Source: Desulfosediminicola ganghwensis (GTDB taxonomy: Bacteria > Desulfobacterota > Desulfobulbia > Desulfobulbales > Desulfocapsaceae). From it: DNA of 64,000 bases. A program made the position numbers and the translations under genes. The stretch lies in the NCBI RefSeq assembly GCF_005116675.2, contig NZ_CP050699.1, forward strand, positions 3,619,001 through 3,683,000, written 5' to 3'. A model generated the notes under the pieces. It worked only from the letters and a program-made list of their open reading frames with translations. It was not told the DNA's origin and did no database searches. Below, in pieces: positions 1 through 64,000 of the stretch (positions within the stretch are counted from its first letter, which is position 1; each line of letters opens with the position of its first letter).

Positions 1-951
1 AGTGATGGCTACGATTTTTTCAGGTTTGTTAACCTTTGCAGGAGACTGGGGCTGTACTTCTTTTTCAGGAGATTCCAGAACGATCGTCTCTGACGGTTGG
101 CTCTCCCCGGACTTCTGATCTCGGCTTGCAATAATTTTATTAGAAAGTTCACTGACAATCCGGTTTACGGCTGCCTCGACCTCCTCCGGCTTGATTGGCG
201 ATTCAGGTACTTCTTTTTCAGTCGCACCCTCACCTGCGTCCGTTACCTGCGTATCATCTCCTTTCTCGGCCACCTCTTCTGGTGAAGAATTGCTAGTATC
301 ATCAAGAAGGCTTGACTCACCATAGACTATCGGATTGTTATTTTCCGGGGTAATTGAGGTCTTTATATGACGACTTTTCAGCATTCTGGCGTGACTCTTC
401 GCCACATTCATGGTGGACCGTCTATCACCCTGCCGTCTGTAAATAAGAATGTAATTGTTTGAATTGGTCTTCTCAATGAAGAGATCTTTACCGACCTGTT
501 CCCCAAGGATCACATACACTCTAGTATAGAGTTTTTTCAGAGAGTCCAGATGCGGACCGAGACCATAACTGACATTGTAAAGCCGGTCATAGCCCTTTTC
601 CTTGATAGCCCAGGCCTCATCCAAACCTGCCTTACGGAGCAACTCACCCTGCCTGGCAATGCTTAAAATGACATTTCTGGGGGAATCGTTGGCATCGTAG
701 ATCACCCCATACTCTTTGTCTTTGGTAACAACCTTCAGACCCCGGGAGATGTCTTCATCGAGCAACTCCTGAAGTTGCTCCTTGTAATCGAGAACCCTTT
801 CCAGATCTGAATCCCAGATATACATGATGTCATAGGTATCTTCCTCGGCACGGACACCTTGAGCGGCGAACAGCATGGAAAATACCCACAGCAATATGAG
901 AAAAGAAGATAAGAAGACAGGAGAAATGAATGTATTCTTCAACAAGTGCAT
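1..951 (-). CDS. Secreted SPOR-like protein, 3' end outside window
   Basis: Reading the minus strand from an ATG at 951 gives an open frame of 317 codons that runs off the left edge, so the C-terminus is missing. The N-terminus (MHLLKNTF, then a long hydrophobic stretch ending AAQGVRA) is a clear signal peptide. The mature part has two stretches of roughly 70 residues with the alternating pattern of SPOR or SPOR-like peptidoglycan-binding repeats, one around YGVIYDAND and one around YILIYRRQG. From about residue 215 the sequence turns into a low-complexity acidic, Pro-rich linker (PEEVAEK, PESPIKPEEVE). Signal peptide and linker are seen directly; the SPOR resemblance is my inference. It probably acts in the periplasm at the cell wall. 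It lies 145 bp downstream of era on the same strand. The start is the only ATG before the signal peptide. Confidence 0.75.
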   Translation of the reverse strand, partial: MHLLKNTFISPVFLSSFLILLWVFSMLFAAQGVRAEEDTYDIMYIWDSDLERVLDYKEQLQELLDEDISRGLKVVTKDKEYGVIYDANDSPRNVILSIARQGELLRKAGLDEAWAIKEKGYDRLYNVSYGLGPHLDSLKKLYTRVYVILGEQVGKDLFIEKTNSNNYILIYRRQGDRRSTMNVAKSHARMLKSRHIKTSITPENNNPIVYGESSLLDDTSNSSPEEVAEKGDDTQVTDAGEGATEKEVPESPIKPEEVEAAVNRIVSELSNKIIASRDQKSGESQPSETIVLESPEKEVQPQSPAKVNKPEKIVAIT

Positions 952-1096
952 TATACCGCTCTATCCTGGATGCAAGAACCTGATATATTTACCGAAATAA
1001 ATCCGGAGAAATGATTTACGAAACGCAGAAGACAGAGCATCGTAACACGTGCTTTTCGGGCTCTTCAACCCAAATTATCAAGATTTTCCAGAATAT

Positions 1097-2011
1097 TTAA
1101 AATCCCAGCTCTTTAAGAAATCTTTCGTCCTCGGACCATTTCTTCTTAATTTTCACCCAAAGCTTGAGCAGAACCTTTTCACCGATTAACTTTTCTATGT
1201 CAATTCTTGCAGCGGTGCCTATTGATTTGAGCTTTTTACCACCCTTGCCTATCACAATGCCTTTCTGGGAGTTCCGTTCAAGAACAATGGTAGCATGAAT
1301 AGTGACCAGTTTCTTCTCCGAATCTTCCTTAAACGACTCAATGGTCACCGCGGTTGAATAAGGGATCTCCTGGCCAGTCTGCAGGAAAACCTTCTCACGA
1401 ATAATCTCCGCGACCAAAAATCGTTCAGTGGCATTAGTTGGTATATCTTCAGGGAAATAACGCGGCCCCATGGGCAGCAAATCGAGAATCTCATTCAAAA
1501 GGATATCTGTACCATCTCCTCGCAGAGCAGAAAGAGGGATAACCGCCTTAAAAGGGAAAAGTGAGGAATAGGTTTCAAGCATAGGCAGCAATCGTTCCTT
1601 TTCCAGCAGATCAACTTTGTTCAGCACCATGATAGCCGGGCACTTGACCTGCTTCATAACCTCTGCGAATTCTTTCTCCTTCTCCTTTCTCAGCTTTTCC
1701 GGCATTGGCAGGGATATATCAATAAGAAAGAGAACAACATCGACATCGCTCAGGGAATCCATGGCAATCTTCACCATCTCCTGATTAAGCGGCACCCGTG
1801 ACTTATGCAGGCCTGGAGTATCAAGAAGTACAACCTGATAATCATCCTCGTTGACCACACCAAGAATTCTGTTACGGGTGGTTTGTGGCTTCGGCGTTAC
1901 AATGGAAATCTTCTGCCCCAGCAGATTGTTCATAAGCGTGGATTTGCCCGCGTTAGGTGGGCCGACGATAGCAACCATTCCGGATTTAACCGGTTTTCCA
2001 AACATATCCAT
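1097..2011 (-). CDS. era: GTPase Era
   Basis: Essential Ras-like GTPase that binds the 3' end of 16S rRNA and helps 30S subunit maturation at the inner membrane face. All landmarks are present in order: the P-loop GPPNAGKST near residue 17, the switch region with TTRNRILG, the G3 motif DTPGLHKS, the G4 motif NKVDLL, the G5-like SALRG, and a C-terminal KH RNA-binding domain with GKGGKKLKSIG. The length of 304 aa is normal for the family. It is divergent from the RNB exoribonuclease gene, with a 230 bp region between them containing short inverted repeats. Start MDMFGKPVKSG places the P-loop at the usual distance. Confidence 0.97.
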   Translation of the reverse strand: MDMFGKPVKSGMVAIVGPPNAGKSTLMNNLLGQKISIVTPKPQTTRNRILGVVNEDDYQVVLLDTPGLHKSRVPLNQEMVKIAMDSLSDVDVVLFLIDISLPMPEKLRKEKEKEFAEVMKQVKCPAIMVLNKVDLLEKERLLPMLETYSSLFPFKAVIPLSALRGDGTDILLNEILDLLPMGPRYFPEDIPTNATERFLVAEIIREKVFLQTGQEIPYSTAVTIESFKEDSEKKLVTIHATIVLERNSQKGIVIGKGGKKLKSIGTAARIDIEKLIGEKVLLKLWVKIKKKWSEDERFLKELGF

Positions 2012-2046
2012 AGATAATAAGAGTTAATTGAAGTGTAATAGTGAAA

Positions 2047-2081
2047 ATAGTGTGCTTCAAATCGTGATTCACACTATAGTG
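2047..2081. promoter_or_regulatory. Inverted repeat between era and the RNase gene
   Basis: In the divergent 230 bp intergenic region an 8-bp inverted repeat (ATAGTGTG at 2047-2054, CACACTAT at 2070-2077) overlaps a perfect 10-bp palindrome CACTATAGTG at 2072-2081. TGAACAT is repeated directly just downstream. The symmetry is seen; a role as operator or promoter element for either gene is a guess. Confidence 0.3.
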
Positions 2082-2241
2082 AACATTCGTGCCTGAACAT
2101 TTAAGCATTCATATAAATGATAGAAGATAATACGCATCGAAGTAACATGTGAACACTATTTGCGCTAGTTTTACTTCACCTACAACGCTTCTGCATGTGT
2201 CGCGTTTCGCATATAACTGATAGTAAAAAGCTTCTCACCCA

Positions 2242-4245
2242 ATGATCGATTCTGGAAAAATCATAGAGTATCTGGATAATGGACGATTTATCTGTGCCTT
2301 GATCACGGAGGCCCAGCCTAAGCGGGTCCGCCTGATCAATCAAAATGGCAGGGAAGTTAACCTGCCGGCTTCGCGCATCGTTCATTGCTCCAAAATGGTC
2401 CTATCTCCTGAAACCAGCCGTGACACCCTGGTGAAAACTCTTAAAGAAATTACCGATAAACGGCAGGAGCTTGTCGACCAAATTTCCCTCAAGGATATCT
2501 GGGAGCTCACGATAGAAGAGCCCTCTGACACTTTTGATCCGGATTTTCTCGCAGAACTCTCCTTCGGTCAGGAACTTAATGACGACATAACCGCTGCCTT
2601 TCTTCGCTGCGTTTTCCTTGATAAATTGTACTTCAAATATAAGGAAGGAAAGCTCCGGGCGCACAGCGAAGACCAGGTCGAGCAGATCCGCCTGCAGCGC
2701 GAGCGTGAAGCCCAGAAAGCAGAACTGATTGCCAAGGGTGCATACACTATACGCGAAATGATGCGTCATGGTAAATCGTCCCAGGAAACCACCCGCTGGC
2801 AGGAGGAATGCCTGAAACTCCTCAGGGATTACTACCTGTTTGGAAACGACGCCGATAATGCCGACATTGCCAGACAGATCTTAAAAGAAGCAGAACTCAC
2901 CCGGCCACACGACGCTTACCATATTCTCGTTAAAGCCGGTGTGTGGAACAAAAATGAAAACATACCATTGCTCAGATCAAATTTGTCGGTAAGCTTCAGC
3001 CTGCCCGCCCGCCAACAAGCTGAAGGTATACTGCAAAGCCGACTCGAGGATCTTTTCAACGACACGGGACGGGTTGACTATACCCACCTGAAACCAATGA
3101 CCATCGATGGGGCTACGACTCTCGATTTCGATGATGCCCTCAGTGTTGAAAAGAAAGGTGATGACTACCTGGTTGGAATTCATATATCAGATGTTTCACA
3201 CTATGTTCGCCCCGGTGACCCTCTTTTTCAGGAAGCGATGAAACGCGGTACCTCCATCTACTTTCCTGAAGGGCAAATCCCAATGTTGCCCCGCCACCTC
3301 TCTCAGGGTATATGCAGCCTCATACAGGGAGAGATCAGGGCCACTTTCAGTTTCATGATTCTGATGACCGCTGAGGCAGAAGTCAAAAGAGTTCGCATTC
3401 ACCCTTCAATCATTAAAGTTGCCAGGCGCCTCACCTACGAAGAAGTTGACAGGATTATACAATCCGATGAAGAGCTTAAAATACTTAATGTTCTCAAACG
3501 GAAACTACGTGAAAGAAGACTCTCCCAGGGGGCATTACTACTGCCTTTCCCTGATGTAAACATCTTCATAGACACGGCAAGCAGAGTTCATGTCAGCCTT
3601 GGTAGAACCGATACTCCTGCAAGAACACTTGTCTCGGAAATGATGATACTCGCCAATAGCGAGGCGGCGCGTTACATTTCCGATCGTATGGTACCCGGTT
3701 TGTTCCGCAGTCAACCACCTTTGAGACAGCGTATTGTACATGGTGAAGACGATGATTTGTTTTTAAATATCCGGCAGCGCAAGCAGCTTCCTCGAGGTGA
3801 GCTTTCCACCAACGCCAACCCTCACAGCGGGCTCGGTGTCTCCCATTATACAACGGTGACCTCACCAATACGCCGTCTTCTCGATCTGGTAATGCAACAT
3901 CAGCTCAATACCATCACCAGAAGGCTCGAACCATGCTTTACCGAGGATATGTGCAGAGACTTCTCCTCAATTATCACCAGGGCCTTGTCAGCAGCCAACA
4001 ACGTTAAACAGCAGAGACATCGTTATTGGTTGATCAGGTATTTGCAGGAGCGAAAAGGACAACTCGTCAATGCTCTTGTTATCGACTCCGGTCCCAAAAG
4101 GGTCACCCTTGTTCTTACAGATATCCTGATGGATGTTGATCTTGCTTCACCTTCTGGTTACAGGCCAACACCTGGAACCACTATTCAGTTGAGAGTGAGT
4201 AAGGCTGATCCGATGGATAACACGGTTCGATTTGATTGGCCCTAG
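2242..4245 (+). CDS. RNB-domain exoribonuclease (RNase II/R family)
   Basis: 3'-to-5' processive exoribonuclease of the RNase II/R superfamily, 667 aa. The RNB catalytic core begins near residue 275. It carries the Asp-rich active-site motif around LDFDDALSVEKK, followed by GIHISDVSHYV, and near the end the conserved HYTTVTSPIRRLLDL. An N-terminal region of about 60 residues resembles the small beta-barrel found in cyanobacterial/chloroplast-type RNase II-like proteins. No long Lys-rich RNase R tail is present, and a C-terminal S1-like segment is short (residues 600-667). It is therefore closer in size to RNase II (about 640 aa) than to RNase R. ATG at 2242 has no strong Shine-Dalgarno. A hairpin terminator follows at once. 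Assignment to rnb or rnr proper is left open. Confidence 0.9.
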   Translation: MIDSGKIIEYLDNGRFICALITEAQPKRVRLINQNGREVNLPASRIVHCSKMVLSPETSRDTLVKTLKEITDKRQELVDQISLKDIWELTIEEPSDTFDPDFLAELSFGQELNDDITAAFLRCVFLDKLYFKYKEGKLRAHSEDQVEQIRLQREREAQKAELIAKGAYTIREMMRHGKSSQETTRWQEECLKLLRDYYLFGNDADNADIARQILKEAELTRPHDAYHILVKAGVWNKNENIPLLRSNLSVSFSLPARQQAEGILQSRLEDLFNDTGRVDYTHLKPMTIDGATTLDFDDALSVEKKGDDYLVGIHISDVSHYVRPGDPLFQEAMKRGTSIYFPEGQIPMLPRHLSQGICSLIQGEIRATFSFMILMTAEAEVKRVRIHPSIIKVARRLTYEEVDRIIQSDEELKILNVLKRKLRERRLSQGALLLPFPDVNIFIDTASRVHVSLGRTDTPARTLVSEMMILANSEAARYISDRMVPGLFRSQPPLRQRIVHGEDDDLFLNIRQRKQLPRGELSTNANPHSGLGVSHYTTVTSPIRRLLDLVMQHQLNTITRRLEPCFTEDMCRDFSSIITRALSAANNVKQQRHRYWLIRYLQERKGQLVNALVIDSGPKRVTLVLTDILMDVDLASPSGYRPTPGTTIQLRVSKADPMDNTVRFDWP

Positions 4246-4281
4246 GTAATATGTTGTCAATTCTAACAACATATTACCCTT
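4245..4281. terminator. Hairpin terminator between convergent genes
   Basis: GGTAATATGTTG (4245-4256) pairs with CAACATATTACC (4267-4278) as a 12-bp perfect stem with a 10-nt loop, starting at the last base of the RNase stop codon and followed by CTTTTC. It sits between two convergent genes, so it may work in both directions, although the T-tract is weak. Confidence 0.7.
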
Positions 4282-4293
4282 TTCGGTTGCAGC

Positions 4294-4488
4294 TTACTCC
4301 TTATCACGATCTGTCTTAATCTTCACCCTTCCCTTCTCGGGAAAGCCTTGAGAACGCGCACCACAATCCATCACCAGCACTGTGCCTTTTTTTTCAACGA
4401 CTACGCACTTAGCGGTTGCGCCCACACTGTTCTCTGCACCCAGAACAAAAACTGCCATCAAAGCTGATATCACGGCTGCACCTTTCAT
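4294..4488 (-). CDS. Small exported protein of unknown function
   Basis: 64 aa. The first ~23 residues (MKGAAVISALMAVFVLGAEN, then SVGA) form a signal peptide, leaving a mature protein of about 40 residues with two Cys (AKCVVVEKKG and MDCGARSQG) and a charged C-terminus (KIKTDRDKE). The two Cys could form a disulfide in the periplasm. A very good ribosome binding site (GGAGGCGGAG) precedes the ATG, which is the main reason to accept such a short gene. I do not recognise a named family. It is convergent with the RNase gene and divergent from the membrane-tethered HTH gene. Confidence 0.75.
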   Translation of the reverse strand: MKGAAVISALMAVFVLGAENSVGATAKCVVVEKKGTVLVMDCGARSQGFPEKGRVKIKTDRDKE

Positions 4489-4724
4489 CTCCGCCTCCTC
4501 TATATAGCGTTCACTTTACTCTTTTGTAGCGTTATTTATACATCCTCTACTGTTTTCGATATGAATGAAGCGTAATCGCCATGACATATTTAGTCAGCCG
4601 ACATAGGCTGGTTTCTGCAGGCATCAGGCCCGACATGACCCGACATGAAGGTATATCTCCAAGTATATATGCCTAATTTCATGGATATTATATCTATTTG
4701 AAAACTCTTGGCTTCCAACCGATA

Positions 4725-4766
4725 AGTCGAGTTGGTATATTCCTGTAGGAAATACTCAACTCGACT
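4725..4766. promoter_or_regulatory. Long interrupted palindrome upstream of HTH gene
   Basis: AGTCGAGTTG at 4725-4734 is repeated inverted as CAACTCGACT at 4757-4766. The interior adds GTAT/ATAC and TTCC/GGAA pairs around a TGTA loop, with two single-base bulges. The structure ends 18 bp before the ATG at 4785. Position and symmetry suit an operator bound by the HTH protein encoded next (autoregulation), or an mRNA hairpin in its leader. There is no T-tract, so a terminator is less likely. Confidence 0.5.
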
Positions 4767-4784
4767 CTAACCCAGAATTAAACT

Positions 4785-5753
4785 ATGACCGAAACACAGC
4801 ATCAGGGTGTCATGGCGATGGTAAAAATTGATGGCAGCAAAGCGAGACAACTCCGTGAGCAGAAATCTCTCACCCAGTTGTATGTAGCAACCGCCGTGCA
4901 AGTCACCACCGATACCATTTCCAGATGGGAAAATAGACGATACCCCACGATAAAGAGAGAGAACGCCCTTAAACTCGCCGAAGCTCTTGAAGTAGCTCTT
5001 GAGGAGATACTGGAAACACCGCCCGAACCGGTACCGAATGGCGAGGAAGCGGAATCACAACAACACAGTGTGAATTTCCAGCATGAAAAAGAGCGAAGGA
5101 CCGAGACAGTCAAACAGGGTGTGTACGTTCGCTGGCCGATACTTCTGCTCTCCTCGACCATTGCTGCGCTTATTTGTCTGGTAGGCTGGGTTTACTTCAA
5201 CATGGAGGATTCACCCTCAGTTGCTGTAACGGCCAAGAGAAACTTACCCGCTCATTGCACCCCGGGTCAGGTATTCCCTGTCAGCATTGAGGTAAACGTC
5301 CAATCAGACGAGCCTCTTGCCTTTATAGTAAAGGAGCAGCTACCCGACGGCTTTGAAGCTATTCAGGCCGCACCGGCACTGTCTAGTTCCGGTAAAAAGG
5401 TGAACACTCTCAAGTGGCTCCAGAAAGGTCACGGCAAACACATCTTCACATATACCGCCATAATGAAAGATACAACCATCGAAGCTGATGAGTTTTCAGG
5501 AGGCATCGCCATCAACAAACAATCCGGAGCTTCTTATTCCATCCTGGGGAGCGACACGATCATCGTAAGTGATTACCACTGGGCCGACAGCAACCGCGAT
5601 CGGGTAATAAGCGATTCAGAGATCCTGACCGTATATGACCAGTACGGCGAAGTGGAAGTACACGGTATCGACCTCGATCTTATTGAAGAGATCTGGCTTG
5701 GCTCCGGATATACCTGGAACCCAGATACTCAAACCTACCAAATACTCCCGTAG
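4785..5753 (+). CDS. Membrane-tethered XRE-type HTH regulator with extracytoplasmic beta domain
   Basis: 322 aa with an unusual layout. Residues ~12-75 form an XRE/Cro-like HTH (ARQLREQKSLTQLYVATAVQ, then TISRWENRRYPTIKRENALKLAEAL). A hydrophilic linker follows (~80-120), then one membrane segment (PILLLSSTIAALICLVGWVYF, ~125-147). The extracytoplasmic part (~150-322) opens with a DUF11-like beta domain (EQLPDGFEA, NTLKWLQKGHGKH). It ends with an EF-hand or dockerin-like acidic loop (DSNRDRVISDSEI) and a second acidic segment. The topology implies a DNA-binding head inside the cell and a sensor outside. The ATG at 4812 has a better RBS (AGGGTG 4 bp upstream) than the one at 4785, so the true start may be nine codons later without touching the HTH. 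It is followed after 45 bp by a secreted protein with a similar beta domain. Confidence 0.8.
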   Translation: MTETQHQGVMAMVKIDGSKARQLREQKSLTQLYVATAVQVTTDTISRWENRRYPTIKRENALKLAEALEVALEEILETPPEPVPNGEEAESQQHSVNFQHEKERRTETVKQGVYVRWPILLLSSTIAALICLVGWVYFNMEDSPSVAVTAKRNLPAHCTPGQVFPVSIEVNVQSDEPLAFIVKEQLPDGFEAIQAAPALSSSGKKVNTLKWLQKGHGKHIFTYTAIMKDTTIEADEFSGGIAINKQSGASYSILGSDTIIVSDYHWADSNRDRVISDSEILTVYDQYGEVEVHGIDLDLIEEIWLGSGYTWNPDTQTYQILP

Positions 5754-5798
5754 AAGTTCAACAGGCAACCGATAGCAAGCGGAGGCATTCAATAATAA

Positions 5799-6209
5799 AT
5801 GTGTACAATTAAAACAAACCATTCCTGTATTTATCGAATAATCATTACATTATTCACCCTGTTGTTGCTTTCTTCTATTGAGGCGATGGCCAAGGAGCCG
5901 GTAATCGGAAAATATCTAAGTTCCTCAGGGAATACGATCCGCCTTCAACTCTCAGTCAGTTCCCCGGCCCCCCAAAATCTGATACTGCAACAGCACCTGC
6001 CGCCAGGCACACGGGTCCTGTCAACCTCTCCAAAGGCCATAAAGATTTCTCAGAATAATGGTGTTGTCAAATGGCTCTTCAAGGGAGTATCGCCAGGCAA
6101 AATAGAAGTCGTGATGAAGATTCAGCCTCCAGCGGCAGGCTCAGTTCGCGGCTCCATTCGCTATAGAATGGCAGACGGCACCATGCACGAAAAGCCTGTC
6201 GGAAGATAA
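5799..6209 (+). CDS. Secreted beta-domain protein, partner of the tethered regulator
   Basis: 136 aa with a signal peptide (IIITLFTLLLLSSIEAMA) and a mature domain of ~105 residues. The core, QQHLPPGTRVL ... NNGVVKWLFKGVSPGKIEV, lines up with EQLPDGFEAI ... VNTLKWLQKGHGKHIF in the extracytoplasmic domain of the preceding gene. The two genes therefore look like relatives in that domain, of the DUF11/conserved-repeat beta-sandwich type. The gene lies 45 bp downstream on the same strand, likely in the same transcript. A role as ligand, inhibitor or co-sensor for the tethered regulator is inference. The exact start (5799) gives a 30-residue signal sequence; a later start is possible. Confidence 0.65.
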   Translation: MCTIKTNHSCIYRIIITLFTLLLLSSIEAMAKEPVIGKYLSSSGNTIRLQLSVSSPAPQNLILQQHLPPGTRVLSTSPKAIKISQNNGVVKWLFKGVSPGKIEVVMKIQPPAAGSVRGSIRYRMADGTMHEKPVGR

Positions 6210-6236
6210 CGTCAACCATACCCTCACGGCCTGTTA

Positions 6237-6854
6237 CTATCCTGCTGTGAGGGAACGTATCGGCACAAGATGAAATGCTATAGTCCACATGGTAATGCAG
6301 ATCAAACCATCCAATATTCTCCAGGCTGTTTTTCCATTTAAGATTGGCGAGAGCAAAACACCTCCAAGGCTTAAGGTGTAAAACCAGATAAAGGAGGCCA
6401 GGCACGCCCCCGCAGCAAAGACGTACCGCCCCTCAGCACCAAACTGCCCACTTATCCCTCCAAGAAGAACAACTGTATCCAAGTACATATGAGGGTTTAA
6501 CAAAGTAACTGAAAATGTTGCCAATATCACGGCCCACCTGGAACTGTAGATATCATTTGCCTTCTCAAGTCTGTTGCCTGCAATCGCTGAGCGCAGCGAA
6601 CAATAACCATAATATACAAGGAATAGTGCTCCACCACATCCTGCAACATTTCGTATAACCGGATTTTGCACTACTAGAGTCCCTACTCCCGCTGCACCTA
6701 AAAAGATGAAAAATGCATCGCAAAAGCTGCAAATAGTTGCCACAGCCCAGTTATGCTGCTTACGTACTCCTTGGGTCAACACAAAAGCATTCTGGGCCCC
6801 GATGGCGATGATTAGACCTGCACCAGTTGCCATACCCTGTAAAAACACATTCAT
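6237..6854 (-). CDS. argO: LysE/ArgO family amino-acid exporter
   Basis: Inner-membrane exporter of basic amino acids, 205 aa with six hydrophobic segments. Family signatures are near the N-terminus (IAIGAQNAFVLTQGVRKQH) and in the middle (TLLNPHMYLDTVVLLGG), both diagnostic of the LysE/ArgO group. It is divergent from an ArgP-type LysR regulator across 97 bp, the arrangement known for lysE/lysG and argO/argP. In those systems the regulator activates export when intracellular Arg or Lys is high or supplied as dipeptides. The substrate here (Arg, Lys or both) cannot be read from sequence. The 3' end overlaps a 7-bp GC-rich hairpin (CCCTCAC/GTGAGGG, 6221-6253) that may help terminate transcription. 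Confidence 0.9.
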   Translation of the reverse strand: MNVFLQGMATGAGLIIAIGAQNAFVLTQGVRKQHNWAVATICSFCDAFFIFLGAAGVGTLVVQNPVIRNVAGCGGALFLVYYGYCSLRSAIAGNRLEKANDIYSSRWAVILATFSVTLLNPHMYLDTVVLLGGISGQFGAEGRYVFAAGACLASFIWFYTLSLGGVLLSPILNGKTAWRILDGLICITMWTIAFHLVPIRSLTAG

Positions 6855-6951
6855 GACCTACTCCTTTATTTGAAATGATTCACAGAGTACGCTACTAATA
6901 CAAAGAAGGAAAATTAAATAATTTTATCATCCATTAGCACCCCTAATACTC

Positions 6952-7866
6952 ATGCTCGATTACAAGCTACTAGAAGCATTTGCCATGGTCATTTTGGAAG
7001 GCGGGTTTGAAAAAGCTGCTCGAAAGCTTTGTTTAACGCAATCGGCTGTTTCTCAACGGGTTCGACAACTCGAAGACCTTTATGGGACGATACTGCTGAA
7101 ACGGACAACCCCGCCACAGTCCACCGACTCAGGTCTTCAGCTCTTAATTCACTATAAAAAAGTAAAACAGCTGGAACGTGATCTTGATCAGCAAAATTCC
7201 GGTGATGAGAACACATTCCACTCCCTTTCCATAGGGGTGAACGCAGACACCCTGGAAACATGGTTCTTTTCTTCAGTCCAGAGACTGCTTCATCAGTACA
7301 ATATTGTGCTTGATCTGCAGGTTGACGATCAGGATATGACCCATGAACTTTTAAAAGATGGCAAGGTTTGGGGTTGTATCAGCACCCGCCCGACACCTCA
7401 ACAAGGTTGCACCGCCGAATTTCTCGGTGCAGTTCGTTATGGGATTTATGCAGCGCCGATTTTTAAAGAGAAATGGTTCTCTTCAGGCATAAACCTTGAT
7501 GTCTTCCAGAATGCTCCACTGGTACGTTTTAACCGGAAAGATGAATTGAGTAGAAAAATTCTTACTGAAATTTTTGGTGAGTTACCAAAATCAATCGCCG
7601 ATCATTCAGGACTGACACGACCACCGGTGTTCTTTGTTCCCTCCACTGAGATTTATGCGCTCTTCGTTACAGATGGATTGTGTTGGGGAGTGTTGCCGGA
7701 ACAGCAAAGCAAGCCCTTGGAATCTTCTGGTAAAATTGTCAATCTCAGCCCCGAAAATTACGTCGATGTAAATCTCTTCTGGCATAGCTGGACTTTGAAA
7801 TCAGAAACCATGCAGTGCTATTCAAAGCATTTCATCACCCAGGCCAGAGAAGTGTTGCACAATTAA
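6952..7866 (+). CDS. argP: LysR-family regulator, ArgP/LysG type
   Basis: 304 aa LysR-type transcription factor. The N-terminal winged HTH (residues ~4-62) reads LLEAFAMVILEGGFEKAARK then LCLTQSAVSQRVRQLED, typical of ArgP (formerly IciA). The remaining ~220 residues form the effector-binding periplasmic-binding-like fold, including FVPSTEIYALFVTDGLCWGV. The divergent argO-like exporter is its expected target, and the 97 bp between them should hold the LysR box. In the ArgP/LysG family the co-effector is lysine and/or arginine. A weak hairpin with T-run (about 7899-7922) follows the gene. Confidence 0.9.
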   Translation: MLDYKLLEAFAMVILEGGFEKAARKLCLTQSAVSQRVRQLEDLYGTILLKRTTPPQSTDSGLQLLIHYKKVKQLERDLDQQNSGDENTFHSLSIGVNADTLETWFFSSVQRLLHQYNIVLDLQVDDQDMTHELLKDGKVWGCISTRPTPQQGCTAEFLGAVRYGIYAAPIFKEKWFSSGINLDVFQNAPLVRFNRKDELSRKILTEIFGELPKSIADHSGLTRPPVFFVPSTEIYALFVTDGLCWGVLPEQQSKPLESSGKIVNLSPENYVDVNLFWHSWTLKSETMQCYSKHFITQAREVLHN

Positions 7867-8106
7867 CTCTCTGTAATTCCCAATAGCTTTGTCGCATAAG
7901 AACCCGTTTTTGCGGTTTTTATGTCACATTTTTCGTCGGCGACGCAATCATTTGCCCTGGCTCTTTCAATGGTGGTGCATTTCAATTCAAAAAGCTGTAA
8001 TCTTAGGCACATTTACAATGTTGTACGCGCGAAACCAGCCTGGAAGTTCCAGGGATTATCTACATGAAGGTCAGACCTTAATCACTTACATTTTCACTAA
8101 TATCTC

Positions 8107-8715
8107 ATGAGTAGCCATACCCCGAAGGAAGCTGGTGCAATCTCCGAATTAATTGCTTACGCAGAAAGCATTGGTGTCACCCGTGCCGCACGAATCTCTC
8201 CTCAGTCTGTTCTGGTCGAATCTCGATTAGCCGCATACTGCAGAGAACCCAAGTGTCCGTATTTTGGCCAATCCATGAGTTGCCCACCCCATGTCTCCGG
8301 GCCCGCAGGTTTCAAGAAACTGCTTGCCCAAAGTCGCCATGCTATAGTTTTGCGTATAGAGCTGGATGGAGACTCACTACACGGAAACGATCGACCGGAA
8401 TCCATGCGACTCCTGCACTCATTAACTGCTGCAGTGGAACTTGAAGCGAAACGAAAGGGCTTTGACAATGCTCAGGGATTTGCCGGTGGTTCCTGCAAAA
8501 GAAGCTTCTGCGATGATTATGACAGTTGTGCGGTACTCTCCGGGGAAGCTACATGCCGTTTCCCCGACCAGGCACGGCCGTCCATGTCCGGGTATGGTGT
8601 AAATGTAGGCGAACTTATGAAAGAAGCAGGCTGGTCAAACAACCTTTTCGCTGAAGAACAGCAGGATAAGGAAAAACAGATGGCATGGATTGCCGGCCTG
8701 GTGCTCCTATTCTGA
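8107..8715 (+). CDS. DUF2284 Cys-rich predicted metal-binding protein
   Basis: 202 aa, cytoplasmic. The Cys pattern is that of DUF2284: CREPKCPYFGQSMSCPPHVSG near residues 39-60, then GGSCKRSFCDDYDSC and ATCRFPD around 128-155, and the C-terminal PSMSGYGVNV. The family is widespread in anaerobes and is predicted to bind a metal or Fe-S cluster; no reaction is established. The 3' end is 2 bp from the convergent DUF523 gene. No clear RBS precedes the ATG. The region 7867-8106 upstream has no convincing gene. Confidence 0.85.
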   Translation: MSSHTPKEAGAISELIAYAESIGVTRAARISPQSVLVESRLAAYCREPKCPYFGQSMSCPPHVSGPAGFKKLLAQSRHAIVLRIELDGDSLHGNDRPESMRLLHSLTAAVELEAKRKGFDNAQGFAGGSCKRSFCDDYDSCAVLSGEATCRFPDQARPSMSGYGVNVGELMKEAGWSNNLFAEEQQDKEKQMAWIAGLVLLF

Positions 8716-8717
8716 TC

Positions 8718-9242
8718 TCAAAGTCCTGTCAGATGTTTCAAAACGTCCTCAAGTTGATTCTGACTGAAGACCTGAACACCGTTTTCCTTCAGTAAGGCTG
8801 TCGTTACACCCACTCCAGATATTTTTGCACCACTGAATGTACCATCGTAGATCATGGTAACCCCACATGATGGACTCCTTTCAGTTAAAATAGCCACCTG
8901 CACCCCGTTTTCCTCACATACTTGCAGGGCCAGTTCAGCTCCCTTGCTGAACTCCTCAGTAACATCAACATCTTGAGCTGTCTTAACCCGGGCGATTCCT
9001 GCAAGTACTGCTTTACCTCCTGTCTCCTCACCGTCCGTTCTGATTTCCGCTGGCGATCTCGGCACGGGCAATCCACCTGCCATTTCAGGACAACAGGGAA
9101 TCATTACACTTTGATCTGATATTTTTTCCAGTAGAGCCTGATCCACCTCCACATCAGAACCATCATAGCGAACCTTTTCACCGGTCAGACAAGCACTGAT
9201 CAATATCCTGACCTTTTCTCCAGCAATGGTTTTACCCGACAT
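8718..9242 (-). CDS. DUF523 family protein
   Basis: 174 aa. The sequence opens ILISACLTGEKVRYDGS, continues with IPCCPEMAGGLPVPRSPAEI and has TERSPSCGVTMIYDGTF and the C-terminal GVGVTTALLKENGVQVF. These motifs define DUF523, a small Cys-containing family found in many bacteria and anaerobes, sometimes fused to DUF1722. Conserved Cys in SACL, PCCPE and SPSCG suggest metal or cluster binding. Function is unknown. The gene is convergent with the DUF2284 gene, another Cys-rich protein, with essentially no intergenic space. Confidence 0.9.
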   Translation of the reverse strand: MSGKTIAGEKVRILISACLTGEKVRYDGSDVEVDQALLEKISDQSVMIPCCPEMAGGLPVPRSPAEIRTDGEETGGKAVLAGIARVKTAQDVDVTEEFSKGAELALQVCEENGVQVAILTERSPSCGVTMIYDGTFSGAKISGVGVTTALLKENGVQVFSQNQLEDVLKHLTGL

Positions 9243-9519
9243 TCGACCAACTCCTCCAAAGACACAAAGATCAACTTATACTACTGTATTTACGTCACAT
9301 AACAGCTAGCATCGGACCCGACATGCCCCTGCATGTACCCCTGAACCGAGGTAAAAGTAACCCCGTTTGACCAGATGTCAGCTATCTCTCTGAACAAAAT
9401 GAAAATATAAATAACCCATACCCAGAAGGGATGCAGCAAGCTTTACAAATTTCATTAAGAATCAAGACACTATCATTAACCTTAATGCAATCAGTTCAAT
9501 TACAACCAGGAGGCACATC

Positions 9520-9975
9520 ATGAAAAGGACTCGAATAGCAATATTGGCAATCGTAATAAGCGGCCTTGGTCTCAATTCAGCCCAGGCAGGTGAAAAAGCA
9601 TTAAACGGTATGCTCATCGGCGCTGGCAGTGGTGCAGTACTTGGCCAGGCTATAGGTCGGGATACAGAATCAACTATCGCCGGCACAGTTGTTGGCAGCA
9701 TAACAGGCCTGGTAATAGGCAGTAGCCTTGATCATGGGAAAACACAATATGCGCACCGTAGGCCTCCTGTAAAACATGTCTATTATCCACCACCGAGATA
9801 TAAACACAAAGCAAAGCATCATCGTCCCCATTATGCACCTCCGAAATATAAGAATTGCACCAAGGTGGTGAAAGTAAAAAACAAACATGGCCATAAAAAA
9901 CGAGTGGTAACCACTACATGCTATGACAGACCTCACAAAGCACGATATCACCACCATCCGGTTGTCTATCGCTAA
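9520..9975 (+). CDS. Glycine-zipper envelope protein with His/Lys-rich tail
   Basis: 151 aa. A signal peptide (IAILAIVISGLGLNSAQA) is followed by a glycine-zipper domain (LNGMLIGAGSGAVLGQAIGR, then IAGTVVGSITGLVIGSSLDHG, residues ~30-75). The rest is very basic and rich in His, Tyr and Pro (RRPPVKHVYYPPP, KHKAKHHRPHYAPPKY), with a Cys pair near the end (NCTKVV, TTTCYDR). Glycine-zipper proteins insert in or associate with the outer or inner membrane. The His-rich tail could bind metal ions, which is inference. A strong RBS (CAGGAGGC) precedes the ATG and a strong terminator follows, so this is a single-gene transcript. Confidence 0.8.
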   Translation: MKRTRIAILAIVISGLGLNSAQAGEKALNGMLIGAGSGAVLGQAIGRDTESTIAGTVVGSITGLVIGSSLDHGKTQYAHRRPPVKHVYYPPPRYKHKAKHHRPHYAPPKYKNCTKVVKVKNKHGHKKRVVTTTCYDRPHKARYHHHPVVYR

Positions 9976-10021
9976 AATATAATCGTTATATTTTCTCTAT
10001 AGTTTCAGCCGTCTCACCTGC

Positions 10022-10062
10022 AAACCAGACGCAACCATCTTGTGGTTGCGTCTGGTTTTTTC
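10022..10062 (+). terminator. Strong intrinsic terminator
   Basis: A 16-bp perfect stem (AAACCAGACGCAACCA at 10022-10037 with its complement at 10043-10058), a 5-nt loop, then a run of T. It ends the glycine-zipper gene transcript. Confidence 0.92.
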
Positions 10063-10084
10063 AACTAAAGTCCATATTTCAAAA

Positions 10085-10290
10085 TGTTATAATATAGACA
10101 TACCTGATTACACCCAAAGCTCAACCGCACGAATCGAAGCGTGAGGGTGAGCAGTTAGGGAAGAGCACAGCCTGAACCTAAGAATGTTTTCCCAGCAACT
10201 TGTTATAATGATTCGATTTCAGGAGGGCTATGAGCTGAATCAACCACCCCTCACCTCTTCAAGCTGAAGCCTGTGGGTAATCATAGTAGA
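10085..10290 (+). ncRNA. Possible structured non-coding RNA
   Basis: This 440 bp gap has no credible ORF but starts with a perfect extended -10 box (TGTTATAAT, 10085-10093). Downstream sequence folds well: GCTCA..CC..CACG pairs with CGTG..GG..TGAGC (about 10119-10152), GGGAA pairs with TTCCC further on, and GTGAGGG near 10141 can pair at long range with CCCTCAC near 10250, flanked by GAAG/CTTC. A second TGTTATAAT occurs at 10201. The promoter and pairings are seen; the existence of a transcript is inference. It matches no riboswitch or 6S, tmRNA or RNase P motif I could recognise. The remaining sequence to 10506 shows nothing. Confidence 0.3.
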
Positions 10291-10539
10291 TTATGTGACT
10301 GATGTTACTACGCTAAAAGATACGTAACGCAAATCGGATTTCATGTTTCATCCCTTCTACCTTTTCACCCTCCCTTCACAAAATTTGGCAAGACAATTGC
10401 TGATGATCAGACAATTCTATAATTTTCCCTATCACTTCCTATTTTCATCTGCAATTTCGGTACCGTATGGTAAGATGCTATTAATTCAATAAGCTAAAAT
10501 AGATTTTTGATAAAATGTCCTGCATTCTCACGTGATTTA

Positions 10540-11988
10540 ATGAAAACAAAGCACCATAGTCAATCATTTATAGGACGCTGCATTTTAGACACCCTGGCTG
10601 GCCTGCGAGAGGGGCTTTCCCGCTTTTCCGGAAACAGTCGCAGTGCTGTCATTTTCTGTCTTAATCCTGGGGATCCCCTGCTTATCTGCGATCCACAGAA
10701 TTTACTTCGAGGGTATGAGCCCAAACTCAAAGATTTATATATAGATAATCAGAGTTGGAGGGACGAAGATTGCCAACGCTACGACCGCAAACTCTACAAC
10801 CGCATAGCACCAGTTGAAAACCTGCAACTTGACGGCCTTATCAGTTATGGAGGCTGCTCGGGTGCTGTATACTATCAGGTCTGGTTCACCGAACACCATC
10901 CAAACATGTGCTCCATCGGCCCGACAGAGCGATGGCTCGAGCACACCGTTCTGCGCTTCTCTCATGATATGGCGAACGAGAGCCGCCTATATACTGGAAT
11001 TTCAGGCAGTTTTCTCAGAGAATACACCACTCACGCGGTGAGAGATTACATTGTCGATCAGGTAAATCTGAGACTTGGGATAGATACCCACGTGCGGATC
11101 TATCAGGCACTAGAATCTGTACTCGGCATCTCAAAAACGCCGGAAGAAGGAGCTGTGCCACATGGAGAACTTATCTTCGTGGAACCACGACTCCTGCACC
11201 AGTTGAACATGATTGCCGAATTCAGCTCGGAGCAGCAACCACAATTAAACCATCATAAGCATATTCGCAAATTGCTGCTCTCTGTTGAGCACAGTAACAA
11301 CAAGTTAGTCTCTAATGGCACCAGAATTCTTGGGGTTTGTGATCAGCATCTACCTGAATTCTGTCTTGTTGCCGATTTTCAGGGAAAACTTGGTTATCTG
11401 CGGCTCAATGACGACCTTGTTTGCAGCTTTGAAGATGGCAGCTTCAACTCCACCACTCATCGAGCTAAGCTTTTCGAAGTCGAGGAAATCCTGCTCGACT
11501 ACGATCTTGACACCAGTGTCAGAAACAGCCTGTTCCAGGTTGTCTCGGCTCTGGTCCACAATGCCGAAACCAACGGTTTTGGCTGTACGCTTGTGGTCGA
11601 TTTGGAAGATGACTACACAGGAATATCAGGGCAACTTCTCACGCCACCAATTGATCTTCAACAGCCAGAGAGCCTTGCCCTCGCTGCAGGCCTTTCCCGC
11701 ACTGATGGAGCCCTGCATATACGTGCTGATCAGTATCTCCATGCCTTCGCCTGCCTTCTCGACGGCTTGAGCATCCCTGGAGAGGATAGAGCCCGCGGCG
11801 CCCGCTACAACTCTGCGCTCAGGTTTACTGCTATTAGAAATAATAGCATTGTAATAGTCGTCTCCTCAGATCGCCCGGTATCCGTTATATATAGAGGGGT
11901 TGAGGCTCGTAAACGCCACCCGTTCACGCCGGCTGACTTCTGCTCACTCTCTACTGAATTACTCAGCACCTGGCTTGGCAGTGACTAG
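10540..11988 (+). CDS. Divergent DAC-domain (diadenylate cyclase-like) protein
   Basis: About 482 aa from the ATG at 10540 (an in-frame TTG at 10507 would add 11 residues; neither has a clear RBS). The C-terminal ~130 residues resemble the DisA_N/DAC fold that makes c-di-AMP from two ATP. A DGA motif lies in GLSRTDGALHIRAD, and RGARYNSALRFTA occupies the place of the usual GTRHRAA, followed by a beta-strand SIVIVVSSD. The N-terminal ~340 residues are a sensor-like region (ISYGGCSGAVYYQVWF, GPTERWLEHTVLRF) like those attached to DAC domains in predicted signalling proteins. Note RYN instead of RHR at the ATP-contact motif. Cytoplasmic, no membrane segments. Nucleotide cyclase activity is plausible but not certain. 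A terminator follows. Confidence 0.7.
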   Translation: MKTKHHSQSFIGRCILDTLAGLREGLSRFSGNSRSAVIFCLNPGDPLLICDPQNLLRGYEPKLKDLYIDNQSWRDEDCQRYDRKLYNRIAPVENLQLDGLISYGGCSGAVYYQVWFTEHHPNMCSIGPTERWLEHTVLRFSHDMANESRLYTGISGSFLREYTTHAVRDYIVDQVNLRLGIDTHVRIYQALESVLGISKTPEEGAVPHGELIFVEPRLLHQLNMIAEFSSEQQPQLNHHKHIRKLLLSVEHSNNKLVSNGTRILGVCDQHLPEFCLVADFQGKLGYLRLNDDLVCSFEDGSFNSTTHRAKLFEVEEILLDYDLDTSVRNSLFQVVSALVHNAETNGFGCTLVVDLEDDYTGISGQLLTPPIDLQQPESLALAAGLSRTDGALHIRADQYLHAFACLLDGLSIPGEDRARGARYNSALRFTAIRNNSIVIVVSSDRPVSVIYRGVEARKRHPFTPADFCSLSTELLSTWLGSD

Positions 11989-12038
11989 GCCCGGATTACT
12001 TGATGCTTTCCGCACAGCAGAATCAGACACACAACAAA

Positions 12039-12074
12039 AAAGGCCATATGAAATAGTTATTTCATATGGCCTTT
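12039..12074 (-). terminator. Terminator between convergent genes
   Basis: AAAGGCCATATGAAAT (12039-12054) pairs perfectly with ATTTCATATGGCCTTT (12059-12074) around a 4-nt loop. The T-run lies on the minus-strand side (A-run at 12035-12040 on plus), so it best serves the minus-strand gene at 12096-12350. It also closes the DAC gene. Confidence 0.88.
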
Positions 12075-12095
12075 AGATAATGTATTCCCTGTAAA

Positions 12096-12350
12096 TCAGT
12101 CTTCCAGCACCCAGTCTGGTATATGATTCAGGATATAATTCTGTACAGCTTCTTTCTGCTCCCCTTTGGCTACTTCTCCAACGGCATTTACCGTTTCTTC
12201 GAAGTCAAACCAACAGAGTTCTCTATCGTCAGTTGAGTAAACTGTCAGGATACGGCGATTTGTCTGCTCGATATCCTCTTCCTCCTGAATGGCACCTACA
12301 ATGTTGACTGCCTGTTCATAGCTGAGGAAGGTAATTTTATCTTCACCCAT
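12096..12350 (-). CDS. Small acidic conserved hypothetical protein
   Basis: 84 aa, acidic, no signal peptide or membrane segment (EDKITFLSYEQAVNIVGAIQ, LCWFDFEETVNAVGEV, PDWVLED). Two similar halves (YEQAVNIVGAIQEEED and FEETVNAVGEVAKGEQ) suggest a duplicated helical element. I do not recognise the family. It lies 72 bp downstream of rpmB on the same strand but a terminator stands between them; its own terminator follows. The start ATG at 12350 has GAGGTGATGAT just upstream, an acceptable RBS. Confidence 0.7.
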   Translation of the reverse strand: MGEDKITFLSYEQAVNIVGAIQEEEDIEQTNRRILTVYSTDDRELCWFDFEETVNAVGEVAKGEQKEAVQNYILNHIPDWVLED

Positions 12351-12364
12351 ATCATCACCTCAAA

Positions 12365-12400
12365 CGGAAAAAGGCGAGTAGGATAAGCTCCACTCGCCTT
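12365..12400 (-). terminator. rpmB terminator
   Basis: AAGGCGAGT (12371-12379) pairs with ACTCGCCTT (12392-12400). On the minus strand the stem is followed by a T-run (plus-strand AAAAA at 12368-12372). It separates rpmB from the small gene downstream. Confidence 0.8.
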
Positions 12401-12422
12401 AATTATTATGTATGGTTTCGAA

Positions 12423-12617
12423 TCAGGCTGGTTTTACAACAGACCCTGAACGAATACAACGGGTACAAACACGAGCGCGCTTAACACCACCGTTAGCAGT
12501 TACCATACGGACCTGCTTAAGATTAGGCAACCAACGCCTTCTGGTCTTGTTATGGGCGTGTGATACATTGTTACCGGTTACTGGTCCTTTTCCACAAACT
12601 TCACATACTTTGGCCAT
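12423..12617 (-). CDS. rpmB: 50S ribosomal protein L28
   Basis: 64 aa, normal length. It starts [20 protein letters not shown] and carries the L28 core ([14 protein letters not shown]) and VCTRCIRSG. The two CxxC pairs (CEVC, CTRC) mark the zinc-binding C+ form of L28. Structural protein of the large subunit. A good RBS (AAGGAGAATTGCA) precedes the ATG. It is transcribed alone, away from a 1.1 kb empty stretch. Confidence 0.97.
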
Positions 12618-13715
12618 TGCAATTCTCCTTATATACCTTTTTTCTCCTCAGTCCCCCAAATACGAAAGGTGGAGAAGAATTAGAAAATGTGTGCGACAAA
12701 TGAAATCAAGAACGTCCTTTATTACAATCTTTCGTAAGCGATAGCAAGATGTTTTGTTCCAAAACTACGATTTATCATCGTCCCCTGCCTCTGCTACGCT
12801 TGCATGAGACGCTCATTTCCTTAGTTATACGTGTCTTTTCTGCTAACAATATATTTTTTCGAATTCAGAATTTGGCTTACGAATTTTTAACAACACCCGA
12901 TTAACGATTCTTTCCAGCAAATTACTTTCGCTTTATCAAATTTTCGCATGAGCCATAGGGCCTGAGATATTCGGTCACCTTGCATCCAGTTTATGAAATA
13001 GTAACATTCAGCTGGCATCTTTGCCAGTGGCGGTCAGATGGTCGGAGCTCCTGACGAGATCTGTCTATAGTATATTGCAGACCCAGAATGTAATCACAAT
13101 TGGCACTGGCACAACTTCCGCCTTAGTGGCCAAACCGGTCCCTTGCTACCTTTCTTTTACTTACCACATGACCTGACCGATAATAAGCCCATGTTTTTTT
13201 GTCAATAATTCAGCATGATGATTTGGCTTGTTTTCATATTCCATGATATACTCGATCTCATATTGTTTAGCAGGGAAACAGTCATTTATCAAACCTAGTC
13301 CAAACAATACATTGTCCTACCTTAGGCTCTAGACACATAGACATAGCCTGAACCATGTATGCGTCATTATTGAAATACACGCGACTTTTGGGTACCAACC
13401 AAATCATACTGCTTAACATTAGATAATTTACTAATTGTTCGAAATTGTTGTCTATATATCGGCCTATCCTTACCTTGATCATATTGAGGATTTGCGGGTC
13501 TATTTCCTTCAGCAGACTAATAATATTCAGGTTATTGACTATCCTGAAGTTACGTCTATAATGCGCCATTTAACCTTACATGACTTTCTCCGACGAACCG
13601 ATAGCTATGTAAGAGATGTGCCTTGAAATGTATAGATTTTTTCCATTGCATTTCTAAGTTTTGCATGGTAGCTAAAAAAGCATTATTAACAATTATTCTC
13701 ATTAACGGATAGTGC
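12618..13715. other. 1.1 kb AT-rich gap without a convincing gene
   Basis: Between rpmB and resB I see no recognisable gene, RNA or repeat. Two overlapping open frames on opposite strands (13282-13569 minus, 13435-13626 plus) have no family resemblance. Only the minus one has a faint RBS (AAGG 6 bp upstream of its ATG). The first ~100 bp must hold the rpmB promoter (minus strand) and the last ~100 bp the resB promoter. It is unusually long for this gene-dense region and could be decayed sequence. Confidence 0.5.
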
Positions 13716-15026
13716 ATGAAAGACAAAAATTCAGTCTGGAGCTTTTTTGCTTCGGTAAAACTCGCCCTTTTCACCCTCAGTGCCATATCTATTACAGCCA
13801 TCATTGGAACTGTAATACCACAGAACCAGAAATTTGGTTTGTATGCGCAGCAATATGGTGACACTGCCGCCCAGGTCATCAAGGTTCTTGATCTTCATGA
13901 TATGTATGGTTCATGGTGGTTTCTTGGTCTGCTGGGGTTATTGAGCGCCAATATTATCATCTGTTCTATCGATAGATTCCCTACTGCCTGGAAACAGATG
14001 ACAACAGATCAGTCTGGCATCGCCATTGCCAAGATTGAAAAAATGGCCTTGAGCCATCGTATCCCCGCAAGAGAAAAGCTTTCACCTGATGAAGTGAAAA
14101 CTGTCCTGAAAAATGAAGGGTGGAAACTCACCACCAAAACTTCCGATGATGGCACGGTTATAGCCGGACAAAAAGGGAACTGGTCAAGAATGGGTGTTTA
14201 TCTCGTTCACACTTCAATGCTTGTCATCTTCATCGGCGCTATGATCGGTCACTTCTTCGGCTTTAAAGCCAGCGTATTTCTTCCTGAGACGAGAGTTACA
14301 GACAAAGTTTACGCTGCCGGCCACAGATCACCCATTGATCTCGGCTTTGAACTGCGATGCGATTTTTTCACTATCGACTTCTATGACAATGGGATGGCGA
14401 AAAAATATGTTTCCGGCCTCACAGTGCTGGAAGACGGCAAAGCCCCTTTTTCCACTGAGATCGCCGTAAATACGCCGCTTAAACATAATGGCATCACCTT
14501 CTACCAGGCAAGTTACGAAGGTTATAAGGATTTCGTATTCAAACTCACTGATCCCGCGGACGGGACTGTGCATACCTTCATTGCACCGTTCCAGGAGCAG
14601 GTTGAATGGAAAGATAAAGACATAGTATTTGGTGTTGTAAATGCCGAAGCCTTTCGAGACCACGTAACACGCATCAAAATCTGGTTCAAAGAAGGCAACT
14701 CCGAACCTGTCGAATTCTGGGTTGATGATAATGGCATTCAGGAAGTCGCTTCAGTATCTGGAGCACCCTATAGCCTCCAGGCAAAGCAGATGTACGCCAC
14801 CGGGCTTCAAGTCGCCAAAGACCCGGGCGTCTGGCTGGTGTATCTCGGATTTTTCATGATGCTGGCAGGGTTGTACTTTTCATTCTTCACGTCACATAAA
14901 CGAGTCTGGATTGTTACCGGACAGGGACGCGAAGTATTGGTTGCCGGCTCAGCGAACAAGAACAAAGAAGGTTTTGAAAAAAATTTCACAACGCTCACTG
15001 ATAAGCTCACAGATAAACTCGCATAA
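13716..15026 (+). CDS. resB: Cytochrome c biogenesis protein ResB/Ccs1
   Basis: 436 aa membrane protein of System II cytochrome c maturation. With CcsA it exports haem and ligates it to apocytochrome CXXCH motifs outside the membrane. Four hydrophobic segments are visible: near the N-terminus (LALFTLSAISITAIIGTVIP), at WWFLGLLGLLSANIIICS, at YLVHTSMLVIFIGAMIGH and at VWLVYLGFFMMLAGLYFSFF. A large periplasmic domain lies between the third and fourth. The start MKDKNSVWSFFASVKL is characteristic of the family. It is followed by ccsA (95 bp) and a tetrahaem cytochrome c3 gene, a clear functional neighbourhood. Confidence 0.93.
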   Translation: MKDKNSVWSFFASVKLALFTLSAISITAIIGTVIPQNQKFGLYAQQYGDTAAQVIKVLDLHDMYGSWWFLGLLGLLSANIIICSIDRFPTAWKQMTTDQSGIAIAKIEKMALSHRIPAREKLSPDEVKTVLKNEGWKLTTKTSDDGTVIAGQKGNWSRMGVYLVHTSMLVIFIGAMIGHFFGFKASVFLPETRVTDKVYAAGHRSPIDLGFELRCDFFTIDFYDNGMAKKYVSGLTVLEDGKAPFSTEIAVNTPLKHNGITFYQASYEGYKDFVFKLTDPADGTVHTFIAPFQEQVEWKDKDIVFGVVNAEAFRDHVTRIKIWFKEGNSEPVEFWVDDNGIQEVASVSGAPYSLQAKQMYATGLQVAKDPGVWLVYLGFFMMLAGLYFSFFTSHKRVWIVTGQGREVLVAGSANKNKEGFEKNFTTLTDKLTDKLA

Positions 15027-15121
15027 TAGCCAGTCACTTAGAGACACTACCAGGCCGAGCCTGAGTTCTGACCTGTTAGCCAGTCATGCACTGGCAAAGG
15101 AAAATATACGGAGCCTTACGA

Positions 15122-15970
15122 ATGGACAGTTCACAATTAATTGGTATCACAACCTTCACCTACCTGTTTTCAAGTCTTCTTTACGTCGGTATTCTGGTCT
15201 TTAAAGCCGAGCGTCAGGTTGGTAAAGCTGCGACATTTTTCACCCTTGCCGCCCTTATCATCCAAACCATCGGTATAGGCTTGAGGTGGTATGAATCGTA
15301 CGAATTGGGAATTGGGCGAGCCCCATTGACCAACATGTATGAATCTGTAGTCTTTTTTGCCTGGGCAATCGTCGCCTTCTACCTTTTTCTTGAATGGAAA
15401 ATTAAAACCAGGGTAATTGGAGCCTTTGCAATACCATTTGCTTTTCTCGCAATGGCGTACGCCTCTTTTTCTTCAGTTAACAAGGCTATCACGCCACTAC
15501 TCCCGGCTTTGCAGTCAAACTGGCTTATTGCGCATGTTGTTACCTGCTTTATCGGTTATGCCGCTTTTGCCGTTGCCGCAGGGCTAAGCCTGATGTACCT
15601 GGTCAAAAGTACAGTCGGCGACAATATTCGTCCCGGATCAGTGCTTGACTCTATTCCGACGCTCAAGGTGATAGACGACATCACCTATAAAAGCATGATA
15701 TTTGGTTTTATCTGGCTGACTGCAGGGATCATTACCGGTGCAATCTGGGCTAATTCCGCCTGGGGTACCTACTGGAGTTGGGATCCTAAAGAGACCTGGT
15801 CATTAATAACCTGGTTTGTTTATGCTGTTACCCTTCACGTCCGCTATACCCGTGGCTGGAGCGGCAAAAGAATTGCCTGGTTATCGCTGCTTGGTTTCAT
15901 CTCTGTTCTCTTTACCTATTATGGTGTAAACTTCTTATTGTCAGGCTTACATAGTTATGGCTCAAACTAA
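15122..15970 (+). CDS. ccsA: Cytochrome c biogenesis protein CcsA/ResC
   Basis: 282 aa, about eight membrane segments, the haem-handling partner of ResB in System II. The tryptophan-rich haem-binding signature is intact (WGTYWSWDPKETWSLITW), with conserved His residues in flanking segments (WLIAHVVTCF, YAVTLHVRYTRGW, SGLHSYGSN). I take the ATG at 15122 (MDSSQLIGITTF) because GGAG lies 8 bp upstream; a longer frame from 15086 lacks such a site. It probably forms an operon with resB. Confidence 0.93.
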   Translation: MDSSQLIGITTFTYLFSSLLYVGILVFKAERQVGKAATFFTLAALIIQTIGIGLRWYESYELGIGRAPLTNMYESVVFFAWAIVAFYLFLEWKIKTRVIGAFAIPFAFLAMAYASFSSVNKAITPLLPALQSNWLIAHVVTCFIGYAAFAVAAGLSLMYLVKSTVGDNIRPGSVLDSIPTLKVIDDITYKSMIFGFIWLTAGIITGAIWANSAWGTYWSWDPKETWSLITWFVYAVTLHVRYTRGWSGKRIAWLSLLGFISVLFTYYGVNFLLSGLHSYGSN

Positions 15971-16025
15971 GACTACTGCACATTGTGGTACTATTCTGAC
16001 TAATAATTTTAGGTATTTATGCTGT

Positions 16026-16054
16026 TTGACAAATTTAAGCAATCGCTGTATAAG
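16026..16054 (+). promoter_or_regulatory. Consensus sigma-70 promoter of the cytochrome c3 gene
   Basis: TTGACA at 16026-16031, a 17-bp spacer, and TATAAG at 16049-16054, 67 bp upstream of the cytochrome start codon. Both boxes are near consensus, fitting a highly expressed cytochrome. Confidence 0.75.
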
Positions 16055-16120
16055 TAGGAAAAATCAGCTTTGTATTAACCTCAAACCTGCACCATTAACC
16101 TGAATAAAGAGGAAAAGACC

Positions 16121-16543
16121 ATGGTTAAAAAGGTACTCGTAGCTATAGCTACTTCGGCACTCATCTTCTGCGGTATTGCCACATTAAATGCTGCTGACAT
16201 GGGGCCGGCCGAAATTACTATCGAGAACCCTGACGCGAAAAAGCCAAAGCCAGCTTATTTCCCACACAAGGCTCATCAGGATGCTGGCCTTGCCTGTGCT
16301 GAATGCCATCACGGAATGGGTGATGATGGTGCGCAGGTTGCCTACGAGGAGGGGCAGGCTATCCAGAAATGTGCTGAATGCCATAATTCTGACGTTCTCG
16401 CAGGGAAGACTAAGGGCAAAGATAAACTTGACACTCTCAAAGGCGCTTTCCACGCAAACTGCCTTGCCTGTCACAAGGAAGTTGCCGAAAAAGATGAGGC
16501 CAAAAAAGATCTCAAGAAGTGCTCTACCTGCCACAAAAAGTAA
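16121..16543 (+). CDS. Class III cytochrome c (tetrahaem cytochrome c3)
   Basis: 140 aa periplasmic electron carrier. A signal peptide (VLVAIATSALIFCGIATLNA) is followed by the c3 fold with four CXXCH haem motifs: CAECHH, CAECHN, CLACHK and CSTCHK. Extra His for bis-His ligation lie at FPHKAHQDAG and FHANC. Cytochrome c3 passes electrons from periplasmic hydrogenases or formate dehydrogenases to membrane complexes in sulfate reducers, and also to extracellular routes. It has its own promoter and a strong terminator, just downstream of the resB-ccsA maturation genes. A good RBS (AGAGGAAAAGACC) precedes the ATG. Confidence 0.96.
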   Translation: MVKKVLVAIATSALIFCGIATLNAADMGPAEITIENPDAKKPKPAYFPHKAHQDAGLACAECHHGMGDDGAQVAYEEGQAIQKCAECHNSDVLAGKTKGKDKLDTLKGAFHANCLACHKEVAEKDEAKKDLKKCSTCHKK

Positions 16544-16572
16544 TAAGATAACCGGCTATATTGCATAAAATC

Positions 16573-16613
16573 AAAAAAGGCTGGCAATCCGAAATCGGAT
16601 TGCCAGCCTTTTT
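16573..16613. terminator. Bidirectional terminator, cytochrome c3 / glyS
   Basis: An 18-bp stem (16574-16591 with 16596-16613, core GGCTGGCAATCCG) around a 4-nt loop, with A-run before and T-run after. It can terminate the cytochrome gene (plus) and glyS (minus). Confidence 0.93.
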
Positions 16614-16678
16614 GTGTTTCTCAGCAATAATCTCATATGGGCTGCGGCAACATGGCTACAGCCCCACTTCAGATCATC

Positions 16679-18751
16679 TTATTCCTGGATCTTGGAAATA
16701 TCTCCAACCTGCAGAATAAGTTCGCCAATAGCGGTAAGCAGGTTAAGCCGATTGGTACGTACCGCTTCATCTTCTGCCATAACCATGACCTCATCGAAAA
16801 AGCTGTCAACCGGTTGCTTGAGTTTCAGCATAGCCTGGAGACCTGCAACATAGTCACCTTTCCCAAGCAGATCTGCCATCTCAGCTTTTACTTCCTGGTA
16901 TGAGGCATAGAGTACCTTTTCTGCGCTCTCGGTAAAAAGAGCCTCATCCAATTCGATGTTCTCATTCTGCTTGATAATATTTCTGATTCGCTTGTACGAT
17001 GCTGCGAGCACAGTAAATGCTTCTTCATCACGAATAGTTCTAAGAGCCTCGATTCTGGTAAGGGCGTCAGTAACATTGTCAAAGGAAACAGAGGTTACGG
17101 CCTCTACCACCCCTGCATCAATCCCCTTGGCTACACAGTCATTGGCGAATCTTCCTCTGATAAAGGAAAGTACTGTTTCAACAGTTACACTGCTGCCATC
17201 GACTTTATCGCCATAAAGCGCTAACGCCTTAGTGACAATTTCCTTGATCGATATATCCCATCGGCCATCAATTAAAATTGCGAGCACCGCAAGGGAGAGT
17301 CTCCTCAATCCAAATGGGTCCGCGGTACCGGTTACTTTCTGACCGATACCAAAGCATCCAGCCAAAGTATCAAACCTGTCAGCCAGGGCGACGATCGCTC
17401 CAACTTCGCTTGCTGGCAATTCAGCACCGGAGCGTTTAGGCATGTAGTGTTCTTTGATAGCTACTGCCACCTCTTCCGCTTCGTTTTCATTCCTGGCGTA
17501 AGCATATCCCATCACACCCTGTAAGGAAGGGAACTCGCCAACCATGTCAGAAATGAGATCAGCTTTACACAGATGTGCGGCCCTGCTGGCCAGATCGGCT
17601 TTTTCGGGAGAAATTTTTTCTGCAAGAATTCTGGATAGTTTAACCAGTCGCTCACTCTTATCGAGCATTGTGCCCAGCTTTGCCTGGAAAATAATGCCAT
17701 CCAGACGCTTTCTCTTTTCCTCCATGCTGCCTGCACAGTCACCATTAAAGAAAAAAAGTGCATCTTCAAGCCTTGCCCGTAATACACGCTGATGACCTTT
17801 TCTGGTTACATCCTGATCTTTAACTTTTGTGTTATTTACTGCCACGAAACCAGGCAGCAATTTCCCTTCACTGTTAACCACAGGAAAGTACTTCTGGTGC
17901 TCACGCATTGAGGTTATCAGGACTTCTTCCGGGAGTTTGAGAAACTTTTCATCAAAATTTCCACAAACGCCAAAAGGCTTCTCGACGAGGTTGTTAACCA
18001 GATCAACAAGATCTTCATCTACTGCCACCTTGGCATCCTGCAGAAGACCGGACTCGGCAACAGCCTTATTGATCTCTTCTACAACCATTTCGCGACGCCT
18101 GGCAATATCTGCGACAACATGATTGCTGTCGAGAATCTCTTCATACACGCCACTGTTTTGTACAGTGAATTCGCTATTGGCCAGGAAACGGTGTCCACGG
18201 GTAACGTTTGAGGTGGTAATCCCTTCATGTTCGAAATCGAGAATATCATCACCTAGAACCGCTATCAGCCACTGGATAGGACGAGCAAAGGCATGCCTGT
18301 TTGCTCCCCAACGCATGGATTTGGCGAACGACAGTTCAATCAGGATATCCTTGAGCATTTCAGGTAAAAGCTCTCGAGTCTCCCTGCCTACAATCTCGCG
18401 GACCAGCATCAGATAGGGCCCTTTGGCAGTATCCACTTCTTTCAGATCATCAACACTACCACCCCTGGATCGGGCAAATCCTTCGGCAGCCTTAGTGAAT
18501 TTACCTTCAGAATCCTTACCGGCCTTCACTGATGGTCCCAGCAACTCTTCTCGAATATCTTCCTGCTTGTCCGCTATGCCTTCTACAATCAAAGCAAGGC
18601 GTCGTGGCGTACCTTTTACGATGATTGCCCCATGCTGAATTTTCAACTCTTCAGCTTTCTTTTCAAACTTCTCCTGCATCTGTTTTAATGCAGGTTGCAC
18701 AAAAGATGCGGGCAGTTCCTCTGTTCCAATCTCGTAAAGTAGATCACGCAT
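16679..18751 (-). CDS. glyS: Glycyl-tRNA synthetase beta subunit
   Basis: 690 aa, usual length for the beta chain of the alpha2-beta2 enzyme that charges tRNA-Gly. It begins MRDLLYEIGTEELPASFVQP, the family hallmark. It has the conserved central stretches LPKIELSFAKSMRW-like (LIELSFAKSMRWG), HQKYFPV and the HD-like segment, plus a C-terminal anticodon-binding region ending FFDEVMVMAEDEAVRTNRL. The alpha subunit (glyQ) is not in this window, which is unusual since they are normally adjacent. A FolE2-like gene lies 66 bp upstream instead. Confidence 0.96.
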   Translation of the reverse strand: MRDLLYEIGTEELPASFVQPALKQMQEKFEKKAEELKIQHGAIIVKGTPRRLALIVEGIADKQEDIREELLGPSVKAGKDSEGKFTKAAEGFARSRGGSVDDLKEVDTAKGPYLMLVREIVGRETRELLPEMLKDILIELSFAKSMRWGANRHAFARPIQWLIAVLGDDILDFEHEGITTSNVTRGHRFLANSEFTVQNSGVYEEILDSNHVVADIARRREMVVEEINKAVAESGLLQDAKVAVDEDLVDLVNNLVEKPFGVCGNFDEKFLKLPEEVLITSMREHQKYFPVVNSEGKLLPGFVAVNNTKVKDQDVTRKGHQRVLRARLEDALFFFNGDCAGSMEEKRKRLDGIIFQAKLGTMLDKSERLVKLSRILAEKISPEKADLASRAAHLCKADLISDMVGEFPSLQGVMGYAYARNENEAEEVAVAIKEHYMPKRSGAELPASEVGAIVALADRFDTLAGCFGIGQKVTGTADPFGLRRLSLAVLAILIDGRWDISIKEIVTKALALYGDKVDGSSVTVETVLSFIRGRFANDCVAKGIDAGVVEAVTSVSFDNVTDALTRIEALRTIRDEEAFTVLAASYKRIRNIIKQNENIELDEALFTESAEKVLYASYQEVKAEMADLLGKGDYVAGLQAMLKLKQPVDSFFDEVMVMAEDEAVRTNRLNLLTAIGELILQVGDISKIQE

Positions 18752-18817
18752 AGCTTATATATTGTCTGTGTTTAGTAAGAAATGATTGAGCCGTACCTTG
18801 CGCCTTGCAAAATGCTA

Positions 18818-19543
18818 TCAGGACTCAAGCATGGCAAAGGTTGAGTAGTCATCAGAAAGGTTTTCTACTCGTACAGCATAACTTTTTATCCCTTTGAGCG
18901 TGTTCAGGCAAGTACCAATTCCACGGGTAACCGCTTCTACTGATAAAATATTCTGGCTCGCCTCGGCAACTGCCTCGATTTCTCGAGCTATACAACTCTC
19001 AATCTCGTTGATAAGATCCTCGATCCACATAAAAGTATTGAATCGAACGGCAATCTCGGCGTTCCCCCAATTCCCGGTCGACCTTGGCAATGAATTTTGA
19101 ACGTACTCCTTGCTCATCGGCAAAGCTATGGGGACTGTAATTCGAAATTCAAGTTCCTGCTCCTGATCAAAGGAACCGCACATCATACACTGATACTTCC
19201 TGGTATTGAGTGATTCTTTTGATTTACCGTTTGTCAAAAAAAACGGGAACTCAATCTCCATATGTGATGCCTGGGCTTCCAGGCGATGTTTCATCTCTTC
19301 CAAAATCTGATGAAAGTTACGAAGATCAATAGCCCCGTGGTATTGATTGAGTATCTCGACAAACCTGCTCATGTGCGTACCTTTGAAACAATGCGGCAGG
19401 TTCACGTACATGTTTACTGTCGCTATTGTTTGCTGATGGCTTTTGGCCTTATCGAGAACTGTAACAGGGTAGGAAACTGTCTTAACACCGACCTTTTTTA
19501 TATTTATCCGTCGATGATCAACCTGGCTTTGAATATCTTTCAT
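18818..19543 (-). CDS. FolE2-like protein lacking the catalytic residues
   Basis: 241 aa, homologous over its length to GTP cyclohydrolase IB (FolE2). The N-terminal half matches well (KKVGVKTVSYPVTV, FKGTHMSRFVEILNQ, FPFFLTN, WIEDLINEIES). In FolE2, as I recall the family, the metal centre uses the Cys of CPCSK, the His of GAHNQRS, the Glu of VTER and the His of SIHNH. Here these sites read LPMSK, TGNWGNAE, AVTRG and SDDYST, so all four ligands appear lost. The segment KRPDEKYVTE-AYENPKF is also largely missing. A new CxxC (YQCMMCGSF) has appeared. It is unlikely to make dihydroneopterin triphosphate; a regulatory, binding or new role is possible. Same strand as glyS, 66 bp upstream. Confidence 0.75.
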   Translation of the reverse strand: MKDIQSQVDHRRINIKKVGVKTVSYPVTVLDKAKSHQQTIATVNMYVNLPHCFKGTHMSRFVEILNQYHGAIDLRNFHQILEEMKHRLEAQASHMEIEFPFFLTNGKSKESLNTRKYQCMMCGSFDQEQELEFRITVPIALPMSKEYVQNSLPRSTGNWGNAEIAVRFNTFMWIEDLINEIESCIAREIEAVAEASQNILSVEAVTRGIGTCLNTLKGIKSYAVRVENLSDDYSTFAMLES

Positions 19544-19651
19544 GGTATTTCGTTCATGTACTCAGTCAATGCCGGGGTATTACTTTAACAGCAAAACACC
19601 GTAAAGAATTTCAACGGCCAGAGTTAAATAGTGCAGATCGGACCGCTCTAA

Positions 19652-20002
19652 TTATCCTATGAATTTTCGTACAGCCTTTTTCAGCTCGTCAAGATCAGCA
19701 GATTTAACCACATATTCATCCGATGCCCAACTGCTCAGATCCTGCTTATACTCATGATAGGCTGAACTCAAAATTACAGGAATATCCTCATTTATCATTT
19801 TCATCTGCCTAAGCACTTCAATTCCATTCATTCCTGGCATCTGAATATCGAGAATTACCAGATCAGGGGGGTCGTTATTGAATTTTTCCAACGCCTCCTC
19901 GCCATTCATTGCTGAAATAACCCGGTAACCTTCTTCTTCGAATTCCTCATGATACAGCAGTTGTATACTTTCTTCATCATCTACTAGCAGTATCTTTTTC
20001 AC
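19652..20002 (-). CDS. Single-domain response regulator (CheY-like receiver)
   Basis: 116 aa, receiver domain only. The acidic pair DDEE near the N-terminus, the phospho-acceptor Asp in LVILDIQMPGMNGIEVL, the Ser in ILSSAYHEY (Thr/Ser position) and the Lys in VVKSADLDELK (near residue 100) are all present. There is no output domain, so it must act by protein contact. It lies 24 bp downstream of galT on the same strand, at the end of the purA-galT run. No kinase is adjacent, so the partner is unknown. Confidence 0.9.
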   Translation of the reverse strand: MKKILLVDDEESIQLLYHEEFEEEGYRVISAMNGEEALEKFNNDPPDLVILDIQMPGMNGIEVLRQMKMINEDIPVILSSAYHEYKQDLSSWASDEYVVKSADLDELKKAVRKFIG

Positions 20003-20026
20003 TCAAACCTCCGTTATGATAATTTA

Positions 20027-21022
20027 CTATGCTTGACGTAAATAATCGGCTGCCTCTTCGGGGGACATGGGGTTAATATAAAACCCAGACCCCCATTCAA
20101 AACCAGCGATTGAGGTTAGCTTAGGGACTATTTCAAAGTGATAGTGATAATGGTCAAGCCCTTTGGTCTGCAATGGCTCTGAATGAAGTACAAAATTATA
20201 GGGTACGTCAGGAATGCATCTATCAAGCCTGAGTAAGGAATCTGAAAAAATCTGCGCAAGCGAGAAGAGTTTGCTTCTTTCTTCAATGCAGAAATCTGAA
20301 GTGTGCTCTTTGGGCAGAATCCACATTTCAAATGGAGTTCTCGGCGCGAATGGAGTCAGCGTAATGAAGTGTTCATTCTGGCAAACAATGCGAATATCCT
20401 GTTGAATTTCCTGTCTGATGATATCACAGAAAATACAGCGCTCTTTGTATTTGAAATAAGAGAGCGCACCCGATAGTTCAGAAACTATCATGCGTGGAAG
20501 AATCGGCAGAGCAACAAGTTGCGAGTGAGAGTGCTCAAGGGAAGCACCAGCTGCCTTGCCATGATTTTTAAATATCATGACATATTTGAACCTTGGGTCC
20601 CTCCCGAGATCGTTGATACGCTCCTTGAAAGCCAGTAACACATACAACATACGCTCGGCAGGAAGAGTGGCGAAACAATCGTCGTGGTTAGGGCTCTCTA
20701 TTACTACTTCATGAGCACCTATGCCGTTCATCCGATCATATAGCCCTTCACCGGCCTTATCCAACCCGCCTTCTATGACAAGCGCCGGATATTTGTTCGG
20801 AACAACACGAACCAACCAATCCGGCCCGTTTTTCTGTTGATTCTCGCCGGATCTGTAAGCCAGAACTTCAGACGGAGTGGTGTTTTCATTCCCTGGACAT
20901 AGCGGACAGAACCCACCGCTTGTCTGAGGTTTTTCAATCAGGAAGTCAGTCGGCCGTTTTCGCCTTTCTTGAGAAATTATAATCCATCGGCCGAGAACAG
21001 GATCTTTTCGCAGCTCCGGCAT
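20027..21022 (-). CDS. galT: Galactose-1-phosphate uridylyltransferase
   Basis: 331 aa enzyme of the HIT superfamily that swaps UMP between UDP-glucose and galactose-1-phosphate (or a related NDP-sugar reaction). It begins MPELRKDPVLGRWIIISQER, has the zinc pair CPLCPGNE, the FKNHGKAAGAS segment and the nucleophile motif LEHSHSQL (His-x-His-x-Gln). The C-terminal part carries a second zinc/HIT-like segment (CIFCDIIRQE, HYHYHFEIVP). It is 6 bp from the dksA-type gene, in an operon of housekeeping genes rather than with other gal genes, so it may serve exopolysaccharide or glycogen metabolism. Confidence 0.94.
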   Translation of the reverse strand: MPELRKDPVLGRWIIISQERRKRPTDFLIEKPQTSGGFCPLCPGNENTTPSEVLAYRSGENQQKNGPDWLVRVVPNKYPALVIEGGLDKAGEGLYDRMNGIGAHEVVIESPNHDDCFATLPAERMLYVLLAFKERINDLGRDPRFKYVMIFKNHGKAAGASLEHSHSQLVALPILPRMIVSELSGALSYFKYKERCIFCDIIRQEIQQDIRIVCQNEHFITLTPFAPRTPFEMWILPKEHTSDFCIEERSKLFSLAQIFSDSLLRLDRCIPDVPYNFVLHSEPLQTKGLDHYHYHFEIVPKLTSIAGFEWGSGFYINPMSPEEAADYLRQA

Positions 21023-21028
21023 CTCAGG

Positions 21029-21391
21029 TTATTGCCCTTTAGATTTCTCTCGTGTTTCCTGTAGAGTTTTACAATCAATACAGAGCGTGGTTACAGGTCT
21101 GGCTTCAAGCCGCTTCAAACCAATTTCCTCTCCGCAATCTTCACAAATACCAAAGGTGCCTTCTTCAATACGAAGCAACGCTTCATCGATTTTCGAAAGC
21201 AACTTGCGTTCGCGATCACGAATACGTAATTCGAAGCTACGACCTGATTCAACCGTGGCGCGATCATTCGGGTCAGGAATATTAGTGGTCTGATCCGTCA
21301 TCTCGTTCAAGGTCTTGCCAACCTCATCCAGGATCTCTTGCCTCTTATCAGTAAGACTCTGCCTGAACTGCTCGACTAATGCTTTTTCCAT
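21029..21391 (-). CDS. dksA: DksA/TraR-type zinc-finger transcription regulator
   Basis: 120 aa. A coiled-coil N-terminus (LVEQFRQSLTDKRQEILDEV) and the C4 zinc finger (ICEDCGEEIGLKRLEARP, then LCIDCK) are typical of DksA, which binds the RNA polymerase secondary channel with ppGpp. Acidic tip residues are in TTNIPDPNDRATVES. I choose the ATG at 21391 because AGGAGG precedes it; a longer frame from a GTG at 21475 would overlap moaC. It sits between moaC and galT in a minus-strand operon that also holds rpoZ, another RNA polymerase-associated gene. Confidence 0.92.
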   Translation of the reverse strand: MEKALVEQFRQSLTDKRQEILDEVGKTLNEMTDQTTNIPDPNDRATVESGRSFELRIRDRERKLLSKIDEALLRIEEGTFGICEDCGEEIGLKRLEARPVTTLCIDCKTLQETREKSKGQ

Positions 21392-21431
21392 CAAGCCTCC
21401 TGTAGAACTGAAACAACGTGCAAGTGAAATT

Positions 21432-21935
21432 TCAGTCTGATATTTCTTCGCGAGTATATGTGCCGCTTTTTCCACCTGTTTTTGTCAACAATCGGATATC
21501 ACTTATCACCATTGATTTATCAACAGCCTTGCACATATCGTAAATTGTCAGAGCCGCGACTGATACAGCGGTCAACGCCTCCATCTCAACTCCGGTTTTA
21601 CCAGTTATTCCAACTGTGGCAAAAATTTCTACCAGATTATCTTCGTCTTGAAAAGAAAAGTCAACGTTGACCTTACTAATAAGTAGCGGGTGACATAAAG
21701 GAATAAGCGCATCTGTTTTTTTAGCAGCCATTATTCCGGCCACCCTGGCAATGCCCAAAACATCACCCTTAGCCATTTTTCCGCTTTTGACTTTGGTGAA
21801 TGCCTCTTTGCTCATGGTTATTTTTCCAGCTGCGTGAGCGACGCGGGTAGTTTCATTCTTTTTGCTCACATCAACCATTATAGCATTGCCATCACTGTCG
21901 AAGTGCGTAAAATCTTTATTCCCTTCTGCTGCCAT
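21432..21935 (-). CDS. moaC: Cyclic pyranopterin monophosphate synthase
   Basis: 167 aa. MoaC converts the MoaA product (3',8-cyclo-GTP) to cyclic pyranopterin monophosphate in molybdenum/tungsten cofactor synthesis. Motifs: [15 protein letters not shown], the catalytic region [19 protein letters not shown], the [19 protein letters not shown] segment, and [10 protein letters not shown]. All are conserved and the length is normal. It is 6 bp downstream of dnaJ, transcribed in the purA-galT direction; no other moa gene is nearby. Confidence 0.96.
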
Positions 21936-21941
21936 TGATAC

Positions 21942-23075
21942 TTATCCCTTGTGATTTTTACCCACTACTTCGTTAAAAAGTCTGGCAAAGAAGCCTTCAC
22001 GCTCCTCCTCCTGCCCATGTTCCTGGCACAGAGTTTCAAACTCTTTCAACACCTTGATCTGTTCATCGCAGAGATTGGTAGGGGTCATAACCTGCAATTC
22101 GATAATCATGTTGCCCTTGCCACTGCCCCGTAGTCTCGGTACACCTTCATTTTTGAGGGTAAATCGCTCTCCGGATTGGCTGCCTGCAGGGATTTCTATT
22201 GTCTTTTTACCATGTACAGTAGGCACTTCGACTTTCGCACCGAGTGCGGCATCCACCATGGAAACCGGCATTCTGGCAAAAATAGTGTCACCCTCACGCA
22301 TAAAGAACTCATGTTCTTCAACATGGACAATCACATAGAGATCACCCGCCGGACCACCTCGGCGCCCACCTTCGCCCTCACCGCGCAAACGCATGCGAGC
22401 ACCGTTGTCAACACCGGCAGGAATCTTAATTGCGACAAGTTTGCTTTTATGAACAAGGCCGGAACCATCGCAATCGGCACAGGGGTCTGTAATAATCTCC
22501 CCCTCACCATGGCACTGCGGGCAGGTAGAACTCACCTGAAAAAATCCCTGAGAGCGGATTACCTGACCACGACCTTCACACATCGGGCATGTTTTCTTGG
22601 GATGGCCAGGACGACTACCAGTACCTTCACATGTCCAGCAGGTATCACGACGACTTAGCTCAACCTCTTTTGAAGCTCCGTGAATTGCCTCCATGAAGCT
22701 TATATTCACGTCATAACGAAGATCATTACCGGGACTGGGTCCATCCCTGCGAGTGCGCGAACGACTACCACCAAAGCCAAACAGATCACCAAAGATATCC
22801 CCAAAGCTCGAGAAAACATCTTCGAAGTTGCCTGGTCCGCTATAGCCACTATTTTTCAGACCATCATGCCCATAAGTGTCATAAATCTGCCGTTTCTTTT
22901 CGTCACTGAGAACCTCATAGGCCTCTGTGCACTCCTTGAATTTTGCTTCTGCCTCCTTATCATCCGGATTTCTGTCCGGATGATACTTCATCGCCAGCTT
23001 GCGGTACGCTTTCTTAATCTCGGAGCCTGATGCTGAACGGGAAACAGTTAAAATATCGTAATAATCTTCTCTCAT
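21942..23075 (-). CDS. dnaJ: Chaperone protein DnaJ
   Basis: 377 aa, Hsp40 co-chaperone that stimulates DnaK ATPase. J domain at residues 1-70 with the HPD motif ([11 protein letters not shown]), a Gly/Phe-rich linker ([20 protein letters not shown]), four zinc-finger repeats of CxxCxGxG type ([32 protein letters not shown]), and the C-terminal substrate-binding domain ending in a dimerisation region. It is full length. dnaK is not in the window; neighbours are rpoZ upstream and moaC downstream. Confidence 0.97.
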
Positions 23076-23096
23076 TGTTTCTGAATAACCTATTAC

Positions 23097-23366
23097 TTAC
23101 GCGGCAGTTTTTGCAGATTCGGAAAATTCGGCCGCGTCAACATCATCGGCATCCAGCTGCTCAGGCAGATCGTCAATATTCTCCATAGTTACTTTGCCAG
23201 AGGCAATCTCACGCAGAGTCATAACGATCTCCTTGTTTTTGCCATCAACCACAAAAGGTTCCCCCTGCCTGTGTTGCTTTACGCGCTTCACAGCCAGATG
23301 GATCAGATTGAACCTGTTGTCATCGCCTACAACATCAAGACAATCTTCAACGGTAATTCTTGCCAT
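23097..23366 (-). CDS. rpoZ: DNA-directed RNA polymerase omega subunit
   Basis: 89 aa. It opens [20 protein letters not shown], followed by [10 protein letters not shown], and [15 protein letters not shown], the omega fold that clamps the beta' subunit and forms a ppGpp site with it. The acidic C-terminal tail ([11 protein letters not shown]) is typical of Desulfobacterota forms. It lies 85 bp after purA and 21 bp before dnaJ on the minus strand. Confidence 0.95.
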
Positions 23367-23451
23367 ATTTATGTTCCTCGTTGTGTACGTGTAATCCTGC
23401 GCTTCAGGTCGGACGACCTGCTAACTAAAACAGATTACGTACTTACAGAAT

Positions 23452-24759
<1,308 letters not shown>

Positions 24760-25206
24760 CTATATTCTCCTGGTATTTATACTGCAGCACATGACTGGTT
24801 GGCAGAACAGGAAATGCCGGACAGGCAAAAACTCCAGGTCTGCATTAGACAAACCACGAAGTATAGCTAACTCAATCGACAAAGTCAATTACTGAGATTT
24901 AATTGCTACATATATCAGATAGCTGCTTTTTACGATGCAACTCCATCATATTGCACAATTAACGGTCAAACAAGAGCTGTGGAATCGTTTTCCCCGAACA
25001 TTGACACCTGTCTGCAAATGCCGTAAAGTTGGTCCGGTTGTTAATCATAACCGTACAGGAATAAGCATGTTCAGGCAGGTCGTCAAACAGGGCCGGGAAG
25101 GTTCCAAAGTTTTCGGACAAATAACAGACTTACTGCTCTAGAATTTCGCAATAATCCGTTTTTCTGCTTCACCGCTGAAAAACCTTAATACAGTGAGGCT
25201 TCACCT
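24760..25206. other. Gap between divergent purA and tatB
   Basis: 447 bp holding the promoters of purA (minus) and the tat genes (plus). I see no tRNA, repeat or plausible gene; a 68-codon plus frame at 24935-25141 has no RBS or family resemblance. The final 60 bp include the tat leader ending in GTGAGGCTTCACCT before the ATG. Confidence 0.5.
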
Positions 25207-25722
25207 ATGTTTGGTATTGGCTTGCCGGAAATGATTCTCATTCTGGCTATTGCACTTATCGTTGTTGGCCCAGACAAACTCCCCGATTTAGCTCGGTCTG
25301 TTGCCAAGGGCATCATGGAGTTGAAAAAAACGGCCGATGGCTTGAAAGAACAACTCAACGAACAGGGCAACCCGCTCGACGACATAAAACCTGATCTGGA
25401 GGATGCTGCTAAAGAATTCAAAAGCCATATGCTCGATCATCCGGAAAAAGGTACATCAGATCTCTTTCCCGCCCAGGGGGTCAATCCAGATGTTGACCAA
25501 GCCAAACGAGCCTATGAAGAACTCACCAAGGCTGGTTTTGATCCTGCCGATGTCCCTATGGATAATCTCAAAGAGGGTGAAACCGTTGACCTCTCTGCTG
25601 ATGACATGACAGAAGTGGTACAGCCTGTCGCTGCGCCAGATGATGAAAATAACCAGGATCCTGCCAATAATGCAAAAACCGAAAAGACCCCGCCCAACAA
25701 CGATAAGGTTGACAAGGGTTAA
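25207..25722 (+). CDS. tatB: Twin-arginine translocase subunit TatB/TatA type
   Basis: 171 aa. The single N-terminal membrane helix with the conserved polar Glu (MFGIGLPEMILILAIALIVV), the hinge GPDKLPDLARSVAKG and the amphipathic helix (IMELKKTADGLKEQL) define the TatA/TatB family. The long acidic tail (residues ~55-171, ending in a Lys/Pro-rich stretch) favours TatB over the shorter TatA. tatC follows after 82 bp. TatB with TatC forms the receptor for folded proteins with RR signal peptides, such as cofactor-loaded periplasmic redox enzymes. Confidence 0.9.
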   Translation: MFGIGLPEMILILAIALIVVGPDKLPDLARSVAKGIMELKKTADGLKEQLNEQGNPLDDIKPDLEDAAKEFKSHMLDHPEKGTSDLFPAQGVNPDVDQAKRAYEELTKAGFDPADVPMDNLKEGETVDLSADDMTEVVQPVAAPDDENNQDPANNAKTEKTPPNNDKVDKG

Positions 25723-25803
25723 AACAGGCAGAACAGCGCATCAGATATCAGTTTTCACGATAAATACAACCCATCATAATAGTATACCTCAAAGTTGCAT
25801 CTA

Positions 25804-26577
25804 ATGAGCGATTATAATCTTCAGAAAACTATTCCTGCACTAGAGCGCAGTCTCGCCTTTTTCAGGCCCCATCATCTTGAGTTGCGGAACCGTCTCGTTA
25901 AAGTTATGGCTGCAATTGTCACTTGTTCGGTGGTGGCCTACATTTTTATTGAGCAGATTGCCCAGCTCTTTATCTCTCCGCTCATAGCTGCCAATCCCCT
26001 GGTGGGAAAACTTGTTTACACCAATCTGCCTGAAGCATTTGTAACCTATATCAAACTCGCTTTGATCATAGGCCTGTTGGCCAGCTTCCCTGTAATTTTA
26101 TATCAACTCTGGCTTTTTGTCGCTCCCGGCCTCAGGAAAAACGAGAAACGACTAGCTGTCACTGTGGTTTTCTGGTCTTCAATACTCTTTGCCGGCGGTG
26201 CATCCTTTGCCTTTTTAGTAGTGCTGCCTAAAATGCTTATCTACTTCACCAGCTACGCCAATGAAGGGCTTGAGCCACTGCCAAAACTCGGCCTCTATCT
26301 TACTTTTGTGGCCCGCATGATCCTTACCTTTGGTATCAGCTTCCAGATTCCTTTTCTCATGGTGATGTCCGGTAAAGCAAACCTTGTAACTGCCAGCTAT
26401 TTTCGCAGCAAACGCATCTACTTCTACATGGCAATTGTGTTTCTCTCCTTCCTGCTTGCCGCCGGAGACTTCATGGCAACAGCCCTGCTGGCGCTGCCAC
26501 TATTTGCACTTTATGAGGTTGGAATTTTTCTTTCTTCGCTTTTCAATAGAAAAAAAGAGCAAACATCTGAAGCGTAA
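25804..26577 (+). CDS. tatC: Sec-independent protein translocase TatC
   Basis: 257 aa with six membrane segments, the core receptor of the Tat pathway. Motifs: FFRPHHLELRNRLVKV at the N-terminus (the conserved HLxELRxR), PLVGKLVYTNLPEAFVTYIKL, VAPGLRKNEKR (the conserved APGL), and FGISFQIPFLMV near helix 5. I use the ATG at 25804 rather than the TTG at 25795. The RBS is weak. It ends an operon with tatB, closed by a strong terminator. Confidence 0.95.
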   Translation: MSDYNLQKTIPALERSLAFFRPHHLELRNRLVKVMAAIVTCSVVAYIFIEQIAQLFISPLIAANPLVGKLVYTNLPEAFVTYIKLALIIGLLASFPVILYQLWLFVAPGLRKNEKRLAVTVVFWSSILFAGGASFAFLVVLPKMLIYFTSYANEGLEPLPKLGLYLTFVARMILTFGISFQIPFLMVMSGKANLVTASYFRSKRIYFYMAIVFLSFLLAAGDFMATALLALPLFALYEVGIFLSSLFNRKKEQTSEA

Positions 26578-26600
26578 TCCGGAAATACCTGAAAAGAGCA

Positions 26601-26640
26601 AAAAAAAGCCCTGGATCTAAGACGATCCAGGGCTTTTTTT
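26601..26640. terminator. Strong terminator after tatC
   Basis: A 17-bp stem including GCCCTGGATC (26601-26617 with 26624-26640), 6-nt loop, and a T-run of seven; A-run on the other side makes it usable for the convergent radical SAM gene as well. Confidence 0.93.
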
Positions 26641-26653
26641 CAAAGAACAGGCA

Positions 26654-27697
26654 TCAGCCGATCTCCTGCTTCAGGAGACAGCATGAAATCCTGTGCAGTG
26701 GCTTTCCGGTATCGTCATAATCGATAATATCCGGCTGAAGCAACTTATTCATCACACACCCTTCAGCAATATTCAATTGGAAGAATTTATCTTCGGTAAA
26801 ACCATCATTTTTGATGAGTTTGCCGGATTCAATTCGATAACTGTGTACCGGGTGATCTTCGCAAAGCGGACATTGATATACTCGACCATTAGGGAAAATG
26901 AAGTAATTTTCCGCTTCAGTCCCTGCACATTGAAATTCTTCGTCATCTGCCAGAAAAACTTTTGGATATGTGACATGGATGCCGGCTTCGGCGGCCGTTT
27001 GTGCCACCGCAGGTACCACTGCAAGCCACTCTTCCCGGCTTAACTGTAAAGAGTCGCTATCAACTTCAGCCGACTTTCCTCTGAGCCCGATTACCTGAAT
27101 GAAAAACTTCTCGACTCCCAGCTCAAGCAACAACGGCACCATACGGTGCAGGTGGTCAATGTTCTTCTTACTCACCGTATAGATCAGGCTGACCTTGAAG
27201 CCCTTCGCCAACGCCTTTCTCAGATTACTGACACACGTATCATAAACGCCTTCACCACGTATCGGATCATTAACTTCAGCGTCCGGCCCGTCTAAACTGA
27301 AACTGAGATAGTTGAGTTCGTCAGGGCTGATTTTCTCAAGAAAATCATGAAAAAGATACCCATTTGAATCCACAGTTACGTCGTATCCCAACTCCCGGGC
27401 AAAACGTACCGCTTCCGGCAAATCCTTGTGCATCGTCGGCTCACCGCCAAGAAAAATGACATTGCCAACTCCCCGCCCATCACGGGAGGCTGTAGCGAGC
27501 TGCGTTTCGTCAGGCTGGAACAACTTCAACCATTGCCTGATGGTGGTAATCGAAAGCGTCTGGCTTCCATGCTGCTCCGGATTGATGTAACAGTGGCTGC
27601 ACGAAAGATTGCATGCTGTAAGTATATGAAAGAATATATTTTTTTCGCCTGGACGAAAACCAACAGTCCTCAGGGCTTTTTGCGGGGTGGAACTCAT
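26654..27697 (-). CDS. Radical SAM protein with SPASM-like C-terminus
   Basis: 347 aa. The radical SAM cluster motif CNLSCSHCYINP (CxxxCxxC) lies near residue 29, followed by GNVIFLGGEPTMHKDLPEA (the GGEP-type motif) and strand motifs SFSLDGPDAEVND. The C-terminal ~90 residues hold more Cys (EEFQCAGTEAENYFIFPNG, RVYQCPLCEDHP, EGCVMNK, RISCCLL), as in SPASM/twitch domains that bind an extra Fe-S cluster. Substrate unknown; related proteins modify peptides, haem precursors or maturation factors. It is 31 bp downstream of a nucleoside deaminase gene on the same strand. Confidence 0.88.
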   Translation of the reverse strand: MSSTPQKALRTVGFRPGEKNIFFHILTACNLSCSHCYINPEQHGSQTLSITTIRQWLKLFQPDETQLATASRDGRGVGNVIFLGGEPTMHKDLPEAVRFARELGYDVTVDSNGYLFHDFLEKISPDELNYLSFSLDGPDAEVNDPIRGEGVYDTCVSNLRKALAKGFKVSLIYTVSKKNIDHLHRMVPLLLELGVEKFFIQVIGLRGKSAEVDSDSLQLSREEWLAVVPAVAQTAAEAGIHVTYPKVFLADDEEFQCAGTEAENYFIFPNGRVYQCPLCEDHPVHSYRIESGKLIKNDGFTEDKFFQLNIAEGCVMNKLLQPDIIDYDDTGKPLHRISCCLLKQEIG

Positions 27698-27728
27698 GAT
27701 GCGTCCTCAATACATATTCAAAAGTGAA

Positions 27729-28244
27729 TCAAACAGAGACCAGCGGTTGCTCCAAAGTATACTTTGCAAGCAATGTATCTTTAAGATAGTCATTGTTGTT
27801 CGAACCAAAAAACTGCTGAAATAACCTCAGACTTTCAAATCTCATCACTTTGGGAACTATCGATATCTCTAATGATGAATAGAGTGGCGACAAAAGCTTT
27901 AACGGCAAATTGGTGCCACCACCCATTACATCTTCATAAGCATACACCACGGAGCGTACACCATTAACAATCATGGTTGAATAGCACATCAGACAAGGCT
28001 CCATCGTGGAATATACAGTAACCCCGGACAAATCAAGGCCAGGCTGGGATTGCTGGAGATTTCTTAAAGCGACGATCTCTGCATGATCGAGTTCGTTCAT
28101 CTCAGCAGCACTGTTTCTCCTGCCCCCCGATGCAATAATTTTGCCCTCGGAAACGATTACACAACCCACCGGAAATTCGTTGTTCAATAGTGCCTGCCGT
28201 GCTTCTGCCAAAGCATGACTCATAAATTTTTCATGGCCGTCCAT
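27729..28244 (-). CDS. Nucleoside deaminase of the CMP/dCMP-TadA superfamily
   Basis: 171 aa zinc hydrolase. The two signature motifs are present: ELDHAEIVAL (HAE, zinc ligand and proton shuttle) and TMEPCLMCYSTMI (PCxxC). The opening HEKFMSHALAEARQALLNNE then FPVGCVIV is typical of the group that includes TadA and guanine/cytosine deaminases. Substrate is not determinable. I use the ATG at 28244, preceded by AAGGAG; the open frame extends 37 codons further upstream without such a site. The C-terminal ~50 residues (FFGSNNNDYLKDTLLAKYTL) are longer than in classic TadA, making tRNA deamination less certain. Confidence 0.87.
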   Translation of the reverse strand: MDGHEKFMSHALAEARQALLNNEFPVGCVIVSEGKIIASGGRRNSAAEMNELDHAEIVALRNLQQSQPGLDLSGVTVYSTMEPCLMCYSTMIVNGVRSVVYAYEDVMGGGTNLPLKLLSPLYSSLEISIVPKVMRFESLRLFQQFFGSNNNDYLKDTLLAKYTLEQPLVSV

Positions 28245-28462
28245 CTCTTTCTCCTTAAACAATTCGGCCATTAGCCAATTTGTTTTCACGATCTTCCCGG
28301 TGGTAACCGGGTAAGCGCTGACTCCGTGTACAACTATTGTTTGCATCCAAAACATCGATCCGACAACGTATTAAAGCAACTTCATCCGTTAAGCTGAGAA
28401 GCAGGCCAGACTCTATTCAGTTTCTCGCAAAAGGTCAAAAAGAAGATGGAGGGTTGCCAGCT

Positions 28463-29725
28463 TCACAAACCTCGTCCAAACCTTAACGCTGCCGATGAAA
28501 TACTGAAACCTGTATTCTCCTCTATCCAATCGTGACAGGATGGCTTGAATGGGATGTACTGGAGACAAATGCCTTTCACTGAAAATTGCAATCCCGGCAA
28601 CAATTGCATTATTCGCCTTGCATTCACGGCGGAGGCCGCGATTACCGTCTTCAAAGCCTGTATGGCCTCCGAATATGGCAAGGTGGCAGGGTATCTTAGC
28701 CCATTCTTTACTTTTAGAGTTGCAGAGCTCTGCGGTAAGGAGTGCTGGAGGAGAGTGACATTCCTGGCGGTATGCAAAAACGCCTCTGGATTCAATTTAA
28801 AGGCAGGAATAAGAAAAGCAAGAGCATGTTCCCTGTGACGAGCATTTACCACTACAGGTTGGTTCGTTAACTGTATAAAGTCTGCAAAGCTCGACAGCGA
28901 AATTCCCCTGCCCTCGCTCCCCTCTACCTGCAGGTGCCAGAATGGCAGATATTGCATTTCTCTACTGCTGGTTGGCATCACCTGGTGTTTCACTTTGACA
29001 AATCGCCCTTTTTCCTCAAGCCATGCCGCATTGCAATTCTCACAATGCAATACCAGGCTGTTCACCTCTCCCTGCAAATCATCGCCACAGCCCGGGCATA
29101 TTGTCGACAAAAAACGTGGCTCCCAGTTTTTGTCAAAATCAAGCATCCGCTTCGTTTTGGGATTGGGGGAGGCGTTGCCAAGCTGATTGTGAGTGATTCC
29201 ATCGAACATTCGACCTTTAGACTCATATACCGGCAGATATATCCTGCTGACAGTCTCACCAATGAATGCCCGGTGCTGTACTGTGCTCGTCTTGTCCTTG
29301 TCAAAAAGCGTAGTGAGTTTTGCAGCCTCTGTTAAAATCGTTTCTCCCTTGACATCTTGCGGCACGAAACGGCCCTGCAACTGTTCCGTCACCGGAGCGG
29401 TAGCCATCGCCTGGGGCCTTAACCCCAGAGAGATAGGCAAGTGTTGAATACTGTGACCTACCCTGGTGGTATCGATGAGCTTATGACGAACCCGGTCCCC
29501 CTGGCAAAAATAGATACTCCCCTTAAATCGCAAATACGGCATATAGAGCAGCTGCGCATAATCTATATGGGGTGGGAGTTTTGCCGGAAGTACGTAACGT
29601 GGCAATCGCTGGTGAATTCTGTAATTTTTGACCTCACAGAATTCACAACGAATCAAGCGACTATTCTCATTAATCCGTATTTCAGCTCCACAGGAAGGAC
29701 ACGGCTGGGTAATTGTGAGTTCCAT
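28463..29725 (-). CDS. Two-zinc-ribbon protein paired with an SPFH protein
   Basis: 420 aa, no signal peptide or membrane segment. Two zinc ribbons are visible: CPSCGAEIRINENSRLIRC-EFC at the N-terminus and CPGCGDDLQ ... LHCENCNAAW near the middle (~residue 220). The rest is unassigned, with a repeat-like feel: each ribbon is followed by a segment around YMPYLRFKG or YLPFWHLQV, suggesting two related halves. It starts 3 bp after the stop of the SPFH gene upstream, so they are translationally coupled. I do not know a named family. It may assemble on the SPFH oligomer at the membrane; this is inference from the gene pairing. Confidence 0.75.
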   Translation of the reverse strand: MELTITQPCPSCGAEIRINENSRLIRCEFCEVKNYRIHQRLPRYVLPAKLPPHIDYAQLLYMPYLRFKGSIYFCQGDRVRHKLIDTTRVGHSIQHLPISLGLRPQAMATAPVTEQLQGRFVPQDVKGETILTEAAKLTTLFDKDKTSTVQHRAFIGETVSRIYLPVYESKGRMFDGITHNQLGNASPNPKTKRMLDFDKNWEPRFLSTICPGCGDDLQGEVNSLVLHCENCNAAWLEEKGRFVKVKHQVMPTSSREMQYLPFWHLQVEGSEGRGISLSSFADFIQLTNQPVVVNARHREHALAFLIPAFKLNPEAFLHTARNVTLLQHSLPQSSATLKVKNGLRYPATLPYSEAIQALKTVIAASAVNARRIMQLLPGLQFSVKGICLQYIPFKPSCHDWIEENTGFSISSAALRFGRGL

Positions 29726-29728
29726 AAA

Positions 29729-30868
29729 TCAGCCGAGCCGTTCACCGCAATTGTTGCAGAACATAGAACCTGGCATATTTTCGGTACCGCAGCCGGAACA
29801 AAATTTTGATTTTACCCCTTCACCGGCTTTTTCACCGCATCTGGAGCAAAACTTTGCCTGTGGTGGAAGGTTTTTGCCACAATTCGAGCACTGGCTCAAC
29901 ACAACCTGCTGATGGCCACACATAGGACAAAACCTTGCGCTTTGCGGAATTGAACTTGAACAGTCCGGGCATTGAGAATGGACCTGATTCTGTTGACTCT
30001 GACTGTTTTGTTGAAGAGTTGAAGCAAATATCCCTGGCAACATAAGCCCCATCCCCATCCCCAAACCTGCTCCGGCACCAGAGCCTGCCTCCCCCTGCCC
30101 TTCTGCTGCTTTTTCCATAGCCATGGCAGCTTTAAGCTTTACGAACTTGTCCATATCCTGGATTGCGTTCATTCGACTCTTGTCATCTATAGCTTTTTGC
30201 ACTTCATCCGGGGGAGTTATCGAAGTAATGTAGAGATGACTGAGATTCAGGCCAAAATGGGCAAAATCCTTGACCAGCCTTGCCTGAAGCTCGGCAGACA
30301 ACTCATCAAATTTCCCTGGAAGATTGAGTATTGTATCGAGTATTTCACCCAGGTAATCGTTAAACCTGGAAACTATCACCCGTTTGAGATAGCTCTCCAC
30401 CTCTTCGGTGGTGATTTTTCCCATTGTGCCCACAAGAGAGTTTATAAACAATACCGGCTGGACAACATTGATATTAAATACCCCGTGAGCCCGCAGGCGG
30501 ATCAAGCCAAATTCTGAATCACGGAAAGCAACCGGGTTTCTCGTACCCCACTTGAGGTTGGTGAAATATTTCAAGTTCACCATATACACCTCAGCTCGTA
30601 ATGGGCTGTTACCCCGCCATGGAATTGACAATATTTTTGTCAGGATTGGCAGGTTCAGAGTTTTAAGGGTATGCCTGCCTGGACCAAATGCATCACATGC
30701 TTTTCCCTGATAAAAAAGTACAGCCGCCTGGCTTTCTCTGACGGTCAGTTGGGCACCGAGCTTTATCTCTCCTGAACCGCTTTCCGGGAGACGATGAACC
30801 AACTCCAGCCCGCTCTCATCAAACCACTCGATATTCTCAAGGAAAACTGCACTGTCAAACCTGTTCAT
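29729..30868 (-). CDS. SPFH/Band-7 protein with C-terminal zinc ribbons (YdjI-like)
   Basis: 379 aa. Residues ~30-240 form an SPFH/band 7 domain (LTVRESQAAVLFYQGKACD, FGPGRHTL, LRAHGVFNINVV, LYITSITPPDEVQKAIDD). A Gly/Met-rich hydrophobic stretch (GAGAGLGMGMGLMLPG) follows. The end carries three zinc ribbons of CxxC-x(9-11)-CxxC type: CPDC..CPMC, CSNC..CSRC and CSGC..CNNC. This layout matches the B. subtilis YdjI / 'virion core protein-like' group, membrane-associated proteins linked to envelope stress or phage-shock modules. Its close partner gene encodes more zinc ribbons. Start MNRFDSAVFLENIEW is the family start. Confidence 0.88.
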   Translation of the reverse strand: MNRFDSAVFLENIEWFDESGLELVHRLPESGSGEIKLGAQLTVRESQAAVLFYQGKACDAFGPGRHTLKTLNLPILTKILSIPWRGNSPLRAEVYMVNLKYFTNLKWGTRNPVAFRDSEFGLIRLRAHGVFNINVVQPVLFINSLVGTMGKITTEEVESYLKRVIVSRFNDYLGEILDTILNLPGKFDELSAELQARLVKDFAHFGLNLSHLYITSITPPDEVQKAIDDKSRMNAIQDMDKFVKLKAAMAMEKAAEGQGEAGSGAGAGLGMGMGLMLPGIFASTLQQNSQSQQNQVHSQCPDCSSSIPQSARFCPMCGHQQVVLSQCSNCGKNLPPQAKFCSRCGEKAGEGVKSKFCSGCGTENMPGSMFCNNCGERLG

Positions 30869-31011
30869 GAACTATCTCCAAGATCAATTAACCAGCAATT
30901 TATGCGAATACTGTACATTACAAAACAGAGTGCTTCCAGCTTTGCAAGACCGTTAAAACACATTATATTAAAATTTGTAAGCAACATATGGAAAACATGA
31001 GAGAGGATAAC

Positions 31012-31362
31012 ATGAGCTTTAAGGACGAATGGGATTTAGCAAGCGCACTCAAGGTGTTACAGCACCCCACTGTAGATGGAAAACTCTGGGCTGAAGCTGT
31101 CGAGTGGTTGCTAAAATACGGTCCGCCATCCATTAAAAAAATTCTTCTGGAAGCTTCTCAGACCGCTACAGAAATGCAGTTCCCAGAACTGGAACCATCT
31201 CACCACACTGCAGACGGAGAGCCGGTTTATGATGTGGCTCAGCTGGCAATTACGCTTGGTATATCAGAGGAAGAAGTTCTGGAAATTATAGCAAAAAAAG
31301 GTGTTGAAAAAGAGCCTCTTGAGCTGTTCGACAGTGAGAATGTATCTAAAACCATTCACTGA
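31012..31362 (+). CDS. Conserved hypothetical protein, helical
   Basis: 116 aa, soluble, acidic, mostly helical by composition (DEWDLASALKVLQHPTVDGK, EWLLKYGPPSIKKILLEAS). The C-terminal part (VYDVAQLAITLGISEEEVLE) resembles a short helix-turn-helix-like element. No family recognised. I use the ATG at 31012 because GAGAGGATAAC precedes it; the frame extends to 30988. It is divergent from the SPFH gene and convergent with the FmdB-type gene. Confidence 0.7.
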   Translation: MSFKDEWDLASALKVLQHPTVDGKLWAEAVEWLLKYGPPSIKKILLEASQTATEMQFPELEPSHHTADGEPVYDVAQLAITLGISEEEVLEIIAKKGVEKEPLELFDSENVSKTIH

Positions 31363-31391
31363 TAGCCGTTGCATGAGCATGCCGGAGGCGG

Positions 31392-31425
31392 GAATGGAAT
31401 TCTTTATTATTTCCATTCCGGCCTG
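31392..31425. terminator. Inverted repeat between convergent genes
   Basis: GGAATGGAA and its complement TTCCATTCC flank an AT-rich loop immediately downstream of the plus-strand gene and upstream of the FmdB stop. No good T-run on either strand, so termination would be inefficient or factor-assisted. Confidence 0.45.
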
Positions 31426-31426
31426 A

Positions 31427-31930
31427 TCAGTTTTCTACCCGTTGCAGGGGATACAATGTTTCGTCCTTAATAGGGGGAGCGCCAGCTGAACGAACCTTCT
31501 TTTGCAGTGAATCAAGGTTGAAATCGTCATCCCCCAGCACATCACCCATCTCCTGCTCTATCTGGTCGGGATCTTCACCAGCCTCCATCCTGCTGATTGC
31601 CTCTTCCATTGCATCTCCCAGATTCAAACCGGTTTGCCTGGTGAAATTACGCATCAGAGAGGCCATCTGGCGAGGATCGTCATCATTAATTCCTTCAGCC
31701 TCTCGCATTATCGACTCAAAGGCTTGCTCCATCTTTGTCTCATCCAGGCCTGCCAGAGCATCTGTTTCTTCGGAGCCTTGGGACCGGATAGTTGCGAACT
31801 TTGACACCTGTCTGGCCAAATCTTTTTTGCCGCACCTGGGACAATCCGGGCGGGTAGTGGTGTCTATTCTCGAAGAGAAAAAGTTAAAGATAACATTGCA
31901 TGAATCGCAATAAAATTCATAAATCGGCAT
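31427..31930 (-). CDS. FmdB-type zinc-ribbon protein
   Basis: 167 aa. The first ~45 residues are the putative regulatory FmdB zinc ribbon: MPIYEFYCDSCNVIFNF then RPDCPRCGKKDLARQVSK, with two CxxC pairs. The remaining ~120 residues are acidic and helical (MEQAFESIMREAEGINDDDP, QIEQEMGDVLGDDDFNL) without Cys. FmdB-type proteins are common in sulfate reducers and of unknown biochemical role; the name comes from a formamidase regulator. It is 62 bp downstream of aroB on the same strand. Confidence 0.9.
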   Translation of the reverse strand: MPIYEFYCDSCNVIFNFFSSRIDTTTRPDCPRCGKKDLARQVSKFATIRSQGSEETDALAGLDETKMEQAFESIMREAEGINDDDPRQMASLMRNFTRQTGLNLGDAMEEAISRMEAGEDPDQIEQEMGDVLGDDDFNLDSLQKKVRSAGAPPIKDETLYPLQRVEN

Positions 31931-31992
31931 GTTCAGTTCACTCGTTCTTCAATGATAAGGTTTCTCAAGTCGCAAAAAACATTCGGGGTGAA

Positions 31993-33066
31993 TCAATTAA
32001 GCACCTGGTCGATCAAATCCACACTCACGTCATCGGTTATATAGGTGGAACCGATTTTATCAGGCAGTACAAATTGCACTTTGCCAGAAACAGCCTTCTT
32101 GTCGGTTTTGAGATATCGTTTTATTTCGGCTCGGTCAAGATCTCCTGGAATCTCAGTCGGCATACCATAAGAGATCAGGATACTGGTTATACGATCCAGA
32201 ACATCCTGGGCTAAAGTCCCCTTCAATATACTCAATCGAGCAGCGGCCACCATGCCTATAGAGACAGCAAGTCCGTGGATAAGCTGAAAGCTGGAAGCTC
32301 CTTCAACTGCGTGACCTATGGTGTGACCGTAGTTCAAGATTTTTCTCAAACCACCTTCCCGCTCATCTTCAGCAACTACCTCTGCCTTTATTGCGCAACA
32401 CCTGGTAATCATATCAACAATCACCTCAGGGGCCAGGGAAAAAATCCTTTCACGTTCTTTTTCCAGAAACATAAAAAAACCTTCATCCCAAATTACGCCA
32501 TATTTAATGACTTCGGCAAGTCCACCGAGCAATTCCTGGTCATCAAGTGTCTGCAACACCTCAGTGTCTATATACACTGCTCTTGGCTGATAGAAAGCAC
32601 CTACGAGATTTTTCCCCTCCGGTAGATCTACACCAGTCTTGCCGCCAACAGAGCTATCCACCTGGGAAAGCAGGGTTGTAGGAATCTGGATAAAAGGAAT
32701 CCCTCGCATGTAGGCCGAGGCGAGAAATCCTGCGATATCACCGGTCACGCCACCGCCCAACGCGATAATCGCATCATGCCGATCATACCCTGCCCGGGCA
32801 AGCTGACTGGCAAGATCAGTCACGGTAGCCATGGTCTTGTTCTCCTCTCCAGCAACAAAGGTGAACATCCTGGCGCTGATACCGGCGCTATCGAGAATAT
32901 TCAGCAAGCGCTCGCCATAGAGCTTTGCTACATTGCTGTCACTGACCACTGCATACCTGTTGCCGATTCTACTTTTTGACAGTTCAGCACCAACTCTATC
33001 GAGACATCCCGGTTCTATATGGATGGGGTAACTCCGATCTCCGAGCCCCACACGCAACTCAGCCAT
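31993..33066 (-). CDS. aroB: 3-dehydroquinate synthase
   Basis: 357 aa from the ATG at 33066, which has GAGG 8 bp upstream (a TTG-initiated extension to 33096 is less likely). Second step of the shikimate pathway: DAHP to 3-dehydroquinate using NAD and a metal ion. Motifs: ALGGGVTGDIAGFLASAYMR (dinucleotide-binding), QIPTTLLSQVDSSVGGKTGV, and the zinc ligands in LNYGHTIGHAVEG and IHGLAVSIGM. All catalytic parts are intact. No other aro genes nearby. Confidence 0.96.
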   Translation of the reverse strand: MAELRVGLGDRSYPIHIEPGCLDRVGAELSKSRIGNRYAVVSDSNVAKLYGERLLNILDSAGISARMFTFVAGEENKTMATVTDLASQLARAGYDRHDAIIALGGGVTGDIAGFLASAYMRGIPFIQIPTTLLSQVDSSVGGKTGVDLPEGKNLVGAFYQPRAVYIDTEVLQTLDDQELLGGLAEVIKYGVIWDEGFFMFLEKERERIFSLAPEVIVDMITRCCAIKAEVVAEDEREGGLRKILNYGHTIGHAVEGASSFQLIHGLAVSIGMVAAARLSILKGTLAQDVLDRITSILISYGMPTEIPGDLDRAEIKRYLKTDKKAVSGKVQFVLPDKIGSTYITDDVSVDLIDQVLN

Positions 33067-33272
33067 ACAATTTTCCTCATATTCCCTGGCACCCAACTAC
33101 CACGGTAACCAGATATAAAAACAGACGACGGATGGACTAAAAAAAAAGAGATTCAGTCTACACCCATGAATAATGGTAGCCATTAGTTATTACATCAATC
33201 TTCTTTTACCAATACAACAACAAGAGCCTGAGGTTAAAGATGATCAGCGACAAAACCTTACCCTTTTTGACA

Positions 33273-33316
33273 GCAAAAAAAAAGGAGATACCACCCGGCT
33301 GGGCAGCATCTCCTTT
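33273..33316 (-). terminator. sat terminator
   Basis: AAAGGAGAT (33281-33289) pairs with ATCTCCTTT (33308-33316), with an inner CCC/GGG pair. On the minus strand the stem is followed by a long T-run (plus-strand A-run 33275-33283). Confidence 0.88.
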
Positions 33317-33338
33317 ATACTACAAGATGAAGTACTAA

Positions 33339-34616
33339 TTACATAGCGTCGCCAGAGGCTGCACCCTGCATCTTAACTTCAACTTTCTCGGTCAGACCCT
33401 CGTAGTAAGCGCGGAGGTGTACGAGAACTTCGTCACGACCAAAGTGGTCAACGATCTCAGCACCATCAGAAAGAGCTTTACGGAGTTTGGTACCAGAAAG
33501 AATAACGCGGGACTCTTTGTCATGGTTACAGGTACGGAGAGAAGCCATACCATCACACTTGTGACAGTAGAAGGTCCAGTCGATCTTCATTGGCTTACAC
33601 AGCAGATCTTTGGCAGCATCACCGGTGGTCGGGATGCGATCAAATATTTCCTGAGCCTCGAACAGACCGTAGAAGTCACCAACACCAGCGTGGTCACGAC
33701 CGATCAGCATGTTGTTAACACCGTAGTTCTGACGGAAGGTAGCATGGAGCAGACCTTCGCGAGGACCGGCGTAACGCATATCCAGTGGGTAACCAGCAGA
33801 GATTACGTTCTCTTTAACAAAGTAGTTCTCGATCAGGATGTCGATAGCCTTAACACGAACAGGTGCAGGGATATCGCCTGGCTTGAGGTTACCGATCAGG
33901 GAGTGAATCAGAACACCGTCACATACCTCAACAGCGATCTTGCAGAGGTACTCATGGGAACGATGCATTGGGTTACGGAGCTGCAGAGAAGCAACGTTAG
34001 CCCAGCCACGCTCTTCGAACATTGCACGGGTCTCAGCTGGGGTCAGGTATACGCCTGGGTACTCTGCAGGATACTCGCCCTGGGAGAGAACTTTAACAGG
34101 ACCAGCAAGGTTGAATTCTTTCTGAGCCATTACCATGATAACGCCAGGATGATCTTCAGGTGCGATCTCCCAGAACTTACCATCTACAGACTCTTCGCCT
34201 TCACCCATGAATACTTTCTCACATTCCCACTTCTTGTCAGCTTCTGTCATCTCGAACTTCTCGTTGACAGTCATGGTAGCGAAAACTTCACCATCTTTAA
34301 CGAGTGCGATCTCAGAACCTTCAGCGATGTCGGCAGCATCAGCAGCGCTTACATCAAGAGTAATCGGTACAGGCCAGAAGGTGCCATCAGCCATCTGAAA
34401 GCTCTCACATACGCCCTTCCAATCAGCTTTAGTCATGAAACCATCCAGAGGGGAAAAACCACCAATACCCATCATGATCAGGTCGCCTTTGGCACGATCA
34501 GAAATCTCTACCTGCTTCAGGCCAGCAGCTTTTGCTTTCTCTGCTTCGAGTTCTGCGCCTTCGAGGAGGCAGCATACAAGACCTTTTCCGCCGTGTGGTG
34601 CAACTAATTTAGACAT
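33339..34616 (-). CDS. sat: Sulfate adenylyltransferase (ATP sulfurylase), dissimilatory type
   Basis: 425 aa. Activates sulfate to adenosine 5'-phosphosulfate, the entry to dissimilatory sulfate reduction. Seen: [20 protein letters not shown] near the N-terminus, the substrate-binding [13 protein letters not shown] (QxRNPxHxxHE), the [15 protein letters not shown]-like [13 protein letters not shown], and a C-terminal zinc-like Cys set ([17 protein letters not shown]). Single-domain, without an APS kinase fusion, as in sulfate reducers. Codon use is strongly biased (high expression), and a promoter with a repeat-bearing leader precedes it. Key to the metabolic assignment of the organism. Confidence 0.97.
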
Positions 34617-34680
34617 AGAGTTCCTCTTTTATAAAGTTTTTAGATATATAAAAAACTATTGTGCCCCAACCTTTGAGACA

Positions 34681-34734
34681 CAATGAACTGAACTACTATT
34701 CTTCGTATAACCTCAATGAACTGAACTGCTATTC
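34681..34734 (-). repeat. 21-bp direct repeat in the sat leader
   Basis: Two copies of a 21-bp unit (core CAATGAACTGAACT) at 34681-34701 and 34714-34734, differing at one base, lie between the predicted sat promoter and its start codon, so both are in the 5' untranslated mRNA. They could be binding sites for a regulator or an RNA-binding factor, or a recent local duplication. Confidence 0.7.
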
Positions 34735-34749
34735 ATTTATAAGGGATTA

Positions 34750-34777
34750 TTTATAATTTGGTCAGCGTAAAAGTCAA
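34750..34777 (-). promoter_or_regulatory. Predicted sat promoter
   Basis: On the minus strand TTGACT (34777-34772), a 16-bp spacer and TATAAA (34755-34750). This is a strong sigma-70-like promoter placing transcription start about 130 bp upstream of the sat ATG. Confidence 0.65.
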
Positions 34778-35075
34778 GCGAAAAGCGAGTGTTGGATCTT
34801 CAAGCTACTCGACAGGCACAACCAGTTGACTCGACGTTACAAATTTTGCTCGGCGATCAGCGGCTTCAGAGCAGTTCCATACTCATCAAACCACTACGGG
34901 GGAAAACATAAACCATGTTTTTTAACATGAAGACGGATAAATAGAAGTCGCAAAGAGGGCTCCCCCGACATTTTACACTTCAACCATGGTAATTATTCTA
35001 TTTCAAAAAAAGAAATTTCAATTTCTAACAATTATCAAAATCTGTTTGCAAGGCAGGAAAGTAATGGTAAGCATC
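34778..35075. other. Gap between sat promoter and copA 3' end
   Basis: About 300 bp with no ORF, RNA or clear terminator. One weak CATG-T-run-CATG hairpin near 34914-34928 is the only structure. No obvious terminator for copA was found. Confidence 0.4.
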
Positions 35076-37586
35076 TCAGGTTGCCCTGAACATTCTCAGC
35101 CTGAGCGCGTTGGTTACCACAGAAACAGAACTCATAGCCATGGCAGCCCCTGCAATCATAGGGTTGAGAGCCGGTCCCCCAAATATATAGAGTAATCCTG
35201 CAGCAATCGGAATCCCTGTGACATTGAAGGCAAATGCCCAAAACAGGTTCTGCCTGATGTTGTTCATCACAGCCCTGGAAAGTAATAGGGCTGTTCTCAC
35301 TCCCTGCAAATCTCCCTTCATCAGCACGATATCACCTGATTCAATGGCGATATCTATGCCTGTTCCCATGGCTATCCCGACATCGGCCTGGGCCAGTGCA
35401 GGCGCATCATTGATGCCATCGCCTACCATGGCGACTTTCATGCCCCGCTTTTGCAGATCCTGTACAGCTATAGATTTCTGGTCCGGTAATACTCCTGCTA
35501 TAACTTCATCAATGCCGACTTTACCGGCAATATTCTTTGCGGTTTTCAACTGATCACCAGTTAGCATGACGACACGTTTATTCAACGCCCGTAGCGCTTC
35601 GACAGTTTTTGCACTTTCAGTTTTCAACTGATCTGCGACTGCCACAACTCCGGCGAATTTTTCATTTATACTAATATATAGTACTGTTGCACCAGATTCC
35701 TCCAGCGAATGAATTTCCGTATCAAAACTCTCTACACGGGTAAGCCGCTCCCTTAAGAATTCCTTATTACCAATCAGGACCTTGTGTGATTCCTCATCAA
35801 TTACAACTTCAGCACTAATCCCTCGACCCTGGAATGGAGTAAAGGAGGCTGGTTGAACCAAATCAATACCGGTATCTACTGCTTTTCTTACGATAGCAGC
35901 AGCTAAGGGGTGCTCTGACATCTGCTCGGCTGAAGCTACAAGGCGAATAAGTGTGCCCGCCGGCATTCCTGACACAGGTAATATCTCTGATACTTCAGGT
36001 TTTCCTTCTGTTAAAGTGCCTGTCTTATCAAAAACAACAGTATCAATTTTTTCTGCTCTCTCCAGGGCAGCGCCGCTTTTTACCAGTACCCCAAGTTGAG
36101 CCCCCCTGCCCATTCCGACCATGAGTGAGGTCGGAGTCGCAAGCCCCATGGCACATGGGCAGGCAATTACCAGTACGGCAATAAAAAAACGTAACGCTTG
36201 AGAGAAGTCGACACCGCCTATGAAATACCAGCTAAGCCCGGTTATAAGAGCAAATATCATAACCACTGGCACGAAATAGAGGCTTATTCTATCCGCCATG
36301 CTGGCGATGGGGGCTTTCGTCCCCTGGGCATCCCGTACCAGACGAACGATTCTGGCAAGCATAGTGCCCTCTCCGGTTTCTTCACATCGCAACTGCAAGA
36401 CACCTGTGGTATTTAACGTACCTCCGAAAACCTTGCTATCGAGGGCTTTAGATACTGGCATGGGCTCACCTGTGAGCATCGATTCATCGACCTTGCTCTT
36501 ACCAACCACTACAGTGCCATCAACCGGAATTCTCTCACCAGGTTTAACGAGGAGTACATCCCCGGGCTCGATCTCTTCAGCGGCGATTGTCCTGTATTTG
36601 CCATCAACAATCAGGGTGGCATTTTCTGGAGTCAGCTCAAGGAGTTGACGAATCGCATCGGAAGTGTGCGACTTGGATCTGTTTTCAAGATATTTACCTA
36701 AAGATACCAGAGTCAGTAAAATACCAGCTGATTCAAAATAGAGATCCATCGCCCGGGCCACGGCATCTATGCCCAGGCAAATCTCTATAAAATTCCAGAT
36801 TGAATATATTAGAGCTGCACCGGTGCCAACTGCGATAAGCGAATCCATATTCGGCACTTTACGTAAAAGAGCGGGAATACCTGTGAAATAGAAATTCCTG
36901 CCCAGCCAAACGATTGGCATAACCAGCAGCAGCTGAATAAGTGCGAAATTTACAGGTGATACCTGGGGAGCAATGATGGACGGCAGCCGCAACCCGACCA
37001 TTTCTCCCATGGAGATACAGAGTAAAGGAATTGCAAAAGCGAACATCATAATCAGCCGTCTTTTCATTTGGCTGAGTTGAGTTATCATCTCTTTGCGCTT
37101 TGTCTCATCAGACAATGAACCTGAGCTAACGATTTCAGCAGAAAAGCCTAATTTCTCAATAGTTTCCCGGATTGAGCGCACCTTAACCTTATTGCGATCC
37201 AATTCAAGCTTTGCCGTTTCTGTTGCGAGATTTACGGCAATTGACGTTACACCTGGGATTTGGCCCACAACTTTTTCAATTCTGCTTGAGCAAGCTGCGC
37301 AGTGCATGCCACCAATCTGCAGCAGGAGATCATCAGCTTTTTCCGAAGAAGGATCAGCCAATTCAAACCCAAGGGAAGCCACCCGCTCCTTCACATCATC
37401 GAACGCAAGTTCACTTTCATTCCAGCGCAGATCCAGTGTCTCTTCTGCGAGGTTTACTACAGCGCTATCAACTCCAGGCAAGCCACCGACTACACGCTCT
37501 ATTCGACTTGAGCATGCCGCACAATGCATTCCCTGCACCGGCACCTTGATATGTCTCAACTGCATGCCTGAACTCATCTCACTCAT
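35076..37586 (-). CDS. copA: Copper-translocating P1B-type ATPase
   Basis: 836 aa membrane pump exporting Cu(I). Two N-terminal heavy-metal-associated domains, each with [12 protein letters not shown] (residues ~15-80 and ~90-155), then eight membrane segments. The copper-transport motif [13 protein letters not shown] is in segment 6, the phosphorylated Asp in [13 protein letters not shown], the TGE loop in MLTGEPMPV, and the hinge [20 protein letters not shown]. The length is normal for a two-HMA form. It is divergent from a small copper chaperone gene across 111 bp that contains a perfect palindrome. Confidence 0.96.
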
Positions 37587-37649
37587 AAACCCACCTGAAT
37601 AACTATTCTCTTGATTTCTAAATTTCCAATCATTATGCTTCCCTTACCA

Positions 37650-37664
37650 TCCTACATTGTAGGA
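37650..37664. promoter_or_regulatory. Palindromic operator candidate between copA and copZ
   Basis: TCCTACA-T-TGTAGGA is a perfect 15-bp palindrome, 64 bp from the copA start and 33 bp from the copZ start. Its TACA/TGTA core resembles the copper-responsive 'cop box' but with one central base instead of two. A shared copper-sensing repressor or activator site is inference. Confidence 0.5.
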
Positions 37665-37697
37665 ATTAAAACATAATTCAATTTATCGAGGTGAACA

Positions 37698-37892
37698 ATG
37701 TCTACCGTTAAAATTAAGGGAATGAGTTGTAACCACTGCGTCAACTCTGTTCGTGAAGCTCTGGCTAAAATTCCTGATATCAAGGATATAACCATTGACC
37801 TTGAAGCAGGCGAAGCACAATATGCAGGAGAAGTCGATCCAGAGAGCGTAAAGCAAGCTATTGCCGCTATTGGCTTTGAGGTTGTTGAGTAA
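37698..37892 (+). CDS. copZ: Copper chaperone, heavy-metal-associated domain
   Basis: 64 aa, one ferredoxin-like HMA domain with the metal site KGMSCNHCVNSV (MxCxxC) and the usual beta-alpha-beta pattern ending AIAAIGFEVVE. Cytosolic carrier of Cu(I) handing it to the HMA domains of CopA. It is divergent from copA, has a strong RBS (ATCGAGGTGAACA), and is followed by a hairpin. Confidence 0.93.
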   Translation: MSTVKIKGMSCNHCVNSVREALAKIPDIKDITIDLEAGEAQYAGEVDPESVKQAIAAIGFEVVE

Positions 37893-37916
37893 CAGCTCTA
37901 TCGTGGCCAGGACTCT

Positions 37917-37960
37917 CTGAAGCCGGCAAAGTAGATCCCGGCTTCAGAAGCCACTCTGTT
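37917..37960 (+). terminator. Terminator after copZ
   Basis: CTGAAGCCGG (37917-37926) pairs with CCGGCTTCAG (37938-37947), GC-rich, followed after a few bases by a T-run (TGTTTTTTG). Confidence 0.7.
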
Positions 37961-38173
37961 TTTTGAACTTGAGCAACAACCTTTCAACGGAATACATGCT
38001 CCAGTAATCCAATATTGCTATTAATTTTTTTTACATCCCCACCCCGCCACTGACATATATCGTCACCAGACCTCTTACATTTTTTATCTTCTCCGCATCG
38101 TACAAGAACACCGTTTTCTTTTTAACTCCGGTGTTTTGTCCATAATCCTGCGGGATTCACTGATATTCTATCC

Positions 38174-38189
38174 AGGTATGGAATTTGCT
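38174..38189 (+). promoter_or_regulatory. Candidate sigma-54 promoter of minor-pilin operon 1
   Basis: AGGTATGGAATTTGCT has the -24 GG and -12 GC elements exactly 10 bp apart and a full TTGCT at -12. Expected transcription start is near 38200, about 30 bp upstream of the ATG at 38230, which supports that start for the first pilin gene. The NtrC-family regulator encoded at 47489-48883 is the likely activator. Confidence 0.5.
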
Positions 38190-38229
38190 CATTAAGAATA
38201 AATTCCATTTCAACCCTAACAGTGATGCC

Positions 38230-38763
38230 ATGAAGACATTAGATTTTTTCATTGTCCCAAATCAGAAGTCTCAACATGAAGCTGGATACACACTCATTGA
38301 AGTGCTCATGACCATTGCCATCTTCACTGTCCTTGTATCAATTGCCGTCCCAAGCTTTCTCCATTGGATGCCAGGCATCCGGTTGAAAGATGCATCCACC
38401 GCATTGCTCTCAGACATGTATCGTGCCAAGGCTGAGGCCATAAAAAGAAACCAGAACGTAGTCGTTCAGTTCTCAACCGTTAATTGCTCCCCTTCAGTTC
38501 CAGGCGGCCAGGGAAACTATCTGATATTTATTGATGAAAATGACAACAGCACCCTTGACGCTTCCGAAACCACCCTGCTCCAGAGATTCATGCCTGACGA
38601 GGTAGCGCTTTGTTCTGAAGATGAGACTTTTGGCGGTAACACCGGTTTTACCTCCCGAGGCTTTCCAATTGCTCTGAACACGGGTGATATTGTCCTGAAA
38701 AACACAGATGATCGGTCACATAAGGTCTCCCTTAATGCTGCCGGTAATATTTCACTTAATTAA
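38230..38763 (+). CDS. FimT/GspH-type minor pilin
   Basis: 177 aa from the ATG at 38230. A prepilin cleavage site (EAGYTLIEVLMTIAIFTVLV; cleavage after the Gly, +5 Glu present) follows a leader of ~34 residues. The GspH/FimT core includes LKDASTALLSDMYRAKAEAI-like helix and NGDIVLK-type C-terminal strands. Minor pseudopilin that helps prime type IV pilus assembly together with PilV/W/X/Y1. An open frame starts at 38185, but the predicted promoter lies across that start. First gene of a five-gene operon. Confidence 0.85.
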   Translation: MKTLDFFIVPNQKSQHEAGYTLIEVLMTIAIFTVLVSIAVPSFLHWMPGIRLKDASTALLSDMYRAKAEAIKRNQNVVVQFSTVNCSPSVPGGQGNYLIFIDENDNSTLDASETTLLQRFMPDEVALCSEDETFGGNTGFTSRGFPIALNTGDIVLKNTDDRSHKVSLNAAGNISLN

Positions 38764-38775
38764 TCAGCCGGTAAA

Positions 38776-39504
38776 ATGAGTACTCTAAAATCAATCAATA
38801 GATATCAGTCAACTGCACAGGATGGTTTCACTCTGGTCGAGCTGTTGATAGCTATGGTCGTATCTTCATTTGTGATCGCTGCAATCTATTCAGCCTACCA
38901 GGTTCAACAGCGCCAATATACCAATCAGACTCAGGTTGTTGAGATGCAGCAAAATCTCCGCGCCGCCATGCTCTTCATGGCTTCCGAAATCCGAATGGCA
39001 GGTTACGACCCACAGGGAACTGCCGGCGCAGGTTTTATCGAAGCAAGAACCAACAGAGTTCAGTTCACCAAAGACACAGTGAACAATTCCGGCACAACTA
39101 TGAGAGGCGATGGTGCACTCACTGGAACAATGGAAAACGTCTATTTCGGCTTCATACCTGCAGATGATACAGATAGTAACGGTATCATAGCGGATGGTGG
39201 TGCAGCGAAACTGGTTCTGAGTCAGGATAACGGTACCAACTATGAGGCAATTGCCGATAACATCTCAGCTATCGAGTTCAGCTATACCATGGTCGATGGT
39301 ACGATCTCCACGACCCCAACAGATTTGTCAAAAATTGCCTCAGTTACTGTTTCTATTCTCGCCCGCGCCAAAAATCCCGATCTTAAGTTCACTAACAACA
39401 TCAGCTACACCACGGGCAGCGGAAATTCATGGGGCCCGTACAATGATAACTTTCGCCGCCGTCTCTTAATTTCCAATATCACATGTAGAAATATGGGATT
39501 GTAA
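38776..39504 (+). CDS. pilW: PilW-like minor pilin
   Basis: 242 aa. A prepilin signal (QDGFTLVELLIAMVVSSFVI) with +5 Glu is followed by the PilW-type helix and spacer (QVVEMQQNLRAAMLFMASEI, RMAGYDPQG). The C-terminal half is a beta-rich domain (IEFSYTMVDG, KIASVTVSILARAK). PilW participates in the minor-pilin tip complex under PilY1. It lies 12 bp after the FimT-like gene and 2 bp before pilV, so the genes are coupled. Confidence 0.88.
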   Translation: MSTLKSINRYQSTAQDGFTLVELLIAMVVSSFVIAAIYSAYQVQQRQYTNQTQVVEMQQNLRAAMLFMASEIRMAGYDPQGTAGAGFIEARTNRVQFTKDTVNNSGTTMRGDGALTGTMENVYFGFIPADDTDSNGIIADGGAAKLVLSQDNGTNYEAIADNISAIEFSYTMVDGTISTTPTDLSKIASVTVSILARAKNPDLKFTNNISYTTGSGNSWGPYNDNFRRRLLISNITCRNMGL

Positions 39505-39506
39505 CA

Positions 39507-39977
39507 ATGCTTTTTTTTCTCTCTGACACCAAGTCAACAATGGATCAGGAGGGTTTTACACTCATCGAAACCCTGGTTGCAATGGCTGTGCTGGTCGTTG
39601 GCATATTTTCGCTCTATTCACTGCAAACAACCTCCGTGATTTACAATGCCAAAGCCAGCGGCATAACCACCTCATCCAACTGGGCTTCGGACCGCATTGA
39701 GCAACTCATAGCTCTGGATTATGAGCATAACGATCTGCTTGACGGCAACAACAACGGAGTGGGCGGTTTGAATGACCGGGGGACCGCAGCAGATGGGACT
39801 GCAGCTTCACCAGATGGTTATTACACCATCTCCTGGAACGTTGCCGATTATCTCACCCCAAACCCAAATGATTCTTCAGCTTCAACTCTCAAAACTATTA
39901 GGGTCATTGTCGAGCGAAACGAGTTTGGCAATAACCAGTCTGTTGTTTTCAACTACTACAAGCAGAAGATCTTCTGA
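39507..39977 (+). CDS. pilV: PilV-like minor pilin
   Basis: 156 aa. Prepilin motif DQEGFTLIETLVAMAVLVVG (+5 Glu), then LYSLQTTSVIYNAKASGITT and SNWASDRIEQLIAL, the PilV pattern. The mature domain contains a Gly/Asn/Asp-rich insert (LLDGNNNGVGGLNDRG) that may bind calcium. The start could be the ATG at 39507 or the internal Met just before DQEG (39540). It is followed 4 bp later by pilX. Confidence 0.87.
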   Translation: MLFFLSDTKSTMDQEGFTLIETLVAMAVLVVGIFSLYSLQTTSVIYNAKASGITTSSNWASDRIEQLIALDYEHNDLLDGNNNGVGGLNDRGTAADGTAASPDGYYTISWNVADYLTPNPNDSSASTLKTIRVIVERNEFGNNQSVVFNYYKQKIF

Positions 39978-39981
39978 TTCC

Positions 39982-40647
39982 ATGAAAATTTCTATCTATT
40001 CCAAACAACTTCTCAATCGTTCATCAGACGGCTACATCCTCATTGCAGCGCTCATGATCTTACTGGTGCTGACTCTCATCGGCATTGCCGGCAACCGCAA
40101 TACCACCACGGAATTGCAGGTAGCTGCCAATGATAAGGTCCATAGACAGACCTTTTATACCGCTGATGGCGGCACAGAATACGCCTCTGAACTTCTGGAA
40201 CAAAATATCGGTTGTATCGGTTTTACCAGCAATGGCACTTCAACCAATTGGCTCGATGATTCCAGTGGGCCTCTCGTCGTTGATAACTATATAGCTGTTG
40301 AAAACAGTTCGTTAAACTTCTGGCAAAACTCTATCGGCACCTGGTCTGACACGGGCTCTGATTACCCGAGTGATGACGACAGGGACCTCTTCTTCCCGCC
40401 TGACTACTCCGAAGGAGAGCCACACACAAATATCACCATAGAGGGTCGTTCTGATCTCACCGCCGGCAGCTCCATTATTATGGCGGCCGGCTATCTCGGT
40501 CTGGGCCGCAGCATGAGCTCAGGCGGGGTCACCCTCGAGTACGAAATCTACGCAAAACATATAGGCCAAAACAACAGTGAGAGCCTTATCCGGGTCGAGT
40601 GGCGGCATGTTGTTGGCCGTGAAGATCCATTCTGCACATATGATTGA
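39982..40647 (+). CDS. pilX: PilX-like minor pilin
   Basis: 221 aa from the ATG at 39982. The signal is PilX-like rather than classical: SSDGYILIAALMILLVLTLI, lacking the +5 Glu, which is usual for PilX. It is followed by NRNTTTELQVAANDKVHRQT and FYTADGGTEYASELL (the PilX A-G-E helix). A longer open frame starts at 39772 but overlaps pilV completely and has no RBS. PilX sits in the minor-pilin complex and contacts PilY1, encoded next after a 49 bp gap. Confidence 0.86.
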   Translation: MKISIYSKQLLNRSSDGYILIAALMILLVLTLIGIAGNRNTTTELQVAANDKVHRQTFYTADGGTEYASELLEQNIGCIGFTSNGTSTNWLDDSSGPLVVDNYIAVENSSLNFWQNSIGTWSDTGSDYPSDDDRDLFFPPDYSEGEPHTNITIEGRSDLTAGSSIIMAAGYLGLGRSMSSGGVTLEYEIYAKHIGQNNSESLIRVEWRHVVGREDPFCTYD

Positions 40648-40696
40648 TATTATTGCAAATTATTATATATAACGTTTTTATCTCGGAGGATTCAGT

Positions 40697-43600
40697 ATGA
40701 ATCACTTATTCAGGAGAAAAGCAGCAGCATGTCATCTTCTATTGCTTGCTTCTATCACCTTTACGCCTCTATCTCTGAACGCTTCGGTCTGTGGTGATGG
40801 TCTTGGAATGCCACCTTTTCTTTCTTCAGGAGCGAAGCCAAACCTGATGCTTGCCATTGACAACTCGGGAAGCATGCTGGATCTGGCCTATGTCAATAAC
40901 GTTGGTGAATGCTATGACAATGGTTTCGATGCAACACAGACCTACACCGGCCTTTATGAACCGAACACATGGTATGAATATGTACCAGGCCAGCCTCATT
41001 GGGTAAGTGGTACTTCATACACGGAAAACGACATTGTTTATTCTGACGGCGCGTTTTTTATTGCTAATTTAGTACATAAAGACCCAGATACCGGCCTACC
41101 ACTTCCCTCAACAGGCATTTCTATCAGTGAAGACGGTTCAGTGTACTGGCTGCCATTGCACTCAATAGCAGATTGGGAAAATGGCACATCATATGACAAT
41201 GGCAGCTTCGTTCGCTACGAGGATCAACTCTATTACACCACCAATGGTGGCACAGCCAACGGCACAACGATTGCTGACGATACTGGCGTAACCTGGGAAC
41301 CCAGAGATCACACCTGGTTGCCACAGACACCTTACCTGGCGAATGATATCGTTTCCTATAATGGCAAACTTTATCGCGCCACCAGTGGAGGAACTTCATC
41401 TGCTACTTCTCTCCATGACGACAGTGGCCTTACTTGGGACAGACTGAGCGAAGGACATTTTGAAGAGACAAATTTTGCCAGCATAAATGAGGCAACCACA
41501 CATTTCAGTACATCTGCCGGGAATGCCTACAGCAATGCCCATCTACTTGTTCATATTACTGAAGTGGAGGATACCGAAACATCCACATTACATCAATCAG
41601 GGGTCACCGCTTTTACTGCCACCGGTAATTTTCTCAATTGGGCATCTTCCTCTAAATTTGATATCCAGAAAAAAATTCTTACTGGCGGCAAGTTCGATCA
41701 AGATGAAGAGTTTCTTGTTAGTGAAGGCCGGGGCTGCTCCTCAAGAGGTTTTCTGAAAGAAATACCAGTGACCGGCCCGGCAGGTACCAACTCTGTCATT
41801 ACTTTTTCAATCTCTGGATTTAACGACGACAGCTGGATCGATACCACAGACGACACGACCAGAATTGCAATTCTGGGAATATCTGCAAAGGGGTTTATAG
41901 GTTCTGAACGGCAGCAGGCATGTAAGAACGCCGTGGATGAAATCAGTAAGGGAGCAGATGCCTCACAGGGCCAAACAAGTCAATATATTGACACATGTCT
42001 GGCTTATGATTCCCAAAACGGCATACTTGCTGCCTCAAATGCAGCATACAACCACTCGATCCACGCTTGCTGGTCCGCCGTAAAAAAAGGTTACACAGCT
42101 CCAAGTGACTTTGGCAACCTCAGCGAAATTTATAATGCCTGTGACGGCATTTATGCAAATGGTGTAACTCCACCAACAATCAGCCATTCAGACAGCGGCT
42201 ATATGTGCTACGGCGTTTATAACGAATCGACAATTGATACCGCACGCAAAGGGTACGTCGGCCGCTGCTATGAACCGGAAATTGGTGAGGGTTGTTCAAA
42301 AAAAGCATGCACCTCAAGCGATGACAACGTTGATGGCAATCCTGCTATAAAATGCTTTGAAAACGTACTCTATGAATGTACAGGCAACTACCAGGCGAAT
42401 AAAGACGCCTGCAACAAAGAATGGGCCGTCATCTGGGTCGACGATTCCGGGAATTCCTGTACACCAACCTCATCACAACCTGCTCAATGGACTGACGACT
42501 TTAACCCTAACTCTGCCGATGAGTGCGTTCAGGAAGCAATGTGGGATTACTGTCAATCCATTACTTTACCAGAGGTTATCGACCCGTCTGATGAAATATT
42601 CAACAGCGGAGAAACATGGGGATTACCTGGTTCACTGGTTGACTCTGGCGTTATAGCTATGTTCGGAACTGATAGCCCGCTCATCGTTATGAAGGGTTAT
42701 CTCAAGACGACAGAAAAGCCAGAAGGGCTTTTGCATGAGGTCGCTGGAGATCTGCGTCTTGGCGCTATGGCCTTTGCTGATAATGGTGCCTTAACTGAAT
42801 GTGAAATTGCCAATAATGCAATCTCCACAGACCCGAATAAACTCACCGACCCGATTATCAAATATTGTCCAGCGGAAAACAGAGACGGTGCAGAAATAAT
42901 TGCCCGGATAAGCGACGGGGACACCATATCCATCTCGACAGGCAACAAACACGTTGAGGATCTATCCACTGCCATTAACAATATCAAAGCTACTGCCTGG
43001 ACGCCATTGGCTGAAGGCATTTACAATGCTTTGGGATATTACGGTCAGAACGATTCCTTTCGCCTGGATGCCAGAGATTTTCTTCTTGAGACTGAAGATT
43101 CAGCCTGGGAAGATCCTGTGCAGTATTGGTGTCAGGAAAACTATGTCCTGTTTATAACCGAGGGCGCTTCAACAGCTGATATCCATAACGATGTTGCTGG
43201 CCTTGTAAATACAATGCCAGCAACCTTTGCCAATGCAGGTTACTCTGTAGCAAACGATGGCGAGTGCACAAGTGGGCAGCTCTATGGTTCGACCTATCTT
43301 GACGATGTCGTTTATTACGGCAAGAATGCGCCGGTCACCTCTCTCTACACCACCCCGGCCGAGAGCCCGGGGCAATTAGCCAGCGACGACGGCATACTGT
43401 ATGACAAGCGTAATGTTACCTCATACTTCGTTGTGGCCGGTGTACCTCGTGATGATGATTCGAAAAATGATTGTAATCCTGCAGTGCTTATGCAGAAAGC
43501 TGCCGATAATGCAGGTACGACCCTGTACACCGGGGAAGACCCTGGAATGCTTGAGTCGAACTTAAGGACAGCGCTATCAGACATTCTCTTCCGCGCCTCG

Positions 43601-46522
43601 GCAGGTTCTGCCGCATCGGTTATCTCCAGTTCCCGAAGTGGTGAAGGTGGCGTTTACCAGGCTATCTTCTGGCCGAAAATTGATCGTGGCATCGGTAAAG
43701 AACCTCTTGTCTGGGTTGGCGATGTGCACGCATTCTTTATCGATTCCAAAGGTAATCTCTGGGACGACTACAGTGGCAACTCCACGACACAGGGAGAGTT
43801 GTGGACTGAGGATACCAATGGTAACGGAAAAATCGACACCGGTGAGGACAGCAACAACAATGGTGTCCTCGATGGTGACAGAAGGGTTGTGACATATTTT
43901 GATGAGACATCACACTCGACTAAAATATGTTTTAACCGGGATGTTATAGACACAGGTGTCTGCAGTCAATCCGACTATTTTCAGACCAATGACACTTCCA
44001 TCGACCTCCGCGACTTTAAACATTATCTCTGGTCCGCCAAAGACCGCCTTGCCGCTATTCCAGACAGCAACATCCTCGAAAATCGTGAATTTCTGCCGGA
44101 TGGCACCTGGGACTTCACCGGTGGATACCCATACCGTTATGTCTTCACCTGGAACGATATCAACAATGATGGCATCGTCGACAATTATGAAGTCCTATCG
44201 TTTGACAGAGATACCATCAAAAGAGCAGAATCAGATTGGCTTGAATGGTATACAACACATAAAGGTCGCGGATCACTGCAAAGCGACTTCGGTGTAACTT
44301 CTGTTGAAGAATTGCAGGATGTTGTCGCCTGGGTTCGTGGCTATGACGAGTATGTCGAACTTGCCGATGGTACCTACGAGACAAAATATCGCTGCCGCCA
44401 ATATCCGGACTGTGATTACACCACGCTCAATCGCGAAACATGGCGTCTTGGTGATGTCATTCATTCAACCCCTACTCTGGTTGGAAGACCGTCGGAGGGA
44501 TACCACTACATCTACAATGATCCGGATTATGCCGACTTTTATAAGAAGTACAATAATCGTCGCCATATGATCTATTTCGGCGCCAATGATGGTATGCTCC
44601 ACGCGGTTAACGGCGGGTTCTACGATTCAGGTTTAAACAGGTTCCTGCCCTGTCGACCCGATAGCGATCAGCGAAATTCATCCGGAGAATGTATCGCCAC
44701 AACAGCATACGGCTCCAACTCTACCACTGCGTACCCTGAATTAGGCGATGAGATGTGGGCCTATGTGCCGTACAACCTGCAACCTCACCTGCAATGCCTG
44801 ACTTCTCCGGAATATGAACATAAGTATTACGTGGATGCGCCTCCAAGAATTTTCGATGTTCGCATATTCCCTGATGATGACATACATCCTAATGGCTGGG
44901 GTACCATTCTCGTTGGCCATATGCGTTTCGGGGGTGCACCTCAGATAGCTGATAACTCTACTGTCATCGATGAGAACCGTGAGTTCGTTTCTGCCTATTT
45001 TGTCCTGGATATCACAGACCCTGAACGTCAACCGACTCTTCTCGGTGAGATGACCATGACCACTGAAAAATTAGCAGATAGCACTGACAAATACGCGCAG
45101 TTAGGTTTTACAACCGCAATGCCCTCTATCGTGGTAATGCGTGACGACAGCGGCAATTCAGAGTGGTTCCTTGTTCTGGGTAATGGCCCGACAACAATCA
45201 AAGGGCAGAATGATCAGCAGGGTAAAATTGCCATCTATCCGCTCAACGCGCTCACAGGCGTTAACTGGAAGACAGGCAACGGCACTGTAGTCCCATCCAG
45301 CATAAAGCCTTTCAGGATTCCAAACGCTCTGCCCTCTTCTTCAGCCACTATTCCTTATGCCGGAAGATTTTTGATTGATGCAGACAGTAGCGGGGGGATC
45401 GAAAGTTTTGTAGGAGATATTGTCACAGTCGACTACGACCTGAGTTCGAACGGTTCTACCGGCAAAGGTATAGCCTACAAATCTGATGCGGCCTACTTCG
45501 GCACCACCGACGGATCTGACTTCACCGGTACCAAACCGACATGGAACGGCGGAGGCAGGCTCTTCAGGCTTGTTACCAAAAGCTTTGATACTGTAACTGG
45601 CAAACAGGCATACACCTACCCGGATCAGTGGGAAATTAAAAAACTTATAGATACTGAGGCTCCTATAACCGCTGCCCCAAATATCGGTTTTGACCCTGAA
45701 AACTTCTGGATCTACTTTGGTACCGGTCGGTTCTATTCCCCTGAAGACAAATCTGATGCGACGACCCAACGTTTTTTTGGCATACGGGAGCCAAGGGATC
45801 AAAACTGCGATATGACCTGGGGAGAGGTCAACTGGTTAAATAATGGCTCTGCGATTGCCCCTAATCCCGCCGCCATCCAGGGAGACCAGGGGCTTTACCG
45901 CTCTGACCTCATGAAAGTTCTCCTGAGTGGGACCGGAGGTTTTTATGGTAAGAGCAGCTTGATCTACTGTGAAAATGAAGACGGCACAACATGCATTCCG
46001 CCAGGGCTCAGCAAGACATACAGCCTTAACGGCAGTTCTAAAACATACTATTCCTATGGAGAAATGGAGCAATACATCAGAGGCGAGAGGTGTGGGGGCA
46101 CTAATAACGATTCGATCGGTATCGACGGTTGGTATCGCGAGTTGACAGAGCCACGCGAGCGTTCACTGGGTATGCCTACCCTTCTCGGTGGTCTTACTAC
46201 TTTTACAACCTATCAGCCCTTTGCAGATATTTGCCAGGCTGAAGGTGTAAGTTCCCTGTATGGTGTCTATTATCTCACCGGTACAGCATGGTATGAAAAT
46301 GTCTTTGGTACCGATAGCGATCAAGAGAGCAACGATGTCGTTCGCGATAAACTCGACCTCGGTCGTGGTCAGGCCATGACCCCCAGTTTGCATGTCGGCT
46401 CAGGTGGTGATGACGCCAACGCCTATATTCAGACCAGTACAGGTGAAATTATTCAGGTCGGACAACAGAACCTGCCATTGAATAATTTCAAGAGTGGCCG
46501 ATCAACATGGACTGACCAGTAA
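40697..46522 (+). CDS. pilY1: PilY1-type pilus tip adhesin with inserted carbohydrate-binding-like modules
   Basis: 1941 aa, secreted (signal peptide ~1-30). A von Willebrand-A-like domain starts at once, with the MIDAS motif AIDNSGSM (residues 54-60). Three consecutive ~48-residue modules follow at ~100-155, 158-203 and 205-250 (WVSGTSYTENDIVYSDGAFF; WENGTSYDNGSFVRYEDQLY; WLPQTPYLANDIVSYNGKLY). Their Trp, Gly-Tyr and Asp-x-Val-x-Tyr pattern resembles CBM5/12 chitin-binding repeats. The VWA continues later, with Cys-rich loops. Acidic calcium loops appear near 1040 (TNGNGKIDTGEDSNNNG) and 1154. The PilC beta-propeller occupies the C-terminal third (MIYFGANDGMLHAVNGG, ~1290). RBS CGGAGGATTC is strong. 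Closed by a terminator. Confidence 0.92.
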   Translation: MNHLFRRKAAACHLLLLASITFTPLSLNASVCGDGLGMPPFLSSGAKPNLMLAIDNSGSMLDLAYVNNVGECYDNGFDATQTYTGLYEPNTWYEYVPGQPHWVSGTSYTENDIVYSDGAFFIANLVHKDPDTGLPLPSTGISISEDGSVYWLPLHSIADWENGTSYDNGSFVRYEDQLYYTTNGGTANGTTIADDTGVTWEPRDHTWLPQTPYLANDIVSYNGKLYRATSGGTSSATSLHDDSGLTWDRLSEGHFEETNFASINEATTHFSTSAGNAYSNAHLLVHITEVEDTETSTLHQSGVTAFTATGNFLNWASSSKFDIQKKILTGGKFDQDEEFLVSEGRGCSSRGFLKEIPVTGPAGTNSVITFSISGFNDDSWIDTTDDTTRIAILGISAKGFIGSERQQACKNAVDEISKGADASQGQTSQYIDTCLAYDSQNGILAASNAAYNHSIHACWSAVKKGYTAPSDFGNLSEIYNACDGIYANGVTPPTISHSDSGYMCYGVYNESTIDTARKGYVGRCYEPEIGEGCSKKACTSSDDNVDGNPAIKCFENVLYECTGNYQANKDACNKEWAVIWVDDSGNSCTPTSSQPAQWTDDFNPNSADECVQEAMWDYCQSITLPEVIDPSDEIFNSGETWGLPGSLVDSGVIAMFGTDSPLIVMKGYLKTTEKPEGLLHEVAGDLRLGAMAFADNGALTECEIANNAISTDPNKLTDPIIKYCPAENRDGAEIIARISDGDTISISTGNKHVEDLSTAINNIKATAWTPLAEGIYNALGYYGQNDSFRLDARDFLLETEDSAWEDPVQYWCQENYVLFITEGASTADIHNDVAGLVNTMPATFANAGYSVANDGECTSGQLYGSTYLDDVVYYGKNAPVTSLYTTPAESPGQLASDDGILYDKRNVTSYFVVAGVPRDDDSKNDCNPAVLMQKAADNAGTTLYTGEDPGMLESNLRTALSDILFRASAGSAASVISSSRSGEGGVYQAIFWPKIDRGIGKEPLVWVGDVHAFFIDSKGNLWDDYSGNSTTQGELWTEDTNGNGKIDTGEDSNNNGVLDGDRRVVTYFDETSHSTKICFNRDVIDTGVCSQSDYFQTNDTSIDLRDFKHYLWSAKDRLAAIPDSNILENREFLPDGTWDFTGGYPYRYVFTWNDINNDGIVDNYEVLSFDRDTIKRAESDWLEWYTTHKGRGSLQSDFGVTSVEELQDVVAWVRGYDEYVELADGTYETKYRCRQYPDCDYTTLNRETWRLGDVIHSTPTLVGRPSEGYHYIYNDPDYADFYKKYNNRRHMIYFGANDGMLHAVNGGFYDSGLNRFLPCRPDSDQRNSSGECIATTAYGSNSTTAYPELGDEMWAYVPYNLQPHLQCLTSPEYEHKYYVDAPPRIFDVRIFPDDDIHPNGWGTILVGHMRFGGAPQIADNSTVIDENREFVSAYFVLDITDPERQPTLLGEMTMTTEKLADSTDKYAQLGFTTAMPSIVVMRDDSGNSEWFLVLGNGPTTIKGQNDQQGKIAIYPLNALTGVNWKTGNGTVVPSSIKPFRIPNALPSSSATIPYAGRFLIDADSSGGIESFVGDIVTVDYDLSSNGSTGKGIAYKSDAAYFGTTDGSDFTGTKPTWNGGGRLFRLVTKSFDTVTGKQAYTYPDQWEIKKLIDTEAPITAAPNIGFDPENFWIYFGTGRFYSPEDKSDATTQRFFGIREPRDQNCDMTWGEVNWLNNGSAIAPNPAAIQGDQGLYRSDLMKVLLSGTGGFYGKSSLIYCENEDGTTCIPPGLSKTYSLNGSSKTYYSYGEMEQYIRGERCGGTNNDSIGIDGWYRELTEPRERSLGMPTLLGGLTTFTTYQPFADICQAEGVSSLYGVYYLTGTAWYENVFGTDSDQESNDVVRDKLDLGRGQAMTPSLHVGSGGDDANAYIQTSTGEIIQVGQQNLPLNNFKSGRSTWTDQ

Positions 46523-46544
46523 AAGAGCAATCTCATACATCTCC

Positions 46545-46583
46545 AAACCCCAATGTGCTTGGTGCACATTGGGGTTTTTTTCT
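46545..46583 (+). terminator. Terminator after pilY1 (operon 1)
   Basis: AAACCCCAATGTGC (46545-46558) pairs with GCACATTGGGGTTT (46564-46577), 5-nt loop, T-run. Confidence 0.92.
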
Positions 46584-46921
46584 TTTTTCAAAAAAAACCT
46601 TTCACCATCTTACAACGCTCAGCCTGGTTATTAAGCTATTTAACAGCCCGGGCCTGCAATTGACAATTTCCGTCATCTTATTCATGCTGAATTTCTGCCC
46701 AGCCCTCTATTCACTCATACACTCACAATACCTAATCCATTACAATCACCAACTCAAATAACCCTTTTACAGGTCAGGCACATTCATTGCTGGCTCAATA
46801 TATCAGCTTTCCAACTTCTGCTTGAGGGAGCTTACCATGATCCGGCAACTCACTTATCACACATTCCCAGTACGACCAGATCCCTCAAACTGATGTCGTG
46901 AAATAAAATCGGACACATTTC
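46584..46921. other. Gap before the IS3 scar
   Basis: 338 bp without a credible gene. Near 46895-46920 the sequence just past the decayed transposase stop (CGACATCA and GTGTCCGA on the minus strand) is a plausible remnant of an IS3 terminal region. A 68-codon plus frame (46555-46761) overlaps the terminator and has no support. Confidence 0.4.
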
Positions 46922-47150
46922 TTAAGCTGTTTTCTTTAACTCCAGCTCTTTCTCGAAATCATTTGGCCTAAGATAGGCCCAAATAAAAGTGGCATCTTTT
47001 GCTGTTATAAAACATCTCGATATAATCAATCACGTCCTGCTTGACCTCCTCTCTGAACTTATAGGACGATCCAATACTCGCTCAGTTATCAGACTCGCAA
47101 AGAAACTCTCTGCAACTGAATTATCCCAACAAAAATCAATAACAACAGCA
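46922..47150 (-). pseudogene. Decayed IS3-family transposase, C-terminal fragment
   Basis: Minus-strand translation gives CWDNSVAESFFASLITERV, then after a frameshift EEVKQDVIDYIEMFYNSKRC-HFYLG, then after a second shift YLRPNDFEKELELKK and a stop. This is the well-known C-terminal end of IS3/IS150-group OrfB (DDE Glu region in AESFF and the YIE-FYN-KR-H-LG signature). The N-terminal three quarters are gone and the frame is broken twice, so it is dead. It lies between two pilus loci and beside a pilY1 tail fragment, marking past rearrangement. Confidence 0.85.
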
Positions 47151-47225
47151 AGACACTTCATTTGGATCCGACTCGAATGATCAAGACGAACAAGGGGGCA
47201 GGGATAAGCTTGATCTGGATAAAAT

Positions 47226-47310
47226 ACAGGTGCAATTATCAAGGTGGGACAGGATGAACCTGCCCCTAAAGAACTTCAAGAGGGGCAGGACAAACTGGAA
47301 AATGCATTAA
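47226..47310 (+). pseudogene. Broken 3' tail of another pilY1 copy
   Basis: The DNA from 47226 matches the last ~85 bp of the pilY1 gene ending at 46522. Translation gives TGAIIKVGQ, then (after a one-base shift) NLPLKNFKRGRTNWKMH and a stop, against TGEIIQVGQQ-NLPLNNFKSGRSTWTDQ at the intact C-terminus. It diverges by many substitutions, so it is not a fresh duplication. It is followed by a hairpin in the same relative place as the pilY1 terminator. It appears to be all that remains of another pilY1 gene, probably lost around the IS3 insertion. Confidence 0.75.
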
Positions 47311-47324
47311 ATCATTCTTAAACT

Positions 47325-47374
47325 TTCAGCAACCCGTCACTATTCATTATCAGCGCGGGTTGCTGAACTGAATT
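47325..47374 (+). terminator. Hairpin after the pilY1 tail fragment
   Basis: TTCAGCAACCCG (47325-47336) pairs with CGGGTTGCTGAA (47356-47367), 12 bp, followed by TTTT a few bases on. It is likely the old terminator of the lost pilY1 copy. Confidence 0.65.
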
Positions 47375-47488
47375 TTCCGCATACTCTGTTGAACCTGGTG
47401 ACCCCCTGCTTTTCTACGTTCGTATTTAGTTATTGTAACGAGTTTTGCTCTTTAAATTTTGCCTCTTGATAATCGTGAAAGATTCGGG

Positions 47489-48883
47489 CTAAAATCCATA
47501 CTCCTTGATCTTACTTAACAAAGAGGGGTAACTCATTTCCAGCAACTCTGCGGCCTTTCGCTTATTTCCTCCTGTTTTTTCGAGTACCCTTCGAATATAA
47601 ATCATTTCAACTTCCTTTTTGGCACTCTTTAGAGAAAAGCTCTCACCATGAGCTGTTGGCACTGGTACCTCCTGGTTTCCCGGCCGTAAAGCATCTGGCA
47701 ATTCCGCTTCAGTAATTGAATTCGTTTCTGCAAGTATTACGGCTCGCTCTATCACATTTTCCAGCTCCCTGACGTTGCCAGGCCAATCATGATGTAAGAG
47801 TAATGAGCCTGCTCCGGCAGACACTCCCTCTATTTCGCGACCGATATAATTACTCTTCTTGCGGATAAGATGGTCGCAGAGCTTATGAATATCGCCCTTC
47901 CTCTCCCGTAGTGGAGGAAGCTCCAGTCGTATAACATTCAGCCTATAGTAGAGATCTTCTCTAAACCTGTTATCAGCAATCTCCTTTTCAAGATTTCTGG
48001 AAGTTGCGGCGATGATTCGGACATCTACAGACAAGGGATGATTTGCCCCGATCGGTCTGATTTCACCTTCTTGCAAAACACGCAAAAGTTTCACCTGCAT
48101 TGCGTATGGGAGTTCTGCAATTTCATCAAGAAATAAAGAACTGCCGTCAGCTTCAAGAATGAGACCGTTCTTCTTGCTCTCTGCACCGGTAAAGGCACCT
48201 TTTTCATAACCGAACAACTCTGCCTCAAGAAGATTCTCAGGAATGCTTCCGCAGTTAATGGCAAAAAATTCATTACGGCTGCGATTTGAATACTTATGAA
48301 TCCCCCTGGCGAGCAATTCCTTACCTGTGCCTGATTCTCCCGTAATAAGAACGGTAGCATCATGCCCAGCAACTTTCTTTGCCAGATTGAATAGCTCTCG
48401 CATAACCTCTGAATCCCCAACCATACCGAAAAACCCATCCTCAGCCCTTATCGATGTCAACTCCTCCCGCAGTTGCAGATTTTCCCTTTTAAGCTGCTCC
48501 CGCTCTTCCGCTTTTTTGAGCGTTAGCAAAACTTCATCAACCTTGAAAGGCTTGGAGATGTAATCGTAGGCACCCTTTTTCATAGCTTCAAGAGCGAGTT
48601 CTACCGTACCGTAGGCCGACATCATGATCACGGTTGTGTCTTTCAGGAATTTGCGACCTTGCTGTAAAAATTCCATACCCGACAGCACCGGCATACGAAT
48701 ATCACAAAGGGCAAAGTCAAAATGCTCCTGCTGAACTTTTTCCAGTGCTTCTCGTCCATCCTGAGCCTGAAAGATCTGGTAGCCACTTCTCGAGAGCAGG
48801 GACTGCAGCATATGCCGCATGTTCTCTTCATCATCAATTATCAAAAGTTTATATCCCATGCCGCTCCCGTTCGTATTAGACAT
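47489..48883 (-). CDS. pilR: Sigma-54-dependent NtrC-family response regulator (PilR-like)
   Basis: 464 aa. The receiver domain (DDEENM, phospho-Asp in FALCDIRMPVLSG, Lys in ISKPFKVDEV) joins a AAA+ sigma-54 activator domain with Walker A ITGESGTGKELLARGIH, the sigma-54-contacting FGYEKGAFTGAE, Walker B GSSLFLDEIAEL, and the arginine finger region FREDLYYRLNV. The Fis-type HTH at the C-terminus reads GGNKRKAAELLEMSYPSLLS. It is coupled to the sensor kinase gene (8-bp overlap). Flanked by minor-pilin operons and with sigma-54 candidates before pilin genes, it is best read as PilR; the name is inferred from context since the family is large. Confidence 0.85.
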   Translation of the reverse strand: MSNTNGSGMGYKLLIIDDEENMRHMLQSLLSRSGYQIFQAQDGREALEKVQQEHFDFALCDIRMPVLSGMEFLQQGRKFLKDTTVIMMSAYGTVELALEAMKKGAYDYISKPFKVDEVLLTLKKAEEREQLKRENLQLREELTSIRAEDGFFGMVGDSEVMRELFNLAKKVAGHDATVLITGESGTGKELLARGIHKYSNRSRNEFFAINCGSIPENLLEAELFGYEKGAFTGAESKKNGLILEADGSSLFLDEIAELPYAMQVKLLRVLQEGEIRPIGANHPLSVDVRIIAATSRNLEKEIADNRFREDLYYRLNVIRLELPPLRERKGDIHKLCDHLIRKKSNYIGREIEGVSAGAGSLLLHHDWPGNVRELENVIERAVILAETNSITEAELPDALRPGNQEVPVPTAHGESFSLKSAKKEVEMIYIRRVLEKTGGNKRKAAELLEMSYPSLLSKIKEYGF

Positions 48884-50450
48884 CCCGTGTTACCATTGTA
48901 ATATCATCTTCAGGAACATATGCCGGCTCATATGCAGGAAAGGTTATCACAAATTCTGCACCAGCTCCTTTTTGACTGGCAACCCTTATAGTTCCGCCAA
49001 ATGAACGGATTATTCTGTTTGCAACCGCCATCCCCAGTCCGGTTCCCTGGCCAGGCTCTTTCGTGGTAAAGAACGGTTCGAATATTAGTTCAAGGTTTTC
49101 TTCATCGATACCGATGCCACTATCCCTGATGGTAAGAAGTATATCTTTCCGGGTATCTTTCTCCCTAAAAACCGGGTGAATTGTCACTTCAATTATTCTA
49201 TGCTCTTCATTTTTCTCCGCAATCGCATCAATACTGTTGAGGAGAAAGTTCAACAACAGCTGCTGGATTTTATCCCTGTCTGCCCATATGGTGCATTTTT
49301 CTCCTGGAAATTCTGTTTTTACTGAAATGCAGTTCCTGGTGATAGGAAGTTGGAGCAGATCTAGAGATTTCTTTATGGACTCAGCTAAATCGACAGGCTC
49401 CTGATTACTGGCACTACTACGTGCCATCTCCAGTAACTGCTTTAAAAGAGTATCAATGCGGAGCAGCTCATCAAGCCCTCTCTTTATGAATTGCCTTCTT
49501 TCACCATCGCTCACATCATCTCTTTCAATCAGTTCAAGATACCCCTGAACAATTGCCACGGGGTTGCCAATCTCGTGGGCGAGACCGGCAGACAGTCGCC
49601 CCAGTGAAGCAAGTTTTTCAGCATGAACAATTTCGTCCCGGGCGTCCCTGAGCCTGGCATTTGCTTCTTTGAGAGACCCAACTGACTCACGCAACTGATC
49701 ACGGTCTTTTTCGATTTTCCTCACCATATTCTGCATTGCTCTGGACAACTGACCAAACTCATTCGGAGAGTACTCCGAAAATAAACCAATCCCCTCCGAC
49801 AGGTGATAGTTGTCTGCCTGCAGCATGAGCTTATCCACGGGGTCGAGAAGTACCTTTCTCATGCGGAAAAACACCAAAGTCGCTAGAATTATCGCATTGA
49901 GCAATATGTAGACACAGATCATCGCCTGCTTTGATATCATGGCGTCTACTATCGACCTAGTACTGAGTAATATGCCGATACCCCCTTGTACTCTATCCTG
50001 GCTCTGAAATGGCACCGCTACAGCGATAAACATCGGCTGAATCACAAATACCGAACTCGTTTTCTCAATTCTTTCTACTACTGTTTTTTCATTCTTCACA
50101 GCCAACTGAACTGCTGACTGCAACGACTCATCGTACATAGTAGACTGTAAATTGCCCGTTTGTGACATTTCCTCCCTAAGCACCTCAACGACAATCTGCT
50201 TTACCGATACATCCAAAAAATTCCTAACTACTCTACTCAGCTTAATATCGTAATCGTTCGGCAGAACATTCCCGGCATGTACTTCGAGCCTAGATGCCTG
50301 TTCTAGAATTTTGACGGTTGTCTCTATTTTCTGCTGAACCTGACTTTTATACCACAATGCTGAGACAACGATATTTGTCAGGAGCATGGCAATCAGAAGC
50401 GCAGTGAAGACTGATACCGCAATATGGCTTTTAAGATTTCTGGGATACAT
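48876..50450 (-). CDS. Membrane sensor histidine kinase (PilS-like partner)
   Basis: 524 aa. Membrane segment ~12-34, an extracytoplasmic sensor of ~145 residues, second membrane segment ~180-200 (MICVYILLNAIILATLVFF), HAMP region, a coiled coil, HisKA with the phospho-His in GRLSAGLAHEIGNPVAIVQGY (near residue 290), and HATPase with LLLNFLLNSIDAIAE, RDSGIGIDEE and GQGTGLGMAVANRI. It has two membrane segments, unlike the six of Pseudomonas PilS, so the signal it senses differs. It overlaps the regulator gene by 8 bp. Confidence 0.87.
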   Translation of the reverse strand: MYPRNLKSHIAVSVFTALLIAMLLTNIVVSALWYKSQVQQKIETTVKILEQASRLEVHAGNVLPNDYDIKLSRVVRNFLDVSVKQIVVEVLREEMSQTGNLQSTMYDESLQSAVQLAVKNEKTVVERIEKTSSVFVIQPMFIAVAVPFQSQDRVQGGIGILLSTRSIVDAMISKQAMICVYILLNAIILATLVFFRMRKVLLDPVDKLMLQADNYHLSEGIGLFSEYSPNEFGQLSRAMQNMVRKIEKDRDQLRESVGSLKEANARLRDARDEIVHAEKLASLGRLSAGLAHEIGNPVAIVQGYLELIERDDVSDGERRQFIKRGLDELLRIDTLLKQLLEMARSSASNQEPVDLAESIKKSLDLLQLPITRNCISVKTEFPGEKCTIWADRDKIQQLLLNFLLNSIDAIAEKNEEHRIIEVTIHPVFREKDTRKDILLTIRDSGIGIDEENLELIFEPFFTTKEPGQGTGLGMAVANRIIRSFGGTIRVASQKGAGAEFVITFPAYEPAYVPEDDITMVTRDV

Positions 50451-51272
50451 GGTTGTATTTTACACTTTTAAAGGCTTATGAAGTCTTGTCCTGCAAATTC
50501 GAAAAGAATCACTTTTTTATTATTCATTTCGGCCTACCATACCCTGACCGTACCATAAAGCAACATACAGGCCGATAACCTCACCAAAGTTTTACCTGAG
50601 CTCTCTAAAATTTTCTCTCTCAACAGCCCTCAATATGAAGCTGGACAGAGTAGTGCCTGTAATATGTGGGAGCCGGATCATTTTGGCAATATACACCACG
50701 CCCCCCTTGATCACCTTCATCATTCTCCCGTTATTCCCCCCGCCATTTTTAGACATTAAATTTCTTATTCCCCCTAATCTCCGGCTTGAAAAGGTGAGGC
50801 GACAGGCGTGAAGTGTTAGACGTGAACGATTGACACGTGACCAATCCCCGCATTAATTCCGCGATCAGCTTTTAGAGAAGTGCTTTTTTAGCTTTGAGTT
50901 CTTACCCCTTATCACCTTTCTCCTTACGCCTCTCTCCTTGAAGCTGAGCTTTAGTGATAGCCAGTCTAAATAAAAAATGTCATTACCATGCACGGCCCTC
51001 TTCCTCCTTAAATAATAGCCCAGAGGCTATTTAAGAATAAACAGTACACCAGGACATACCCTATCATTTCAGCACCCTCACGCCAGCACTGCTGACAACG
51101 TCACAGCCCATTGATATTATGTTGTTTTTTCTTTACCATCACACACAATTGGAGTACATTCCTTGTGTATTCAACATGTTCTGTAATATTGTAAGATTAT
51201 CATATTATATTTTCAGACATGTAGAATCACGCGAGGCAGCAGTTATATTATTAACGAAGACCAAAGTGCGAT
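50451..51272. other. Gap between the kinase gene and pilY1-2
   Basis: 822 bp with no credible gene. Around 50800-50860 there is a degenerate tandem of short GTGA units (GGCGTGAAG, GACGTGAACG, CACGTGACC), and near 50900-50940 a CCTT/CTCC-rich stretch. The rest is AT-rich. No sigma-54 element with correct spacing was found before pilY1-2, so the promoter of operon 2 is unidentified. A 66-codon frame at 51119-51319 overlaps the pilY1-2 start and is rejected. Confidence 0.45.
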
Positions 51273-54200
51273 ATGATCACTATTATCTCTACCCTGACAA
51301 TCACCAAAAAACTGCATAAATTCGTCCTGCTAACCCTGCTTCTCCCTGTCAATGTTTACGCTGCCCAATGCAGTGATTACTTCGCAATTCCTCCTTTTCT
51401 TATCTCTTCAGTCAAGCCCAATGTCGTATTCATGTTGGATAGTTCTGGCAGCATGAAAGAACCCCAATATCCTGGTGGCTATAGCAAAGACTGCACAGGC
51501 AATTGCATTGGCGACGACTTTGACCCTGCTAAAGAATACTTCGGCCTTTTCAGAAATGACCAAACTTACAGCTACGATTCAACAATACCCGTAGACACGA
51601 CTGAACTTACCGGGGCTACAGCCAACTACGATGTCATTGTCGATACCTCGAGCACAGGTGCCTTTTATCAAGAAAACTGCGCCATCACACAGGGTGTTGA
51701 ATGCTGGTCCGGCAACTTCCTAAACTGGTTGACCACAAGAAAAATTGACGTCGCACGTAAAGTCCTGACTGGTGGCAAAGTTGAAAACAGGGCAGGTTTT
51801 GATTATATGGGAACCATTCCCTCCTCGTTCGACAGTACCACCTTCAAAATCGTCGGACACAATGAACCGTCCGACCATAGTATTTTCAAATATTCAGCCA
51901 GCTCTGAGAATTACTCCCCTTACCCGAACTCCACCATTTTTCAAACCATGAGTCCGGCACATGCCGGTGAGCTGAAAGCAAGCTACGACCCCTATGCCAA
52001 ACTCGTTGCTGGCAGCAGGCTGATCCTCAACTCCGCCGGGGAGGTAATCGGTGAATATGGGCTCATCGAGGATCTCCATGACGTGCCTGTCACCGTCAAT
52101 TTCCAGACCAATTACCCAAGCCCGCCAGTCATTATAGCCAAAACCCCAAGCGACAACGGCAGCGATCCATCAATCGTGCAAGTTATCCTTAACAATCCCG
52201 CCCAGCCTGATTCCAGCGAGAACACCTCATCCTTTAAGATACGTATCCAGGAATGGGGGCAAGGGCAACATATCATCGGGGAGAAAGTAGCCTACCTTGC
52301 AATACGTAAGGGAACACATCTTCTGTTAGGAGACAATGGCCCCCTCCGACTCGTAGCCGGTTCTCAACAGATCAACCACATTGACAGCTGGCAGAAGATC
52401 GAGACAAGCGGCTTCACCAACCAACCTGTTGTGTTCACCTCCATAGTCACGGCAGAAACAAGCAATCCTGTTACCACACGGGTACAGAACGTTTTGCCCG
52501 AAGGATTCGAAACGCTCCTTCAAACCAATGCACTCAACCAGAAGCACAACCAGGCTGAGATTGTTCATTTTCTTGCTATTGAGGATGGCACCTTCCACGC
52601 AGGTGATTCCACATTCATGATCAGCTCTATTGGCAATATAAGTGGAACAAATCAAAATCTCTGGCTCGGCAGCCAGAGCCCGGAGCTGTTTATCGCGGAT
52701 ATGCAGACGTCCAACGACAACACCACCGCAAGCCTGCGCTATCAGCTAAATCCTGACGATTCAATCGATCTACACGTCGAGAATGCAGACGGCTCAATCA
52801 CTCATAGTTCTGAAACTTCAGGATTTATCGCAATCGATCAAGCACATCAGGAGTATAATATTGCAGTCATCGTTGACGAAGAGCCTCAGGGGGTAATCCA
52901 GAAACTCGCCGACAACAGTAGTGATGAAGCTAAAATCAGGGCAGGATTGAGCTTCTTTCGCTACCACAAAGACGAAAACATTTATGAAGGGGAATGGGCA
53001 CACGGCGGCACACTGAATCTGGCAATCCCTAAAAATCCTTTTGTTAAACACACCAATGACACGGGCGGTTTCAGATACATCAACACCCCTGTAACTGCAC
53101 CGGCTGAGGATCTTGTCGATGCCATCGAGCATTATCCGCTGGTATGGGGCACAACTCCTCTTGCAGAAAACCTCTTTTCCTTGGGGCAGTACTTTGCGCA
53201 AGAGCAGAGTCCCTACTACATTGATAAACCCGCCATTGCCAATGACATCATCTACGAGGCAATTGATAGTTGGGACCCATACGCCTATGAACAGGGTGAC
53301 GGTAGCTACAATATAGTCCGATGCGCAAAATCCTACGTAATAATACTCACCGACGGCCATCCCTCAAAAGATGACTATATCCCACCAATGTTCCTAGACT
53401 CTTTCGGCAATACTCAGCCCATAATAGACAGCGACGGGGACAATAACATTGGAGACGGCAGCGATGCAGCTGATGAATCCAACATTTACCAGGATAACCT
53501 TGACGATATCGCCTATTTTCTGCGCTGGGACGATTCCTCAGGCCAGAAGGAAAACCGCGACCTACGGTTTGATGCCGACCTTGATGGAGATCAGTATATC
53601 ACCACGTATTCTGTAACTTTCGGCAGCAACACGCCTCCCCAGATTCTGCAGGACGCTGCCGCTAACGGCGGCGGCCAGTCATACTCCGCAAGTAGCGGCG
53701 ATGAGCTCGCCAATGTTCTGACCAAAGCCGTCAGCGATATCCTGGCACGCACTTCAGCCGGTACCGCAGTCTCGGTGCTGAGCGAGCGTGCCGCATCCGG
53801 GGCTTTGATATCACAGGCGCTATTCTTTCCGGAAAAACAGTTTGCAGACAACTCCAGTCTGCACAATGTCCAATGGCTCAGTAATCTTAGCGGCTACTGG
53901 CATTACCGTTCTGATAGTGTTTCCAGCATACGTGAAAATACAACTGATACTATTCATCTCGACCCCATAACCAATGACACGTATTTCGCGCTGGATATCA
54001 TCGATGACATGGCAATCGAGTTCGTTCTTTCTAATGACGGAACACTTGTAATAGAGCGTTACAACCCAATTTCCACCATGGGCAACGACTATGGAGACAA
54101 AGACCCGAACTCAGCTCCCGGCAACACCCCGGGTCCATACGATGTGCTTACTGCGGTAGATCAGGTTCAACGCATTTTCGACACCGGTGAAATCCTCAGC

Positions 54201-56213
54201 CTTGAAACCATCGAACCTGACTTGAGCGATATTCTGGGTGGAGGACGACTGATATTCGGTGTTGACCGAAATGGTACACAGACCGAATTTCTTCAGAGCA
54301 ACAGAGCTGACTTTGCGGAAATGTTCAAACTCGGTACTGAAAGCACCCCGTCATGCCTTGGCGATCCGTTAGCACCTGAGACAGTTGACAACCTTATATC
54401 ATACATACGAGGTGCCAGTGACAATTTCACCGTAAATGGTGCTGCCACGCAATGCCGTTCCAGACGTTTTCGAGGTGACTCATCACTTACGGCAACCAGT
54501 GACGAAATATGGAAGCTCGGGGACATCATTAATTCCACTCCGAGAATCGTCGATTACCCGGATTACTCGGTGCTCTACACAGGTGCCAATGATGGCATGC
54601 TCCATGCCTTTAAAATTGGAAAACTGCGTAAAGATATGGTCCAGGCTAATCAGGCCATTGCCCTCTGTAATAACAACGATGATGGCTTCGGATGTCTGAA
54701 TGACGAAATTGGTGAAGAATTATGGAGCTTCATTCCCCAGAATGTCATGCCCTATCTTCAGTTTCTTGCAGATCCTGATTACGAACATATTTATACCGTT
54801 GATCAATCTCCATATGTGATCACCACTGCCGATAAGAAAATACTCATCGGCGGGATGCGATTCGGCGGTGCTGTCGGCTGCACTGATGGCACAGGCTGGT
54901 GCGGAGACACCACCGGTACCATAGGTAACGACAACGATAGTAATCCGTATCAGGCTATTCCGCCCGAAGCTACCATAATTGAAATGCAGGATCCTAATGG
55001 TCAGTTCATCACAGTTCCAGCTGGCGGGACAAATATCTATTCTCCTGCTTTACCTGGCAATCTTGGCCTTTCTTCATATTTCGCCATCGATATCACGGAT
55101 GCCAATGATCCGAAGTTCCTCTGGGAGTTCACAGACCCGAAACTTGGATACAGCTACTCAGGCCCAGCGTATATAAAAAGAGGTTCCAAACACTACGTAC
55201 TTTTTCTCTCCGGTCCCCTCAATTCCAATGGCCGCGCCACTGACGGTCAGGAACTTTCTGTTTTTATTCTTCAATTAAAAGATGACTTCAGCTTTGATCA
55301 ACTCCATACCATAACCGCTACGGATAACCCAAACTTTCAACACCTGAACAAAGCTTTCGGCGGACGCCTGTTCACTAACGGAGTGGATTATAACGGTGAC
55401 GACAATACCGACGCGGTCTTTTTCGGTGTAAACTGGATCACGTCCGGAGATTGGAAAGGAAACGTCTTCCTGGTCGCACCTGATGATGGCGACCCCTCCC
55501 AGTGGGATATCCAGCAGGTACTCAACCAGGCAATCGCCCCCATTACCGCCGCCATCGGCTACGGCTACTGTAACAAGAAAAACTATATATACTTCGGAAC
55601 CGGCCGCTGGTTCTACAGGGACGACATGGCTGGTGGTCAAAACGATACCAACAGCCTTCTGGGTGTACAGATCGACAACTGCCTGCAGGATTATATAGAC
55701 GGTGTCAATAATCCCAACTGCTCATTCAACAATTCACATAGCACCCAAAGCGGCTCAGATGTCTGCGGTGATAGACTCTCCGGTGCGCTGACCTGGAATT
55801 ACAATGAACTTGATACTGCAGATGGCATCTACAACAGGGAGCGTACCATTACCGACCCTACTATTATTGATGATTTCGTCATATTCACCACAATGAAACC
55901 CTACGCCAACTCCTGCTATTTCGGCGGTGTCACACGCCTTTATGGCTTCAACTGTGAAACGGGGCACGACATGTGGCACGATTGCACCTCCACACCAGTG
56001 AGCCCGCCAGCTGCATCAGCCCTGCTGCAGCCAAGTGGCGGCAACATTATAAATATTGAACTCACTGAAGAAAATTTCATCGATGGTGACGATGACCCGG
56101 ATACCCTCAAGGTTAGAACAGACACCCACGAAGGAACACCTCCGGAAGATGCTACCGAAACAAACAAGGATTCCGGGTATAAAGGAGAACTATTGCTATG
56201 GATAGAACGTTAA
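51273..56213 (+). CDS. pilY1: Second PilY1-type protein with lectin-like repeats
   Basis: 1646 aa, secreted (signal to ~30, ending VNVYA). MIDAS FMLDSSGSM at ~54-61. An insert of ~260 residues (~270-530) holds two to three repeats of a ~95-residue beta domain: NFQTNYPSPPVIIAKTP...IGEKVAYLAIRKG, GFTNQPVVFTSIV...QAEIVHFLAIEDG, and a weaker third. Their spacing resembles H-type lectin domains. The VWA resumes near 687 (YVIILTDGHPSKDDY). The propeller follows (VLYTGANDGMLHAFKIG near 1099; ILIGGMRFGGA), with a calcium-type loop (DYNGDDNTD). Only the MIDAS and PilC parts match the other PilY1; the inserts do not. It leads its operon, whereas the first PilY1 ends its own. The RBS is weak. Confidence 0.9.
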   Translation: MITIISTLTITKKLHKFVLLTLLLPVNVYAAQCSDYFAIPPFLISSVKPNVVFMLDSSGSMKEPQYPGGYSKDCTGNCIGDDFDPAKEYFGLFRNDQTYSYDSTIPVDTTELTGATANYDVIVDTSSTGAFYQENCAITQGVECWSGNFLNWLTTRKIDVARKVLTGGKVENRAGFDYMGTIPSSFDSTTFKIVGHNEPSDHSIFKYSASSENYSPYPNSTIFQTMSPAHAGELKASYDPYAKLVAGSRLILNSAGEVIGEYGLIEDLHDVPVTVNFQTNYPSPPVIIAKTPSDNGSDPSIVQVILNNPAQPDSSENTSSFKIRIQEWGQGQHIIGEKVAYLAIRKGTHLLLGDNGPLRLVAGSQQINHIDSWQKIETSGFTNQPVVFTSIVTAETSNPVTTRVQNVLPEGFETLLQTNALNQKHNQAEIVHFLAIEDGTFHAGDSTFMISSIGNISGTNQNLWLGSQSPELFIADMQTSNDNTTASLRYQLNPDDSIDLHVENADGSITHSSETSGFIAIDQAHQEYNIAVIVDEEPQGVIQKLADNSSDEAKIRAGLSFFRYHKDENIYEGEWAHGGTLNLAIPKNPFVKHTNDTGGFRYINTPVTAPAEDLVDAIEHYPLVWGTTPLAENLFSLGQYFAQEQSPYYIDKPAIANDIIYEAIDSWDPYAYEQGDGSYNIVRCAKSYVIILTDGHPSKDDYIPPMFLDSFGNTQPIIDSDGDNNIGDGSDAADESNIYQDNLDDIAYFLRWDDSSGQKENRDLRFDADLDGDQYITTYSVTFGSNTPPQILQDAAANGGGQSYSASSGDELANVLTKAVSDILARTSAGTAVSVLSERAASGALISQALFFPEKQFADNSSLHNVQWLSNLSGYWHYRSDSVSSIRENTTDTIHLDPITNDTYFALDIIDDMAIEFVLSNDGTLVIERYNPISTMGNDYGDKDPNSAPGNTPGPYDVLTAVDQVQRIFDTGEILSLETIEPDLSDILGGGRLIFGVDRNGTQTEFLQSNRADFAEMFKLGTESTPSCLGDPLAPETVDNLISYIRGASDNFTVNGAATQCRSRRFRGDSSLTATSDEIWKLGDIINSTPRIVDYPDYSVLYTGANDGMLHAFKIGKLRKDMVQANQAIALCNNNDDGFGCLNDEIGEELWSFIPQNVMPYLQFLADPDYEHIYTVDQSPYVITTADKKILIGGMRFGGAVGCTDGTGWCGDTTGTIGNDNDSNPYQAIPPEATIIEMQDPNGQFITVPAGGTNIYSPALPGNLGLSSYFAIDITDANDPKFLWEFTDPKLGYSYSGPAYIKRGSKHYVLFLSGPLNSNGRATDGQELSVFILQLKDDFSFDQLHTITATDNPNFQHLNKAFGGRLFTNGVDYNGDDNTDAVFFGVNWITSGDWKGNVFLVAPDDGDPSQWDIQQVLNQAIAPITAAIGYGYCNKKNYIYFGTGRWFYRDDMAGGQNDTNSLLGVQIDNCLQDYIDGVNNPNCSFNNSHSTQSGSDVCGDRLSGALTWNYNELDTADGIYNRERTITDPTIIDDFVIFTTMKPYANSCYFGGVTRLYGFNCETGHDMWHDCTSTPVSPPAASALLQPSGGNIINIELTEENFIDGDDDPDTLKVRTDTHEGTPPEDATETNKDSGYKGELLLWIER

Positions 56214-56707
56214 AAAAAAAGGTAGCGATACGTGGCAATAAGGGTTTCACCCTGATCGAATTACTGACCGTCATTGCTATGATCGGCATAATTGCCGCCA
56301 TCGCCATACACAAGTTCAACCGTATATCCGAAGCCGCCTCAATCTCTGAGGATATGCATAAAATCTCAGTCTATTTCAAGGAAAAACGGTTAAAAGCTTT
56401 TACCGAAAAGACTGAACTACAGATCAGTATCAACAGCGCCGGTGATGAACTGAAATCAGAGCTCATTGACTCAGCCGGAAATGTCACAGCCCTGGATGGA
56501 AAACTATTCCTCGGCAACCCGATCCGACCAGCCAACGAAGTGTACAAAATAAATACCAGAGGGCTGGTTTACGATGCCGAAAATATTTATCTCGCCACCA
56601 GCACCACAATCACTCTTGAAACATGTCTGGCCATAAACGATACCCGCATAGTTATCGGCAAGGCCGGAAAAGATGGAGGTGGAAATGATATCTGCAACCC
56701 GCTCTGA
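56198..56707 (+). CDS. FimT/GspH-type minor pilin (operon 2)
   Basis: 169 aa. Prepilin motif [20 protein letters not shown] (+5 Glu), followed by the GspH-like helix (ISEDMHKISVYFKEKRLKAF) and a beta domain (SELIDSAGNVTALDG). Conserved Cys pair near the end (LETCLAIND, DICNPL). Its start overlaps the end of pilY1-2 by 16 bp, so translation is coupled; AAAGGAG lies just upstream of the ATG. Confidence 0.87.
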   Translation: MDRTLKKKVAIRGNKGFTLIELLTVIAMIGIIAAIAIHKFNRISEAASISEDMHKISVYFKEKRLKAFTEKTELQISINSAGDELKSELIDSAGNVTALDGKLFLGNPIRPANEVYKINTRGLVYDAENIYLATSTTITLETCLAINDTRIVIGKAGKDGGGNDICNPL

Positions 56708-57077
56708 AAACGGCTTCACCTTACTTGAATCCGTAATAGCCTTATTTTTACTTACCATAATGATGCTCTGGACCATGCAATGCATGATCACCGCATATTC
56801 CGTTTCGAGCAGAAACCAACTGCGGGACGAAGCGGTTCGGATCGTCAACGAGCGATTGGCCGATGCCCGTAACATCCCATTCAGCAATACTGCGCTGCAG
56901 GAAACAGAAGTAACCGTCAACAGGCAAATACGTAACTACAGCCACGCCTACGCTGTGAAGGAAGTATACCAGACCATTGTCAATGGTACCGCAAGCTCCT
57001 TGACAGTAAAAGCCACCTGGACCCATAAAGGCACACAGTACAGTCATAGCGCAACTACCATTATAGGCGATATATGA
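56685..57077 (+). CDS. PilV-like minor pilin (operon 2)
   Basis: 130 aa from the ATG at 56685, which follows GGAGGTGG (an upstream ATG at 56673 lacks an RBS). Prepilin motif ENGFTLLESVIALFLLTIMM with +5 Glu, then a helix with RDEAVRIVNERLADARNIPF and a short beta domain. Overlaps its upstream neighbour by 23 bp and its downstream neighbour by 4 bp (ATGA). Confidence 0.83.
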   Translation: MISATRSENGFTLLESVIALFLLTIMMLWTMQCMITAYSVSSRNQLRDEAVRIVNERLADARNIPFSNTALQETEVTVNRQIRNYSHAYAVKEVYQTIVNGTASSLTVKATWTHKGTQYSHSATTIIGDI

Positions 57078-58018
57078 AAATCAACCACAGGGCTTTCACC
57101 ATTGTCGAGCTGCTCATTTCCATGCTGGTTATGAGCTTAGTGATGGCAATCACCTATCCACCCTTTATCAAACTGCTTACGTCAACGAAAGTCGAAGCTT
57201 CCACGGCCGAAAGCCATATGGACAAAATTACCTCGCTGGAGTTGATGCGACTCGACCTTGAACACGCCTTTTTCGGGATAGGCACAAATGAAACCAATAC
57301 TCCCCTTATCTGGGACAATACCAATAAAGTACTCACCATTCATTCAACCCTGAACAATTCAAACTCCGAGACTCTAGGCTGGCTTATTTTCGATTGCGAT
57401 GCAAACACGACTCAACTGAGCAGTGTGGTTGTCGAAGATCAGCGCTCAAGTTCCAACACCTGCATGATGATTCTTGACGATGAGAGAAAATATGAAAAAC
57501 TGACCCGGCTGTCAGCATCCTGTTCCGGAGCAGGTGATCCCGGATGTTGCCCGGGGAAGGGGATATACATGGGAATGCAGGTCAAAAACAGTACCGATTT
57601 AACATGCAGTTCTCTCAGGTCTACTGCTATCAGTTATAAAATGAGTACTTCTTCAACACCAGACTATTGCGCAAATCACACCAGCAGCATGCTTCGTGCA
57701 GTCAACAGCGGCAGCGGCGACCCGCTCTTAAACTGTGTGGCCGATTTCACTGTACGATTCGATCTGGATACTAACGGTAATGGCCAGATTGATCAGGCTT
57801 TCACGGATACTGCTCCGACCAGCACATCGGATATTCTCGATCGTGTGAAAAATATCCATGTATACATGCTGGCCCAGATCGGTAAAAAAGATAAAAACCT
57901 CCATTCCCAAAATGATTATTCCGACGGGCTGGTAACCCTTTCGGCCGGAAGCATTACAGATTACGAGCAGTATAGATGGAAGCTTATCCGTATCAGCGGC
58001 AAACCAATGAACTGGTAG
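57074..58018 (+). CDS. PilW-like minor pilin (operon 2)
   Basis: 314 aa. Prepilin-type start NHRAFTIVELLISMLVMSLV (Ala-Phe cleavage, +5 Glu), then a long beta-rich mature domain with several Cys (LIFDCDAN, LSASCSGAGDPGCCPGKG, LTCSSL, NCVADF). It includes an acidic loop DTNGNGQIDQAF that fits calcium binding. Longer than the PilW of operon 1 (242 aa) and not closely similar outside the helix. Start codon overlaps the upstream stop. Confidence 0.82.
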   Translation: MKINHRAFTIVELLISMLVMSLVMAITYPPFIKLLTSTKVEASTAESHMDKITSLELMRLDLEHAFFGIGTNETNTPLIWDNTNKVLTIHSTLNNSNSETLGWLIFDCDANTTQLSSVVVEDQRSSSNTCMMILDDERKYEKLTRLSASCSGAGDPGCCPGKGIYMGMQVKNSTDLTCSSLRSTAISYKMSTSSTPDYCANHTSSMLRAVNSGSGDPLLNCVADFTVRFDLDTNGNGQIDQAFTDTAPTSTSDILDRVKNIHVYMLAQIGKKDKNLHSQNDYSDGLVTLSAGSITDYEQYRWKLIRISGKPMNW

Positions 58019-58026
58019 GAGACACT

Positions 58027-58470
58027 ATGCATTGTATAAAAGATGATCGCGGATTTGCGCTGATCTCAATATTACTGATCGGATTTATCTCCATGGTGCT
58101 TATTTCAACACTGTTCTACACTTTAGTTGGTCATACTAAAATGTCCGGCAAAGACAAACGTTACCTGGCAGAGCTGGAGGTCGCAAAAGGCGCCAGTCAT
58201 TATATCATGGCCGAAATGAGAAACGATAACCTCACCTGCAACAACTCCGATTGCAGCTCTGGTAATAATCAAATCGATATCGATAATAACGTCTGTACTG
58301 CCTTGGCAAAGCAAAATTGTGACGGCATAACCGCTACCCTTCTCTCCCGCACTGAGTTCCGTGAAGACCCAAACGCGGATCTGGAATTTGTATATTCTGC
58401 AAGGGTTACCTCGACCTCAGCCCCCAACCCGGAAAAGGCGGAAGTGGAATTTATCTATCGTGTCTGGTAG
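58027..58470 (+). CDS. PilX-like minor pilin (operon 2)
   Basis: 148 aa from the ATG at 58027 (TAGGAGACACT upstream). The N-terminal helix DDRGFALISILLIGFISMVL lacks the +5 Glu, as in PilX and GspK. It continues TLVGHTKMSGKDKRYLAELE and VAKGASHYIMAEM. Cys cluster NLTCNNSDCSSG in the mature part. It ends the operon; no terminator was seen after it. Confidence 0.82.
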   Translation: MHCIKDDRGFALISILLIGFISMVLISTLFYTLVGHTKMSGKDKRYLAELEVAKGASHYIMAEMRNDNLTCNNSDCSSGNNQIDIDNNVCTALAKQNCDGITATLLSRTEFREDPNADLEFVYSARVTSTSAPNPEKAEVEFIYRVW

Positions 58471-58882
58471 GCGGTTTGGATTACCAATCGTAGCGCGCTT
58501 TCGTCCCACCCAAGCCATTCCACTGTTCTTCTCTAGTTAACGAACGTATTAGATCGTAAATGACCTCGTCTATGATATATTTTGTCACAGCACTTTTTAT
58601 ACCCACCAGCTCAATCCCAAGACATCTGCCCTTACACTTCTACGCATCCTTTCGAAACCTTTAAGCTTATAGCATATATCTCTTTTCCGACATGGCAAAT
58701 GCTGTAACAGCTGTAACCGGGAATTCTCATCAACACAGACTACGCCTTCCCTACAACGATTCTATGGTTACAAATGACGCAACCCGTGAGAAGAAAAAGT
58801 TCCCCTCTCTCCTAATCCGAAACATATGGGGAGTACTATTGTGCTGAGAATATTAAACGCTGGTATTGGATTCATTGCATTT
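58471..58882. other. Gap between minor-pilin operon 2 and the nested transposons
   Basis: About 410 bp with no convincing gene, RNA or repeat. A plausible remnant of the ancestral region between the pilX-like gene and the pilA-like gene before the transposons arrived; joining it to 62536 onwards restores the pre-insertion sequence. Confidence 0.4.
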
Positions 58883-59017
58883 ATAATGACCAGACCACAG
58901 TTTTTATACCAGCTTGAAAGTTAGTGAATTGCTCAATTCTATGCGGCCATTCTCTCTTTTTCTCTGCATTGCTCTATATGTAAGCGGTAATTAAACCCCA
59001 CTCACATTTCCAGCTAT

Positions 59018-60562
59018 TCATAGATCGTCAGCTTTTAAATTCATCGGCAAAAGTTTCAACAGCTCTGAACGAGATTCTGCAAACGGTAATTTTTCAAATA
59101 GATATCGAAGGTAGTTATACGGTTCCAAATTATTGGCCTTGGCTGTTTCAACCAGGCTATAGATCACGGCGCTCGCCTTAGCACCTTCCTGTGTTCCTGC
59201 AAACAGCCAGTTTTTTCTGCCAACGACAAATGGGCGTATTGCGTTCTCAGCGGCATTATTGTCCGGCGTCATTTCAGGAATATCGAGGTAGACCAATAAG
59301 CGTTTCCACTGGTTGAGGGTATAATTCACCGCAGATCCAAGCAAACTCTTCGGTGTCACTTGGCTAGACTTTTTGCTCAGCCAAAGGAAGAAATCTTCCA
59401 GAATCGGCCGAGCCTTTTTTCGACGCAAGGCAAGCAGGTCTTCATCTGCAAGACCTTGTTTAGCTGCCTCTTTTTCAATTGCATAAATTTGTCGAATATA
59501 GTTCAGCGCTACATCGGTGCTGCCCGCCTTTTTGGTTTTGCCACGACCTTTTTGTGCATCAACAAATTTACGGCGAACATGAGCCCAACAGCCAGCGTGG
59601 GCAATATTCGGTTGCGTATCAAGAAAGTCGTACCCAGCGTAACCATCTGATTGCACGGCTCCACGATATCCCGCAAGCAGCTCCCTTGCAATTTTGGCTG
59701 AACGACTTGGAGCATAATGATAGATCAGGCCGGGATGATGTGGATCACCACCGCGACATATCCACATATACGATTTAGTTGTTGGTGACCGCCCCGGTTC
59801 AGCCAGAACCTGAACCGAGGTTTCATCGATATTGATTAACGGACCGGAATGAATCTCTCGCCACAGCAGTTCAAGAAGTGGTGTGCAGGCACCGGCAGCT
59901 TTCATTGCCCAATTAGCCATGGTTGCCCTGGGTATTTCAGCTCCCAGCCGGGAAAATTGTCTTTCCTGCCGGTAAAATGGCAGTGCATCACAGAATTTTG
60001 CAGTAAGTATATGGGCGAGTAAGCCCGCGGTAGCAATTCCCTTGCTGATAATCTGCTTTGGCGGTGGTGCAATTTTCACCACTGGCCCTTCAGACTCCAA
60101 TCCTTCACAGGCTTTACAAGCATATTTAGGGCGAATATGACGCACAACCCGTATAATAGCTGGGACGATATCCAACTTTTCGGAAATATCCTCACCTATA
60201 CGATCCAGCTCCGCCCCACAATTGCAGACTTTATCATCTTCGGGAATGTCATGTACGATTTCGACCCTGGGCAGGTTAGCCGGTAACGGCTTGCGGCCTC
60301 GTTTCGCTCGAGTATGTTCAGGGACTTCAACAACCTCGGCAACTGGCTCAACCTCAGGTTCAGGCATGTCAAAGAGAGGCAGTTGCATCACGCCTGCTTC
60401 GGCTCCTCCTTTTTCACTTTTTTTGCCAAACAGTTTGGCATAGAGTAGACGAACCTGCTCTCGTAAAAGCTCGGTTTCCCGCTCGTAACGACGTTGGGTT
60501 TCAACGAGAAGTCGTTTGAGTTCTGCCGGGTCATCAGGAAGGTTTGCTGTATCGAAATTCAT
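59018..60562 (-). CDS. tnpC: IS66 transposase TnpC
   Basis: 514 aa from the ATG at 60562 (MNFDTANLPDDPAELKRL, typical start; a 19-codon upstream extension to 60619 is unlikely). An N-terminal coiled coil, a zinc-finger-like region (KVCNCGAELDRIGED, RPKYACKACEG) and the DDE catalytic core: Asp in LINIDETSVQV, Asp in VQSDGYAGYDFL, Glu in NNAAENAIRPFVVGRKNW. Apparently intact. Confidence 0.93.
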   Translation of the reverse strand: MNFDTANLPDDPAELKRLLVETQRRYERETELLREQVRLLYAKLFGKKSEKGGAEAGVMQLPLFDMPEPEVEPVAEVVEVPEHTRAKRGRKPLPANLPRVEIVHDIPEDDKVCNCGAELDRIGEDISEKLDIVPAIIRVVRHIRPKYACKACEGLESEGPVVKIAPPPKQIISKGIATAGLLAHILTAKFCDALPFYRQERQFSRLGAEIPRATMANWAMKAAGACTPLLELLWREIHSGPLINIDETSVQVLAEPGRSPTTKSYMWICRGGDPHHPGLIYHYAPSRSAKIARELLAGYRGAVQSDGYAGYDFLDTQPNIAHAGCWAHVRRKFVDAQKGRGKTKKAGSTDVALNYIRQIYAIEKEAAKQGLADEDLLALRRKKARPILEDFFLWLSKKSSQVTPKSLLGSAVNYTLNQWKRLLVYLDIPEMTPDNNAAENAIRPFVVGRKNWLFAGTQEGAKASAVIYSLVETAKANNLEPYNYLRYLFEKLPFAESRSELLKLLPMNLKADDL

Positions 60563-60624
60563 GTGTGCAATATACCACATAAACATTGCCATAACAGCTA
60601 GTTCAAGCAATATTTCCATAAATA

Positions 60625-60972
60625 TTATGATACTGAATTGTAGCTAAGTTGCATGTGAGCCTGTTGCACATCAAGCCCATGTAAAAGCCACTGCAAAGCA
60701 GTTTCATGGACTTCAATTACCTCTTCTTCTGATTCCGGCCAACGAAAGACATCTGCCTCAAGTCGTTTTTGCCAGATGCAAAAACCATTTTGATACCAGT
60801 AAAGGATCTTGACCATATCCCTTTTCCTATTACAGAAAGCGAACAGACTGCCCGAGAAAAGATCGAGGTCAAACTGATCTTCAACAAGAAGAGACAAACC
60901 GTTTATTGACTTGCGCATATCGGTAACCCCGAGAGCAATGTAGACTCGGACATTTGCTGGAGTGGGAATCAT
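60625..60972 (-). CDS. tnpB: IS66 accessory protein TnpB
   Basis: 115 aa. IS66 Orf2 family: MIPTPANVRVYIALGVTDMR, KSINGLSLLVEDQF, SGSLFAFCNRKRDMVKILYW, GFCIWQKRLEADVFRWP. Required for IS66 transposition, biochemical role unclear. Its start overlaps tnpA by 4 bp and it lies 62 bp before the chosen tnpC start. Confidence 0.94.
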   Translation of the reverse strand: MIPTPANVRVYIALGVTDMRKSINGLSLLVEDQFDLDLFSGSLFAFCNRKRDMVKILYWYQNGFCIWQKRLEADVFRWPESEEEVIEVHETALQWLLHGLDVQQAHMQLSYNSVS

Positions 60973-61307
60973 GTTAGCTGCTCCAGGGTCTTCACAGCTT
61001 TTTTCAATTGTTCGGCGCAGAAGTCACTCTGAATTTCGAGCTTAAATCGATTGACATGTACTGCGATGCTAGCAGGAGAAGCCGTAACAGGATTATCTGG
61101 AAGTGTTGCTGGTACAGTAAGTGGGTAAAACGCAACCTGCCTATCATTCAGGTTTTTTAGTTTGCGCTTCCAGTAGCCAAATGTCGCCAGAGCAATGCCG
61201 TGCGATTGACAATAGGTTTTCTGACTCAGATTACTTGATTGCCAAGCAGTGATATGTTTTTGCCAGTATTCCTGCTTCTGCTGTAGTTTCGAGATTGTGC
61301 CGTTCAC
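60969..61307 (-). CDS. tnpA: IS66 accessory protein TnpA
   Basis: 112 aa. Orf1 of IS66: a HTH-type N-terminus (EYWQKHITAWQSSNLSQKTY, CQSHGIALATFGYWKRKLK) followed by a variable tail. Preceded by AAGGAGGTATACATCG, a strong RBS. The first gene of the IS66 operon. Confidence 0.92.
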   Translation of the reverse strand: MNGTISKLQQKQEYWQKHITAWQSSNLSQKTYCQSHGIALATFGYWKRKLKNLNDRQVAFYPLTVPATLPDNPVTASPASIAVHVNRFKLEIQSDFCAEQLKKAVKTLEQLT

Positions 61308-61375
61308 GATGTATACCTCCTTGGTTATGGTGAGGCATACTGGAACATGAATTTATAGGACTGAAAAGATGGGGT

Positions 61376-62203
61376 TTATTGGTCGCTTACCTCTATATAT
61401 CTCGCTGGTGGCACACCAGCGAGGGCCCCATGGGGCCGTTCTGTATTGTACTCGTTAAACCAGGCTTTAATAACGCGTGTAGCCTCCTGCACTGAATAAA
61501 AATACCATCTGTCCAGACAACCATCTCGAAAGACACCATTAAAGCTTTCATTGTGTCTATTTTGCCAAGGACATCCTGGGTCGATGTACTTAGTCCTGAC
61601 TCCTGTCTCTTTCAGCCATTGCTGGATTTCTTTAGCGATGAATTCTGGACCATTGTCGCTTTTCACACAGGTCGGGATACCCCACTGCGCAAAGAGCGCT
61701 TGCAACACCCTTTTCACTTGCCTGGATGTGATTGATCGGCCTACATGAAATGCCAGGCCATACCTTGTGTATTCATCTATTACAGTGAGGCATTTGAAAT
61801 GCCTTCCACAGGCCGTCTGATCAGACACCAGGTCATAACTCCAAACATGATTTGGATATTCTGCCTTGCTCAGCTGAGTCGTGCTTTTACCAAGTAAACG
61901 CTTTTTCTTCTTCTTTATGATTACCTGTAGGCCTTCCTGTTTGCGAATCAAACGAACTTTCTCTCGGCCCACCTGCCAGCCGTTGTCCTTGAGAATGTCG
62001 TATATTTTGCGATAACCGAAACGAGGGTATTTAGTGGAGAGCTTGTGGATCTCTGCTCTCAGGTCCCGCTCACGATTCTTATTTGGCGTAAATCTTTTGC
62101 TGCTTCTATTCAAGCCAAGAACTCGGCATGCCCTTCTTTCGCTGATTCTATGTGTTTCTTGAAGGTAATCTGATACATTCCGTTTACTGGCAAGGCTTAC
62201 CAC
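61376..62203 (-). pseudogene. IS3-family OrfB transposase, 3' end cut by IS66
   Basis: 275 codons remain in frame. The integrase core has the DDE triad: Asp in VWSYDLVSDQ, Asp in CVKSDNGPEFIAKE, Glu in HNESFNGVFRDGC (IS407-like). The last residues SDQ and the stop come from the IS66 end. Without IS66 the frame would run on through QCREKERMAA to a stop at 58939-58941, so only ~11 C-terminal residues were displaced. It is normally made by -1 frameshifting at A AAA AAG from orfA, though a GTG at 62203 is used here as nominal start. Confidence 0.88.
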
Positions 62204-62243
62204 TTTTTTGATACGACATCCTTCAGCATTCGATTGTCGAGCG

Positions 62244-62462
62244 TTAGTTCAGCCACCAGCTTTTTAGCTCTGAGTTCTCTTTTTCAAGGCCTTTGAGTCT
62301 TTTGGCATCGGACACCTCCATTCCGCCAAATTTCTTGCGCGAGCGGTAATATGTCTGCTCGGTGATATTGTGCAGTCTGCATACCTCCCGAATATTTCCA
62401 ACTGCGTCTCCCTCTTTGAGTATCCGAATAATCTGTTCTTCGGAAAATCTTTTTCTCTTCAT
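62244..62462 (-). pseudogene. IS3-family OrfA, frameshifted
   Basis: 72 codons. HTH_Tnp_1 domain (KRKRFSEEQIIRILKEGDAV, VCRLHNITEQTYYRSRKKFG) and the linker (GGMEVSDAKRLKGLEKENSE). After that the expected LKKLVAELTLDNRMLKD reads LKSWWLN and stops; one A added to an A5 run near 62259 would restore the normal frame and the A6G slippage site. The element is therefore dead unless this base is an assembly error. Confidence 0.85.
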
Positions 62463-62535
62463 CTGCTTCCTCCAGTTGATTTGATCGAAAGTCTAACATA
62501 TCAACTGGTACAAAAGCTAAGGGGCTGGCCAATAA

Positions 62536-63036
62536 CAATACCGCACCAACAGCATACACCTTCTTTGCGTCAGGCGCCAGCATGACTCTCTTAATGGAAC
62601 TTTCATAAAATGCACCTTCAATGCAAGTTTTATTGATGTTCAGCAAACTGAATATTTTAATAGCCTCCCGTCTATTTATAATAAATGCTAAGCTAAATTA
62701 CTTATAACTTCTGCATAGGAAGGCAGTCTAAAATAAGCGATTTTTTCACTACGTATACTAACAAATAAACCTAACACACTAACAACCCCCTCCTTGACAA
62801 TTTAAGGTATTTGGGCAAAATTTATGACATTTTTTGTCACTCCAATCCATTATTCTCACTTGAAATGCTTTTATTTATGAGGTAGATACACGATAAACAG
62901 GGTATTTATAGACATATTAAATATTTCTTACTTCACAGGCATACAACCTGCATTCATGTGAGAGTTAATTGAAGCGCGTTATATACGCAAACCCCAATCA
63001 CATAACAACCCCAAAACAAGGAGAGAGGTAAACGTT
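62536..63036. other. Leader and promoter region of the short pilin gene
   Basis: About 500 bp without a gene. It contains a TTGACA box at 62794-62799 (no good -10 at the right distance) and a well-formed sigma-54 candidate at 62937-62952. A minus-strand frame (62284-62646) crosses the IS3 boundary and is an artefact. Confidence 0.5.
62937..62952 (+). promoter_or_regulatory. Candidate sigma-54 promoter of the short pilin gene
   Basis: AGGCATACAACCTGCA: -24 GGCA and -12 TGCA with GG and GC exactly 10 bp apart. Expected start near 62963, giving a ~74-nt leader. This matches the known sigma-54/PilR control of pilA in Geobacter and Pseudomonas. Confidence 0.55.
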
Positions 63037-63267
63037 ATGATGAGACTTATCGGAAAACAGCTCAAGAGAGCAAAAGGCGAGAAAGGTTTTACCCTTATCG
63101 AGCTCATGATCGTTGTTGCTATTATTGGTATCCTTGCAGCAATTGCTATTCCTCAGTTCACCAAATATCGCGTTAGAGCAATGAATAAAGCCGCACTCGC
63201 TGATACTCGTAACCTCGCTACCGAGTTACATGCTTATGCAGCCGATACTCAGCAATTTCCAAACTAA
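63037..63267 (+). CDS. pilA: Short type IV pilin (PilA-N type)
   Basis: 76 aa preprotein. After a 17-residue leader ending in Gly, PilD cleavage before Phe gives a 59-residue mature pilin: [20 protein letters not shown], then [20 protein letters not shown] and [19 protein letters not shown]. It lacks the usual C-terminal globular beta domain and closely follows Geobacter sulfurreducens PilA-N in length and sequence. Aromatics are at positions 1, 24, 27, 50 and 57, with Met at 32. The major pilus subunit, in the inner membrane before assembly. Very strong RBS (AAGGAGAGAGGT). Followed after 42 bp by a secreted companion gene. Confidence 0.92.
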
Positions 63268-63309
63268 TTAATTTTCTACCAACTTTTAAACATTATTTAG
63301 GACTATATC

Positions 63310-63732
63310 ATGAAAAGACAATTAGTAGCTTTAGCTGGTGCAATATTACTGGTTTCGGTTCCTGTTCTCGCTTCCGCCGGTGTATATGATAATGGTACAG
63401 CAGGTACAGCTATTTCTTTTACACCTACAACACTCACCACTAATCCTTTTACTTTCCAGCCATCACCTAACGTCCTTACTTTAGGAGATTCTGATGCAGC
63501 AAACTTTGTTATCGCCGCTTACAATGCCAGTACACTCAAGGCTGATGGTGGTGAAGCATACGGGATGGCTTCTGACGTGTCTGGGACTTATACCCAGGAC
63601 ATCTCCGCTTCTACCGCAACTGCGCCAAGCTTAGGTACTGGAACAGATTCCGCAGCTTTTGGAACAGGTTGGGTTACACCTACCGGCAGCGATGTAGCGG
63701 GTGATACTTCCACCCCCAGTGCCACAAACTGA
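63310..63732 (+). CDS. Secreted companion of the short pilin (PilA-C-like)
   Basis: 140 aa. Signal peptide (LVALAGAILLVSVPVLASA) then a Thr/Ser/Gly/Ala-rich, Cys-free mature domain of ~117 residues (TAISFTPTTLTTNPFTFQPS, NFVIAAYNASTLKADGGEAY, STATAPSLGTGTDSAAFGTG). In Geobacter a gene in this position (PilA-C, also called Spc) encodes a protein that stabilises or co-assembles with PilA-N. Equivalence here is inferred from position, size and signal peptide, with no claim of close sequence identity. A hairpin terminator follows. Confidence 0.78.
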   Translation: MKRQLVALAGAILLVSVPVLASAGVYDNGTAGTAISFTPTTLTTNPFTFQPSPNVLTLGDSDAANFVIAAYNASTLKADGGEAYGMASDVSGTYTQDISASTATAPSLGTGTDSAAFGTGWVTPTGSDVAGDTSTPSATN

Positions 63733-63787
63733 TCATTAAGCCACATCACGCCAATTGCATTTAAGCAGTTTTTCCATTTGACGTTAT

Positions 63788-63820
63788 CAAAACCCCTCTA
63801 TATTTTCTGGAGGGGTTTTG
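63788..63820 (+). terminator. Terminator after the pilin pair
   Basis: CAAAACCCCTC (63788-63798) pairs with GAGGGGTTTTG (63810-63820), 11 bp with an 11-nt loop, followed by an AT-rich run. Confidence 0.8.
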
Positions 63821-63833
63821 AATATTTATTTAT

Positions 63834-64000
63834 ATGAAAATACTTACCTGCTCATCGCTATACAAAACGTATCGGAAAAAACTGTTTTCTAAAGCATCTC
63901 CTCCAGCTCTTCATGGGCTTGACCTTTCTATAGATTCTGGCGAGACAGTCGGTATCATAGGTCCTAATGGTGCTGGAAAATCGACACTCATTAAATCGAT
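63834..64000 (+). CDS. ABC transporter ATP-binding protein, 5' part only
   Basis: The first 55 complete codons before the window edge: [20 protein letters not shown], a loop, [17 protein letters not shown], and the Walker A motif [13 protein letters not shown]. The YKTY-R-K-F and HGLDLSID pattern fits ABC-2/NatA-type exporters. Its position directly after the pilin pair recalls, from memory, an ABC transporter cluster after pilA in Geobacter. Confidence 0.88.

Follow-up and report, generated by a model that had tools for sequence, protein, structure and literature searches.

The locus examined here, in a 64,000-nucleotide window of the Desulfosediminicola ganghwensis genome, raises the question of what a membrane-anchored DNA-binding protein might sense and control, and what role is played by the exported protein encoded directly downstream of it. 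The genome is a single contig of 5.65 Mb; among named organisms, those closest to it are Desulfosediminicola flagellatus and Desulfopila aestuarii. Both open reading frames, P1 (322 amino acids; 4785-5753, plus strand) and P2 (136 amino acids; 5799-6209, plus strand), were found exactly where the first-pass annotation had placed them. P1 and P2 probably constitute a trans-envelope one-component activator of an envelope and electron-transfer regulon, in which P2 would be a secreted co-receptor or decoy; this reading draws on sequence comparison and predicted structures.

P1 was classified as an XRE-type regulator from its HTH_3 match, its AlphaFold2 (AF2) model and its orthologues, and consists of a helix-turn-helix (HTH) domain, a linker, a transmembrane helix, an Ig-like sandwich and an EF-hand-like module, in that order. 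The Pfam HTH_3 profile matched with 40.8 bits (curated cut-off 23), and the AF2 model, built from an alignment of 46 rows, has a pLDDT of 86.7. The DNA-binding domain (residues 12-80; 4818-5024, plus strand) is defined by the HTH_3 match, by the HTH fold of the model (residues 12-75) and by conservation, with a mean column conservation of 0.81 compared to 0.35-0.46 in the linker, transmembrane helix and sandwich, a value that is biased upward for the named loci because these were retrieved with HTH peptides. Residues 85-110 are modelled as a disordered linker, followed by a single transmembrane helix (residues 117-139; 5133-5201, plus strand) that is hydrophobic in sequence and one long helix in the model. 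The outer Ig-like beta-sandwich (residues 147-252; 5223-5540, plus strand) was delimited from the AF2 model, hhalign and a fold search, which returned only generic Ig, FnIII, macroglobulin-like and CARDB sandwiches and points to no function; the outer domain, Ig-like part and EF-hand together, had no Pfam, NCBIfam or significant PDB sequence match.

The EF-hand-like helical part of the model (about residues 264-305) contains a loop of canonical form, D268-x-N-x-D-x-x-I-x-D-x-E279 (5586-5621, plus strand), followed by a helix (residues 277-287). Its ligand positions are invariant in character across 46 orthologues: D at position 1, D or N at positions 3 and 5, and E at position 12, in 46 of 46 sequences each. 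There was no Pfam EF-hand or dockerin match in P1, and EF-hand proteins (juvenile hormone diol kinase and calmodulin-domain kinases) are among its weak PDB matches (E 0.3-0.9). The loop sequence and the model suggest that the outer part of P1 binds Ca2+, and calcium may possibly be the input to P1. With a predicted DNA-binding domain and a membrane helix on the same polypeptide, P1 has the design of a transmembrane one-component regulator; the first-pass annotation had given it a DNA-binding head, one membrane helix and an outer beta domain with a calcium-like loop, and the HTH_3 match, the model and the EF loop bear this out.

P2 begins with a signal-type hydrophobic helix, and the remainder is modelled as an all-beta structure (pLDDT 92.1), an Ig/Reeler-like sandwich; no lipocalin was among the 50 PDB matches listed. 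Alignment of P2 with the P1 sandwich by hhalign gave a probability of 97.5% (E 6e-12, 81 columns), compared to 0.1% for the control alignments with the HTH and EF segments of P1, and P2 as a query directly recovered P1 outer domains from other genomes (E 1e-5 to 1e-3). The signal-type helix and the hhalign result confirm the earlier proposal that the second protein is exported and related to the outer domain of P1, and both motif pairs that had been cited for this kinship (LPPGTRVL/LPDGFEAI and VVKWLFKG/TLKWLQKG) lie inside the alignment. The proposal had been staked on structural likeness of the two outer domains and on conserved pairing in relatives; both were found, and it survives. By these alignments and its adjacency to P1, P2 is considered an exported paralogue of the P1 sandwich that lacks the EF-hand. 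When P2 and the P1 outer domains were placed in one tree, they separated into two clean clades (support 1.0), indicating one old duplication of which the copies were kept side by side. The domain was not found outside P1 and P2 in the genome itself or in the relatives searched; extracellular proteins combining a dockerin with this sandwich, considered as possible kin, were also not found there.

The distribution of the pair was surveyed in two sets of genomes: 80 named P1 loci gathered with two HTH peptides, and 38 relatives not selected in this way. P1 matches at E<=0.001 were present in 28 of the 38 relatives, 25 of them strong and single-copy, and full-length relatives of P1 also occur in scattered other families within the phylum. 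No plasmid relatives of the pair were matched, and PADLOC matches to defence systems were confined to the HTH. A P2 homologue lies directly downstream of P1 on the same strand in 60 of the 80 named loci, several pairs overlapping by 4 nucleotides, and P2 is present in 22 of the 38 relatives (directly downstream of P1 in 21, and 465 nucleotides off in one); the pairing, for which the first-pass annotation had proposed a co-occurrence survey, is conserved. P2 is missing at 20 of the 80 named loci, one of which is cut by a contig end, and is therefore not obligatory for P1. P2 distances correlate with P1 outer-domain distances (r 0.77), and with four neighbouring genes as controls the partial correlation is 0.43-0.66 for the outer domain and 0.11-0.44 for the HTH, which is only suggestive because the samples are small (10-14 loci in the controls). 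Such correlated divergence is compatible with physical interaction of P2 and the P1 outer domain, short of proof.

P2 could instead be a beta-sandwich protein, periplasmic or secreted, that works independently and shares nothing with P1 except operon and ancestry, a possibility that we consider doubtful. The loci that have P1 without P2 are in keeping with it, but P2 was never seen among the 38 relatives without P1 or away from it, and its divergence follows that of the P1 outer domain more than that of the HTH when other genes are controlled for. We favour the reading that P2 binds the outer domain of P1 or captures its ligand.

Many of the regions upstream of P1 contain a conserved nucleotide sequence. 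Motif discovery by expectation maximization in 92 regions upstream of P1, confined to strictly upstream sequence with the P1 coding start left out, yielded AGCCGACATCGGGYNATATC (log-likelihood 432, compared to 75 for shuffled sequence). The motif is present in 57 of the 92 regions, with a gap in score beneath them, and 35 have no recognisable site; the form common to the relatives is GATRTC-N-CC-Y-GATGTC-NN-CTA. A scan of 1.4 Mb of loci found 130 matches above 16 bits and one in the reversed sequence. The motif is asymmetric, and its orientation is away from P1: it faces the divergent gene or, elsewhere, a glycine-zipper gene. A strict palindromic pattern, GAYATC-N4-GATRTC, was tried genome-wide and rejected, its matches being mostly due to chance; the asymmetric composite pattern was needed. 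In the window, one site is directed toward the divergent gene (GAAACCAGCCTATGTCGGCTGA; 4594-4615, minus strand; 16.1 bits), with a -10-like box, TACGCT, 20 nucleotides on, and two further sites overlap each other nearby (CATGTCGGGTCATGTCGGGCCT and GATATACCTTCATGTCGGGTCA; 4626-4657, minus strand; 16.2 and 13.3 bits). Another site precedes the glycine-zipper gene (CGTTTGACCAGATGTCAGCTAT; 9364-9385, plus strand; 15.2 bits) and is followed at an exact spacing of 21 nucleotides by the -10 sequence TATAAA (9406-9411). Sites in the genus of the window are degenerate (13-17 bits). There is a strong case for assigning GATRTC-N-CC-Y-GATGTC-NN-CTA as the predicted DNA site of the regulator, and P1 is presumably the protein that binds it.

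The first-pass annotation had looked for the operator elsewhere, in a palindrome at 4725-4766. This is a perfect 10-bp inverted repeat, one of about a dozen of its kind in the window; none of the other orthologues compared has it upstream, and it overlaps an ordinary extended -10 element (TGGTATATT; 4733-4741, plus strand), conserved in close relatives, that probably belongs to the promoter of the P1-P2 operon. Thus, the design, the gene pairing and the homologous outer domains of the proposed trans-envelope one-component system are upheld, and the palindrome as its operator is not.

When 55 non-redundant target promoters were aligned on the site, a -10 box was found 20-21 nucleotides after it in 36 of them (1 after shuffling), and the alignment showed no TTGACA-like -35 consensus. 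This spacing places the site near -54 to -33, where class II activators sit, and the fixed spacing together with the missing -35 box indicates the layout of a class II activator. XRE proteins commonly act as repressors, and the site touches the -35 position; it is conceivable, but rather unlikely, that P1 is a membrane-anchored repressor over the -35 region that releases its targets when the outer domain is triggered. The fixed 20-21 nucleotides to the -10 box and the missing -35 box fit promoters that need an activator, and repressor sites seldom hold one exact spacing. Activation by P1, rather than repression, is therefore considered likely from the promoter sequences.

The genes downstream of these sites encode exported proteins. 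The gene divergent from P1 (4294-4488, minus strand), a probable target, encodes a secreted ExtJ-like protein of 64 amino acids that matches the profile of its family alignment (A5) with E 6e-21. The window copy falls under the cut-off of NCBIfam ExtJ (NF040942; E 0.0027, 18.1 bits, cut-off 52.5), and the relative tested is above it (59.1 bits). Across the loci, the gene divergent from P1 encodes either a small secreted protein with two to three cysteines or a multihaem class III cytochrome c, and the small ExtJ-like gene is sometimes located beyond the divergent cytochrome c gene. The second probable target in the window (9520-9975, plus strand) encodes an exported glycine-zipper protein (Pfam Gly-zipper_YMGG and Rick_17kDa_Anti, above cut-off), and a GATRTC-type site also precedes glycine-zipper homologues in relatives. 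A search of 258 genomes of the order with the composite pattern (site, 22 nucleotides, TANNNT) gave 44 matches, compared to 3 in the reversed control. Among those inspected are P1-linked cytochrome and ExtJ promoters, tetrahaem cytochrome c3 genes at other loci, and glycine-zipper genes that adjoin rlmN on contigs other than the one carrying P1; a few look like chance. The site might belong to another regulator and cluster near P1 by coincidence, but this is improbable: in many families of the order the interval separating P1 from its divergent neighbour holds such sites, they also occur at unlinked targets, and of the 38 relatives only P1-bearing genomes were found to have intergenic sites in front of exported target genes.

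Several further arrangements of such genes were noted. The genome has a second ExtJ-like gene (L242; C1:2741234-2741437) between a TlpA-like thioredoxin gene and uppP, an arrangement found again in many relatives; no convincing regulator site precedes it where looked at, so it is not obviously in the regulon. Three ExtJ-like genes are in tandem at another locus (L260; G029:C109, about 2697-3531). At L297 and L305 a tetrahaem cytochrome c3 gene with a regulator site is followed by a large class A penicillin-binding protein look-alike, and at L301 (G395:C209) a regulator-type promoter precedes a gene for a small exported His- and Gly-rich protein, the membership of which in the glycine-zipper family is not clear-cut. 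Near P1-P2 in the window are an ArgO/LysE-type exporter gene (6237-6854, minus strand), found again at the same place in some relatives, which is divergent from an ArgP-type LysR regulator gene (6952-7866, plus strand), and a gene (10507-11988) encoding DACND-DACNH sensor domains and a DisA-type diadenylate cyclase domain in one protein, kept near P1-P2 in 12 of the loci compared. The conserved neighbours Era, RNase II/R-like and ResB/Ccs were considered as a functional module and rejected, being housekeeping genes shared by position only.

The favoured mechanism, of an activator that spans the membrane, would operate as follows. The XRE-type head of P1 would be in the cytoplasm, with the Ig-like domain and the EF-hand loop facing the periplasm, where the state of P1 would most likely be set by Ca2+ occupancy, perhaps together with another ligand. 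In the right state, the head would bind its sites, immediately before promoters with a -10 box and lacking a -35 box, and recruit RNA polymerase. The predicted regulon comprises exported envelope and electron-transfer proteins: the ExtJ-like small periplasmic protein, multihaem cytochromes c and the glycine-zipper protein. P2, from the same operon as P1, would be a soluble copy of the sensor sandwich in the periplasm; most likely it either forms a heterodimer with the outer domain of P1 or captures the ligand of that domain, thereby tuning the switch. A more specific version, in which a calcium-gated activator of the Desulfobulbales is accompanied by a secreted EF-hand-free decoy that competes with or completes the membrane sensor, is put forward tentatively.

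RodZ has the same layout of HTH, transmembrane helix and periplasmic beta domain, but it is highly improbable that P1 is a RodZ-like morphogenesis protein rather than a DNA-binding regulator: its head is of a different HTH family (HTH_3), a RodZ-type HTH or C-terminal DUF4115 had no Pfam match in P1 even at E<=10, a separate gene that resembles RodZ, in sequence only, is present in the genome (L242 1526-2155), and P1 and its targets are accompanied by conserved DNA sites at the target promoters. The co-component systems ToxR/ToxS, VtrA/VtrC, GrvA/FidL and PsaE/PsaF (Kinch et al. 2022, PMC9214523) are similar to P1-P2 in having a membrane-tethered HTH regulator with a periplasmic domain, and a periplasmic partner encoded directly downstream in an often overlapping operon. 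The head of those regulators is a CadC/OmpR-type winged helix, whereas that of P1 is XRE/HTH_3, with no Pfam match to Trans_reg_C. ToxS and VtrC are unrelated proteins, lipocalin-like and membrane-tethered, whereas P2 is soluble, exported and homologous to the outer domain of P1; the EF-hand in that domain is a further difference. P1-P2 is placed outside the ToxR/ToxS-type family because head family and partner fold were both tested and differ. Among the transmembrane transcription regulators that have been surveyed (PMC10269533), P1 resembles the CadC type in its cytoplasmic HTH, one transmembrane helix and periplasmic sensor, and P1-P2 is unlike that type in its Ig-like and EF-hand module, its dedicated secreted paralogue, and the order-wide predicted site and targets. 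ExtJ is part of the extHIJKL cluster of Geobacter (PMC5877670, PMC6148476), and the divergent target product in the relative tested belongs to the same small periplasmic family. Most such Geobacter clusters are opposite a gene for a LysR-family regulator (PMC6148476), whereas the ExtJ-like gene here adjoins that of a membrane-anchored XRE regulator, its probable controller. No paper describing the P1-P2 family was found in the open-licence literature searched.

To our knowledge, few membrane-anchored transcription factors outside the enteric pathogens have a known DNA site or regulon. For P1, sequence comparison throughout an order of sulfate reducers yields a predicted site, the promoter architecture and the probable targets, which makes P1 directly testable. 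Through the ExtJ-like, multihaem cytochrome and glycine-zipper targets, electron transfer and envelope maintenance in sediment bacteria are tied to a periplasmic signal that may be calcium. If P2 binds P1, co-component signalling would have had a second origin, through duplication of the sensor. Should the tentative calcium-gated version with its secreted decoy be true, P2 would set the threshold at which genes for envelope and multihaem electron-transfer proteins are switched on, and the co-component system would have evolved independently of ToxR/ToxS.

Follow-up and report, generated by a model that had tools for sequence, protein, structure and literature searches.

Near one end of a 64,000-nucleotide stretch of the Desulfosediminicola ganghwensis genome (hereafter the window; bases 3619001-3683000 of a single 5.65 Mb contig), a gene for a short prepilin is followed directly by a gene for a secreted protein. 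This raises the question of what a pilin in two parts does in a sulfate reducer. The function of the corresponding Geobacter pair, PilA-N/PilA-C, is disputed: in an organism rich in cytochrome filaments, the pair could be a wire, a secretion piston or a plain pilus. Here, a sulfate reducer has a pilin of this same build, apparently its only type IVa major pilin, and in close relatives the pilin at this locus is fused. With this natural comparison of split and fused forms, the reason why pilins split, and any tie of splitting to electrons, become testable.

A short prepilin and its secreted companion

The first gene, pilA-N (63037..63267, + strand), encodes a short type IVa prepilin of 76 amino acids, comprising a 17-residue leader and a 59-residue, helix-only mature chain. 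A class III signal (GF/TLIE) and an N-terminal methylation motif are present, with TIGR02532 scoring above its cut-off. Both the reading of the open reading frame and a match to PF07963 (E=5.4e-10) bear out the preliminary description of a 59-residue mature pilin without a globular domain, and the aromatic residues at positions 1, 24, 27, 50 and 57, together with Met32 and Tyr50, were correctly given there. When pilA-N was searched against solved chains, the best matches were all to geopilin domain 1 (7tgg_A, 1.6e-21; 9egp_A, 2.6e-20; 2m7g_A, 1.2e-18), with other pilins trailing widely at 2e-10 or worse.

The companion gene, which is PilA-C-like (63310..63732, + strand), begins after a gap of 42 bp and lies in the same reading frame. 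Its 140-residue product consists of a Sec-type signal peptide (MKRQLVALAGAILLVSVPVLASA/G), which can be read directly from the sequence, and a beta-rich domain of 117 residues, whose homologue in full-length pilins is the C-terminal domain. This mature part contains 22 Thr, 17 Ala, 14 Gly and 13 Ser residues; the secreted, Thr/Gly-rich companion proposed previously is thus confirmed and is better termed Thr/Ala/Gly-rich.

AlphaFold was supplied with an in-frame read-through of both genes in which stops were read as Gln, using split rows only and then with fused rows. The resulting pTM was 0.45 for the former and 0.66 for the latter. The companion was predicted to form four antiparallel strands (residues 129-171 of the read-through model) with a pLDDT of approximately 90, and the signal peptide was modelled as a helix continuing that of the pilin. 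Foldseek searches with both read-through models returned no significant match.

A sigma-54 (-24/-12) promoter-like box, AGGCAT-N5-CTGCA, is located 84 bp before the pilA-N start codon (62937..62952, + strand) and agrees with the consensus at 8 of 11 positions (shuffle p=0.02). Better-matching boxes occur 54-57 bp upstream of the pilin in three close relatives (G002, G003 and G036), and such boxes also precede several fused homologues. On the 3' side of the companion, an intrinsic terminator-like hairpin with a 14-pair stem and a T-rich tail (63787..63821, + strand) closes the two-gene unit; approximately one such site is expected by chance, and its placement fits. Beyond it begins a PilH-like ABC transporter ATPase gene (63834..64000, + strand), which is truncated at the window end. 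In the genome, genes for an ABC-2 permease, a PilG-like protein and a Wzy_C/O-antigen-ligase-like protein come next. In relatives, where enough sequence could be read, split and fused pilins alike have the ATPase, permease and PilG-like genes behind them.

Further pilus genes lie upstream. A PilY1/PilC-like tip protein and four minor pilin-like proteins are encoded at 51273..58470 (+ strand), and a sigma-54 response regulator and sensor kinase occupy a PilR/PilS-like position at 47489..50450 (- strand). A second minor-pilin set (GspH/FimT, PilW and PilX) with PilY1 is found at 38185..46522 (+ strand). For what seems to be just one major pilin, the genome has two sets of PilY1 and minor pilins within the window and a further minor-pilin set elsewhere (L133:5909-8300). 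A CBM5/12 chitin-binding-type module is present in the first of the window's PilY1 proteins. IS66-type and IS3-type elements occupy positions 58975-62500, between the PilY1/minor-pilin genes and pilA-N; in G003, which belongs to the same genus, the pilin is immediately preceded by PilY1.

Homology of the companion to fused pilins of relatives

Searched alone, the companion had no match in PDB, Pfam or NCBIfam, and a tblastn search of it against plasmids was likewise without a match. A profile built from nine Desulfobacterota companions, signal peptide included, placed geopilin domain 2 at ranks 1, 2 and 4 among solved chains (8e-4, 0.022 and 0.11). With a mature-only profile of 18 companions of the window type, solved PilA-C scored 0.025 and was outranked by unrelated AhpC chains (0.013). 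By these scores the direct sequence link between the companion and solved PilA-C is weak and rests on intermediates.

The indirect links are firm. A profile of Geobacteraceae-side companions matched solved PilA-C at 3.2e-10 and 1.2e-8, and in hhalign comparisons the mature-only window-type companions aligned with the Geobacteraceae companions at E=1.3e-6. Aligned with the C-terminal domains of full-length pilins, they gave E=2e-5; in neither comparison did any of 100 column shuffles score as high. Repetition with 18 members yielded E=3.1e-6 against the Geobacteraceae companions and 0.0017 against the fused C-terminal domains, the latter with an HHalign probability of only 15%. The C-terminal profile of the fused pilins in turn matched solved PilA-C at 2.4e-4. 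Apparent internal stops in the companion of G003 were dismissed, as the alignment extends beyond the natural stop.

In many relatives this position, ahead of the same ABC ATPase, is taken by a single pilin of 200-240 amino acids, and where the pilin is full length the separate companion gene is absent. A close pilin match was found in 60 of the 258 genomes of the host's order, and reading of the loci confirmed a split pair, of either a window-like or a Geobacter-like lineage, in at least 28 of the 258. Among 24 further loci of the order with close pilin matches, 22 carry a secreted companion immediately downstream.

Could the companion nevertheless be an unrelated secreted protein that follows the pilin gene by chance? 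The weak direct similarity to solved PilA-C would fit such a coincidence, as would the missing Pfam and NCBIfam matches. Yet neither the recurrent adjacency, nor the shuffle-controlled profile homology to Geobacter companions and pilin C-terminal domains, nor the absence of the companion where the pilin is full length would then be expected, and we regard this explanation as scarcely credible. The adjacency is thus not a matter of chance. Given the homology of the companion both to Geobacter companions and to the C-terminal domains of the full-length pilins found at this locus, the pair therefore appears to be a split major pilin, a divided form of a pilin kept whole in relatives, and not two unrelated genes.

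Pairs were also recovered from Desulfobacula, Geobacteraceae, Mariprofundus, Brachymonas and one Nitrospinota genome. In Mariprofundus and Brachymonas (L048, L055), the pilins have 52-54 residues and occur with a secreted companion and the permease/PilG/ABC genes; in the tree of the ABC ATPase these loci make up a third branch. One genome of the survey (G242) carries both window-like and Geobacter-like split pairs (L154, L166). Short pilins with no adjacent companion were seen in two Geobacteraceae bins (L050, L054) and in one of the two copies in G193 (L161); an apparent short form in G090 was discarded because it lies at a contig end.

A tree of the ABC ATPase from 43 loci requires 3 changes of the split state compared with 13.2 when shuffled, and its starred branches force at least two changes. 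A single clade for all split loci is neither demonstrated nor rejected (AU p=0.085). Our tentative proposal, which we hold at somewhat short of even confidence, is that type IVa pilins of the split kind fall into at least two separate lineages, spread over sulfate reducers and other bacteria, and that they serve ordinary retractable pili. Either repeated fission or a single ancient fission with later re-fusion would have produced them. If so, the split architecture would not be an adaptation to extracellular electron transfer. Since the design recurs in at least 28 of the 258 sampled relatives, the two-part pilin is no peculiarity of Geobacter, and its presence alone does not point to electrical wires.

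Pilus machinery and the question of export

The genome encodes PilB (775.7 bits against a cut-off of 675.65), two PilT-family ATPases and PilM, these last also above curated cut-offs, together with three secretins. Separate from the pilin pair are a type II secretion locus, which looks complete and encodes a GspG-like protein of its own, and a Tad-like locus. The genome has 14 N_methyl loci. Because the 13 other than pilA-N all lie in the type II secretion cluster or in minor-pilin sets, the split pair is the sole candidate, and we infer that no other type IVa major pilin in the genome is plausible. Taken together with PilB, PilM and the two PilT proteins, this makes an ordinary pilus role the better reading when set against export. 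We consider it likely that the pair constitutes one type IVa major pilin in two chains, from which an ordinary retractable type IVa pilus is built, serving chiefly in attachment, movement over surfaces and biofilm formation.

Under this model, the pair would be expressed from the sigma-54 promoter, and PilA-N would supply the N-terminal helix, lying in the inner membrane and forming the core of the filament. The companion would be exported by Sec and, following removal of its signal peptide, dock on that half of the PilA-N helix which is exposed in the periplasm, thereby completing the globular head that in relatives belongs to one and the same polypeptide. PilB and PilM-Q would assemble this putative heterodimer into a type IVa pilus, retractable by virtue of the two PilT proteins, with PilY1 and minor pilins at its tip.

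The preliminary description had taken the pair, together with a c3 cytochrome and cytochrome maturation genes, as a pointer to extracellular electron or protein export. These genes (c3, and ResB/CcsA; 13716-16543) do exist, but they lie approximately 47 kb upstream, outside the pilus locus, and are ordinary for a sulfate reducer. The proposed link to electron export through the c3 cytochrome was rejected on grounds of distance and the lack of any connection to the locus. Nor does the pilin itself favour electron export: aromatics make up 8.5% of pilA-N, the lowest value among 36 split pilins, and the aromatic at position 32, present in all 16 sampled Geobacter-like split pilins, is missing (Met32) here and in most window-like ones. 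On these two counts, conduction by pilA-N is unsupported.

A separate locus (L196:6533-9440; genome approximately 2.887-2.890 Mb) encodes a decahaem DmsE/MtrA-family cytochrome with 10 CXXCH motifs, scoring above the TIGR03508 cut-off, and directly after it an MtrB/PioB-type porin. The two are candidates for a conduit that carries electrons across the outer membrane of a sulfate reducer. Through such an MtrA/MtrB-type conduit the organism could export electrons, with nothing linking the conduit to the pilin.

Short, aromatic-bearing pilins are the hallmark of the electrically conductive pilus (e-pilus) in the Geobacter literature, and by that measure the short pilin alone might form such a filament with the companion as an assembly helper. 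It retains F1, F24, Y27 and F57, and its longest aromatic-free gap is 22 residues. The absent aromatic at position 32 and the low aromatic density both count against this possibility, and the homology of the companion to a pilin head argues for a structural subunit rather than a helper; sequence, moreover, cannot predict conductivity. We therefore judge an e-pilus to be very unlikely. A somewhat less improbable alternative, though still an unlikely one, is that the pair forms a pseudopilus, periplasmic or short, by which cytochromes or other proteins are pushed from the cell. Such a role has been proposed for G. sulfurreducens PilA-N/PilA-C (Gu et al. 2021, as cited in PMC10597711 and PMC11046646), and multihaem proteins are encoded in the genome, among them the decahaem cytochrome with its porin. 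However, no cargo is linked to the locus, secretion has its own complete-looking type II locus and GspG-like protein, and pilA-N is not a type II secretion major pseudopilin according to the GspG model (TIGR01710; 49.1 against a cut-off of 88.85 bits). The two PilT proteins, like the several tip sets of PilY1 and minor pilins, point to a dynamic pilus on the cell surface, and the Geobacter role is itself contested, PMC9207759 disputing Gu et al. 2021. Thus, the ordinary retractable type IVa pilus remains our preferred reading.

Comparison with known systems

Truncated pilins are already known from Desulfobacterales: Shu et al. 2016 (PMC5174107) described them in Desulfobacula toluolica and Desulfobacter postgatei and proposed gene fission, with companions analysed in Geobacter. 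A Desulfobacula pair was recovered here (L052), in keeping with the short pilins reported there outside Geobacter. New in the present work are the companions, the orthology of the locus and the two lineages across the order.

The closest known counterpart is G. sulfurreducens PilA-N/PilA-C (GSU1496/GSU1497; PDB 6vk9 and 7tgg, and also 9egp), in which a short helix-only pilin is likewise followed by a Sec-secreted companion homologous to a pilin head. This PilA-N/PilA-C architecture, claimed in the preliminary description, finds support in sequence, synteny and distribution. As in Geobacteraceae pairs, ABC transporter (PilH/PilI-like) and PilG-like genes adjoin, although their order here is ATPase-permease-PilG compared with permease-PilG-ATPase at two Geobacteraceae loci (L088, L071). 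The D. ganghwensis pair also differs from that of Geobacter in its pattern of Met32 and Tyr50 and in a companion that is only remotely similar, and its ABC ATPase falls on another supported branch than the Geobacter-side ATPase. The full-length type IVa major pilins of the order (approximately 180-225 mature residues), as well as Myxococcus PilA, possess a homologous N-terminal helix and C-terminal domain, and those of the order share the locus and the downstream ABC ATPase with the split pair. They differ from it in being one polypeptide with no signal peptide before the head domain, and in a lower aromatic percentage (median 6.8%, 15 pilins).
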